Source of the DNA: a virus
Length of the DNA: 40,389 nt
Virus record (IMG/VR): IMGVR_UViG_3300046559_000586
Location: 1-40,389 of that record
Strand: one strand, 5' to 3'
A model generated the notes under the pieces. The model did no database searches. It was given only the letters and a program-made list of their open reading frames with translations, and had not been told where the DNA came from. Made by a program: the position numbers and the translations under genes. Positions 1-40,389 of the stretch are shown here, one piece after another (the first letter of the stretch is position 1; the number at the start of each line of letters is the position of its first letter).

Positions 1-1119
1 TGGAAGTCTCAGAAAATTCTCCTGGAGTATTTCTATGTCACTCGCGGACTACCACCGCAGACTCACGCTAAAACAAACGAGCCAACCGTTGACAAAACTG
101 CTCTGCCGAAGCTGTTACGAGCGGCTGGTAAACCCGCTTACATCCGAGCTCAAGGTGAGGCTGTCTCCGCAGAAGTTACGCGAGCTCTGCGAGCGCTGCA
201 AGAACTTCGGGTCATCGCCTCATTAACTAGCACCTTTACGAAGGAGGAGTTCCTTGGAATCGACAGAATTCACGCAAGCTTCAACGTACACGGTACTGCT
301 TCCGGACGGCTCAGCAGTAGTGACCCTAACCTTCAAAATATCCCAGAGTCCGCTCGATACATCTACGTTCCTAGCCACAGTGACTGGCGAATCTTTGATG
401 TTGACTTCTCATCCCTTGAAAATCGTCTCACGGCCTGGTTCGCTAACGATTACGACCGTCTTGAACGGCTTAGCCAAAAAGGATTCAATGAGCATAAGTG
501 GACTACCTCCCAGTTCTTTGACATCCCATACGAAGACGTAGTCAAGGACAACTCTAAGGATGCTCCCTATGGCAAAGCTAAGCGCATCGGACATGGCAGC
601 AATTACGGCATGGGTCCTCTCAAAATATCAAGACTGTTCGACCTCCCACTCGATGAGGTTAGGGTCCTCACAGAAAAATGGCGCCAAGTCAATCAAAAGA
701 CAGTTGCGTGGCAGCAGGAAACTGCGGCGCGTGCTAAGAAAGACGGGTACCTGGTTACACCTTTTGGACGCAAGCGATGGTTCTACACTGATTCGGCTTA
801 TACAGAGTCACTCTCATTTCTACCGCAGTCCACAGGCGCTGATATTACCTTCAGGTGTCTTATTGGACTGCTGTTTCATCGCATCGGTTGGCCCGAAGAC
901 GAGGTTGCGAAGATTGTCCAGCACTACCGCGCCTTGCCTGACCACGCACGTATCCTCATCCAAGTCCACGACAGCTTCGTGGGAGAAGTTCCACCAGATG
1001 TGGCAGACGATACCAGAGAGATTGTCACGGCTGTTATGACGCAGCCCTGGCCAGAGCTCGGCGGTTTCAGTATCCCAGTAGAGTGGAAAGAAGGCCCTAG
1101 CTGGGGCGAAGCACACTAA
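1..1119 (+). CDS. Family A DNA polymerase, C-terminal polymerase domain (5' partial)
   Basis: Replicative DNA polymerase of the Pol I / T7 type; the window begins inside the gene, so any N-terminal exonuclease domain is missing. Frame 1 is open from base 1 to the TAA at 1117-1119 (372 residues visible). The thumb-palm junction motif GRLSSSDPNLQNIP is at residues ~102-115. Motif A is DFSSLENR with catalytic Asp ~135. Motif B is K194-x7-YG203, and motif C is VHDSF with catalytic Asp ~324. At the motif B position that is Phe in E. coli Pol I and Tyr in T7 polymerase, alignment by eye places His198. Methionine-initiated readings at 254 and 560 are out of frame. It leads the plus-strand replication block, 22 bases before the next gene. 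Confidence 0.95.
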   Translation, partial: WKSQKILLEYFYVTRGLPPQTHAKTNEPTVDKTALPKLLRAAGKPAYIRAQGEAVSAEVTRALRALQELRVIASLTSTFTKEEFLGIDRIHASFNVHGTASGRLSSSDPNLQNIPESARYIYVPSHSDWRIFDVDFSSLENRLTAWFANDYDRLERLSQKGFNEHKWTTSQFFDIPYEDVVKDNSKDAPYGKAKRIGHGSNYGMGPLKISRLFDLPLDEVRVLTEKWRQVNQKTVAWQQETAARAKKDGYLVTPFGRKRWFYTDSAYTESLSFLPQSTGADITFRCLIGLLFHRIGWPEDEVAKIVQHYRALPDHARILIQVHDSFVGEVPPDVADDTREIVTAVMTQPWPELGGFSIPVEWKEGPSWGEAH

Positions 1120-1141
1120 CGAATTCCTAAAGGAGGCCATA

Positions 1142-1474
1142 GTGCCTAAACTCGGAGATGTTCTGTACGTACGCAGTGTCGAAGAACCTGTTACATTCAT
1201 TAAGGAGCGGGAAGTAATCCCCTCGGATAACTTTCCGGATGGGGTCCAGGACCACGTTTATATTGTGCGGCGCGCCCAGATGAGCCCAGAGAACGGCGTC
1301 GTAGTTGGCTACAGGTTCTTTGATTTCCTCGCCAGCGAACTCGAAACAGCCCAGGAGCAGTCCCAACGCATCTTCAGCCGTATGAAGGAGCGCCAGGAGC
1401 TCGCAATGAGCGGCCTTGAGTCAGACGGCGGTCCCCTAGGAAACTTAGTACCATCCAAAATCACAAAGCACTAA
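1142..1474 (+). CDS. Hypothetical protein, 110 aa, replication block
   Basis: I do not recognise this protein. It starts at GTG 1142, preceded by a strong AAAGGAGG ribosome binding site at 1128-1135. The first half looks like a small beta-rich fold (residues ~5-60, alternating hydrophobics). The second half is a charged helix (residues ~60-90, ELETAQEQSQRIFSRMKERQ) that could form a coiled coil. There is no signal peptide or membrane segment. It sits between the DNA polymerase and the RepA-like ATPase, 8 bases before the latter, so it is probably co-transcribed and may have an accessory replication role; that is inference from position only. Confidence 0.8.
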   Translation: MPKLGDVLYVRSVEEPVTFIKEREVIPSDNFPDGVQDHVYIVRRAQMSPENGVVVGYRFFDFLASELETAQEQSQRIFSRMKERQELAMSGLESDGGPLGNLVPSKITKH

Positions 1475-1482
1475 GGAGCTAT

Positions 1483-2343
1483 GTGGCCCAGATTCTCAGT
1501 GAGTTCCTCACCACAGAGTACAAGCCCATGGCCCACATCATAGGTCGCGGGATACTGCCCGTAGGCGGGAAGATGATAGTCGCCGGCAGTCCTAAGGCTA
1601 ACAAGAGCTTCTTTGTACTGAATATGATGCTAGACCTCGTTCGCGGTCGGAGAGTTTTCGACGCGACCTACAAAAACGGCCATGCCGTTCTCCCTGTAGC
1701 TCAGCCCTGGAGGGTGCTCTACCTAGAGCAAGAACTGGGCGAACAGGGTCTCTTAGAGCGCCTCAGGGGCAAGGAAGGCAGGCCAGGACTCGCTGCCGGC
1801 CTTGACCCCGAGGGGCTCCAGCTCTTCATCCAGCCGCGAGACACCGCGATGCGCCTAGACACGCCCGAAGGACGGGACTATATCTCAAACATTGTGAAGG
1901 AGATAAAACCTGATGTTACGGTCCTCGACCCGATGGCGAAGTTCCACCTTAGTGATGAAAACTCTGCCCAAGAGATGGGGGCCGTCCTACGAGTGGCAGA
2001 CCACTTGGTTGAGGATTTCGGAACCGCTATCGTCCTGGTTCACCACATCGGCAAGCAGTCCGAAGACAATCCTAGACGTGGCGGTGACCGTCTCAGGGGC
2101 TCTAGCGCTATCTTTGGGGACGTGGATACTGTCTGCGAAGTTACTCGTAAGTCTAATGAACATCATCCGGAGCCTATCCTGGAACTGAGCTTTGAGCTCC
2201 GCAGAGGTGAACCCCTAGAGTCGCTCTTCGTTCAGCGACACCGCGATGGTTCCATCGAATGGATGGGAGAGGGGTTTACCTTTGGCGGCTCTGAGACGAA
2301 GCAACCCCAGCAGTGGCCCAAGACGAGGTACGCAAAACTATGA
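1483..2343 (+). CDS. RepA/AAA_25-type RecA-fold ATPase (putative replicative helicase)
   Basis: A 286-residue RecA-fold ATPase resembling the hexameric RepA plasmid helicase family and the ATPase half of phage primase-helicases. The P-loop is AGSPKANKS (residues 34-42), with Asn in place of the usual Gly before Lys-Ser. Following landmarks are the acidic strand LYLEQE (79-84) supplying the catalytic glutamate, the Walker B strand VTVLDP (145-150), and VLVHHIGK (185-191), typical of this family. The C-terminus is short and there is no primase domain. It starts at GTG 1483 with AAGGAG at 1473-1478. Its stop overlaps the next gene in an ATGA junction, implying translational coupling. It likely unwinds DNA for the polymerase encoded upstream. 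Confidence 0.88.
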   Translation: MAQILSEFLTTEYKPMAHIIGRGILPVGGKMIVAGSPKANKSFFVLNMMLDLVRGRRVFDATYKNGHAVLPVAQPWRVLYLEQELGEQGLLERLRGKEGRPGLAAGLDPEGLQLFIQPRDTAMRLDTPEGRDYISNIVKEIKPDVTVLDPMAKFHLSDENSAQEMGAVLRVADHLVEDFGTAIVLVHHIGKQSEDNPRRGGDRLRGSSAIFGDVDTVCEVTRKSNEHHPEPILELSFELRRGEPLESLFVQRHRDGSIEWMGEGFTFGGSETKQPQQWPKTRYAKL

Positions 2344-2621
2344 GTGAAGACCTGTTCTTAACTACTCCTAATGGCAGAGTAAAGGCTGCAACCATAGTAG
2401 GAACTACTTTAGTTCGACATGGCACAGATTTCTGCCGCAAATACAACGGCTATGGGCTCGCTCTTATTAATCTGCTACGAGCTCGCTCAGCCGGATGCCT
2501 TGACGTCAGAGTGGGCATCTGGTCAACCCCCTTGAGTAACTTCTTTCGCAAAGACACTCCAGAGGACGCCCTTGGAGGCTTTGAAGTCCAGAGATTCGTT
2601 CCTATCTCTGACTGGCAATGA
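2340..2621 (+). CDS. Hypothetical protein, 93 aa
   Basis: I do not recognise this protein. I chose ATG 2340, which overlaps the ATPase stop as ATGA, over an in-frame GTG at 2313 that lies deeper in the upstream gene and would add nine residues. The product is a small mixed alpha/beta soluble protein with no Cys pairs or membrane segment. It contains a Gly/Tyr-rich stretch (RKYNGYGLALINLL) and ends in SDWQ. It is coupled by ATGA overlaps to both neighbours, so it is translated with the helicase and the endonuclease and may be an accessory to one of them. The function is unknown. Confidence 0.75.
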   Translation: MSEDLFLTTPNGRVKAATIVGTTLVRHGTDFCRKYNGYGLALINLLRARSAGCLDVRVGIWSTPLSNFFRKDTPEDALGGFEVQRFVPISDWQ

Positions 2622-2929
2622 CACATGCTAAATACATCCTGCGAGTCTACGGCATCACTGGCGAACAGTACGCTGAGATGCTGAAGCTCTCCGGCGGTGT
2701 CTGCTGGATATGCGGGCGCCCCCCGAGGCGCCGCCGCCTCTCCGTAGACCACGACCACCGCATCGGCAAAGGCAAGCCAAACTCAGTTCGAGGGCTCCTC
2801 TGCTTCAAATGCAACCTCGGCCTTCAGCGCTTCGGTGACAACCCCGACCACCTCCGGCGTGCAGCAGACTACCTAGAACGCAAACTAGCTTTTCTCCAGA
2901 AAGGGAGCGATGACAAAGACAAAGCCTAA
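2618..2929 (+). CDS. Recombination endonuclease VII (His-Me / HNH superfamily)
   Basis: A 103-residue nuclease of the Endonuclease_7 family (T4 gp49 type), which resolves branched DNA such as Holliday junctions during replication and packaging. The zinc site is visible as C29-x2-C32 and C62-x2-C65. The catalytic ββα-metal motif is VDHDH at residues 43-47, followed by the family signature VRGLLCFKCNLGLQRFGDNP (57-76). It is shorter than T4 gp49 (157 residues) and keeps the nuclease core, as many phage homologues do. It starts with an ATGA overlap on the upstream gene, and its C-terminus overlaps the exonuclease gene by 20 bases. Confidence 0.93.
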   Translation: MTHAKYILRVYGITGEQYAEMLKLSGGVCWICGRPPRRRRLSVDHDHRIGKGKPNSVRGLLCFKCNLGLQRFGDNPDHLRRAADYLERKLAFLQKGSDDKDKA

Positions 2930-3659
2930 GATACTTTTCTTCGACATAGAGACAGGAGGCGTCAACGCCCTACGAAGTGACCTCGGCTTCATGCTGAACT
3001 TTGGTTATAAGTGGCTCGGCGAGAAACACGCGCACTGCCTCACAGTAGACGAGTTTCCAGGATGGTTCAGCACTAAGAAGTCCATCAATGACAAGGGCAT
3101 CCTCAAGGCAGCTCTTGAGATAATGGAAGAAGCTGACATCCTCGTTGGGCACTTCGCCAGCGTCTTTGATAGGCGCTTCATCCAGGGTCGCTGCGCTATC
3201 CACGGCCTCCAACCACCCCCTCCGACTAAGATGCGCGATACCTGCATGATAGCTAGGAGCGCCTTTAACTTCTCTAGTAACCGCCTAGAGAACCTAACGG
3301 ATGTCCTTAGATTGCCTGTGAAGAAGTACCACAAAGAGAAGCCCGATGACTGGCCCGGCTGGTGGTTTCGGAGTATGTCCGGCGATGTCACAGCTATCCA
3401 CGAGATGGCGAAGTACTGTAAGCAGGACGTTGAAGCGCTCGAAGTTCTCTACATGGCCCTCAGGCCGTTTGACCAGGCGCATGTCCGCATCTACGATGAC
3501 CGCAGCACCTGTGGGGCGTGCGGTGGCGACATCCAATACAGAGGGGTCACGTATGTGGGCCAGTGCCGTTATCGGCGCTACCAGTGCAAAGAGTGCGGGC
3601 GCTGGGACAGAGAGCGGAAGGCCATCAGTGAAGTCATTGACGCGTCGTCGGACGACTAA
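2910..3659 (+). CDS. DnaQ-like 3'-5' exonuclease with C-terminal zinc ribbon
   Basis: A 249-residue protein of the DEDD exonuclease superfamily. Exo I is FFDIET (D12, E14). Exo II is LVGHFASVFD (D87), with His81 near the position often held by Asn. Exo III is YCKQD (Y169, D173), the DEDDy pattern. A zinc ribbon follows, C201-x2-C204 and C226-x2-C229, which could bind nucleic acid or a partner. The start ATG 2910 lies inside the endonuclease gene, after AAGGGAG. Because the visible polymerase is truncated, I cannot say whether it has its own proofreading domain; this exonuclease could supply it or act in processing or repair. Confidence 0.88.
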   Translation: MTKTKPKILFFDIETGGVNALRSDLGFMLNFGYKWLGEKHAHCLTVDEFPGWFSTKKSINDKGILKAALEIMEEADILVGHFASVFDRRFIQGRCAIHGLQPPPPTKMRDTCMIARSAFNFSSNRLENLTDVLRLPVKKYHKEKPDDWPGWWFRSMSGDVTAIHEMAKYCKQDVEALEVLYMALRPFDQAHVRIYDDRSTCGACGGDIQYRGVTYVGQCRYRRYQCKECGRWDRERKAISEVIDASSDD

Positions 3660-3678
3660 CTCTGACCGCAGGTCAGAG
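3660..3678 (+). other. Perfect 8-bp hairpin after the exonuclease gene
   Basis: CTCTGACC-GCA-GGTCAGAG is a perfect 8-bp inverted repeat with a three-base loop, beginning at the last base before the sequence following the exonuclease stop. No T-run follows, so it is not a standard intrinsic terminator. It could be an mRNA processing or stabilising hairpin, or a small operator, in the 74-base spacer before the DUF5664 gene. The inverted repeat is seen directly; any role is inference. Confidence 0.5.
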
Positions 3679-3733
3679 AAGGGATGGCGCTGGCTTAAGC
3701 ACCACCTAGAACTAGAAGGAGCGACTGAAAGAC

Positions 3734-4201
3734 GTGCCTATAGAACGCGGAAGCAAATTCGACACCGGAAAGCCAGAGCTCTTCCTAAACCCTCCTGAAA
3801 TTCAGAAGGGCATGGCAAGAGCCTTCGGCTTCGGTGCAGAGAAGTACGGAACCTGGAACTGGATGGGCGGCCTCAAAGTGTCGCGGTTGTTCAGCGCCAC
3901 TATGCGCCACCTGCTGGCTTGGTTCTGGGAAGGAACCCCTGATGATGACTCCGGACTCAGCCATCTCGACCATGCAGCGGCTAGTCTGGCTATGCTCATG
4001 GATACGGTTAAACGTAAGCCTGAGCTCGACGATAGACCTTGTGCTGTTGGCCTGGATAGCGTGGATGGAGCACCAGAGCCTCAGACTAGACCGCCTGAAC
4101 CACAGCCTGTACAAGGAGTTCTTTTCGGAGCGGACGCGGTGGTATCGAGCACGTGGAAAAACGAAACCCTCACCATCGGCAGTATCTCTACCAGTTGGTG
4201 A
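3734..4201 (+). CDS. DUF5664 protein (dATP/dGTP diphosphohydrolase-like, N-terminal domain family)
   Basis: The first ~90 of 155 residues match the DUF5664 pattern annotated as dATP/dGTP diphosphohydrolase-like: KFDTGKP (8-14), FGAEKYGTWNW (33-43), and an acidic, His-containing helical part RHLLAWFWEGTPDDDSGLSH (58-77) then LDHAAA. The family is thought to act on purine deoxynucleotides, so this may shape the nucleotide pool during replication. The remaining ~65 residues are Pro/Glu-rich and look like a poorly constrained tail; another reading frame is open across that stretch. It starts at GTG 3734, about 12 bases after AGAAGGAG. It is the last clear gene of the plus-strand block. Confidence 0.8.
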   Translation: MPIERGSKFDTGKPELFLNPPEIQKGMARAFGFGAEKYGTWNWMGGLKVSRLFSATMRHLLAWFWEGTPDDDSGLSHLDHAAASLAMLMDTVKRKPELDDRPCAVGLDSVDGAPEPQTRPPEPQPVQGVLFGADAVVSSTWKNETLTIGSISTSW

Positions 4202-4253
4202 GGGTGATTTAGTTCCCGAAGTTGTTATTGATGAGACCCTAGGCGATGCTTAG
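3942..4253 (+). CDS. Candidate out-of-frame overlapping gene, small membrane protein
   Basis: A second plus-strand frame is open across the 3' half of the DUF5664 gene and 52 bases beyond its stop. ATG 3942 is preceded by GGAAGGA at good spacing. The 103-residue product would have hydrophobic segments near residues 14-20 and 34-42 (DLVLLAWIAWME), then a basic amphipathic helix (LDRLNHSLYKEFFSERTRWYRARGK) and an acidic end. That is a plausible single-pass membrane protein architecture. A shorter version could start at GTG 4041. Its stop codon lies in the terminator hairpin. It could equally be a chance frame; there is no homology evidence. Confidence 0.4.
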   Translation: MMTPDSAISTMQRLVWLCSWIRLNVSLSSTIDLVLLAWIAWMEHQSLRLDRLNHSLYKEFFSERTRWYRARGKTKPSPSAVSLPVGEGDLVPEVVIDETLGDA

Positions 4254-4262
4254 GGTCTTTTT
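4234..4262 (+). terminator. Intrinsic terminator of the plus-strand replication block
   Basis: AGACCCTA (4234-4241), a 9-base loop, and TAGGGTCT (4251-4258) form a perfect 8-bp stem, followed immediately by a T-rich tract (TTTTTCTTT running to 4266). This is a textbook rho-independent terminator for plus-strand transcription. The same bases carry the stop of the overlapping plus-strand frame (4251-4253) and of the minus-strand gene (4239-4241). On the minus strand the hairpin is not followed by a T-run, so it should not stop late transcription. Confidence 0.85.
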
Positions 4263-4592
4263 CTTTGGCGCAGGGGGAGGCACATAGATAGGGTTATCTA
4301 GGCTACTGTAGTCCTCGTGCTCACGGCGCAGCCAGCTGTAGAACGCCTTTACGGCACAGAGGTCCTTTCGAACGACGTTCCACGCGACACCGCTGTCTAG
4401 CTTAGAGATGCGCCAGTCCTCGGAATCCGTAATCTGGATTTGCTCTGGGCGCTTCACCCTGGGGTGGTCCGCGAAGAAGCCTTCGAGGGCTTTGCACATC
4501 CAGGTCAGAGTATGCTTGCTGTGGGTTCCATCACGGTGAAGGCCCGCTTCGTAACGGCCTATCAAAATATCTACTGGTCTGTTATAGCTCAA
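4239..4592 (-). CDS. Stand-alone tyrosine-integrase-like SAM/core-binding domain protein
   Basis: A 117-residue helical protein that looks like the N-terminal core-binding (SAM-like) domain of tyrosine recombinases. It has an early helix (KHTLTWMCKALEGFFADHP), a linker (PEQIQITDSEDWRISKLDSG), the typical second helical unit NVVRKDLCAVKAFYSWLRRE, then NPIYVPPP where the catalytic domain would begin. No Arg-His-x-x-Arg/Tyr catalytic domain follows; the gene ends 15 residues later. It starts at TTG 4592 (SD GAGGGG, TTGA overlap with the upstream stop), so it is coupled to the ejection-protein gene and is last in the late block. It may be a decayed integrase or a repurposed DNA-binding protein; the assignment is by eye. 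Confidence 0.6.
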   Translation of the reverse strand: MSYNRPVDILIGRYEAGLHRDGTHSKHTLTWMCKALEGFFADHPRVKRPEQIQITDSEDWRISKLDSGVAWNVVRKDLCAVKAFYSWLRREHEDYSSLDNPIYVPPPAPKKKTLSIA

Positions 4593-7500
4593 TTCATCCC
4601 CTCGATTCCCTTAGGACGGCTCTGCTGGTACTTCGAAAACACTTTGAACTGCTCTGGGTCTTTGCGAATAGCTCTCCAGACATACGGCAGGATGAGCGCC
4701 TGTTCCTCCGGAGTCGCCACCATGTAGGCTTTGACGAGGTCCTTAGGGCGGACGGAACTGCCCTCTGCCATACGCACTATGTAGGGCTTATTAGCGTTCT
4801 CGAACGCTTTCTTCACGTCAGAGAAGCTCAGGTAGGATTTGCCGTTGGCATCTGGAGTCAGCGCTTGCTTCTGCAGGTCCGGGAGCTGTTCGGATTGCTG
4901 GCTTCGGATAGCACCCTCTATGGCCTGGGTAAGATGTCTCTTCGTGAGCTCTCGGGCGTCGAAGTTATAGGTTGCCCGTCTGTCCGCTGTGGAGAGCACC
5001 TTCTCTGCCTCAGTCATGTCCAGGTCGCGAGCACTCGGATTCAGAGCCAGCCCAGAAAGCCACAGTGCCTTACCAGTTGGAATGCCCTGGGACTTCATCT
5101 TCTGATAGCCAGTCACAGAGAACGGCACCGGCGCAATCGTGTGCACAGCCCTGTCAAAGAGCCCAGAGAAGCCGCTCCGGTCCGTCACCATACCGCCTTC
5201 GAATGTCCGGTTCTTCGCTGCCTCGACTCCCTTAGTAATGAAGCCAGTCTGTCCGCCAACGAGGTAGCTAGTGGTGCCTTTGAGGAGCTCGAACGGGATG
5301 TCCTTAGGGTGGCCAACACTGGCGTCCCCAAAGAACGTCCGAACGTCTCTGTTATAGAGTGGCGGGTCCACGCGGTTTGGTTTGCCACGGCTGTCGAGTC
5401 CACCGATTTGCGGTGCTTGAAAGTCCAGTGGGCTAGTCGGCGCTTTATGGGCGAAGACCTGCATAATAATAGCGCCTACGAGTGCGGTCATTCCGCCGAG
5501 CATCGTCATCAGGAGTGAGAAGTCCGGGTCCAGAGACGGCGCCCGGCGGTTCTTCACAGAGCCGACGAAGTCCGCAGCCTGGTTATAAGCGGCGTTCTTC
5601 ATGATGTTCATGATGCCGACGCGCCAGCCAGGGCTCCGGACTACCATCGCCAGAGCACTCTTAAAGCCCTTCGAGGCGTTTAGGTTATCAAAATTTAGTT
5701 CCCCGAGCGTATCATCGACACGCCTGGCTGCGGTCTGAAGGACCTTCTCCTTGGAAATCTCTCCAGACTGAATCATCGGAGCATTCCGCTTCAGCTCGAC
5801 GTTGATTTCCTTCGCAGTCGCGAAGAGCTTAATCGCTGGAATCGCTCTCTGAAACAGAGGCGACGTAAACGTCTCTAGGAGCGCCAGCGGGCCCAGGGCT
5901 GCGTTGCCGACGGTGCCACGAGCCGCACCTTCTAGGTAGTTGTGCTGCCGGAACGCCTCTAGCACGTTAAAGTTATTCTTAAGGAAGCTCTCCCGCCACT
6001 TCGTAGCATACAGTGGGTTCTGGTCGAAGCGCACACCAGCCTGAAGCATAGCCTCGACTGTGTCCTCTATGTTAGGGATAGCCGCAGAGAGGCGCTTCCC
6101 TTGGGGAGTCGCTAGAAAGTTCTGTAGGCTGTACTGGTACTTCTGCCAACCAATAATAGTCTGGCCACCGGCTTCGCGGAGTGCTCGGCCATTCTTATAG
6201 GCGAGGTACGGCTCAGCCAGGCCCTTGAAGAGCTGCCCTAGGCCCGCGACTGCCTCACTAAGGTTCCCCTGCATCATCCCAGCATTAACAGCCTGATTGA
6301 CGCCTCGGTTCACGCCCATGGCCATCGACTTCGCTACTATGCCCATTGCGTGGAACGGACCGAAGAGCTCAATCGGAGTGTAGATGTTCTTCAAGTCAAG
6401 GATGGTTTTGCCGACTACGTTCTGTCGGACAAAGTCTCTGCTGACGTGGTTCTTCAGCATCTCTAGCTCCCCACGTTGCATATAGTACGGCTGTCCCTTA
6501 AGGACTTCCATACCACCTGTAGCCGTCGGACGGGCGAACCAACTAGACACGATGTTATCTGGAACTCTGACTGGGTCCGTCAGAGTGCCGGCGTTCTTCA
6601 GAGCTTCTAGCTCCTGGCCCCCATGGGCGAGCCGCCCCTGCATCTTAATCTCAGGGAGGAGCGTTTTGTTCACGTGAATGTACTGTTGCAGACGGCCCCA
6701 GCTCAGGAGTGCCATCTCAAAGGGATTCGTTGTAGCGGGGACGCCGCCAGCTGCGATGCCATCTTCGACTGTCTCGAAGACACGCTTCCGGAGCATTCCT
6801 TTATCGCCGCTGAGCATCGCATCATTAATGACCTGGGCGGATTTCTCATGGAGCACCGCTGAGTTAGTCGGCGGCTTCTTCCAGATAGAGCCTAGGTAGT
6901 CCGTTAGGAAGTTCAGGCTTGGTCTGTAGGTGTGCGCCTCTACATACGCCTTGTCCAGGAGCTGCTGCATAATCTGGCGCTGCCCTTCGGCATCCGGCGT
7001 GTGGAGTGGCAGGCCTTTCCGCCAGCGGGTCATTGCATCAATCCCAGTTTGGTCAGGTAGATGCCGGTAGACATTCAAGCCCTCATTAAAAGCAATCCTG
7101 CCTAGGTCCTCTACGCGGTTCAGCTCACCTCTGAACTTATACATAGCGTTCTTACTTTGCTCGGAGACATCTCGGTAGGAGCCAAGCTCCGCCCAGCGCT
7201 GTGCCCAATCCAGGACATCCTTCGTAGTCACGGCTGCGTTGCTGGCGTACTTCCCGAGCTCATTCAGGATGTGCGGAATGAACGGCGGTATGACAACAAA
7301 CCCTTCCTGGCCCTTCTTAGGAATTGCTACGCCGAGCTTTCCGGTCTCCGCCCAGCGAGTCGCAGCCTGCAGAGCTGCTGGCCCATCGCCTTTGCGGAGC
7401 CCACGGTACAGCGCCTCTAAGGCACCTCCGTACCGCTTAGCGAGGAACTTCGTATCCTCGATGCCAGCCTTCTGAGCTGCTTGAATCGCTGTGTACGCTA

Positions 7501-10495
7501 GGAAGTCCCGGTCCTCAGGCACTGTGGCATCGTGCAGTTTGAGGATGTCCCCTAGCCACTTCGCTGGGACCTCTTCGCCAGCTGTAGAGCCGAGGAGCGC
7601 TAGGATGGCGTCGCCTTTGCCTTCGGCTACGCGGTTAATCGGCTCCATGAACGTCTTAGGGGCGTTCTGCCGCTCAGCCCGCTCTACCGTTCTGATAGCG
7701 CTGCTAGCTATGTTCTGGAGGTGCGCGGTGTCCTCAGCAGACTGCGGAGCCACACGTTGGAGCTGGTCAATCGTCTTGCGGACACGCTGGGCTGCTTTGG
7801 ACTGGCCGAGGCCTTTGTTCTCTAGGTTAGCTAGGTGCCTGTTTGTTGCTTGGAGTTCTTCGTGCGCTTCACCAGCGGTGAGTTCTTTGGTTGGTAGCGT
7901 AGCTGGAACGCGCATCGGCGCCTCAGCCATGAGATTGCCAGCCTCATCATATCGCTTAACAGTGACAGTCTTTTCAGCCTTAGCTGCGGCAACCGGGTGC
8001 AACTCCTCTGGCTTAATTTCCTGGGCTCTCTTAGCGAGCTTCGCCTGGATGAACTCATCGTTCCCGAGCTCACTGGCTCGCAGTGCAAAGCTGCCGCCAT
8101 CAGGATGCCGGAAGTCATGGACCTGCGTGCCAGGGGAAACCTCACCCCGATACTGGAGGCCGTACTTGTTAGCGACCATCTCTGGGGAGAGCTCTATGGA
8201 CTTCGTTGCTGGTGCCACAGCATTCTGAGGCACCTTCGCAGGCGCAGCTGGATTCTCAACGTGGTCAGACGGGAGGCCCTTACGGATAGTACTAGCGATG
8301 GTCTTAGAAAGCGCCGCTTCGTGTATCAGACGCTGGCGAATCTTGTCAATGGTCGCGTCATCAGGCTTACTCTGCTTGCTGAGCTCTGCCCGGCCTGTAG
8401 CCCCGCTGCGCTTCAGGAGCTCATTCCAGAACTGCTGCGAATCTCCAACCCCTGGGTAACGCACTACACCGTCTTCGCCGACCGTAGGCTGACTCTTTCC
8501 GGCGCGTTCATACGTAAAGCGTTTCCCTGTTGTGGCTTGGATTACATCAACGTGCTGCTGGATGTCAGCTAGCTGCTCTGGGCTTGGGTGCAAGCCGCTC
8601 TGGCGAATCTCAGCTATCTTCCCGGCCATCACACCGTGCTGCTGTGCCACGAAAGCTTTGTCCTCGTCGGAGAGCTTACGCGGTGGGATTGCCCGGCCCT
8701 CTTCGTTGCGCTCAGTCCAGCGGGTGCCCGTTGGAGCGCGGTCAGACAGTATGAAGTTTAGGACCTGCCGCTGGCTGTCGGAGACATCATATTTGTAACC
8801 GTAGCGGCTAGTGACTTTGTCGCCACCCTCTTCAGTTCCTGGCTGCACCACTGTGCGGCCCTGGGCATCAACGCCGATGTCACCGCCTTTGACTTCGGAC
8901 AAGCCGACTCTGCCATGCAGGAGCTCTGTAATCTCTGCGGCGGTGTCCTTCGAGTTCACAACTCGATTCAGCTCATCTAATTGCTGCTGGGCGGCCACAC
9001 TGCGCCGGTCCATACTAGCAGCGAGTTTCTCCTGCTCTGGGACAGGCTGATTCGCCATCGCAGCCACAGCTGGAACGACATCCCCAGGGCGCAATCCTTT
9101 GAGGGCCCGGTTCAGTGTGATGTGGACGTTCTCGCTCGGAGTCGCTGGTGGTTGCACAGAGACTGGCCCAGAAATCCGCTTCATAGCGGCCCTGGCCGCT
9201 AGCCAGTCATCTCTCTTCAGCCCGGCTGCTAGGGCGTCCTTTTGATTCAGACTTGCAATCTGTTGGAGTTGTTCCTGTGGGAGGTCCTTTGGACGATTCG
9301 TCGCAGTTATACCTTTTGCAATATCTTGAACAGAGGGCGGTGCTAGAGGAGCAGTACGCGGCAATGCGGCTCCAAGCTCTTCAAGCTGTTTTGCAGCGTA
9401 CGCCTGGTCTTCGGGAGTCGCAGCTGGATGCGCTTGAATCGCCTTCGCCCGAGAAATCATTTCGTCTCGCTGAGCCGCTGCGAATTCCGGCGTGGTTGCT
9501 CGAACCGTAGCGAGCTTCGCTTCTTTAGGCCCGATAGTGCTCTCGGGAGTACTAGGTGTCGGAGTCGCCGCAGGCGTTACAGGTGTGCCAGCAGGAGATG
9601 CACTCTCTGGCAGTTGTGGAGCTCTCGGGGGCATCGGCGTAGCGCCCGGAGGTTCCATCCCCGGCACAGCCTTAGCCATCATGCTGCGCCCAGCACCTCG
9701 GTAGCCCATTACGTCCCCGGCCATACCAACGGAGCCCTGCATAAATTGCACAAGGCCGGCTATCTTCTCTGCGTCGTCTCTGCCAGTAACAGCCTGGTAT
9801 GCGCCCTGGCCTGCGAAGCCAGCGGACACAGTGCCGCGAGCTGCGGCAGTTCCTTGAAGAACTTGCTTAGCTCTGATTGCGGTCTGTAGGCTGGCGTGTG
9901 CGTCAGCTGCGTGCTGAACTGCGGCTGCAGTCTCTCCTGCGGCCTCCGCCCCACGGCTCAGGTTCATAGAGCTTCGGACTGCCTGGAGTGCTTCAGCTCC
10001 GGTCTTAAGGAGCTTAGCCTCAGCGAGTGGCAAGAGGTTCATCACAGCGCCACCAGGTGTGGCGAAGTTCCCAGCAGCTAGCTGGGTTCCGGATTCCGCA
10101 ACCCCAGCCTGGAATGCCTGCCACTGCGTCTTCGGCAGCGCAGGATTCTGGAGATAACTCTCGAACTGACTTGGGTCCGTGATGCCACCACCTTCAGCTC
10201 TAGAGAGGATAGTCTCCATGCCGCGCTGGGCACCGCTGCTAGGAGTGAAGACACCCCCAGGGCGATTCCCCGGTGCGGCTGACTGCATCGCAACCTGCTG
10301 TTGGGCGGACTTCTCCGGACCGCCACCCCGAGCCACAACTGGCTGGATAGCATCCCAGAGGCGCCCTACCTTAGCGGTATCAAAGTTCCCAGAGACAGCC
10401 CCCGTACGAATCTGGTACGTCGCTGTGTGGAGCTGTTGGAGCTGCTCCGGGCTGAGTGCGCTGAGTGCTGCGCCGAGCTTATCGTCATCTGGCAT
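4589..10495 (-). CDS. Giant internal virion / DNA-ejection protein (1968 aa)
   Basis: The largest non-fibre gene, in the place of podovirus ejection proteins (T7 gp14-16, N4 vRNAP). The N-terminal ~290 residues are Ala/Gln-rich helical, followed by a Pro/Thr-rich linker at ~290-330. Long helical segments run through the middle, and residues ~1100-1600 look like a conserved globular part. A clear hydrophobic segment (LLMTMLGGMTALVGAIIMQV) lies at ~1660-1685, with ~280 residues after it. The overall character resembles the large polyvalent proteins of phages. I see no transglycosylase, peptidase or RNA polymerase signature. It starts at ATG 10495, directly after the upstream stop. Likely packaged and injected with the genome. 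Confidence 0.7.
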   Translation of the reverse strand: MPDDDKLGAALSALSPEQLQQLHTATYQIRTGAVSGNFDTAKVGRLWDAIQPVVARGGGPEKSAQQQVAMQSAAPGNRPGGVFTPSSGAQRGMETILSRAEGGGITDPSQFESYLQNPALPKTQWQAFQAGVAESGTQLAAGNFATPGGAVMNLLPLAEAKLLKTGAEALQAVRSSMNLSRGAEAAGETAAAVQHAADAHASLQTAIRAKQVLQGTAAARGTVSAGFAGQGAYQAVTGRDDAEKIAGLVQFMQGSVGMAGDVMGYRGAGRSMMAKAVPGMEPPGATPMPPRAPQLPESASPAGTPVTPAATPTPSTPESTIGPKEAKLATVRATTPEFAAAQRDEMISRAKAIQAHPAATPEDQAYAAKQLEELGAALPRTAPLAPPSVQDIAKGITATNRPKDLPQEQLQQIASLNQKDALAAGLKRDDWLAARAAMKRISGPVSVQPPATPSENVHITLNRALKGLRPGDVVPAVAAMANQPVPEQEKLAASMDRRSVAAQQQLDELNRVVNSKDTAAEITELLHGRVGLSEVKGGDIGVDAQGRTVVQPGTEEGGDKVTSRYGYKYDVSDSQRQVLNFILSDRAPTGTRWTERNEEGRAIPPRKLSDEDKAFVAQQHGVMAGKIAEIRQSGLHPSPEQLADIQQHVDVIQATTGKRFTYERAGKSQPTVGEDGVVRYPGVGDSQQFWNELLKRSGATGRAELSKQSKPDDATIDKIRQRLIHEAALSKTIASTIRKGLPSDHVENPAAPAKVPQNAVAPATKSIELSPEMVANKYGLQYRGEVSPGTQVHDFRHPDGGSFALRASELGNDEFIQAKLAKRAQEIKPEELHPVAAAKAEKTVTVKRYDEAGNLMAEAPMRVPATLPTKELTAGEAHEELQATNRHLANLENKGLGQSKAAQRVRKTIDQLQRVAPQSAEDTAHLQNIASSAIRTVERAERQNAPKTFMEPINRVAEGKGDAILALLGSTAGEEVPAKWLGDILKLHDATVPEDRDFLAYTAIQAAQKAGIEDTKFLAKRYGGALEALYRGLRKGDGPAALQAATRWAETGKLGVAIPKKGQEGFVVIPPFIPHILNELGKYASNAAVTTKDVLDWAQRWAELGSYRDVSEQSKNAMYKFRGELNRVEDLGRIAFNEGLNVYRHLPDQTGIDAMTRWRKGLPLHTPDAEGQRQIMQQLLDKAYVEAHTYRPSLNFLTDYLGSIWKKPPTNSAVLHEKSAQVINDAMLSGDKGMLRKRVFETVEDGIAAGGVPATTNPFEMALLSWGRLQQYIHVNKTLLPEIKMQGRLAHGGQELEALKNAGTLTDPVRVPDNIVSSWFARPTATGGMEVLKGQPYYMQRGELEMLKNHVSRDFVRQNVVGKTILDLKNIYTPIELFGPFHAMGIVAKSMAMGVNRGVNQAVNAGMMQGNLSEAVAGLGQLFKGLAEPYLAYKNGRALREAGGQTIIGWQKYQYSLQNFLATPQGKRLSAAIPNIEDTVEAMLQAGVRFDQNPLYATKWRESFLKNNFNVLEAFRQHNYLEGAARGTVGNAALGPLALLETFTSPLFQRAIPAIKLFATAKEINVELKRNAPMIQSGEISKEKVLQTAARRVDDTLGELNFDNLNASKGFKSALAMVVRSPGWRVGIMNIMKNAAYNQAADFVGSVKNRRAPSLDPDFSLLMTMLGGMTALVGAIIMQVFAHKAPTSPLDFQAPQIGGLDSRGKPNRVDPPLYNRDVRTFFGDASVGHPKDIPFELLKGTTSYLVGGQTGFITKGVEAAKNRTFEGGMVTDRSGFSGLFDRAVHTIAPVPFSVTGYQKMKSQGIPTGKALWLSGLALNPSARDLDMTEAEKVLSTADRRATYNFDARELTKRHLTQAIEGAIRSQQSEQLPDLQKQALTPDANGKSYLSFSDVKKAFENANKPYIVRMAEGSSVRPKDLVKAYMVATPEEQALILPYVWRAIRKDPEQFKVFSKYQQSRPKGIEGMN

Positions 10496-11764
10496 CTAGC
10501 GGGGTCCATTCAGACTATCTATGATTGCTTGTACTGCGGGGTCGAGGCCCTTCGGGCTGGGTGCCGTGGCCTTAGCGCCACCGCCCATAACGTTCGGAGC
10601 CGCCGCCTGTGGCGCACCTGTGCGGGCCACTGGGCCGAACTTATTCGTAGTCGGGTCATACCCTTGCTTTTGGAGGTAGCCCATGATGCCGCCCTGACGG
10701 CGCTGCTCATCCTCGTCGAGCAGCGAGAAGTCGCCCCAGTGTTTCTGGAGCTGCCCTTTGACTTGCTCTCTGTTACTGCGGACCTTAGCCTCAGCTTCCT
10801 GGGGAGTCACCTTGAAACCGCTCTTCTGTGATTCCAAGATGGCTTCGTTCTCAATCTGGTCCTTGCCAGGTTCCTTGCCAACGAGCCCTGTGAAGAGCTT
10901 GCTCTGGTCGCTGTGCCAGTTCCCGGAGACTTGGCGCTCACCTGCAGCCCCAGCACCTACACCCGGACCTGCAGTTCTAAACTTCAAGAGGTGTGCGTTA
11001 AACTTCTTTCCGTACTCGGAGAGAGCCTTCGGGTCATCCGGTGGGTCTCCGTTAATCATTCGGAACGCGGTAGCGGGGTCAGAGTTCCCGAGCATCGCAT
11101 CTGTAGCGCGCTTCTTCTGGCCCTTCTTAAACTCGTTGACATCCAGTTCTGGATGCGCGATGTACTTCAGATTCCCATCATCATCTGTAGTCGGAACCAT
11201 CACAGCGGGTTTGTTAGTCGCCGGGTCAATTCCTATCTGGGGTCCGTGCTGTGCCGAGGCTGCTGCTAGCCCTGCGCGACCCATCACACCCTGTAAGCGG
11301 GCTTGTGCGTTGTACTCGCTAGCAGCATTCCTGCCGCCGTAGTACTGCGCCATCGCACCCTCACGGTTTATGTTAGCTGCGGACTGCTGGAGCCCAGCGA
11401 CACCCTGTGCCATCTGGAGCGCTGCCATCACAGGAGCCAGGCGCTGCATCTGCCGAGTCGGCCCAATGCTCTGGAGCCCTCTGGCTACATTCGAGATGTT
11501 GTCTCCGGCAGTCGGACCCGTTGGGCCCATATTCCCGAGCGCTATGAGGGCGTTGTCAAGACCGCCGCTGAGCGCCGGATGTCTGCCACCCCAGCCAGTA
11601 TTCTCGAACAGTCCTGTCTGCTGAGGCGCCGGCACATTAATGCCGCCGAACTGTTGGAGCAGCGCGTTGATAGCATCGCCGCTCGTGTCGGGGCCGGCTC
11701 CGCCCATCCCGAGCAGACTCTGAAAGCCCTTGCCAAAACCTTGGTTACTCGCTGTTGGAGGCAT
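10496..11764 (-). CDS. Putative internal virion protein (422 aa)
   Basis: An Ala/Gly/Gln-rich 422-residue protein with no recognised enzyme motif. The first ~170 residues are helical and low in charge (repeated GxxAxxxQ-type stretches such as APVMAALQMAQGVAGLQQSA). The centre (~190-340) is more globular and charged, and the C-terminus is a flexible Pro/Ala/Gly tail ending in SLNGPR. This composition is common in small podovirus internal core proteins. It lies immediately upstream of, and abuts, the 1968-residue protein, so the two are probably translated and packaged together. It starts at ATG 11764 after a modest SD (AAGAGAG). Confidence 0.6.
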   Translation of the reverse strand: MPPTASNQGFGKGFQSLLGMGGAGPDTSGDAINALLQQFGGINVPAPQQTGLFENTGWGGRHPALSGGLDNALIALGNMGPTGPTAGDNISNVARGLQSIGPTRQMQRLAPVMAALQMAQGVAGLQQSAANINREGAMAQYYGGRNAASEYNAQARLQGVMGRAGLAAASAQHGPQIGIDPATNKPAVMVPTTDDDGNLKYIAHPELDVNEFKKGQKKRATDAMLGNSDPATAFRMINGDPPDDPKALSEYGKKFNAHLLKFRTAGPGVGAGAAGERQVSGNWHSDQSKLFTGLVGKEPGKDQIENEAILESQKSGFKVTPQEAEAKVRSNREQVKGQLQKHWGDFSLLDEDEQRRQGGIMGYLQKQGYDPTTNKFGPVARTGAPQAAAPNVMGGGAKATAPSPKGLDPAVQAIIDSLNGPR

Positions 11765-11774
11765 TATGTCTCTC

Positions 11775-12542
11775 TTAACCTAACCCGCCTGGAAGGAATC
11801 CATTAGGTTGGAAACTCGCTCCGCCACCACCTGGCGGCGTGAGTTGCATATTATAAGGTGACCACGCACTCATAGGGTTCGCAGTGCCAGACATCCCAGC
11901 TCCCTGGAGCATCCCTGCGCCGAAGCCAGTGTTTGTGCCACCGCCCCCGCCGCCGAACATCCCAGCGCCAGCCATTCCAGTAGCGAGGCCGAGCCCACCG
12001 CCTATGAGCTGCGGTAGCCAAGTCCCAAGCCCGCCCGTAGACTGAGTCGCTTTAGAGCCAGTCTGGAGCGGCTGGAACATACTGCTGCCGAGGCTCGCGG
12101 CGTTCCACATATTGTTCTGAGCCGTTTGGTTCGCGTTCTGGAAGCCCTGGTACTGCAGCCCTGAGCCAAAGCGGTTCAAGCTGCCGAGCAAGCTCTGCAT
12201 CACACCACTGTTCATGGTGCCGCCCATACCAGTGCGGTTGAAGTTTAGGAGTGCGTTGCTCATGCCCCGGCCAGCTAGAGCGCTAGCGCCCTTGGTCTGA
12301 TTCTGGACATTTAGGTTGTAGCTAGGGTTCCCGTAGGGATTACTGAGGAAGCTCTGCAGCCCGCCCCAGCCCTGCATAGCCGCACCTAGGTTCCCAGCGG
12401 AGCCCATAGGCGCACTGTTACTCTTCAGACCGGGCATACCAAAGCCCTGGCCAGTGGCCATGAAGTTCTGCCAGCCCTGGTACCGGTTCATCGACTGCGG
12501 GTCAAACTTAGTTGATTGGTCTGTTGTTTGCTTTGTGCCCAC
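11775..12542 (-). CDS. Gly/Asn/Gln-rich putative internal virion protein (255 aa)
   Basis: A 255-residue protein rich in Gly, Asn, Met and Gln, with a run of glycines (MFGGGGGGTN) and the hydrophobic Gly/Ala-rich segment LIGGGLGLATGMAGAGMF, which could insert in a membrane. I chose GTG 12542 because AAGGAG lies six bases upstream and it follows the upstream stop (12553). A longer reading from 12608 would overlap the neighbour by 56 bases without an SD. The position between the tail genes and two larger internal proteins, and the low-complexity membrane-active look, suggest a T7 gp14-like ejection component; this is inference. Confidence 0.6.
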   Translation of the reverse strand: MGTKQTTDQSTKFDPQSMNRYQGWQNFMATGQGFGMPGLKSNSAPMGSAGNLGAAMQGWGGLQSFLSNPYGNPSYNLNVQNQTKGASALAGRGMSNALLNFNRTGMGGTMNSGVMQSLLGSLNRFGSGLQYQGFQNANQTAQNNMWNAASLGSSMFQPLQTGSKATQSTGGLGTWLPQLIGGGLGLATGMAGAGMFGGGGGGTNTGFGAGMLQGAGMSGTANPMSAWSPYNMQLTPPGGGGASFQPNGFLPGGLG

Positions 12543-12552
12543 TGTGGGCTCC

Positions 12553-12909
12553 TTAGGAAAGCGGTACTTTGAAACGAAACTCTGGGCCGGGTGAAACCTG
12601 GATAGCACCGAAGGTCTTAGCTACATTGTGCCAAGCCTCATTCGCTACGTCACTCTGGAAGTAAAAGCTCGGCACTTGGCTGAGCCGCAGATGCTGCGCT
12701 AGGGCCCACATAAACTGAGCTTTGCGCCGGTCTGTAGTGCCCTCTGCGAAGAACGCCGGGTCTACCTCGTGGGCCAGCCGAATCACAGCTAGGTCCGGCT
12801 TGCCCGTCGCTGCGTTCTCAAACGCCAGGACTATGCACCCCGGCTGCAGGTCTGATTTCTCCTTAATGGATTCGACTTCCTCTGGTGTTGCGAAACGTAT
12901 GTTGTCCAC
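12553..12909 (-). CDS. Hypothetical protein, 118 aa, possible acyltransferase-like fold
   Basis: I do not recognise it firmly. The order is a hydrophobic strand (CIVLAFENAATGKPDLAVIR), an acidic linker, a helix (RRKAQFMWALAQHLR), then SFYFQSDVANEAWHNVAKTF and a terminal strand. That helix-strand ending resembles small phage proteins related to GNAT acetyltransferases, but no acetyl-CoA loop (Q/RxxGxG/A) is visible, so this is only a hint. It starts at GTG 12909 with AGGAGAG just upstream. It sits between a tail-tip-like protein and the internal proteins and could be a minor virion component or modifier. Confidence 0.65.
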   Translation of the reverse strand: MDNIRFATPEEVESIKEKSDLQPGCIVLAFENAATGKPDLAVIRLAHEVDPAFFAEGTTDRRKAQFMWALAQHLRLSQVPSFYFQSDVANEAWHNVAKTFGAIQVSPGPEFRFKVPLS

Positions 12910-12919
12910 TATCCCTCTC

Positions 12920-13408
12920 CTAGAAGTTCTTGAAGCGTTCTCCGTTTAGACCCTGGGCATTCGGAACGCTGCCACCGCCACCCAGAGTGCCAGTCTGCCC
13001 GCCTGTGCCTGTGAAGAACTGACACAGCACCAGGACGTTCTCTACCTTAGTCAGTTGGTCTAAATTTGTGTTGAAGCTCATCGTGAGGTGCACTGGGTTC
13101 CAGCCAGCCCAGTAGAACGTGTTCGGTAGGGCGACTTGGCTACCCGCAGGAATCGGGTCGTAATGCCCTTGGTGGTCTTTTACGTAGGCAGCAGCCCAGC
13201 TAATCGTAAGTGTGCCGCCTGTCCAGACGAATGCTATGTTGTTCTGGTTCTGGACTCCGTTTGTCTTGGACTCCACAGCAGAGTGACTAGAGAGGTTATT
13301 CAGCTTCAGCTCTAAGTCTCTGAAGCGGCGCTCATGCTCATCCAGCCGCGTTAGCTCGCTGTTGAGCTTCGGCAAGTCCCTCTGGACATCTGTTATAGTA
13401 AGTGCCAT
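12920..13408 (-). CDS. Putative tail-associated protein with N-terminal coiled coil (162 aa)
   Basis: An N-terminal helix of ~45 residues (LPKLNSELTRLDEHERRFRD... LELKLNNLSS) has coiled-coil character, suggesting a trimer. It is followed by an Asn-rich linker and a beta-rich domain (residues ~55-140), then a Gly-rich tail ending NGERFKNF. This plan, coiled coil plus small beta domain, fits a minor tail, whisker or needle protein. The ATG at 13408 overlaps the stop of the 836-residue tail protein as TGATG, so translation is coupled. No family is assigned. Confidence 0.65.
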   Translation of the reverse strand: MALTITDVQRDLPKLNSELTRLDEHERRFRDLELKLNNLSSHSAVESKTNGVQNQNNIAFVWTGGTLTISWAAAYVKDHQGHYDPIPAGSQVALPNTFYWAGWNPVHLTMSFNTNLDQLTKVENVLVLCQFFTGTGGQTGTLGGGGSVPNAQGLNGERFKNF

Positions 13409-15918
13409 CAGAGTCTGTTAAGGATGCGCCCTTGGACGTTGAAGCTCCGGAGCAGGTCCGTCGCCGCATCCGTAGCGTTGAATGTGAAGCGGTAGTAGCG
13501 CTCACGAGTCGTGCTGCCCGCTAAGTACACTACGAGTTCTCCTCGGGGCTTAATCACCAGCGGTGCATTCAGCACGACTAGCTGCGGGTTGTTGAACTCT
13601 GAGATTAAGCTTGCGCCCTCTACAGTCAAAGTCATGCCTTGGTCTGCGGTGGAAATCTCTGCCTCATTCAGGAGCTTCCTGGCTGTCCCATCGCCGAGTG
13701 CGAGCCAACTCGTCCGCATAGTGACTGGAAAGCTCTGGGGCGTATCCCCTACGCGGTCCTGGAACAAGCTCGGGTCGAACACATAGAGTTTGCCTGTGGC
13801 CGCCTGGATGACAAACTGTGGCTGCCCAGCTAGAGTGACCCACCAGAAACCGGAGACAGCAGTATCCGTCAGACTCCACGTATACCACTTCCGGCCCTTG
13901 ATGTCAAAGACCAGCAGTGTATCTGGCTGCGTATTCGAACCAGTCGGGACCGCTAGGACCCACAGGTTAAACACAGAGATGTTGACGTTCGCTGCCCACG
14001 CAGTCACAGGGGCTGCAGTTCTGTTGATACTGTCTAGGATGTTCTGAATTGGTGTGCCGACATCTTGGTAGGTGTTAAAGTCGCTGCCCATAACGCGGTA
14101 GTCCGGTGTCAGCCACATCGCACCTAGGGGGTTCCCCTCGATGAGTACCATACTCCAGACTTCCTGGTTCAGCACTCCTACATTGTCAAAGAGCACCTGG
14201 GGCTTCAGGAATGTATTAGGCCCGTCTCCGAAGAGCCGTACTACTCTGCGGTTCGTTCCGATGTAAAGAACCGTCCCGTCACTTAAAAGCCCCCGGCCAG
14301 TCTCCCCTAGGTTTGTGATAGGAAAGCTATTCAGCACTGGGAAGGACTCCTCGAAGCGCCCAGCTAGGATGCCCGTCGGCGTCAGGAGCTCCTCCTCAGC
14401 CTTAGAGAAGACTACATAACTCCCAGTGATACAGTACATCCGTCCACGATGAAGAGTTGGGTATTTGCAGGTTGCGGGCGGCGGCGTGTTGTCAGCAACG
14501 CCGACCTCAGTGCCGTCCGTCAGCACAGCCTGGTATTGGTTAGAGAGTAGAAGCGTTAGCTCTGGAGTGTTATCCGTGTAGGTAGTCTGAGCATTAGGAA
14601 GGTCAGCGAGCTCATACAGAGTGGTGAGGTCTCCGCCATCAGCAGTCGCTAGGAGCTTCTTCCGGTCTACCTGCGGGTCGTTTGATACTGTGATAGAGCC
14701 GAGGGAAATCTGCTGCGCTGTCAGCGGCCCGGTGGATGCGCTCGGAAGGTTCAGCCCGCTAAACGGCTGCGGCGCAACCTGGGAGTTATAGAAGGTAACC
14801 TGGTAAATTCTTCCTGAGACCAGTGTGACAGAGCCGCCAGCCGTTCCTAGAATCTGCACAGGAGGCGCATTCACAAACACTGTAATCCTAAGGTGGTCCA
14901 CAGAGAACGCCAGAGTGCTCGCCGTGCCCCCGCCTGCGTTGCTCCAGCCGCCATTCGCAAACAGCGTGGCTCCAAAGGTTGTGTCATCTACAGTACTAGA
15001 GCTCACAGAGGCGCCCCAGAGGTCCGTCGAGCCGCCACCTGAGACATACGCCAGCGCAGCTCCAGGGGTCATAGGAGCGAACTTAAAGGTCCCAATCTGG
15101 ACGCCCCCGAACGTCAGGTTCATCGTGAGCTGGACCTGGCTGGCATTCTTAGTGCCGCCAGACTCAACTACCTTAGCCTTAGCTTCTACTAGGACACCGA
15201 CTATGGTGGTCCCCGGTGTCAGGGCAAAGCCAAAATTAGTCGCGGTGATAGGCCCAGAGTTTGCGAAGGTTGTGCCAAGGCCCCCAGGGAGAACTCCTCC
15301 AGAGACTGACACAGTACTAAAGACTCCGTCTGCGACCTTAATGTTATTCGGGTTCACCCAGATAGGCGAGCCGCTCGTAGCGACTGTGCCAGGGCTGTCC
15401 GGGCCCACAGGCCCTACGGCTGCGTTGTTAATGTCAATGCCCCAGTTCCTTGTGCTGTTCCCAAGCGTAGGGCTCCACGCCTGCGGGAGCACGCCGTCTG
15501 CTACATAGAACTGGCCTCGGCTGGTCTGTCCGTGGGCGCCCGGAGCCTGCAGAGTCACTGTGTTCCCAATCGAAGAGCCATCCTCAGCCACACTGTAGAA
15601 GCCCGTGCTGGTGCTCTGGAGGAGCAGTCTAGCCGCCCCTGGGGGGTCATTATTCCAGAGATACATCGGGTAGGTACTGGTGTTCGGAGCAGCGCCCATA
15701 GGCACGCTTCCGTTAAACAACGAGTACCCCCAGCGCCGGTCAAAGTCCCCTTGCACAGGGGGCATCACATTCACGAGGCTCTCGAACATATCCTCGTTCT
15801 GGCCTGGGGGGTCAGAGAACGAATCCTGACCTGCGGCTGCGAACCTCGGGCGGATGTAGCGCCAGAGACCTCGGCTAAACTGCCCGCCCCATTCTGTTAC
15901 GATTGCGCCTTCAGGCAT
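13408..15918 (-). CDS. Large tail protein, possible nozzle / tail-tube-B-like (836 aa)
   Basis: An 836-residue beta-rich protein. The N-terminus (GGQFSRGLWRYIRPRFA... then NVMPPVQGDFDRRWGY) resembles the opening of podovirus tail-tube/stabilisation proteins that mount on the adaptor. The middle (~170-350) is a Ser/Gly/Thr-rich beta domain. The C-terminal half (~470-800) has repeated Trp/Tyr/Phe-rich strands (IKGRKWYTWSLT, GFWWVTLAGQPQFVIQ) that look propeller-like, as in nozzle proteins. It starts at ATG 15918 directly after the phosphatase stop. The function follows from position near the adaptor gene and from size; no enzymatic motif is visible. Confidence 0.6.
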   Translation of the reverse strand: MPEGAIVTEWGGQFSRGLWRYIRPRFAAAGQDSFSDPPGQNEDMFESLVNVMPPVQGDFDRRWGYSLFNGSVPMGAAPNTSTYPMYLWNNDPPGAARLLLQSTSTGFYSVAEDGSSIGNTVTLQAPGAHGQTSRGQFYVADGVLPQAWSPTLGNSTRNWGIDINNAAVGPVGPDSPGTVATSGSPIWVNPNNIKVADGVFSTVSVSGGVLPGGLGTTFANSGPITATNFGFALTPGTTIVGVLVEAKAKVVESGGTKNASQVQLTMNLTFGGVQIGTFKFAPMTPGAALAYVSGGGSTDLWGASVSSSTVDDTTFGATLFANGGWSNAGGGTASTLAFSVDHLRITVFVNAPPVQILGTAGGSVTLVSGRIYQVTFYNSQVAPQPFSGLNLPSASTGPLTAQQISLGSITVSNDPQVDRKKLLATADGGDLTTLYELADLPNAQTTYTDNTPELTLLLSNQYQAVLTDGTEVGVADNTPPPATCKYPTLHRGRMYCITGSYVVFSKAEEELLTPTGILAGRFEESFPVLNSFPITNLGETGRGLLSDGTVLYIGTNRRVVRLFGDGPNTFLKPQVLFDNVGVLNQEVWSMVLIEGNPLGAMWLTPDYRVMGSDFNTYQDVGTPIQNILDSINRTAAPVTAWAANVNISVFNLWVLAVPTGSNTQPDTLLVFDIKGRKWYTWSLTDTAVSGFWWVTLAGQPQFVIQAATGKLYVFDPSLFQDRVGDTPQSFPVTMRTSWLALGDGTARKLLNEAEISTADQGMTLTVEGASLISEFNNPQLVVLNAPLVIKPRGELVVYLAGSTTRERYYRFTFNATDAATDLLRSFNVQGRILNRL

Positions 15919-16521
15919 TTAGGAGTGCACTCCGTTAGTCCACTCTCGGTGGAACTCCAGCGTAGAGCCTGGAGGAATTTCATTCGTTTCACTGTATTCA
16001 TACGCAAAGTCATGGACATCCGGTAGGCCCTGCTTCAGCCACGAACCGCCCATCATGATGTTCTGCAGGTGCGTCACTACAAGCACAACCCCTTCTTCGG
16101 GCGCATGGTAAATAATGTCAGAGAGCGCCTTCGTGTAGCGCTCTAGGAAATCATTCATGCTCTCTCCGGCTTTGGGGGCAAGGTCTCGTCCAGCTCCAGT
16201 TGAGAGGGTTCCAAGTACATCCAGTACATCCGAAACCCGTCTGCCGTTAAGTACGCCGTAGTCCCAAGAGCGGAGCTCTGGTAGCTTCGTAACTGTGAGA
16301 CCGTATTCGTGGGCAATAGCGGTTGCAAGGATACTGGCCCGTTCAAGGGAACTACTGTAGACGGCTTTGACATCCTTGTGTTTCTCCTTGAGGCGCCCAA
16401 CGACCTCAGGTATCTGGGCGAATCCCTCAGCGCTCAACGGCACATCAATACAGCCTCTGAGCCGTACTGGCTCACTATTAAAAGCAGTCTTTGTGTGCCG
16501 CAGAAACAGTAAGCGTTTTAT
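15919..16521 (-). CDS. Histidine phosphatase superfamily protein, non-canonical (AUA) start proposed
   Basis: A 200-residue branch-1 histidine phosphatase (phosphoglycerate mutase-like). Read from 16521 it begins IKRLLFLRHTKTAFN, giving the catalytic R8-H9-T10 motif. RLRGCIDVPLSAEG follows, then SSSLERASILATA, LRSWDYG, AGES and a second catalytic His in VVVTHLQN. The first canonical start, GTG 16443, would remove the catalytic His. The frame has no ATG, GTG or TTG between its upstream stop and that GTG. The candidate starts are ATA 16521, whose ATAA overlaps the adaptor stop, or CTG 16509. Coupling to the adaptor gene suggests expression with tail proteins. The substrate is unknown. Confidence 0.8.
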   Translation of the reverse strand: MKRLLFLRHTKTAFNSEPVRLRGCIDVPLSAEGFAQIPEVVGRLKEKHKDVKAVYSSSLERASILATAIAHEYGLTVTKLPELRSWDYGVLNGRRVSDVLDVLGTLSTGAGRDLAPKAGESMNDFLERYTKALSDIIYHAPEEGVVLVVTHLQNIMMGGSWLKQGLPDVHDFAYEYSETNEIPPGSTLEFHREWTNGVHS

Positions 16522-17354
16522 GGTATGCTCGTCTCTAGGCCGGAGTCGAGTCCGATGCCTGTAGTTGTCTGGCGCGTCACAGCACTCGGGTCAGGCCGCA
16601 CGAACTCTTCGCCACGCGGGAACAAGTTCATGTCCTTGATAATCTGAGTCTTGCCAGACATATAGAGCTCTTTGTACGCGAGGACATCCTCAGGGTAGCT
16701 CTTCAGATACTGGTACGTCAGCCAGGTCACACCATGGCAGACAATGTCTTTGTAGCGGTCCGGAACCTGAATCGTCTGTCCTAGGTTCGTCAGGATGTTC
16801 CGAGTCTGGTAATACCGGAACTGGATGTTGTAGGAGCCATCCGGAGGCGGCCACAACGTGATGACGTTTGGCACATCCGAGAGCACCTGCCAGATACGGG
16901 GCTTAGCCGGCAGCGTGAACTCCTGAGACACAGGCTGTAGCTCGGAGACCGCTAAGCGCTTAAAGTTTGAATAGTCTATGACTGTATCTCTCTTAATGCT
17001 GTCGAAGTCACTAAGGTCGAGGCCGGTGTCGATGGTGCCGACGGGAGCTGCGCCAGTCAGGCCAACCCAGTACTGGTTGTTGAACGGTGTGACTCCTTGT
17101 GGAGTGGCGACTGTGTTAAAGCCCACAGGCCCCGCAATCAGGAAGGTGTAGCGGCTGTGCCGTAGGAGGTCCAAGGAGATTCTGTTTGTGTAGTCAATCA
17201 GAATGTTCGTGTCGCTAGCGCCTACGTTAGGGTTGTTCGGGTCTACGACCTTCCGAACATCCAAGCTGACACAGGCTGCGATGTCGCGGACTGTGGTTGT
17301 GGAGTCACTGCCGGGGGTGGAGATTCCTGCCCCTAATTGCTGTAGTATAGTCAT
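16518..17354 (-). CDS. Head-tail adaptor (tail tube protein A / SU10-adaptor-like)
   Basis: A 278-residue protein with the plan of podovirus adaptors that form a dodecameric ring below the portal. The N-terminal helical region (DTNILIDYTNRISLDLLRHSRY) is typical of the adaptor helices. A beta-rich insertion follows, containing the strand PRIWQVLSDV and NVITLWPPPDGSYNIQFRYY (~165-190), a pattern common to this family. A further helical portion (RYKDIVCHGVTWLTYQYL, AYKELYMSGKTQIIKDM) comes before a flexible C-terminus. The family call is by eye. It begins at ATG 17354 after the fibre gene and ends in a TAA that overlaps the proposed phosphatase start. Confidence 0.75.
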   Translation of the reverse strand: MTILQQLGAGISTPGSDSTTTVRDIAACVSLDVRKVVDPNNPNVGASDTNILIDYTNRISLDLLRHSRYTFLIAGPVGFNTVATPQGVTPFNNQYWVGLTGAAPVGTIDTGLDLSDFDSIKRDTVIDYSNFKRLAVSELQPVSQEFTLPAKPRIWQVLSDVPNVITLWPPPDGSYNIQFRYYQTRNILTNLGQTIQVPDRYKDIVCHGVTWLTYQYLKSYPEDVLAYKELYMSGKTQIIKDMNLFPRGEEFVRPDPSAVTRQTTTGIGLDSGLETSIP

Positions 17355-17357
17355 AAC

Positions 17358-18656
17358 TTACGGGTGGACTCCTATGCAGAAGACCGCGTTGCACTGCGCT
17401 GTGTTCGAGCGCTGGGTCTGGGTCGTTGTGGTAATCGTGGTGTTGTTGAAGGAGGTTATAGTCAGAGTCACTGCGTCTGAGGTGCCTCCACCAATGACGT
17501 TGTTGTCTTGGCAGTTGCAGACCGGAATGTACGAGGAGTCAACGAACCCTCCACCACTCCACGTCAGGGTGTTGTTGCAGACATCATAGCTACTTGAGGT
17601 TGTAGCGCAACCGGCTGTAGTGGCTGTCCGGATAACCGTCGCACCAACCACAACACCACAACCCGAAGTCGTCGCGCCGCCATTGGCATCTGTGCAGAGT
17701 GGCGCGGCAGTTCCTGATACTGTGCCCGCAGTTAGGAGTTTAGTATCAGTTCCCTGGAGGGCGCTACCAGTGACACTGGTGTTCAGAACTGGGCTGGTAA
17801 GAGTCTTGTTCGTCAGCACATCTGATGTGGCTTGGCCAACCAGAGTGTCAGTCGTGGTCGGCAGTGTAAGGGTGCCGGTGTTAGTTATGGTCGAAATCAC
17901 CGGGCTGTTAATCGTAGGCGCATTCTGAAGCACTACTGCGCCAGACCCTGTGCTCCCTCCGGATAGGTCCGACGGGCTCAAGACAGCATCAACGTACTGG
18001 GTGCCGTTGTTCCGCAGGACATGGCCGGCTGTATTGACGGAGTTGTTCAGCGTGTTCGAGGAGACTGCAAAAGTCTTGTTCGTGAGAACATCAGTTGTAG
18101 CTGCGCCAACGACAGCGGTTCCACTGCCGTTGTTGTTCTTAAAGGAGATTCTATGGGTCGAACTATCTCCGTAGAGGAGGTCAAATCCTATGACCCCTGC
18201 TGGTGCCACAGCCTCTTGCAGCTTCAAGTAGGGCATCGACACGATGGTAGCGAACGTCACCGGGCCCATAAAAGAGTTAGTGCCCGTCCAGGTGTTGTTC
18301 GTCGAGAGGATGTTCGTCGGGATAATCGGCGGCACATCACTCGTTATGACTGCCTGGGTGTTCAGGTCTACTGCGCCACCGGCGATGTCAAAGAGAAACG
18401 GCCCTAGGACTGAGCCCTGATTAAAGAACGAGACCGCATACAGTGTGCCTCCAGGGTCAATCGTGTCGTTCCCCTGGACAACCGCTGTGAAGAAGCCCGA
18501 GCCATCTGTAGCCACCGTTAGGTTAATCGGCAGGATGATGTTAGAGCTGATGACCCTCGGGAGGTTGTTTCCAAACGCAGTCAGGACAAACTGAACGGTG
18601 CCCGTCGTGAGGGCGCCCCCTGTGAGTGTAAAGATATTCCCTGTTACTGTGGACAA
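17358..18656 (-). CDS. Tail fibre protein with VLTNKT repeats (432 aa)
   Basis: A Ser/Thr/Asn/Gly-rich fibre. The N-terminal ~110 residues form a beta domain often seen at fibre heads (TGNIFTLTGGALTTGTVQF, IDPGGTLYAVSFFNQ). The shaft contains the fibre motif TDVLTNKT/SDVLTNKT twice (near residues 187 and 281), each followed by strand-turn repeats. The C-terminal ~110 residues are Cys-rich (SGCGVVVG, TAGCATTSSSYDVCNN, VCNCQDN, AQCNAVFCIG), possibly disulfide-bonded outside the cell. It starts at TTG 18656 with GGAAGGG upstream. Likely one of several receptor-binding parts in this cluster. Confidence 0.75.
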   Translation of the reverse strand: MSTVTGNIFTLTGGALTTGTVQFVLTAFGNNLPRVISSNIILPINLTVATDGSGFFTAVVQGNDTIDPGGTLYAVSFFNQGSVLGPFLFDIAGGAVDLNTQAVITSDVPPIIPTNILSTNNTWTGTNSFMGPVTFATIVSMPYLKLQEAVAPAGVIGFDLLYGDSSTHRISFKNNNGSGTAVVGAATTDVLTNKTFAVSSNTLNNSVNTAGHVLRNNGTQYVDAVLSPSDLSGGSTGSGAVVLQNAPTINSPVISTITNTGTLTLPTTTDTLVGQATSDVLTNKTLTSPVLNTSVTGSALQGTDTKLLTAGTVSGTAAPLCTDANGGATTSGCGVVVGATVIRTATTAGCATTSSSYDVCNNTLTWSGGGFVDSSYIPVCNCQDNNVIGGGTSDAVTLTITSFNNTTITTTTQTQRSNTAQCNAVFCIGVHP

Positions 18657-18657
18657 G

Positions 18658-18888
18658 TTAGTGTCCCTTCCAGAATACTGCCTTAGCTATAGCTACTAGG
18701 ATGGCCCAGAACAGGCTCAGGGCTGCAGTGAACCCAAGGGCACGATTCCTCGTGCCCTCTAGGTCGGAGACTCTCTGGAGCAGACCAGGCTGGCCGTTTC
18801 CTACTACCACTCTGTGGAGGTTTTCCGTCCTCTCATCAATGCGGCCTATCTTCTCGACTACGTCTTGCCAGTTAATCGGGTCTGCCAC
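18658..18888 (-). CDS. Small coiled-coil plus C-terminal membrane segment protein (XhlA-like)
   Basis: A 76-residue protein with an N-terminal amphipathic helix (DVVEKIGRIDERTENLHRVV), a short linker GNGQPGLLQRVSDLEG, and one C-terminal hydrophobic helix (LGFTAALSLFWAILVAIAKAV, ~51-71). This arrangement is typical of haemolysin XhlA-like and other small phage membrane proteins associated with holins. It sits in the tail-fibre cluster, more than 8 kb from the holin/endolysin pair, so the lysis role is uncertain; it could be an accessory holin or a virion membrane protein. It starts at GTG 18888 with AGGAG six bases upstream. Confidence 0.7.
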   Translation of the reverse strand: MADPINWQDVVEKIGRIDERTENLHRVVVGNGQPGLLQRVSDLEGTRNRALGFTAALSLFWAILVAIAKAVFWKGH

Positions 18889-18897
18889 CTAGGGCTC

Positions 18898-19188
18898 CTA
18901 TGAAGAAACAAGCTGAATCGTAAACGTATTCGGAATCACAGTTCCCCCAGCTGTGTTACTCGCTGCGGACTCGACTGCGTTTTGAACCTGCGTTCCGTAG
19001 TAACAGTACGAGTTGCCGATGGCAACCGTGCTGTCTGTGTATGTCAGCGGAACAATCCCGGCTGAGTTAAGCTTAGCAAATACCTGCCCCCCTGTACCAC
19101 AAACTCCAGGTGCCCGATAGACATTGTAGGTGCTGCCAGCGACTGCATCCGCCGGAAGGGACCAAGTCAGTACTACGTTGTGTGCCAT
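18898..19188 (-). CDS. Single fibronectin-type-III-like domain protein (96 aa)
   Basis: The whole protein is one beta-sandwich resembling fibronectin type III: VVLTWSLPADAVAGSTYNVY gives the B and C strands with the conserved Trp and Tyr. IVPLTYTDSTV and NSYCYYGTQVQNAVESAASN give the later strands, and a short Ile/Val tail follows. There are two or three Cys, possibly disulfide-linked. Such domains are common add-ons to phage structural proteins that bind carbohydrate surfaces; here it is a free gene between two fibre genes. It starts at ATG 19188 with a strong AGGAGACAT SD. Confidence 0.75.
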   Translation of the reverse strand: MAHNVVLTWSLPADAVAGSTYNVYRAPGVCGTGGQVFAKLNSAGIVPLTYTDSTVAIGNSYCYYGTQVQNAVESAASNTAGGTVIPNTFTIQLVSS

Positions 19189-19195
19189 ATGTCTC

Positions 19196-20713
19196 CTAGA
19201 AGAAAAGTGCGTTAAAGGCCTGAACTACTCCGATGTTACTCCCTCCACCACTGCTACCAAGTTGGAATGCACCCGCGTCCCAGGCTAAGCCATTAGGCCG
19301 GGCTATAAGGAGGTAGTCTGAATCAAGGGGGATAATCCCTAAGCTAGTCAGGTCTGCGCCTATGTTGTGCGCGGAGCTGCCAGCCTGAAGTTGGAACACA
19401 GGGTTCGAGCTGGTATTCAGATTCGGGTTTGCAATTGTGCTGTTTACGTCAAAGCCGGTTCCCGCCGTCCAAGCAGCGACTGAACCGTAGCTTGTGCCGT
19501 TGTAGAACATAAATGTCCCAGCACTGCCTGTTAGGTTGTAGAGGACGTTCTTGTCGCTCGCAGTTAGCGAGCTACCGGTATTAACAGAGATTCCTACGGG
19601 GCACGTAGAGACGATGTTGTTCTTGATGGTGGTCCCGGTGTTGTCAATCTTCATACCGGCGAACCCATGATTGTTACAGAAAATCGTGTTGTTGTAAATC
19701 TGGCCGCCTGAAGTGCCAGCTCCGGTGATGAACCCGTTGCCAGGACCGTTAGTGCTGCCAGTGTTGTCTAGGATGTTGTTGTACATCCGGATGTTCGTGA
19801 CGGTGCCGCCGTTCGGGTCGATGAAGATGTGACTCGTCTGGTGGATACCGAAGTCCCCGTGACAGTAGTTAGAGTAGATATCTGTGACGCCGGATTCCGC
19901 TCCACCAGCACCCTGAAACAAAAAGATACAGTTATGGTGGGCGTTGTTCGCATTCTCATCCCAGTTCACAGCCGAGGAGATGTCGTTGTTGTGAATCTTC
20001 AAGGTGCCGGAGTTTGAGCTTCCAATAAGCGCAACTGAGATGCCCCAGTTCATCCGGGTAATAACGTTGTTCTTGACCTCGTTGTTGGTGTCAGTGGTGC
20101 CCTGGGACATATGGATTGCCCCGTAGACATCATGGATAACGTTGTTCTGAATGAGGTTGTTCGAGCCGGCCCACTGGATAGCAAACGGATTAGAGCCGCT
20201 CGTTCCGCAGACGTTTGTGTCCGTCAGCAGTGTATGCTGGCAGAGGTTGTTGATGTGCCAGTTCTGGATTGTGACGTTCGAGCCATCACTGTAGATAGCC
20301 CCGGTGTTCTGGTTGTGGCCCAGGGGGCTGGAACCGTTATCGGTGTTCTCGATGATTCCATTTGTACCACCATCTATTACGATGAAACTCTGGTGGTTTG
20401 TAATCGGCGCCCCAGTAAAGGTCCCCCACACAGGGCTAGTGAGCTTAGCGTTCGGTTCAAACAGCAGTGTAATCGGGTGGCCGCTAGTACCACTGCCCTG
20501 GAAGAAGAAGACATCCTGTTCGCCGGCTGTGCCTGTGTAGGTGCCGCAGAAGTGGACGACGGTGTCGCTGCCAATCTGCGTAGCGCCTGCACCCCACTTA
20601 GCCGCCGCATTGAAGCCATTCGTGGCATCATGGACAGCGTAGCAGTTCCCACAGGTAGTGCCGTTGTTAGAGCCTGCTGAAGCTTGACAGTAGAATATAG
20701 TAGCTAGTGACAT
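19196..20713 (-). CDS. Parallel beta-helix tailspike / pectate-lyase-like protein (505 aa)
   Basis: A 505-residue right-handed parallel beta-helix candidate, likely a surface polysaccharide depolymerase or tailspike. An N-terminal adaptor region is followed by repeated coils rich in Asn and Ile/Val with the NN-x-I rhythm (NNLIQNNVIHDVYGAIHM, IRMYNNILDNTG, GQIYNNTIFCNN, TIKNNIVSTC). The end, PNGLAWDAGAFQL, matches the DxGAFE/Q-type closing motif of many pectate-lyase-like proteins. Catalytic residues cannot be assigned by eye. The fibre stop lies three bases upstream of its ATG. Cys occurs throughout, unusual for phage spikes. Confidence 0.8.
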   Translation of the reverse strand: MSLATIFYCQASAGSNNGTTCGNCYAVHDATNGFNAAAKWGAGATQIGSDTVVHFCGTYTGTAGEQDVFFFQGSGTSGHPITLLFEPNAKLTSPVWGTFTGAPITNHQSFIVIDGGTNGIIENTDNGSSPLGHNQNTGAIYSDGSNVTIQNWHINNLCQHTLLTDTNVCGTSGSNPFAIQWAGSNNLIQNNVIHDVYGAIHMSQGTTDTNNEVKNNVITRMNWGISVALIGSSNSGTLKIHNNDISSAVNWDENANNAHHNCIFLFQGAGGAESGVTDIYSNYCHGDFGIHQTSHIFIDPNGGTVTNIRMYNNILDNTGSTNGPGNGFITGAGTSGGQIYNNTIFCNNHGFAGMKIDNTGTTIKNNIVSTCPVGISVNTGSSLTASDKNVLYNLTGSAGTFMFYNGTSYGSVAAWTAGTGFDVNSTIANPNLNTSSNPVFQLQAGSSAHNIGADLTSLGIIPLDSDYLLIARPNGLAWDAGAFQLGSSGGGSNIGVVQAFNALFF

Positions 20714-20716
20714 AGT

Positions 20717-23700
20717 TTAGGATACCACACAGAAGCTGCCGGCCTGAACAGTCACGGTGCCGGTTCCGGTTGCCGAACCCTGGACCTGCACAGTGCCAGC
20801 GTTGGCACCGTTTCGCAAGCCCATAGTGATAGTAGCGTGGAAGTTCGTGGTTGCTGTTATGCTGGTGTTGCCGGTGAGCTTAGTAGAGAACGCGCTGGCT
20901 ACGATGTCCTGCGTTGTGGAGGCAGTCGGGAACTCATCATAGCTGTAGAAGACACTCGTGGGCGACGCCGGGCCAGTGATGGTGATGTCGAGGCCGGCAG
21001 TAGCGAGTGAACCCTGGAAGTAGAGGTTACACACCAGTCCGTAGTTAGAGCTGGCTGCGACGGAGAACGCCAACCCAGTGATGTTGCTGGCGGTCGTAGT
21101 GGCATTCGTGTAGGTACTCGTGAGCATCACTCTGTTTGGAACCGGAACATCCGGTCCATTATTCAGAGTCTGATGCAGCATATGGTCAGCAGAACTGCCG
21201 TAGAGTGTGTCGTAGTTAGCGCCAGCACTCGGTCCAGTGCCCTCGTTTAGGCAGCTTCCACCGCCAGAGCCGGGGGTGCAAGTAGGTGCCGAGCTGCCCA
21301 GAGAGGCAGCCCCTAGCTGAATAGTATTCCCTGCTTTGTCAGCTTTCCACTGTGAGGTGCCACCGATTTGGGCGTCAATCAGAAGCGAGCCCGCACCAGA
21401 GGCGGTGTTAACCGCGTTGATTAAGAGAGCCGCATCCACCACACCGGAGGTGTTCCAAGTCGGTGTAATCGACACAGTCGGTTGGGTCTGCGTTCCGTTC
21501 AAGGAAGCAGACACATTCAGAGGCGTCGCAGTCGAACCTAGGATGGTCGCGATTCCGACGAGGAACTGTGCACCAGCGCCTGAGGTGGCGGCGACGTTCT
21601 CAGTAAACTTAAAGGCTGTCTTAGCTGCGGTGGTAAGTGCCCAATTCCAAGTCTGAGCGTTGTCACCGTTGTTAATCGAGTTGCTGCCTACGGCGGCTGT
21701 TATTGCACTAAGGGCACCAGAACCGCCACCCGACCCGCAAGCAGCACCCGCTGTATTCAGTGTGAGGACACCCGCAGCAAGCGTCCACTTCACACAGTCA
21801 TTGTTAGCTGGGGCGATGCTCGACGGGATAATCCCGACGATGTTGTCCACAGCGTTTGCGCCGGTATGGATGTTCTTGTTGGTGGTGTCGTAGCTTAGGA
21901 CGCCAGAGGTCGTGGAGCTTGCGCCAGCGACGTTCGGCACCCTAAGGGCCGCCGCACTCGTCGAGGCACTCATATCGAGTGTCATCGCAGCAGTGCCGGT
22001 GTTCGCGGCGTTGTTTAGGACTAGCGCTGTAGCTGCAATCGAGGCGTCTATGACGTTGCCACTAGCATCAAACTTAGGGATGTCTCCGCTAGTTAGAGTG
22101 CCGCTGGTTTCAGCAACTACTCCGCTATTCCCACTAGACGTCAGAAGGACTGTGGTGCCGAGGGAATTCCCAAGGGAAATCCCATTCACAAAGTGCTGCG
22201 GCGCTGTCCAGCCCTGCTCTTGGTTAAGCTTAGCAAGGGAAGCGATGTTCCCGGCTTCGAAGTTATCGCCTCTGGAGAAGTTCCCAAAGATACCGATACC
22301 GGCCTTGCCACTGGTGTAGGTAGCGTCTGAAATGGGCCCTAGGGTGTTTACAAGGACTCCATTCGCAAACCGATTAACTGTGATGTTGCTGCCAACGGCG
22401 GTGATTTGGTAGTAATCCCCAACCGCAGGGGTAATCACAGTACTAGCGAGCGTCGTGGTTACAGCGTTCGCTACGCGCTTCAGGAAGAAGGTATTCGAGT
22501 TTGTGTTGATGCCACCGCAGTATCCGCTGAAGTTTGCGGTCTGCATCCTAACGCAGGCGTCAACTTCCGAAGAGCCCGCTGTTATTGTGCTGAGGGTAAT
22601 AGCTGCGTATTGGTCATTCGAGAAGTTAATCGAGTTAACGTACGCGGCGTTCCAGACAGCAGCGGTGTTGCCAGCGAACTGGCCGGCGGTGATAACAACC
22701 GAGTTCGAGACGTTCGTGTAGTTACCGATGCCGTTAGAGGTGTTATCGAACCATCCGGTTGTGCAGTTAGTGGTGTACTTCTTGTTAGCATCCGTACAGA
22801 GGTAGCCCCCAGAGCTAACAGACAGGTCTGTGATACCACCCTGTATGTAAAGATTTCCGTTAGTCAGTCCAGAGCCAGTCGAAACGCCGGGGTAGTTCCC
22901 GAAAATCGTGGGCCCCATGAAGTGGTTGATGCCGTTGAACTGCTGCTCTCCAAGGGTTGTTGTGACATACGCTATGTTGTTCGGGATGGTGCCAGCGGTG
23001 AAGTTTGTCAGCGACCCGCCGTTGGCGTTGAAGAAGGTAACTCCAGGGTTGCCAGTTGGAAAGTTTGCGTCCGTATTAGAAAGAGAGGTCACTACACCCG
23101 TAGCAGACGTCACAGAACAGGTATAGTTGTTCCCAACTATAGACATCCGAATTCTGTCGCCGACAGCCGCGTTATGAGCTGTAGTAGCTTGGAACGCTTC
23201 GCCACCCGCGATTAGCCGGTAGAGTGACAGACCAGTAGCAACGTGCTGACAGAGGTAGCCTTGACCGCTCGTTGTTCCGGAGAGGCGGACTCCAACGCCA
23301 ACCTGAGCACTTCCTGCAGGTACAGAAGCGATTGTGGCTTCTGCGTACTGGTCACTAAGAAACGGAGTCGCCGTCCAGATAGAACCTGTTACTGCGTTGG
23401 TCGCACTGCCACTTATGACTGCGTTGGAAGAAATGGAGACTGTGCCGACGCCCGTCATAAACGGAGTCCAGTTAGCTCCTAGACCACCGTTTGCGCGGAA
23501 GAAGTTATCGTACGGCGAAGGCGCTAACCCAGCAGAGGTCGTCGTTGTAGTATCTAAGAGGAACGTCCCCGTAGCATCTGGAGTGGTTTGGGTCCGATTC
23601 GCTGTCATCACAGACGGCGTAATCGTGTTTGTGAAGTTATTGAGTAGTCGAAACGCCGGTGACGAGACACCCCCAGCACTTACAGCTGTTACACCACCAC

Positions 23701-26700
23701 CAGGATTGCCAGTTGGAAAGCCGCATACTGAGGCGTTACTATTCCGGATGTAGGTAGTCGAATTCCCGCCCTGGCTGTTCGGAGCGCAATTCACAACGTT
23801 GAAAGTGCTGTTTAAGCCGTTGTTCTCAGCGAAGTCATATCCGATTGCACCGGGGACCGCAGGCCAGGTCACAGTAACGGTTTGCTGGCCGCTAGAGGTT
23901 ACACAGGCGTTGGATTGAGGTCCATACACACCCTCTGAAACCCCAGCGCCGTTACGAAACGTCGGCGCGACTTTGAATATCCAGGTTTGAATCGGAGCAG
24001 AGCCGCCCGCACTAACAGAACAGGTAGGTGTGGTTTGCCCACCACCCACAAAGAATTGGAGTCCACCAGGAACGTTTACAGCAGCGTTGACGGTCCAACC
24101 AGAGTAGGTGCTCATACTGGTGTTCATAACGCCGTCTTGTGCGTTAAATACAGTAGGTGCAAAACCCGTCGTGCCATACGCCTGCGCCGGCCCAGCTCCC
24201 TGAACTGTGATACCTCCAGGTCCGTTAGAGAAGGGTTGGTTAGAGCCAACGTTAGTGAACGCGGTAATCCTAGCCAGGCCTCCCTGAGTACCGGAATAAG
24301 TGAACATCGGTGCTCCGGTTGTGTCCGCAACGACTCCGCGTAGCTCTAGACTGAGTGAGGATGAACCTCCAGTCATGAATGTGCTGACAATCGGCGTGAT
24401 GCAGCCCTCAGCGTACACCTTCTCGAAGGTGGCTTGGAGACCCTGCGGTAACATCCGGAAGTAAATCCCGCGTAGCGCTAAGAACGTGTCATAGTGCAAC
24501 TGCGGGGAAGACATCCCATCGCCGTAGAAGGATGGCGTCGTGGTAACCCCGGGTGCCTGCGAGCCCGGCCCAGTGATGAATGCACAGCTAGTAAAGATAA
24601 AGTCAGCGCCACCGTTCGAGTCCCCACGGAACAAGAACGGGATGTTCATAGTGTCGTTAGCGCCAGAGGTGATAAAGGACACATCCTTCCAGACGCTACT
24701 CGGAATACCACTGCCCTGGTCGGAAATCCAGGTATACCCCTGGTTAGGTTGTTTGTTGTTAAAGATGATGTGGTCGAAGTGCGTAATCCTAGGAGAGTAG
24801 AACATCGGACTAGCAATCGAGGACACAATGGCCGGGTAGGCTCCACGTGTGAAACTCCCAGTGCCTCCGGTCTGGTTCTGCGGCTCACCGCGCCAGTGGA
24901 TACGGGTTCCGTTAGTGCCGCCACCGAGACTGTATATCATGTCTCCAAGGTGGATTTGACCGGCTTGCTGAACGTTAACAACCCCTGACCCGCTAAGGTC
25001 GAACATCTGCAGAGCGGAGTTCGTCTCATAAACTAGGGAGTTGTTCCCTGTGGCTGGGAAGAACATCACACCGATTGAGCCGCCTGTGGTAGCTGCAGTC
25101 ATAGCAGCTGTGATGTTCGGGACGTTATCAATCTTTAGGACTGTACCGGCGACGGTGTTTGTGGCAGCGTTCGCTACAACAATGGAAGTTGTGCCTGCGC
25201 CGGAGACAATCTTAGTAACAAGGTCTCTGTTCTTAGCTGCAACCGGAGGCGTCAGAGGAACATAGTCCGGGACATCTCCAGAACCCTTGTTCAAGTTCAG
25301 CGCTGCCCCGTGGTCGTCAAAGCTGTTTGCAACCAGTGCGGGCGGACCGGGGTTACCGGAGAAGCACGCAGGGGTGCACATCGTAGAGCTCTGAATCGTA
25401 GTAACGCCTATGAGCGCCATCGAGCCAGCGGTACGTCCGTAGACGTAGTACTTAACAGCTCCAGTAACCTCAGGCCACGTGATGTGGACTGCGTTCCAGT
25501 AGTAAACCGTCGTAGTTCCGGCAAGCGGACCCGCTGCGGGCTGTCCGAACTGAATCATATCCGCGTGCTGGAAAACGAAGTGTGTGTTATCCGGAACGCT
25601 GCCGACTTTCCAGAATCCGTTGATGCTGCCGTCGTTGATGTTGACAATCTGGATGTAGGTCCCGGCGACCATCGTATGCGGGGCAGTGGTTGTTACAGTT
25701 ACGCTAGAGGAGTTCCCGCCGATAGCAGCCGACCAGGAGGAGACTGTGGCGGTCTGTGCGCCTAGGGCATTAGAGGTAGCGACTGAAGTCACAGCACTGC
25801 AAGGAGACAGACCACCGCCGATGTCAGCTGCAACAACACAGTACTGAAAGGTTGTTGCGCCTGTGGCGTTTGCTGCAGTCTGGCCCGTGCCAGTTGGCCC
25901 AGTAACAGAAGAGGGTGTCACTGTTGGTGCGGTCGGAGTAGTCAGGGTTGTGGTCGCACCCGCACCACGGCACACAATGCCGTCTCCGTTAATGAAAGAG
26001 CTCGCCGCACCCAGGGTCATCGCCGTCGAGGCCGCGTTGATAGTGCAGGTTGTCTGAGGAAGCGAGAAGACGTTCGTCGCTCTGACGCCGAACATCGTAA
26101 CATCCACAAGGGGGTTAGGGCCCTTGGTGTGGAAGTCCCGGCTCAGGTTGAAGGCGGTTCCTGTGTCGTTTGCTCCGCTGGCTCCGAAGCCACCACCACT
26201 ACGAGTTTGGACGTCACCGTTGTTGCCTGCGGGCGAGCCTCCGCCACCACTGTTACCGGAGTTCGCTATGAGGTGCCAGTTCGTGCCGTCGAACTTAAAG
26301 GTCAGCTCGTTAACAGAGTTTGCTACAGTATTAAAGACAAAGTTCGGGTCGAAGACGAAGTTCGCTGGAAAGACGAAAGTAAACCCGCCGGTGGAGTTCT
26401 CGGTGAGGGTTAAGCTAAGGAGCTGTCCGTTTACGGGCGAACCAGTGACGGTGCTACTCGTGACGTTCGCTGTGAGCGTCATAGAGTAGGAAGTATTCTT
26501 ATCTGCGTTGAAGGAAGGTGTCGAGGAGAACGCTAGCGGGGTATTCGGGAGGATTGCGCCCTGGCCGCCCATCTGGTGTTCGTTGCCAGCGTCGTCCTTC
26601 CAGTACATGAACTTATCTGGCTTACTGTAGACGTTAGCGCTGCCAGCAGCAGGGGTCGCTACAGAAGCTTGATTCTGGAAACCAACTATCTCTGTGGACC

Positions 26701-26986
26701 AGTTCTGGTCGGAGGTGCTCGCTGAGGTTATGTCACTAATCTCAACGTTGAGCTGCGTGAAGGTCGTGATTTGCGGGCTGGAGAACTTAAGGTCGTAGCG
26801 GCCATCCGCAATGAAGAAGTCAAACCGCCCGAGGTTATCTGCGACTAGCGGGTTCGCTTTAGGTGTGAAGCCCTCGTCAAAGTAGATTAAGGCTGGGGTA
26901 GTTGTGCCCGCAAGGTACACATTGATGGTGACGCCTGCGATGGCGCGTCCACGCTGATTCTGGCAAACATCATAATAATGCTTCAA
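20717..26986 (-). CDS. Giant multidomain tail fibre / tailspike (2089 aa)
   Basis: Residues 1-85 form a head-binding domain of a common phage type (YYDVCQNQRGRAIAGVTINV, later ADGRYDLKF). A beta domain (~160-245) and a Gly-rich hinge follow. DVTMFGVRA (~295) is the usual entry to a beta-helix, here with two fibronectin-like inserts (ITWPEVTGAVKYYVYG; VTWPAVPGAIGYDFAE). FFPATGNNSLVYETNSALQM and GIYFRMLPQGLQATFEKVYA belong to the helix body. Two related jelly-roll-like modules lie near ~1150-1330 and ~1410-1580 (each with DQYA and GVGVRLSG/DACVRMQT strands). Shaft repeats and a C-terminal domain of recurrent fibre type (RVMLTSTYTNATTTASNITG... GSFCVVS) end it. It starts at TTG 26986 after AAAGGG. 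Likely the main receptor-binding protein. Confidence 0.82.
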   Translation of the reverse strand: MKHYYDVCQNQRGRAIAGVTINVYLAGTTTPALIYFDEGFTPKANPLVADNLGRFDFFIADGRYDLKFSSPQITTFTQLNVEISDITSASTSDQNWSTEIVGFQNQASVATPAAGSANVYSKPDKFMYWKDDAGNEHQMGGQGAILPNTPLAFSSTPSFNADKNTSYSMTLTANVTSSTVTGSPVNGQLLSLTLTENSTGGFTFVFPANFVFDPNFVFNTVANSVNELTFKFDGTNWHLIANSGNSGGGGSPAGNNGDVQTRSGGGFGASGANDTGTAFNLSRDFHTKGPNPLVDVTMFGVRATNVFSLPQTTCTINAASTAMTLGAASSFINGDGIVCRGAGATTTLTTPTAPTVTPSSVTGPTGTGQTAANATGATTFQYCVVAADIGGGLSPCSAVTSVATSNALGAQTATVSSWSAAIGGNSSSVTVTTTAPHTMVAGTYIQIVNINDGSINGFWKVGSVPDNTHFVFQHADMIQFGQPAAGPLAGTTTVYYWNAVHITWPEVTGAVKYYVYGRTAGSMALIGVTTIQSSTMCTPACFSGNPGPPALVANSFDDHGAALNLNKGSGDVPDYVPLTPPVAAKNRDLVTKIVSGAGTTSIVVANAATNTVAGTVLKIDNVPNITAAMTAATTGGSIGVMFFPATGNNSLVYETNSALQMFDLSGSGVVNVQQAGQIHLGDMIYSLGGGTNGTRIHWRGEPQNQTGGTGSFTRGAYPAIVSSIASPMFYSPRITHFDHIIFNNKQPNQGYTWISDQGSGIPSSVWKDVSFITSGANDTMNIPFLFRGDSNGGADFIFTSCAFITGPGSQAPGVTTTPSFYGDGMSSPQLHYDTFLALRGIYFRMLPQGLQATFEKVYAEGCITPIVSTFMTGGSSSLSLELRGVVADTTGAPMFTYSGTQGGLARITAFTNVGSNQPFSNGPGGITVQGAGPAQAYGTTGFAPTVFNAQDGVMNTSMSTYSGWTVNAAVNVPGGLQFFVGGGQTTPTCSVSAGGSAPIQTWIFKVAPTFRNGAGVSEGVYGPQSNACVTSSGQQTVTVTWPAVPGAIGYDFAENNGLNSTFNVVNCAPNSQGGNSTTYIRNSNASVCGFPTGNPGGGVTAVSAGGVSSPAFRLLNNFTNTITPSVMTANRTQTTPDATGTFLLDTTTTTSAGLAPSPYDNFFRANGGLGANWTPFMTGVGTVSISSNAVISGSATNAVTGSIWTATPFLSDQYAEATIASVPAGSAQVGVGVRLSGTTSGQGYLCQHVATGLSLYRLIAGGEAFQATTAHNAAVGDRIRMSIVGNNYTCSVTSATGVVTSLSNTDANFPTGNPGVTFFNANGGSLTNFTAGTIPNNIAYVTTTLGEQQFNGINHFMGPTIFGNYPGVSTGSGLTNGNLYIQGGITDLSVSSGGYLCTDANKKYTTNCTTGWFDNTSNGIGNYTNVSNSVVITAGQFAGNTAAVWNAAYVNSINFSNDQYAAITLSTITAGSSEVDACVRMQTANFSGYCGGINTNSNTFFLKRVANAVTTTLASTVITPAVGDYYQITAVGSNITVNRFANGVLVNTLGPISDATYTSGKAGIGIFGNFSRGDNFEAGNIASLAKLNQEQGWTAPQHFVNGISLGNSLGTTVLLTSSGNSGVVAETSGTLTSGDIPKFDASGNVIDASIAATALVLNNAANTGTAAMTLDMSASTSAAALRVPNVAGASSTTSGVLSYDTTNKNIHTGANAVDNIVGIIPSSIAPANNDCVKWTLAAGVLTLNTAGAACGSGGGSGALSAITAAVGSNSINNGDNAQTWNWALTTAAKTAFKFTENVAATSGAGAQFLVGIATILGSTATPLNVSASLNGTQTQPTVSITPTWNTSGVVDAALLINAVNTASGAGSLLIDAQIGGTSQWKADKAGNTIQLGAASLGSSAPTCTPGSGGGSCLNEGTGPSAGANYDTLYGSSADHMLHQTLNNGPDVPVPNRVMLTSTYTNATTTASNITGLAFSVAASSNYGLVCNLYFQGSLATAGLDITITGPASPTSVFYSYDEFPTASTTQDIVASAFSTKLTGNTSITATTNFHATITMGLRNGANAGTVQVQGSATGTGTVTVQAGSFCVVS

Positions 26987-27005
26987 GCTGTCACCCTTTT
27001 TTAAG

Positions 27006-27446
27006 TTAGTGGAGGTTACTAGTGCCCGGTACGCCCTGTACTTTCTCGTACGTCCGCATCCCTCCGATGCCCAACATACCCAGCAAAACTGTCAACATGT
27101 CGCCGTTGTTTGCGACTGGCCACGTCACAGGGTGGCCCAGGAGTGTGCTCGCCCAGGTCAAGAGTGGGCCGATGATGAACTGGCTCGCGAGTGCGAAGCC
27201 GCATATCCAGCCGACTGCTGGGCGCCACCCAGCAACGAATGTACTCGTGCTGGCAGCTTCGGCTTTGTTGACCTCTAGTTGGGCGGTAACCTGGTCCAGG
27301 ATTTTGCCCTGGAGCTGCATCTGGAGCGCTTCCAGCTCGGAGCGTTTCTCTAGGGCAACTGTAGGGTCTACCTTGAAGACACCCATGATGTCTTTGAAGG
27401 CTTGGCCGATGTTACTGCCGAGGAATGTTCCTAGGTCGAATGGCAT
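27006..27446 (-). CDS. Holin, 3TM (GTA-holin-like) family
   Basis: A 146-residue protein of the three-transmembrane holin family (PF11351-like). An N-terminal amphipathic part (FLGSNIGQAFKDIMGVFKVD) and a charged coil (EKRSELEALQMQLQGKILDQ) lead to the signature FVAGWRPAVGWICGFALASQ. Hydrophobic segments lie at ~72-90, ~92-105 and ~115-133. I start it at ATG 27446 (SD GAGGGG), not at the longer reading from 27587, whose extra 47 residues are Arg/Ser-rich and overlap the endolysin gene. Located just after the GH108 gene, it forms the lysis pair and would release the muramidase across the inner membrane. Confidence 0.85.
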   Translation of the reverse strand: MPFDLGTFLGSNIGQAFKDIMGVFKVDPTVALEKRSELEALQMQLQGKILDQVTAQLEVNKAEAASTSTFVAGWRPAVGWICGFALASQFIIGPLLTWASTLLGHPVTWPVANNGDMLTVLLGMLGIGGMRTYEKVQGVPGTSNLH

Positions 27447-27459
27447 CTTAGTGTCCCCT

Positions 27460-27861
27460 CTATACGTCGTAGGTTCTGTGTAGCCAGCTCTTAAGTGCGT
27501 ACGCTTCCTGTGGCCGGACCTGAGCGGTGTGCCGGTAGCGCTGTACGCGGAGCGCTTGGAACGCCAGGAGGCTATTCCCGCAGACACCCAGAGCTTTCTG
27601 TGCGAAACCCAGCCCCTGATTCACCGCGCAGTCTAGAGCGCAATTCGCTAGGAGCTGGTCCTCGACGCTGTCGAAGCGCCAGTAGGATGTCCGTAGGATT
27701 TCGCTGGCAGCTTCCTTGGTGAGCGCCTTGATGTCCACGTCCGGGTGGTAGCGCTTCGTGATGCCGAAGTTCGTCTCGCCACCGGGGTCCCCAGGCAGTC
27801 CAGCGCTGTAGCCGCCTTCATGCTCTAGGACTTTCCCGATAGCGAGTTCGAACAGGGCCAT
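27460..27861 (-). CDS. GH108 N-acetylmuramidase endolysin
   Basis: A 133-residue lysozyme-like enzyme of glycoside hydrolase family 108, which cuts the MurNAc-GlcNAc bond of peptidoglycan. The family signature is HEGGYSAGLPGDPGGETNFG (residues 14-33) with catalytic Glu15. YHPDVDIKALTKEAASEILR and the helix LLANCALDCAVNQGLG follow. The usual C-terminal PG_binding_3 extension is reduced. There is no signal peptide, so it depends on the holin gene immediately downstream. It starts at ATG 27861, seven bases after the upstream stop, with a weak SD. Endolysin precedes holin in transcription order. Confidence 0.92.
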   Translation of the reverse strand: MALFELAIGKVLEHEGGYSAGLPGDPGGETNFGITKRYHPDVDIKALTKEAASEILRTSYWRFDSVEDQLLANCALDCAVNQGLGFAQKALGVCGNSLLAFQALRVQRYRHTAQVRPQEAYALKSWLHRTYDV

Positions 27862-27867
27862 TTTAGG

Positions 27868-28212
27868 TTAGTTGTTTCCTGGGACCTGGCTCAGCGAGGT
27901 CAAGTCTGCCTGCGGACGCATCAAGCGCACGTTATACGCTGCGAAGCGCGCAAGCCGCTCATTCAGGGCAGCTGCTACGTCCGGATGGACGAGGTGCTTC
28001 CCCGGCTTGAAGTCTGGCTCTGCTCCGGTTCCGTTCAGCCAGATGCCCTTGAAAACGTAATCGTAGGGGTCCTTGCTGGGGATTTCGACCCACTGGAAAC
28101 CCGCTTCGAGCTTCTCAGCTTCGCTGGCTGTCTTCCAGTTAGCGGAGTTGTAGGGCTGCACTACAGCGTCCTTTGCTGTGGGTGTCTTAGAGAGTGCGTC
28201 AGTCGTTGCCAT
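27868..28212 (-). CDS. Hypothetical protein, 114 aa, between phosphatase and endolysin
   Basis: I do not recognise it. It is soluble, with an N-terminal polar stretch, the Trp/Tyr-rich sequence FQWVEIPSKDPYDYVFKGIW (~38-57), and a basic helix (AAALNERLARFAAYNVRLMR). There is no membrane segment or Cys. The ATG at 28212 overlaps the stop of the histidine phosphatase gene (TAATG), so it is translated with it, and it ends just before the endolysin. A virion accessory or lysis-related role is equally possible. Confidence 0.75.
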   Translation of the reverse strand: MATTDALSKTPTAKDAVVQPYNSANWKTASEAEKLEAGFQWVEIPSKDPYDYVFKGIWLNGTGAEPDFKPGKHLVHPDVAAALNERLARFAAYNVRLMRPQADLTSLSQVPGNN

Positions 28213-28934
28213 TAAATATCCTTCTGCAGGTGCCCGTTGTCGTACGGTATCTGGACAATCCTGCCATTCTGTATTGAGAGGGCCATCACCCCGCTTGGCG
28301 GTACGCTGCTAGCTTGGATGAGTGCCTTTGGGTCCTTCTTACCACTGAGCCATGCTTCAAGGGTGGCGATGTTACGGCTGTGGGTAACGCCGGCTACTAC
28401 GCCACTCGGGCTGCTCATAGCCCGTTGAACTAAATCCTGGAATCCGCTGCGCCAGCGGTTCTCGAACTCACTGAAGGATTCCCCACCGGGGACCTTCGAG
28501 TTTGGCGCTTTAACATGCCCTTCGAGGTCATCTTTGACGTCTGAAAGCTTCATCCCTGTGTACTCACCGTAGTTCCAGTCGCGGAGACCACGATTGCTCT
28601 CGACGGGTGCGAACCACTGATTTCCTAGAACTTCGGCTGTCTGCTCAGCTCTAGTAAGGTCACTGCTAACCACTTCTGAAACTGGGAGGTTTGAGAGAGC
28701 TGAAGCAGTACGTAGAGTATCAGCTCGGCCCTTCTCGCTAACGTCCACATCCGCCCACCCACGAACTCTATTAGACTTATTAAGGTCTGTTTCGCCATGG
28801 CGGATTAGGAGCACTGTAGGGAAGTTCTGTTGAGACTGCGAGGGCGCACTGGGCTGTGCGCCCCCTTGGTCAGGAGACTGACTAGAAGAATCACTCCGCG
28901 AAGCGGTGCCCGTGAAATTCCTAGTCTCACTCAT
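28212..28934 (-). CDS. Histidine phosphatase superfamily protein following the capsid gene
   Basis: A 240-residue branch-1 histidine phosphatase. An N-terminal Ser/Gln/Pro-rich linker (residues ~1-38) precedes VLLIRHGETDLN with R45-H46-G47. RVRGWADVDVSEKG, SSDLTRAEQTAEVLG, LRDWNYGEYTG, GGESFSEFENRW and the second catalytic His in VAGVTHSRN follow. The catalytic core looks intact. The LRDWNYG and SDVKDDL motifs parallel those of the phosphatase at 15919-16521, suggesting paralogy. Its ATG overlaps the capsid stop (TAATG), so it is translated from the capsid message, unusual for an enzyme. The disordered leader could tether it to virions. The substrate is unknown. Confidence 0.9.
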   Translation of the reverse strand: MSETRNFTGTASRSDSSSQSPDQGGAQPSAPSQSQQNFPTVLLIRHGETDLNKSNRVRGWADVDVSEKGRADTLRTASALSNLPVSEVVSSDLTRAEQTAEVLGNQWFAPVESNRGLRDWNYGEYTGMKLSDVKDDLEGHVKAPNSKVPGGESFSEFENRWRSGFQDLVQRAMSSPSGVVAGVTHSRNIATLEAWLSGKKDPKALIQASSVPPSGVMALSIQNGRIVQIPYDNGHLQKDI

Positions 28935-29950
28935 TAGTTGTTGACGCTGTTTGCGCCGCTAGAACGGACCCGGCGAATCCAGGTCTGGTTCGTGATAATC
29001 GCTTTGAAAGCGAACTTCCAACCAATCTTGCGGTTTTGCTGCAAGGGGTCAGACTGTCCGCCAGGGGCGATTACGTAGACGCGCAGGTTCTGGAGGTCGC
29101 TGATTTGGTACGCGAAGCGGCCCAAAGCAAACGAACTGTACACCAGGTTAGTGGCGCCAACCGTAGCTTGCGAGCTAGCTGCGAACGCTGGAGCGTTCGA
29201 ACGCACGACGCGGAATCCGCCGAGGCGGCCCATTTCGCCGTTCCAGATAGCTTCCGGCTGGTTGAACTGGTGAGACGCCTTGAAGTCAGGGTCGTTCAGC
29301 ATACTTGCGTATGGCTGAGGACTCGTCAGGAAGACGTACTCTCCGCCCTCGAAGGGGCGGGCACCGTTGGAGTTCAGAGCCGCGTCGAGTGCAACGAGGT
29401 CTTTGTAGCCCACAGTGTCGCTGGCAACGAGGTTGATGTCGCCGGCTTTGGCGTTCGGACGGTACTGGTTAACAGCCGCGTCCAGGACGTTGTAAATCAG
29501 TTGGTCATAGACTTCCGCAGCTTGAAGACCGAGCACGTAGATTGTGCGCTCGATGATGTTATGGCGGGCAGTCAGCTCAGCCAAATCCGAAATCCGGATG
29601 ACTGTGCCGTACTGTTCCATGATGGCTTCAAACTGGTTAGTGGTGATACCAATCGAATCCGGGGGTACGCCCTGGGTCAACTGGGTAGGAGTGGCAGAGA
29701 CAGCGAGCTTCTCTTCGCGAACGAACCGAATCGTCAAGGACGAATTGGAGGGCAGAGGAATCTTCTCACCGAACTGGTCAGTGATTGTATTCAACTCTGC
29801 TACTTCGAGAAGACGAGCGCTCATGAACGTAATCAGTTCCGCTGCGGTGTTGCCGGCTGCGCCGACAGTTCCGCTGGTAACTGTGATAACGTCCGCTGCC
29901 AACCCAAGAATGGCCAGAAACAGGCCATTGATTTTTTCAAGGAACTTCAT
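28934..29950 (-). CDS. Major capsid protein, N4-gp56-like HK97 fold
   Basis: A 338-residue protein with the pattern of the N4-gp56 family of major capsid proteins. NTAAELITFMSARLLEVAEL and the strand SLTIRFVREEKLAVS give the N-arm and E-loop region, followed by the helical spine (VIRISDLAELTARHNIIERT, LGLQAAEVYDQLIYNVLDAA) and P-domain strands. GRLGGFRVVRSNAPAF and ALGRFAYQISDLQNLRVYVI form the A-domain, with KIGWKFAFKAIITNQTWIRR near the end. It starts at ATG 29950 with SD AGAGGAAG. An unusual hydrophobic leader (residues ~9-24) precedes the conserved part. It lies after the scaffold candidate, as expected. Confidence 0.88.
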   Translation of the reverse strand: MKFLEKINGLFLAILGLAADVITVTSGTVGAAGNTAAELITFMSARLLEVAELNTITDQFGEKIPLPSNSSLTIRFVREEKLAVSATPTQLTQGVPPDSIGITTNQFEAIMEQYGTVIRISDLAELTARHNIIERTIYVLGLQAAEVYDQLIYNVLDAAVNQYRPNAKAGDINLVASDTVGYKDLVALDAALNSNGARPFEGGEYVFLTSPQPYASMLNDPDFKASHQFNQPEAIWNGEMGRLGGFRVVRSNAPAFAASSQATVGATNLVYSSFALGRFAYQISDLQNLRVYVIAPGGQSDPLQQNRKIGWKFAFKAIITNQTWIRRVRSSGANSVNN

Positions 29951-29965
29951 TTGCTTCCTCTTGGA

Positions 29966-29987
29966 AAGAAACCCGTCAGGGTTTCTT
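29966..29987 (-). promoter_or_regulatory. 9-bp hairpin in the scaffold-capsid junction
   Basis: On the minus strand AAGAAACCC-TGAC-GGGTTTCTT is a perfect 9-bp stem with a four-base loop, followed by TCC. Its 5' base overlaps the scaffold stop codon, and it ends about 15 bases before the capsid ATG, just upstream of the SD. It lacks a strong T-run, so it is more likely a leaky attenuator or an mRNA processing/stability element than a full terminator. Placement ahead of the most abundant virion protein suggests it helps set the capsid-to-scaffold expression ratio (inference). Confidence 0.6.
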
Positions 29988-30855
29988 AGAGGCCGACGTC
30001 TCCAAATTTGGTATCTAGGGCCGCTCCCTGGCGCTCCCGGAACTGCTTAAGGAACTCTTGACGTGCGGCACGATTAGTAAGAATCTGCTCACGGCTGAAG
30101 GTTCCGTTGTTAGTCGGAAGGTTGTTAGGGATTGGCGTTGGGGTGCCCGACTGGAGGGTGGGCCTTGTTGGTGTTGGAGCTGGGGCACTGGAACGGGCAG
30201 CTTGGGCTTGGAGTTCATTCACATGTTCAGCCGCGTACGCACGGTAGGCCAGCCTATAGAACTCTTCTAGTTGGCCTGCAAGACGCGGGTCTGATTTTGA
30301 GGCTCGGATAGCATCAGCTAAGCGCGGGAACTGCTCTAAAGTTCTCGTGTAGTCTGGGCTATGCAGCCACTGCCGGAAGTCTTTGGCTTCCGACTCTACC
30401 TTGTTGATTGCCTGTTCTTCGTAGACACCTGTGAGTGCCGGTGCAAACTGAGCTAAAGTTGCAGATTGGAACTCCGCCAGCGCATCCATGTACCCAGTTT
30501 CGTCACCCTTTTGGGCGGCTTCTGCTAGGCGCTTGAACATCGTCTTGCGGTAGTCCTCAGCGGGCAGCGTTGTCGCTGGAGCCACTGGAGCCTGCTGCTT
30601 CAGCTGAGCGAGCTCAGCCTTAAGGCGTTCTACAGTTCGGTCCTTCTCCTCTGTTCCACGGACCGCTTCCTCTAATGATTTATAAGACGTAGTGCCAGTC
30701 TTAAGGAAGTACTCAGGTTGTGTCTGTTGTGCAGACGCCGGAGCGCCGGAGTTCTGCCCTTGTGGGGCTGTCTCCGGATTTGGGAACAGCTCGTCTAACG
30801 TAAGACCGCCATCGGGTGGATTCCACCCTAGTTGGTCTGTTTGTTCGTTGCTCAT
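29986..30855 (-). CDS. Putative scaffolding protein (289 aa)
   Basis: An acidic/Gln-rich helical protein with no fold-specific enzyme motif. A disordered N-terminus is followed by LKTGTTSYKSLEEAVRGTEE and a coiled coil (KDRTVERLKAELAQLKQQAP, ~70-90). A helical centre (KTMFKRLAEAAQKGDETGYM onward) leads to a Pro/Thr/Ala linker (SSAPAPTPTRPTLQSGTPTP) and a basic helical C-terminus (AARQEFLKQFRERQG) that would contact capsid protein. Composition, coiled coil and position directly before the capsid gene fit a scaffold. It starts at ATG 30855 with AAGGAGAAAGG upstream. Scaffolds are hard to confirm by sequence. Confidence 0.7.
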   Translation of the reverse strand: MSNEQTDQLGWNPPDGGLTLDELFPNPETAPQGQNSGAPASAQQTQPEYFLKTGTTSYKSLEEAVRGTEEKDRTVERLKAELAQLKQQAPVAPATTLPAEDYRKTMFKRLAEAAQKGDETGYMDALAEFQSATLAQFAPALTGVYEEQAINKVESEAKDFRQWLHSPDYTRTLEQFPRLADAIRASKSDPRLAGQLEEFYRLAYRAYAAEHVNELQAQAARSSAPAPTPTRPTLQSGTPTPIPNNLPTNNGTFSREQILTNRAARQEFLKQFRERQGAALDTKFGDVGL

Positions 30856-30858
30856 TCT

Positions 30859-31275
30859 CTACCTTTCTCCTTGTGGGAGTCCTGCATTTTCAGGTGTTGT
30901 CACCTGAGAGCTCCTCCCGACCACATCAATTTGGCCGAGTATCTGCTCAAAAGCTTGTTGTTCGAAGCTGGTGGCTTGGCGCTCAACGGGCCGATTCTTC
31001 ACAGCTAGGGCCTGTTCGAGCTGGGTCTTGAGCCAGTTACACCAGTTTGCGCCAGACTGAAGGAACTCAAAGTCCTCTTTCGTCTTGTGGCGAGTCTTCT
31101 CTAGGGCGTCCTTCAGAGCGAAGCGCTCTGCAGCCAGTTTGGCGAGGAGCCACTGGAACCCTGGGTGGTGCTCTAGGGTGCTCACGGCGGCTGCAGCTGC
31201 TGCGTCTAGCACGGGGACCTGCCCGCGCTCAATCTCTACTATGTGGAACTGTGAAACTTTCTTACTCCCCGCCAT
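30859..31275 (-). CDS. Hypothetical virion assembly protein, 138 aa
   Basis: I do not recognise it. It is mostly helical: an Ala-rich segment (VLDAAAAAAVSTLEHHPGFQ), then ALKDALEKTRHKTKEDFEFL with coiled-coil character, LQSGANWCNWLKTQLEQALA, and a polar tail ending GLPQGER. Its ATG (31275) overlaps the end of the portal gene by 14 bases, and it ends three bases before the scaffold start. Short helical proteins in this slot are common in podoviruses and may be minor head or scaffold-assisting factors; this is inference from position. Confidence 0.75.
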   Translation of the reverse strand: MAGSKKVSQFHIVEIERGQVPVLDAAAAAAVSTLEHHPGFQWLLAKLAAERFALKDALEKTRHKTKEDFEFLQSGANWCNWLKTQLEQALAVKNRPVERQATSFEQQAFEQILGQIDVVGRSSQVTTPENAGLPQGER

Positions 31276-33397
31276 CTAGCCCTCCCAGGCCCATGCCGTT
31301 TGCTCCGAATTGCTGACCCATTCCTCGTGCTAAGCTCTTTGCTCCAGCACCAGGGATTGCTCCCTCTTGCTGGATTCCCCTAGGGCGCCCAGGCTTACCG
31401 CCGGAAGCCGGCTTAGGCTTAAGACTAGCCTTAGTGTGCTCTAGCTGAGTCTTACTCTCGTGATTTAGGAGCGCCTCGAAGGTCATCATAGCGATTTGCT
31501 GCTGCATCGCTTGCTGCTGCTCCATAGCGACCTGTTGGTCGCTCTTGATGATGCGGTTGATGTTGCGGATTTCGAAGACCTTTGCTATCTCGCGGAGGCC
31601 CTCACCTTGGTTCCAGAAGGGTGTTTGTGAGGCCCAGTTAGCGAATGCGAGTAGATTGCGTTGGCGAACGACTTTGTTTGTGGCGTAGTTCGCCGCAACC
31701 AACTCAAAGTCAAAGTTCCCGATGAGCTCCTCAGGGTGGATTACAGGCCATTTCTGGATGCCAACCGGAGCATCCGTAATGCGAACCTCTTCCTCGTTGG
31801 TCATGAACTGCTGCAGCATACTAGAGCACATCTCTAGGAGCGGCTGGAGCACCTCTAGCTCGTAGTTCCGAATGAACATCTTGAAGCGGAAGTTCGCCTC
31901 GTTGACAATGCTCGCTATGCCAGTGGCTGTGCGGTTGCCTGTGGGTTGGCCGACGCCCTTAGAGTAGAAGTCTGAGATGCCACTGGTCTGCTCAATCATG
32001 CCTTTGTAGACATCTAGGATTGCGTAGTCCTGGCGACTCGGGGTGAAGAACGGCAGCGGTGCTATGACCTCGTTTGGGTTCCCGGAGACGCCGACTTTGC
32101 CTCCTGGAACGTTGAACATATTCAGCGCGGAGTGGTCAATATCAGCGTTAGTATCATACGCATAACGCCTGTTGATGCCCAGATTCCAGTTGTCAGCCAC
32201 CATATTGACAAAGCGGTTGAGCGACTCTGTGAGGTCTGAGATGATTTCGATTGCGCCAAGGCCGAATACCTCGTTAGGAAGCTTGATGAAGCTGGTGTGC
32301 AGAATCGGGCACTTCATGTGCATAAACGGATTCGGCCCAGTATACAGGAGAATCGCTTGGCCGCCGTACATCCGGCGTTTGTAACCGCTGTAGCTGGCCT
32401 GGCGGAAACTCGCTCTGAGGTCCTTCCAAGAGATAGCCTCGCGGTCATTCCCGAAGGTCTGGATGGTGACTGTGTTGTCGGTCTCGTTCCAGAGCTCTCC
32501 AATGCGGATTATGACGGAGTCTGCGTCGGATTCACCCTGGAGAGCGTCCTCAAGCTCCTTAAAGCCCTGCTCAAAGTACAGTGGCTTGATGGTGCCTGTG
32601 GGGTCCTGTTGGGCTGCCATGACGGAGAGCGCTTGCTCCCGCTTCATTTGGCCCCAGGACTTCTCTACGATGTGCGCTGTGAGCTTTCCGTCTGGGTCAA
32701 CTAGGAGGTCATAGACGTCAATCGCGGTGAACTTAGGGCGCATCCTCGGGATTAACTTCTGCTGAGGGTTGTACCGGAGGACAATCGGAGCGCCGAAGGG
32801 GTCTGTGGCGGGCTGCATCTGGGGCTGTCCATCAGGTCCGGGGACCATCGTGGGCTTGCCATCTGGCCCTGGGACAATCACAGGAACCATTGCGAACTGC
32901 GGAGCGGGCTCTACTGCGACTTCGAAGTCCCAGTCCCAGTCTACTTTGAGGCCGGCGTGGCCGTAGATAGAGATGTTCCGGATGTGGTCTTCGACTGCAT
33001 GGATAATCCGCGCTTGGTGGAGCTTATATTTCAGCACCAGCTCCATCTTCTCCGAAGCTTGTTCGTCATTCTCTGTGCGCCCGGAGCACTCAAACCAGGG
33101 GTCAAAGGAGAAGAACGCATCCGAAACTCGGCTGACTATCTGCTCGATGTTCGAGAGTGGATACGGAACGAATGTATTGCTGCGCGGGGTGGTGTTATCT
33201 GGGAAGGTCTTGCGGTCTTGCTGACCGACGTATTGGCGGTAGAAGAACGCTCGCCGTTGGTCGTATTGGCGCCTAAAGAACAGCATCCGCTCCATATGAG
33301 CGTTGCTACGGGCTAGGGCATCCTTAAGAGGGTCCCCAGTCGCAACTGGACCGATGGGACCCTTTGGGGATACTTGCTGGAAGCTAGGAGCGGCCAT
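31262..33397 (-). CDS. Portal protein (711 aa)
   Basis: A large portal protein forming the DNA entry ring at the capsid vertex. It opens with an N-terminal helical region (ARSNAHMERMLFFRRQYDQR). YPLSNIEQIVSRVSDAFFSF and a helix-rich clip/wing part with SIYGHAGLKVDWDWDFEVAV, typical of podovirus portals, come next. A variable loop contains PDGKPTMVPGPDGQPQM. A long stem/crown part includes FGLGAIEIISDLTESLNRFV and GNRTATGIASIVNEANFRFK, the portal signature. The C-terminus is Gln-rich then Lys/Pro/Gly-rich. It starts at ATG 33397, overlapping the upstream stop (TAATG). Its length exceeds that of T7 portal (536) and is nearer N4/SU10-type portals. Confidence 0.88.
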   Translation of the reverse strand: MAAPSFQQVSPKGPIGPVATGDPLKDALARSNAHMERMLFFRRQYDQRRAFFYRQYVGQQDRKTFPDNTTPRSNTFVPYPLSNIEQIVSRVSDAFFSFDPWFECSGRTENDEQASEKMELVLKYKLHQARIIHAVEDHIRNISIYGHAGLKVDWDWDFEVAVEPAPQFAMVPVIVPGPDGKPTMVPGPDGQPQMQPATDPFGAPIVLRYNPQQKLIPRMRPKFTAIDVYDLLVDPDGKLTAHIVEKSWGQMKREQALSVMAAQQDPTGTIKPLYFEQGFKELEDALQGESDADSVIIRIGELWNETDNTVTIQTFGNDREAISWKDLRASFRQASYSGYKRRMYGGQAILLYTGPNPFMHMKCPILHTSFIKLPNEVFGLGAIEIISDLTESLNRFVNMVADNWNLGINRRYAYDTNADIDHSALNMFNVPGGKVGVSGNPNEVIAPLPFFTPSRQDYAILDVYKGMIEQTSGISDFYSKGVGQPTGNRTATGIASIVNEANFRFKMFIRNYELEVLQPLLEMCSSMLQQFMTNEEEVRITDAPVGIQKWPVIHPEELIGNFDFELVAANYATNKVVRQRNLLAFANWASQTPFWNQGEGLREIAKVFEIRNINRIIKSDQQVAMEQQQAMQQQIAMMTFEALLNHESKTQLEHTKASLKPKPASGGKPGRPRGIQQEGAIPGAGAKSLARGMGQQFGANGMGLGGLDGGE

Positions 33398-33720
33398 TAG
33401 TTAACTTTCCACTTAGAAACGTCTACGCTGTTTTGACAGGCTTTGCACGGAGCGTACTTCGCTTTTAACTCGTAGGCTACGCTGCCGAGGAATCCAACCG
33501 TTAATGTGCCCAGGACTCTGTCTGCTAATGATGTGCCGACCCAGAAGGAGAAGCCCAAGGCCAGCCAGAATCCAGTACACACCGGGCATCTAATTAGCTC
33601 CGTTAGGAGCGCTGGGAGCCGGAGTTTCGACTGGAGCTTGTGGCTGAGGCTGGAGTCCACTACCAAATACGTTAGCTGAGCCTGCGCTAAGACGCTTAAA
33701 ATAATCGTTTGCCACTTCAC
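33397..33720 (-). CDS. DUF1360-like small membrane protein (107 aa)
   Basis: A membrane protein with an N-terminal hydrophobic helix (WQTIILSVLAQAQLTYLVV), the family-like motif RCPVCTGFWLALGFSFWVG (Cys-Pro-x-Cys-x-Gly-Phe-Trp, ~50-65), a further hydrophobic stretch (LGTLTVGFLGSVAYEL), and a C-terminal Cys-x2-Cys (CKACQ). The resemblance to DUF1360 is by eye. I start at GTG 33720 with GAGGGG seven bases upstream. Its first 131 bases overlap, in another frame, the 3' end of the glutaredoxin-like gene. Two CxxC motifs beside a thioredoxin-fold neighbour hint at a redox pairing. Confidence 0.75.
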   Translation of the reverse strand: MKWQTIILSVLAQAQLTYLVVDSSLSHKLQSKLRLPALLTELIRCPVCTGFWLALGFSFWVGTSLADRVLGTLTVGFLGSVAYELKAKYAPCKACQNSVDVSKWKVN

Positions 33721-33958
33721 TGTATTTCCCCTCGTCAAAGCCCGTTAGGATGGCGCTAGTGGGCCTGTAGATTAGTACTGGATACATCGGACTGCCGAGG
33801 ACGGCTTTGACACCGGCGTCAGCAATCGGGTCCTCATTTGAGACCACTAGGTTGACTGGCAGATTGCGAGCCCTTAAGTAGGCCTCGGCTTCTGCACAAT
33901 GTGGGCATCCGATGAGCCCGTAGAGTGTAAACGGTGGTACTTGAGACTGGTTATTCAA
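33590..33958 (-). CDS. Glutaredoxin/thioredoxin-fold protein (122 aa)
   Basis: The strand FTLYGLIGCPHCAEAEAYLR carries the redox motif C18-P-H-C21 at the start of a helix. VNLVVSNED is the second strand. GVKAVLGSPMYPVLIY contains the cis-proline (Pro59) typical of the fold, and a helix (YSEVANDYFKRLS) ends the domain at ~90. A flexible Pro/Gln/Ala tail follows, and this tail is the part overlapped by the next gene. It starts at TTG 33958 with AGGAGGG. Phage glutaredoxins commonly donate electrons to ribonucleotide reductase, but here the gene sits in the virion block, so the partner is unclear. Confidence 0.85.
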   Translation of the reverse strand: MNNQSQVPPFTLYGLIGCPHCAEAEAYLRARNLPVNLVVSNEDPIADAGVKAVLGSPMYPVLIYRPTSAILTGFDEGKYSEVANDYFKRLSAGSANVFGSGLQPQPQAPVETPAPSAPNGAN

Positions 33959-33966
33959 CTTCCCTC

Positions 33967-34266
33967 CTATGCGCGGTCTATTTTTTGAATCCAGTACACA
34001 CCGCCGGCTGTACTGAAAACTCGAATCCTGTCTGTGTGGTCCCCGGTTCCGAGCGTTTGGACGCTGTTAGCGGGGAACTGGAAGTCCGACGCGGCTGCGG
34101 CGGCCATACCAGAGTTCCCGAACTTAACGTGGAAGTCCCCCGCACAGGTAATAAAGAAGATTTGGTCGGTCCCCAGGACGATTTCCGCAGTGCTGGCTGC
34201 GGCGCCTAGGGTCGCTGTGACGCCTGCGTCTCCTGAGAACTGGGATACAAAGAGAAACTCTGCCAT
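33967..34266 (-). CDS. Small beta-rich protein, putative virion accessory (99 aa)
   Basis: I do not recognise a family. The protein is beta-rich with Ala/Gly-rich strands (GVTATLGAAASTAEIVLGTD, FHVKFGNSGMAAAAASDFQF) and a hydrophobic core pattern ending RVFSTAGGVYWIQKIDRA. Small beta-sandwich proteins like this in head gene clusters often act as capsid decoration or head-completion factors; that is inference. It starts at ATG 34266 and ends in TAG, six bases before the TTG of the glutaredoxin-like gene. Confidence 0.75.
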   Translation of the reverse strand: MAEFLFVSQFSGDAGVTATLGAAASTAEIVLGTDQIFFITCAGDFHVKFGNSGMAAAAASDFQFPANSVQTLGTGDHTDRIRVFSTAGGVYWIQKIDRA

Positions 34267-34271
34267 GTTGG

Positions 34272-34601
34272 TTAGTCCTTTTCCTGCTTGATTGCACTGA
34301 CCTCGGCGTGGTCAAAGAGACTGAGGTCGAATTCTCCGCGCTCGTAGGCCTCGTTTGCGTGGCGTAGCATCACTGTGGCAGCCTCAAGGCGCTCTTCCCG
34401 CAGATGCGCCGGGGTAGTCGCAATCTTGTGGGTCCACCAGGCCTGCCAGCACTGCTTACAGCCGGTGCTCGTAGGGGGCTTCTCCTGGGCGATGTAGTTA
34501 TGGGTCCCACAGACTAGCTGGACTCTGTTGGTGTCCATGACGTCAGCCAGGATGGATTCCATCTGGCCAGGCGTGTACTTAGTGCTAGTAGGCAGTTTCA
34601 T
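34272..34601 (-). CDS. Hypothetical protein with CxxH...CxxC putative zinc site (109 aa)
   Basis: I do not recognise it. The middle contains VCGTHNYIAQEK and STGCKQCWQAWWTHK, a Cys-x2-His and Cys-x2-Cys pair about 16 residues apart that could bind one zinc ion. A helical, charged C-terminal half follows (HLREERLEAATVMLRHANEA). Its ATG (34601) overlaps the stop of the 40-residue gene upstream, so it is translationally coupled. A small zinc-binding regulator or structural factor is possible. Confidence 0.72.
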   Translation of the reverse strand: MKLPTSTKYTPGQMESILADVMDTNRVQLVCGTHNYIAQEKPPTSTGCKQCWQAWWTHKIATTPAHLREERLEAATVMLRHANEAYERGEFDLSLFDHAEVSAIKQEKD

Positions 34602-34723
34602 TAGACTTTGGCTGCTACGCTGCCAGCGGCGGACTTCAGCTTCGCTACGATTCGGTTGTGCAGCACGAACCCAGCTACTCCGGCTAAGACTGCTCCTGCG
34701 AGGAATGCTTCAAGAATGTGCAT
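34601..34723 (-). CDS. Very small membrane protein (40 aa)
   Basis: Read directly from the sequence. ATG 34723 has a strong AAGGAG eight bases upstream. The product begins MHILEAFLAGAVLAGVAGFV, a single hydrophobic helix, followed by a basic amphipathic tail (HNRIVAKLKSAAGSVAAKV). The stop overlaps the next ATG as TAATG, and the start overlaps the upstream gene by 14 bases. These junctions and the good SD argue that it is a real gene. The single-pass design could fit a small lysis accessory or a membrane anchor; function unknown. Confidence 0.72.
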   Translation of the reverse strand: MHILEAFLAGAVLAGVAGFVLHNRIVAKLKSAAGSVAAKV

Positions 34724-35048
34724 TGTGTCTCCTTAAGATTTCGTAGATAATCACGCTCAGCCATGCCAGGATGGCGGGAATCTGGAAGTCCCCTGAGGTG
34801 TTCATCAGCCAGTCACCTGGGGAGCCCACACCACTGTTCATCGTAATCCAGTCAGCCAGGAAGTTCAAATGTGTGTGGCTTGACATTAGGATGTGCGCGA
34901 TGTCGTCCATCTCGTAGAATCCGCCGCCAGGGACCCGAACGGGCATCTGGCCTTTATTCGCGGCGGTTACGACAGCATTCATTCCGTAACCTAAGTACTG
35001 AATAACGACTGGCAAGAATGGTATCAGAGAGGTCTTCCAAAGTTTCAT
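34710..35048 (-). CDS. Putative membrane protein (112 aa)
   Basis: Two hydrophobic segments are visible: residues ~5-25 (TSLIPFLPVVIQYLGYGMNA) and ~92-106 (IPAILAWLSVIIYEI). Between them is a polar domain containing GGGFYEMDDIAHILMSSHTH. It starts at ATG 35048. The C-terminus ends in RRHNAHS and overlaps the 40-residue membrane gene downstream. With its neighbours it forms a cluster of three membrane proteins at 34601-35419. No family is recognised. A role in lysis, superinfection exclusion or membrane-linked ejection would be speculative. Confidence 0.75.
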   Translation of the reverse strand: MKLWKTSLIPFLPVVIQYLGYGMNAVVTAANKGQMPVRVPGGGFYEMDDIAHILMSSHTHLNFLADWITMNSGVGSPGDWLMNTSGDFQIPAILAWLSVIIYEILRRHNAHS

Positions 35049-35062
35049 TAGGCCCTTGTTGC

Positions 35063-35419
35063 CTAGGTGTCCGAGCGGGGAGGGGTTCCACCCGGACCCT
35101 GGGACCTCAGCGCATCATCAATAGCGGGTTCTAACCGCAGAGAGATACGCTGAAACTGAAAAAGGCACAATCTCACTCCGAAGATTGTGCCAATAGCCAA
35201 CGAAGAATCAAAGAGAACGGCAGCAGTAGATAGCAGAAGAGTTGGTACAAGAGCTCCCACATAGACGCCAAGTTCTCCCATGGTTGTGGCTAAGTATGTA
35301 ACTAACGAGTTTGTTTCGATTAGGAGGCCGTATTTCCGCATCCGGCGCACTGTGAAGGTTGCGTCGTAGACTGCGAGGACGAAACTCCCTATGAACGCTG
35401 CTGCCCCCCAGGGTGTCAC
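35063..35419 (-). CDS. Putative multi-pass membrane protein (118 aa)
   Basis: Hydrophobic stretches lie at ~4-20 (WGAAAFIGSFVLAVYDATF), ~40-70 (LVTYLATTMGELGVYVGALV onward) and ~75-88 (LAIGTIFGVRLCLF). They are separated by a basic loop (TVRRMRKYGL), and the C-terminus is a polar tail (ALRSQGPGGTPPRSDT). It starts at GTG 35419, directly abutting the TAA of the upstream gene. It is part of the membrane-protein cluster. No family is recognised. Confidence 0.75.
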   Translation of the reverse strand: MTPWGAAAFIGSFVLAVYDATFTVRRMRKYGLLIETNSLVTYLATTMGELGVYVGALVPTLLLSTAAVLFDSSLAIGTIFGVRLCLFQFQRISLRLEPAIDDALRSQGPGGTPPRSDT

Positions 35420-35698
35420 TTAGAGGGCGCTCGTAGTACCAACGCGGACTTTGCCGTGGCCACTATAAGCGGGCTGGGCAAGCTGACTGTCATAGGCTTC
35501 GTGCTTCCCGACGCCGTAGTCAGCGGTCGAGAGGCTAGCCGATTTCTGACCTGGCATGTCAGCGAGCTCGCCTTCGATGCGGCTTTTAATGGGCATCGAG
35601 CTTTCGGACATATCGGCTTCTGCACTAGAGTGCATATCCGCATGGTGAACCGGCGGCGCTGAGTGCATCTTACTTTGGTGTTTAGCTGCGACGTTCAT
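35420..35698 (-). CDS. Hydrophilic His/Ser/Ala-rich protein (92 aa)
   Basis: I do not recognise it. It is polar and likely disordered, with a His-rich N-terminal half (KHQSKMHSAPPVHHADMHSS), an acidic middle (SRIEGELADM) and a Ser/Ala/Tyr-rich end. The His cluster could bind metal. Its ATG at 35698 overlaps the upstream stop as ATGA. The composition resembles small virion or head-associated disordered proteins, without firm evidence. Confidence 0.72.
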   Translation of the reverse strand: MNVAAKHQSKMHSAPPVHHADMHSSAEADMSESSMPIKSRIEGELADMPGQKSASLSTADYGVGKHEAYDSQLAQPAYSGHGKVRVGTTSAL

Positions 35699-36144
35699 CG
35701 TTGACCTTTCGTAGGCAGGTTTTCCTGTCGAGAGATGTTCTTGAAACTCGGAACTGGCATCTCAATCTGGTCGAAGCTGCCAGTCTGGGTGACTTCGTAG
35801 GAATCTGGGGAGTGCGTAGGTGCGCCAGCGCCATGACCCTTGCTCCAGTCGTGTGTGCAGGGGCTAGCCTGGGGTGCATGTTCGTCCGCGTAGGGGGTGT
35901 TGCGGCCAGTTCTGCCGCTCGCTACCACGCTCGCATGGGGGTCAATCTGGAGATTCTCCCGCTCAATCACTGTATAGTTCTCTTCCTGGGTGCTCTTAGA
36001 GATGAGCTGCTCAGGACCGAGCTTGAATGCTACTTGGACACCGCTGTCGATGCCGCCTTCTGCACTCGGAACGCCGGTTGAACCGCCACTAAGACCGGAG
36101 CCACGCTTACCTGAATCACTGCCATAGTTATTTGTTTTTGGCAT
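35695..36144 (-). CDS. Hydrophilic disordered protein (149 aa)
   Basis: I do not recognise it. The protein is polar and Gly/Ser-rich from the N-terminus (NNYGSDSGKRGSGLSGGSTG), with a more ordered patch VQVAFKLGPEQLISKSTQEE and ENYTVIERENLQIDPHASVV, and a C-terminus with GSFDQIEMPVPSFKNISRQE. Its ATG lies inside the 3' end of the 51-residue basic gene, 17 bases of overlap. With the next gene it forms a pair of disordered proteins in the head-gene region. Confidence 0.75.
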   Translation of the reverse strand: MPKTNNYGSDSGKRGSGLSGGSTGVPSAEGGIDSGVQVAFKLGPEQLISKSTQEENYTVIERENLQIDPHASVVASGRTGRNTPYADEHAPQASPCTHDWSKGHGAGAPTHSPDSYEVTQTGSFDQIEMPVPSFKNISRQENLPTKGQR

Positions 36145-36283
36145 TCGCTATCGCTTTCTTCTGGGTAGAGGGGCGCCAGCCCGTTTTCCGCATCGTACCG
36201 TAGACGTAGGCGCCCTTCCTCTTGCCCGTTAGGCCCATTTTAGCGGCTCTCTTCTTAAGAGCCCGCTCCATTGCCGCTGGCAT
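36128..36283 (-). CDS. Small, very basic protein (51 aa)
   Basis: Read directly from the sequence; ATG 36283. Nearly a third of its 51 residues are Lys or Arg. The core KGAYVYGTMRKTGWRPSTQK resembles a motif I associate with small phage proteins (YVYGTL-x-KTGW-x-P). The strongly basic character suggests nucleic acid binding or interaction with the packaged genome. It lies 10 bases after the upstream stop and overlaps the downstream gene by 17 bases. The SD is poor (only AAGAAACTG upstream), but frame, composition and motif support it. Confidence 0.7.
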   Translation of the reverse strand: MPAAMERALKKRAAKMGLTGKRKGAYVYGTMRKTGWRPSTQKKAIANAKNK

Positions 36284-36293
36284 AGGCAGTTTC

Positions 36294-36554
36294 TTAGAGT
36301 GCCCCTGGAGTCAACGCTGAGTTACGGAGTTCGACTCTATCAATCGGAACCCACGCAGAGACAGTGTCATCCCAGAGTCCGCCATCCGCACGGAAGATTA
36401 GGACATCCGTAGAGAGGTTAGCGGTTACGACGCCCAGAGAGGGCGCCGGCAGATTGATGCTAATCGAGGTCGGCTTCGCAAAGGAGGCCGTAATGTCAGC
36501 CGCCGAGCGAGCCCAGGTCGATTTTGTTTCGTCAACTAATACCGGAAGAGCCAT
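36294..36554 (-). CDS. Small beta-rich protein, putative virion accessory (86 aa)
   Basis: I do not recognise it. The beta pattern includes PTSISINLPAPSLGVVTANL, VLIFRADGGLWDDTVSAWVP and a hydrophobic C-terminus. It begins at ATG 36554 with the strong SD AAGGAGATAAAGA. The position among several small beta proteins suggests a capsid decoration or head-completion role; inference only. Confidence 0.75.
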   Translation of the reverse strand: MALPVLVDETKSTWARSAADITASFAKPTSISINLPAPSLGVVTANLSTDVLIFRADGGLWDDTVSAWVPIDRVELRNSALTPGAL

Positions 36555-36565
36555 TCTTTATCTCC

Positions 36566-36988
36566 TTAGTAGAGTGACCGGATTGCAATCACGAGCGTGA
36601 CGTTAGTCATCGACGTCGGAGTGCCGGTCAGTTTCAGTCCTAGGCGGTCTCCAACAGCTAATGTAGAGACTCCTGAGTTGACTGAGAGGATTGTTTGAAG
36701 TGTGTTGGCGGTAGCCGCGAGGTTGAAAGTAGTGCCGTTTAGAACGCTAGAACCGCTAGCCGGAGCTCCGGTTCCAACATCCTTAGTAACATCAAGGGTG
36801 GTTGCACCACCAGTGCTAGCGACTGCGTGAATCTCCTGAACGCTGATAACCTGGTAGGGGCGGTCCGCAATGAACACCGTGGAGTAGTTCGTTGTGGTGG
36901 CCGCGCCGTTAATGACAACCTGGATTGGTTCGCGCTCGGAAACGTGGTCGCTTAGTACCGGGTACTCACCTGAGAATGAAAAGGCCAT
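36566..36988 (-). CDS. Putative head decoration or minor structural protein (140 aa)
   Basis: A beta-rich protein starting at ATG 36988 after AAAGGACC. Strands such as PIQVVINGAATTTNYSTVFI, RPYQVISVQEIHAVASTGGA, TFNLAATANTLQTILSVNSG and GDRLGLKLTGTPTSMTNVTL resemble small phage beta-sandwich structural proteins. In these a conserved ADRPYQV-type segment is followed by a Gly/Thr-rich body. The category is suggested by composition and location. Confidence 0.72.
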   Translation of the reverse strand: MAFSFSGEYPVLSDHVSEREPIQVVINGAATTTNYSTVFIADRPYQVISVQEIHAVASTGGATTLDVTKDVGTGAPASGSSVLNGTTFNLAATANTLQTILSVNSGVSTLAVGDRLGLKLTGTPTSMTNVTLVIAIRSLY

Positions 36989-37009
36989 AGTGTTTTCTGG
37001 TCCTTTCCT

Positions 37010-37396
37010 TTAGCGGTACACTTGAATCAGTACGTTTGTCCCGCCGGCGGTCACCGGAAGTGTGGTTGTGAAGTTGATTACGCAGGAAGTCGCTGTGATG
37101 GAGGTGACGCGCGGGGCCGCGTTGGAGCCTTCAACGGCCAAGACGCCCGTAGCTGCCGGAGAGGTAGCCGGTGGGGTCGCCAAGAACACCAGGACTGCGC
37201 TCGGAATGTAAGAGAGCGCCTGGACGCCGTCGATGAAGTTGAAAGTGAAGGTAGTAGCGGCGCCATCGCCCAGGAGGTTCACAAGATAAGTGAACGCTGG
37301 TTCGACGCTAACCACGCTAGCTACAGTGACGCCCGAACTGGGGACGCTAGGTCCACCCTTCGGAAGCCCTTGTACAGAGGTTGCGGTAATAGCCAT
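37010..37396 (-). CDS. Small beta-rich structural protein candidate (128 aa)
   Basis: A Thr/Ala/Val-rich beta protein. The strands SGVTVASVVSVEPAFTYLVN, TFTFNFIDGVQALSYIPSAV, RVTSITATSCVINFTTTLPV and the end NVLIQVYR look like an immunoglobulin-like or fibre-type sandwich. It begins at ATG 37396 directly after the TAA of the 55-residue zinc-ribbon gene. Likely a decoration protein; no family is named with confidence. Confidence 0.72.
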   Translation of the reverse strand: MAITATSVQGLPKGGPSVPSSGVTVASVVSVEPAFTYLVNLLGDGAATTFTFNFIDGVQALSYIPSAVLVFLATPPATSPAATGVLAVEGSNAAPRVTSITATSCVINFTTTLPVTAGGTNVLIQVYR

Positions 37397-37564
37397 TTAG
37401 ACTGTTTCCTTTTTGTTTAGGGATACTGTGTTGAGTTTTGGCTCACCACAGGCCGTACAGGCCAGAATGACCTGTGCTATGCGAGTTCTTTCGTCTATGA
37501 AGGTCTCGCAGACGAAATATCGGTGCTCGCCTGTACACCGCCCCTCGGAATTCTCTATTTTCAC
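37397..37564 (-). CDS. Small zinc-ribbon-like protein (55 aa)
   Basis: Read directly from the sequence. GTG 37564 overlaps the upstream stop as GTGA, and the TAA at 37397-37399 abuts the next ATG. The product KIENSEGRCTGEHRYFVCET ... VILACTACGEPKLNTVSLNK has Cys9, Cys18 and a C-terminal Cys-x2-Cys, a pattern suited to a zinc ribbon. Such small zinc-binding proteins occur in phage genomes with unknown roles. The start lacks a strong SD, so expression probably relies on coupling. Confidence 0.7.
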   Translation of the reverse strand: MKIENSEGRCTGEHRYFVCETFIDERTRIAQVILACTACGEPKLNTVSLNKKETV

Positions 37565-37773
37565 TGGCGTAGCCCTCGCACGATGGTTCCATTAAGCTTA
37601 GTCGTAACTTGCTCCGGAGCGACAAAGAGACCGCTCGTGGTGTCGTAGATAGCGAAATCCGCGTAGACTTTGAAGACGTGCCCAGCCAGACTGGGGTCCA
37701 AGGCTGTTACTGCGGTGGATTTAGTCTGGTGCTCAGAACAGGATGTGTTCTGTGAAAACGTTCGGTTCGGCAT
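37561..37773 (-). CDS. Hypothetical protein, 70 aa
   Basis: I do not recognise it. The N-terminal half is polar (TFSQNTSCSEHQTKSTAVTA). The second half is more ordered (LAGHVFKVYADFAIYDTTSG, LFVAPEQVTTKLNGTIVRGL). It starts at ATG 37773 with GAGAG upstream and ends in a GTGA overlap with the zinc-ribbon gene. It appears to be one of the small accessory genes between terminase and portal. Confidence 0.7.
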   Translation of the reverse strand: MPNRTFSQNTSCSEHQTKSTAVTALDPSLAGHVFKVYADFAIYDTTSGLFVAPEQVTTKLNGTIVRGLRQ

Positions 37774-37779
37774 ATGTTT

Positions 37780-38190
37780 TTATCTGCTCTCCCAGGCGTT
37801 ACAGCAGGCCCAAAATTCGATGATTCCCTCGACTAGCTTGCACTCGCCGGTTCGACTGTCACCGCTAGAGGCTGTGTAGTACTCGCAGTTTCCGCAGTGC
37901 GTCGGTACGGAGCGGCTTTCCAGATAACCAGCTGTGCTGCGGGGGATAGTGGGCACCGGGTTGTTAGCGAGCTCGCTGTCGCCGCCAATATATAGTCCAC
38001 AAACGCCTTTTTCGTAGCTAACCCGTGTGTCAGAGGTTCCATCAATGTGGACGATTGCACAGTTTTCACCGGAGTGCGTAGTGACCCTGAGAGCACACTT
38101 GCCGCAGCTAGCGCCTATTCGGCTTGCCCCAGGATTCAGCACCTGAGGTGGCATGTAAAGGACTACTGCTTTTTGGAGTTTCTCCGCCAA
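37780..38190 (-). CDS. Cys-rich protein with two similar four-Cys units (136 aa)
   Basis: Two units are visible. The first is CGKCALR...GENCAIV...KGVCGLYIGG (~30-70). The second is HCGNCEYY...GECKLVEGIIEFWACCNAWE (~98-134). Each has Cys-x2-Cys, then Cys, then a further Cys before an aromatic or Trp-containing end. The spacing reminds me of high-potential iron-sulfur proteins, though zinc binding or disulfides are also possible. It starts at TTG 38190 with GGAGGG nearby. The start overlaps the upstream gene by 83 bases, so an internal ATG at 38154 is an alternative. The role is unknown; a metal-binding virion protein is a reasonable guess. Confidence 0.7.
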   Translation of the reverse strand: MAEKLQKAVVLYMPPQVLNPGASRIGASCGKCALRVTTHSGENCAIVHIDGTSDTRVSYEKGVCGLYIGGDSELANNPVPTIPRSTAGYLESRSVPTHCGNCEYYTASSGDSRTGECKLVEGIIEFWACCNAWESR

Positions 38191-38383
38191 GTTTAGGGCC
38201 CTCCACTGGGCGTTTGTTCAGGATTTCGTTCGAAACGATGTTCCCGTCCCCGCTTAGATTGATTTCTAGGTCACGTCCGTAGCGTATCTTCTGCTTATCA
38301 AAGTCGTGGACGGGATTATCGTTGAAGACCTTCTCAGCTTCGAGCTGAGCCGAGTCTACGGCGGCTTGGAACTTAGGATGCAC
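38108..38383 (-). CDS. Hypothetical protein, 91 aa
   Basis: I do not recognise it. The N-terminus is helical (PKFQAAVDSAQLEAEKVFND), followed by an acidic/basic mixed region (FDKQKIRYGRDLEINLSGDG) and a Pro/Ser/Gly-rich tail. The tail overlaps the Cys-rich gene in another frame. It starts at GTG 38383 immediately after the stop of the upstream gene, with a weak SD. The overlap of 83 bases suggests that either this tail is dispensable or the neighbour starts later. Confidence 0.65.
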   Translation of the reverse strand: MHPKFQAAVDSAQLEAEKVFNDNPVHDFDKQKIRYGRDLEINLSGDGNIVSNEILNKRPVEGPKLGGETPKSSSPLHATSGAESWGKPNRR

Positions 38384-38385
38384 TC

Positions 38386-38571
38386 TTAGACCGGAAGGAC
38401 TGCCTTGACTTGTGCGTCGATTGCAGAGACTGCGGCAGCATCAGTATTCGCCTGAGCGTCTACTGCAGCTGCGGAAGCGGCCCCTGCGCCCTGAAATGCG
38501 GCTACCAGGGCCTTGACATCGGTGTCGAGCTGTACGAGGGCGGCTGCTACTGCGTCGGTGGCTGCGCTCAT
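38386..38571 (-). CDS. Small Ala-rich helical protein (61 aa)
   Basis: A single long amphipathic helix candidate (ATDAVAAALVQLDTDVKALV, then AAFQGAGAASAAAVDAQANT and a short end), probably forming a coiled coil. I chose ATG 38571, with AGGAG ten bases upstream, over a GTG at 38610 whose SD spacing is poor. It lies directly after the large terminase gene. Small alanine-rich helical proteins in this slot occur in other phages; the role is unknown. Confidence 0.65.
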   Translation of the reverse strand: MSAATDAVAAALVQLDTDVKALVAAFQGAGAASAAAVDAQANTDAAAVSAIDAQVKAVLPV

Positions 38572-38618
38572 TCTGTTGATGGCTCCTATTAGTTTGAGGA
38601 TTATTCGCACATACCCCC

Positions 38619-40139
38619 CTAGGTGTACGAGTTGTTGCGACTAAATTCAGCTTTTTCGGTCGCAGAGAGCTCGGGAGCGCCTCTGGACTTAAAGCGGTGG
38701 CCCGCTAGGTACTGGAAGCAGTTCATGAGGTGGTCGTGGCGCTTCCTGGGCTTATCCTTAGATGTGCCCTTGAGGGGGCCATTGTGGTAGAAATCCCACA
38801 CGTAGTGCTCGATTTCCCACCGGAACATATCTAGGGTGCGGAAAACCTTGACAAAGGGGTGCCGAGCGGCTGCTGTGACTGTGCTGTTGATGTACTCGCG
38901 GCCCGCGTTGACGCCGAAATCTTCGGGTAGTTTGGCCTCTCGGACCGGGATGCCGGCCTCACGGTAGAGCTGGGCGATGGTTTTGTGGGTCTCAGCGTTG
39001 CGCTGGATACCGCCTCGGGGGTCTATGAGCCAAAGGTCGATTTTGTCGAAGCCATTTCGCACCAGGATGCTCTTTGCATGTTCAGAAACTACTAAATTCT
39101 TTTCGTAGTACTCTCGGTAGACGTACATGTTACCAGAGGTGTCGAAGGCTGCCCAGAGGACGGCGGTGGGCCCTGTTGGGGCTGGGTCGATGCAAACGAC
39201 TCGTTTCCAGTCCTTGTGCAGGGTAATAGGCGCGATGAGGTGTTTCTCGGCTTTCCACTGGTCATAGACCAGGCCGCTGCGTCTAACGAAGTCTCCATAG
39301 AGCCGGGTGAGTTCATCTGGCTTACCGCTCCAGTATTCTTTTAGACGCCGTTTCTCATCTTCGGGAACAAACGGGTTGTCTAGGACGCTCAGACTGACCG
39401 AGATAATCTCTTTGGAACCCTTGACGTACTGCTCATGCAGGTCATAGACCCAGGGTTCGCGTACGCCAGAAGAAATGTCCGCAAGAGGCGTAACAGTAAC
39501 AAGGATTTTGCCGGCGCAGTCCGCTGTTCTCTGCCGGCACTCCTCGTAGATGTCGATGTCCGGCTCCTCGTCAATCCAGACCAGGTCCACGGATGCGCCC
39601 TGGAACTTCTCCCGACCGCTATCGGCGCTCTTACAGGTGATGACCGAGCCATTCTTGAAGTAGACTTGGAAGTCGCTTTCTGAGATTTTCTTGATTACTG
39701 TCTCTCGCTCGGAGCCACTCGGGAGGAATCCGGGGTGGTCCTTGCCATTTGAGAGCTTCTCGTACCAGAGGACGTTCTTTACTGTCGGGAAGTCGAGTCC
39801 GACGACCCAGATATTGTTTGGCGGAGGGGGGATAGGGAGATGTTGTACCCACTCCCAGGCAGGCTCATCGCGGAAATAATCCTTTCCAAGAGCCCAAGCA
39901 ACAGCGATGGGAGCTCCGGCTTCAGATTTTCCACTTCGATTGCCACCTCGAACGAGGACCACTTTGGCCTCGGGCTTCCAATTTCTGAAGATGTCCCACT
40001 GATGGCCGGTTCCGTAGGGGTGCCAGTAGCGAATGTAGGACTCATCTTTGCGTTTGCCCTCTATAGCGTCTAGGACTGCCAGTCTCTCTGACTCTGGGAG
40101 CGCCGCTAGTTCCGCTAGTGCGGCGTCAATTTGGCTCAA
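38619..40139 (-). CDS. terL: Terminase large subunit (506 aa)
   Basis: The DNA-packaging motor: ATPase plus nuclease. Walker A is VRGGNRSGKS (G66 to S72). Walker B is VDLVWIDEEPD with D190 and catalytic E191. The motif III-like stretch is ILVTVTPLAD (~212-221). The RNase H-like nuclease has VVCIDPAPTGPTAV (D318), LWLIDPRGG (D373) and a late Asp in KRHDHLMNCFQYLAGH (~479). It starts at TTG 40139 with AAAGGA upstream, and overlaps the small subunit by 14 bases. It likely forms the packaging complex with the small subunit and the portal. Length is in the usual range. Confidence 0.95.
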   Translation of the reverse strand: MSQIDAALAELAALPESERLAVLDAIEGKRKDESYIRYWHPYGTGHQWDIFRNWKPEAKVVLVRGGNRSGKSEAGAPIAVAWALGKDYFRDEPAWEWVQHLPIPPPPNNIWVVGLDFPTVKNVLWYEKLSNGKDHPGFLPSGSERETVIKKISESDFQVYFKNGSVITCKSADSGREKFQGASVDLVWIDEEPDIDIYEECRQRTADCAGKILVTVTPLADISSGVREPWVYDLHEQYVKGSKEIISVSLSVLDNPFVPEDEKRRLKEYWSGKPDELTRLYGDFVRRSGLVYDQWKAEKHLIAPITLHKDWKRVVCIDPAPTGPTAVLWAAFDTSGNMYVYREYYEKNLVVSEHAKSILVRNGFDKIDLWLIDPRGGIQRNAETHKTIAQLYREAGIPVREAKLPEDFGVNAGREYINSTVTAAARHPFVKVFRTLDMFRWEIEHYVWDFYHNGPLKGTSKDKPRKRHDHLMNCFQYLAGHRFKSRGAPELSATEKAEFSRNNSYT

Positions 40140-40389
40140 CTTTGGGTTCCTTTGACTCGGAGGCGCCTCGGAGCTTAGTCCGGATGCGCTCTAAGTCTGC
40201 CGCAGAGAGGCCGTTGAAGACTGTGACCTGGGTTTCGTTGCCCAGCCAGCCCTCAACCTTAGTGGCCTTCAAGATGACCTCCGCTGCTTTGTCGAACTCG
40301 CCCTCATCCATAAGATTCTGGATGCAGGTCAGCAGCTGTCCAATCGCGGTTTTCCGAGACCATTCAGGGTTTCGGCCAACTTCAGCATA
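40126..40389 (-). CDS. Terminase small subunit (5' partial)
   Basis: The C-terminal 87 residues of a protein running off the right end of the window; the frame stays open from 40389 to the stop at 40126. An internal Met at 40311 is not the likely start. Visible parts are a helix (TAIGQLLTCIQNLMDEGEFD), AAEVILKATKVEG, and the oligomerisation-like strand TQVTVFNGLSAADLERIRTK. A charged tail (KEPKVEPN) ends it. The pattern fits phage small terminase proteins that recognise the packaging site. The call rests on location next to the large subunit and on this weak resemblance. Confidence 0.7.
   Translation of the reverse strand, partial: YAEVGRNPEWSRKTAIGQLLTCIQNLMDEGEFDKAAEVILKATKVEGWLGNETQVTVFNGLSAADLERIRTKLRGASESKEPKVEPN

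Follow-up and report, generated by a model that had tools for sequence, protein, structure and literature searches.

Gene order and reading frames at the junction

The stretch of viral DNA analysed here (40,389 nt in full, hereafter the window) carries on its minus strand a head–tail adaptor gene, a histidine phosphatase gene (phosphatase A) and a gene for an 836-aa protein, in this 5′ to 3′ order, together with a second histidine phosphatase gene elsewhere (phosphatase B; Table 1). The same strand encodes two very large proteins of 2089 and 1968 aa (20717–26986 and 4589–10495) with no Pfam match.

Table 1. Features of the phosphatase A locus and of the other phosphatase genes discussed.
Feature	Position	Strand	Description	Evidence
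SU10-type head–tail adaptor gene (upstream)	16518..17354	−	Ends ...GLETSIP-TAA; 4-nt overlap with phosphatase A	PF24175, 36 bits; C-terminus and TAA common to L157 and L016
Histidine phosphatase A (branch 1)	15919..16521	−	200 codons counted from ATA 16521; catalytic R8, H9, R61, H151	Translation, PF00300, L001 ortholog, structure model
Presumed initiation codon ATA	16519..16521	−	Final base of CCA, the adaptor's last Pro codon, joined to the first two bases of TAA	Sequence, aligned GTG of L001, similarity boundary
Phosphatase A codons 2–26, 5′ of the first canonical start	16444..16518	−	Beta-1 plus R8-H9, N15, R22	L001 comparison, model, homologue alignment
GTG, first canonical in-frame start (residue V27)	16441..16443	−	Product without the catalytic N-terminus	ORF list, alignment
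Stretch 5′ of the ATA	16522..16543	−	No good Shine-Dalgarno sequence; best duplex −2.9 kcal/mol, CCTAGAGA	
836-aa gene (downstream)	13408..15918	−	L157 homologue lies at the adaptor stop	Weak match to PHROG 511, internal virion protein
Histidine phosphatase B	28212..28934	−	Canonical ATG; directly behind the major capsid gene	PF00300, 119 bits
Capsid-adjacent histidine phosphatase of L010	L010:4181-4818	+	Candidate CUG start, CTG 4195, giving (M)DTNTPLLLLARHGET	

Read directly on the minus strand, the junction runs ...GAG CAT ACC ATA AAA CGC TTA CTG TTT CTG CGG CAC ACA... in the phosphatase frame and ...GAG ACG AGC ATA CCA TAA in the adaptor frame, with the ATA at 16521–16519 and the adaptor stop TAA at 16520–16518 (4-nt overlap, ATAA). 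No stop interrupts the phosphatase frame between an in-frame TGA (16593–16591) and its own TAA (15921–15919), and ahead of the GTG at 16443 this open stretch contains no ATG, GTG or TTG. When the codons upstream of this GTG were included, the protein matched PF00300 at 93.5 bits from profile position 1, as against 73.4 bits from profile position 23 when it was read from the GTG. Neither the first conserved codon of phosphatase A nor any codon 5′ of it in the open frame is a canonical start, the pattern expected of a gene with an AUA start. An earlier note on this DNA had claimed that the frame extends 5′ of GTG 16443 to encode the catalytic N-terminus, that no ATG, GTG or TTG separates the upstream in-frame stop from that GTG, and that the ATA shares bases with the adaptor's TAA, all of which was borne out. 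Its description of ATGA overlaps as the usage elsewhere in this phage stood in part: one other junction has such an overlap (35695–35698), whereas 1-nt TAATG or TGATG overlaps are commoner (four).

Protein-level selection upstream of the first canonical start

Searches for orthologs of phosphatase A returned a single one among viral contigs (L001:3001–3609, 59% identical, on a 64-kb contig) and none in genome contigs or phage records. This ortholog begins with GTG at the codon aligned to the ATA and overlaps the preceding gene's stop by 4 nt (GTGA). The earlier note had named ATA 16521–16519 as the natural first codon and proposed comparing homologues for an ATG there; the sole ortholog found has a recognised start at exactly that codon, GTG rather than ATG, which supports the choice.

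Over codons 2–26, 18 of the 25 residues are identical between the two proteins, and 16 of these 18 are specified by different, synonymous codons; differences fall 10/2/20 over the three codon positions, and shifted-frame controls across the same region gave only 3 and 5 identities. By comparison, the 25 codons 5′ of the ATA share one residue with L001, and similarity ends exactly at the ATA. Because the identities are made through synonymous codons and stop at this point, the codons between the ATA and GTG 16443 are read as coding. At the level of sequence, the comparison shows that codons 2–26 bear the signature of protein-level selection, with its boundary at the ATA. The virus carrying the ortholog is otherwise different from this phage and encodes two histidine phosphatases (L001:3001–3609 and 4321–4923), near DNA polymerase and exonuclease genes.

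The abrupt boundary also bears on a possible adaptor–phosphatase fusion through −1 frameshifting ahead of the adaptor stop. The phosphatase frame does stay open for 23 codons 5′ of the ATA, as a fusion would need, but no slippery heptamer occurs near the junction (AGC ATA CCA TAA), the upstream in-frame codons match L001 at 1 of 25 positions and the gene 5′ of the L001 ortholog is an exonuclease, so that we regard a fusion as very improbable.

Residues R8, H9, N15, R22, R61 and H151 are invariant in an alignment of 14 phage homologues. An AlphaFold2 model of phosphatase A (mean pLDDT 89.6) places beta-1 at residues 2–8, and its closest solved folds are glucosyl-3-phosphoglycerate phosphatase and then other histidine phosphatases. 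The truncated product that, according to the earlier note, automatic annotation would call from the first canonical start would lack R8, H9, N15 and R22 and would presumably be inactive. That a shorter, functional protein is made from GTG 16443 therefore seems scarcely conceivable: this is indeed the first canonical start, but its product would be without four invariant residues, and the codons 5′ of it are under coding constraint. Translation from the ATA is the best available reading of the start, with initiation there being a prediction from sequence.

Enzyme family and the second phosphatase

The PF00300 score of phosphatase A (93.5 bits) lies well above the gathering cut-off of 21.7, and the protein has the catalytic layout of branch 1 of the histidine phosphatase superfamily, with R-H ending beta-1, a second Arg (R61) and a second His (H151). 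It resembles branch 1 (PF00300) and phrog_12933 in its full domain and catalytic R-H-R-H, and differs in having RHT where the usual branch 1 motif is RHG. Structural matches include glucosyl-3-phosphoglycerate phosphatase, CobC and PhoE. A named enzyme identity was rejected, as phosphatase A scores below the cut-off of every NCBIfam equivalog, including that of the alpha-ribazole phosphatase CobC (TIGR03162; 72 bits against 162.9). A PADLOC search with phosphatase A gave no match.

Phosphatases A and B are approximately 30% identical in alignment, and the ATG of B overlaps the upstream stop without a Shine-Dalgarno (SD) sequence. Related phages, none of which carries phosphatase A, seldom encode more than one phosphatase, and theirs is of a different type. 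Of 50 viral records related by their capsid, many of them fragments, 24 carried exactly one PF00300 gene.

Candidate non-canonical starts in related phages

Among 39 phosphatases from the window and related phages, a canonical start was absent only from phosphatase A and from the B-type phosphatase of L010, a related phage whose portal is 79% identical. The L010 gene has no ATG, GTG or TTG ahead of its RH motif, and its candidate CTG 4195 stands 8 nt behind a perfect SD, AGGAGG (4181–4186). A comparative relaxed-start scan of the genes of the window and its relatives likewise left only these two as clear cases; unfiltered, the scan was dominated by antisense frames. Two candidate non-canonical starts in one gene family are suggestive, and may be coincidence. 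As a family trait, non-canonical initiation was rejected at 2 of 39. A further apparent missing-start case in the window, at 33397–33738, was discarded when GTG 33720 was recognised as its start; the gene (33397–33720, minus strand) encodes a small protein with hydrophobic stretches and shares approximately 130 nt, out of frame, with the 3′ end of the gene before it (33590–33958, minus strand).

The L010 case lends some interest to initiation at CTG 16509 (MFLRHT...) or CTG 16503 in place of the ATA. Both codons are in frame, and CTG is the best candidate in L010, where a perfect SD precedes it. No SD stands ahead of CTG in phosphatase A, however; a start at CTG 16509 (residue 5) would lose residues 1–4 and with them half of the modelled beta-1 strand, and similarity to L001 takes in K2, R3 and L4. 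Initiation at CTG, including the CTG 16509 put forward by the earlier note as an alternative, is accordingly disfavoured and in our view highly unlikely.

Origin of the ATA at the adaptor stop

In L157, which belongs to a phage with an 82% identical capsid (L056), the adaptor ends ...GLDSGLETSIP followed by TAATG, the ATG of which starts a homologue of the 836-aa gene. In L016 a second adaptor closes with ...GLDSGIETSIP-TAA, and the gene behind it is a different one. In both, CCA or CCC precedes the TAA, and no phosphatase gene lies at the adaptor stop. Across 35 scored adaptor rows, some of which are overlapping loci from one record, the stop is TAA in 25, TAG in 9 and TGA in 1. One adaptor homologue, in L156 (a 70-kb record), has a single in-frame TAG, which may point to a reassigned stop codon, to fusion with a neighbouring gene or to gene disruption.

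The earlier note had derived the overlap from a point mutation of ATGA to ATAA. The relatives do not support this: both adaptors ending in ETSIP have TAA without the phosphatase, and TGA is found in just one of the 35 rows. Because TAA occurs in both ETSIP adaptors without this phosphatase, the adaptor TAA looks older than phosphatase A, and a TAA right behind the final Pro codon seems to be the ancestral state, a view that rests on two adaptor orthologs at 37–54% identity. Phosphatase A exactly separates the adaptor's TAA from the start ATG of the 836-aa gene, and the homologues of these two genes abut directly in L157, the nearest relative. Since the L157 and L016 adaptors keep TAA without the phosphatase, and the L157 stop abuts the next tail gene, the most likely origin of phosphatase A is an insertion at the adaptor stop, and the ATA would be a by-product of the adaptor's Pro–stop junction (CC-ATA-A). 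In L001 the ortholog sits in an unrelated neighbourhood, behind an exonuclease gene; this setting and the rarity of phosphatase A are what a mobile accessory gene would show, and they lend support to the insertion.

Recurrence of the phage and reliability of the ATA

Positions 24588–40389 are matched at 99.8–99.99% DNA identity by three short viral contigs that come from other metagenomes, so this phage recurs across samples. A host search by capsid profile across genome contigs returned no relative.

An assembly or sequencing error at 16521–16519, concealing a true ATG or GTG, has to be weighed, as only one assembly contains the ATA and no other contig covers the site: four fragments match the window, three of them at 99.8–99.99%, with none reaching 16.5 kb, and an exact-pattern scan around the start, with third codon positions left free, gave no hit. 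Set against this, independent fragments are 99.82% (L005), 99.87% (L006) and 99.99% (L008) identical to the window, an agreement that makes a random error at the ATA unlikely. Over approximately 28,700 aligned bases, the window and the near-identical assemblies show 30 differences. Moreover, the shared TAA is present in the adaptor orthologs too, and an ATG or GTG would require the adaptor to end in TGA. We therefore judge an error at this codon to be unlikely.

Predicted initiation on AUA

Natural AUA starts have been described in several bacteria. In Staphylococcus aureus, infC, ccpN and citZ use them, at approximately 10–30% of AUG where measured, and one non-canonical start of this species is reported to have a very strong extended SD motif (PMC13009471). 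In E. coli reporters ATA gives at most 1% of ATG, as Hecht 2017 is cited in PMC12864459, whereas an ATG>ATA change in rpoS reduced RpoS no more than 5-fold (PMC12864459). In group A Streptococcus emm4, ralp3 has an ATA start and is suspected to be poorly translated (PMC11238559). Ribosomes are well known to re-initiate where a stop and a start codon overlap, and an excess of IF3 is inhibitory both to non-canonical starts and to SD-less re-initiation (PMC2268962).

Phosphatase A resembles the S. aureus genes in that AUA begins an intact gene for which reduced expression is expected. Those genes, however, are backed by ribosome profiling and reporters, in a species whose initiation relies on extended SD motifs, whereas phosphatase A has a weak SD and a stop overlap, and its start is a prediction. 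At −2.9 kcal/mol its SD duplex is not a strong one that would compensate for the poor codon, something a coupled gene does not strictly need; many of the phage's other genes either carry a good SD or, like phosphatase B, lack one and begin with an ATG that overlaps the preceding stop. As in the E. coli termination–reinitiation pairs (PMC2268962), the start lies over the upstream stop in a geometry suited to coupling, the difference being that the usual 4-nt overlaps are ATGA or GTGA and this one is ATAA. The rpoS (E. coli O104:H4) and ralp3 genes are also ATA-start genes that may be poorly expressed, but they are set against ATG alleles, whereas the relatives of phosphatase A suggest insertion onto an existing stop. 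There was no sign that ATA is recoded or that another genetic code is in use, and the window has no tRNA genes.

We infer an insertion event, AUA re-initiation, a low product level and enzyme activity. An accessory histidine phosphatase gene would have entered between the adaptor and the next tail gene of a podovirus-like phage with an SU10-type portal and adaptor, its left joint falling on the adaptor stop and creating ATA from ...CCA-TAA where the donor would have had ATG or GTG. Ribosomes terminating the adaptor at UAA would most likely re-initiate one base back on the AUA, a near-cognate codon for the fMet used there, and the outcome would be a low level of full-length, catalytically complete phosphatase. 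We give slightly better than even credence to this combination of an intact accessory phosphatase inserted on the adaptor stop, AUA re-initiation and low-level full-length product; the product is probably low in level, or perhaps absent.

Its absence would be the rule if the ATA were instead a start-loss variant of a real and recently functional phosphatase, now making essentially no protein, with phosphatase B perhaps covering for it. A weak SD and an AUA predict little product (ATA at most 1% of ATG, in Hecht 2017 as given in PMC12864459), and a second phosphatase is at hand in phosphatase B. In codon fit, phosphatase A ranks among the lowest of the genes in the window, and the rate of 30 differences in ~28,700 bases makes a private change in ~105 start-codon bases not very rare (5–10%, on a rough inference). 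On the other hand, the gene has no other lesion, its 200 codons being open and its catalytic residues all intact, which speaks mildly against long-standing decay, and the S. aureus AUA starts yield 10–30% of AUG (PMC13009471). We consider start loss possible, though we lean against it.

Implications

Gene callers limited to ATG, GTG and TTG would lose the true N-terminus of phosphatase A and report a truncated, catalytically dead enzyme. As an AUA start, phosphatase A is a further example of a phenomenon already known; if AUA initiation is real, it would be a phage instance of a start codon otherwise documented in a few bacterial genes, and the literature we searched, with incomplete coverage, contained no phage case. 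It is conceivable, if rather doubtful, that phage accessory genes captured in frame onto existing stops gain AUA starts that are weak and used only by ribosomes just done with the upstream structural gene, the AUA here and the CUG in L010 then being a recurring low-dose device for phosphatases behind highly expressed structural genes. The locus itself suggests a route to a non-canonical start in which a gene is inserted onto its neighbour's stop, and not one in which an existing start is mutated.
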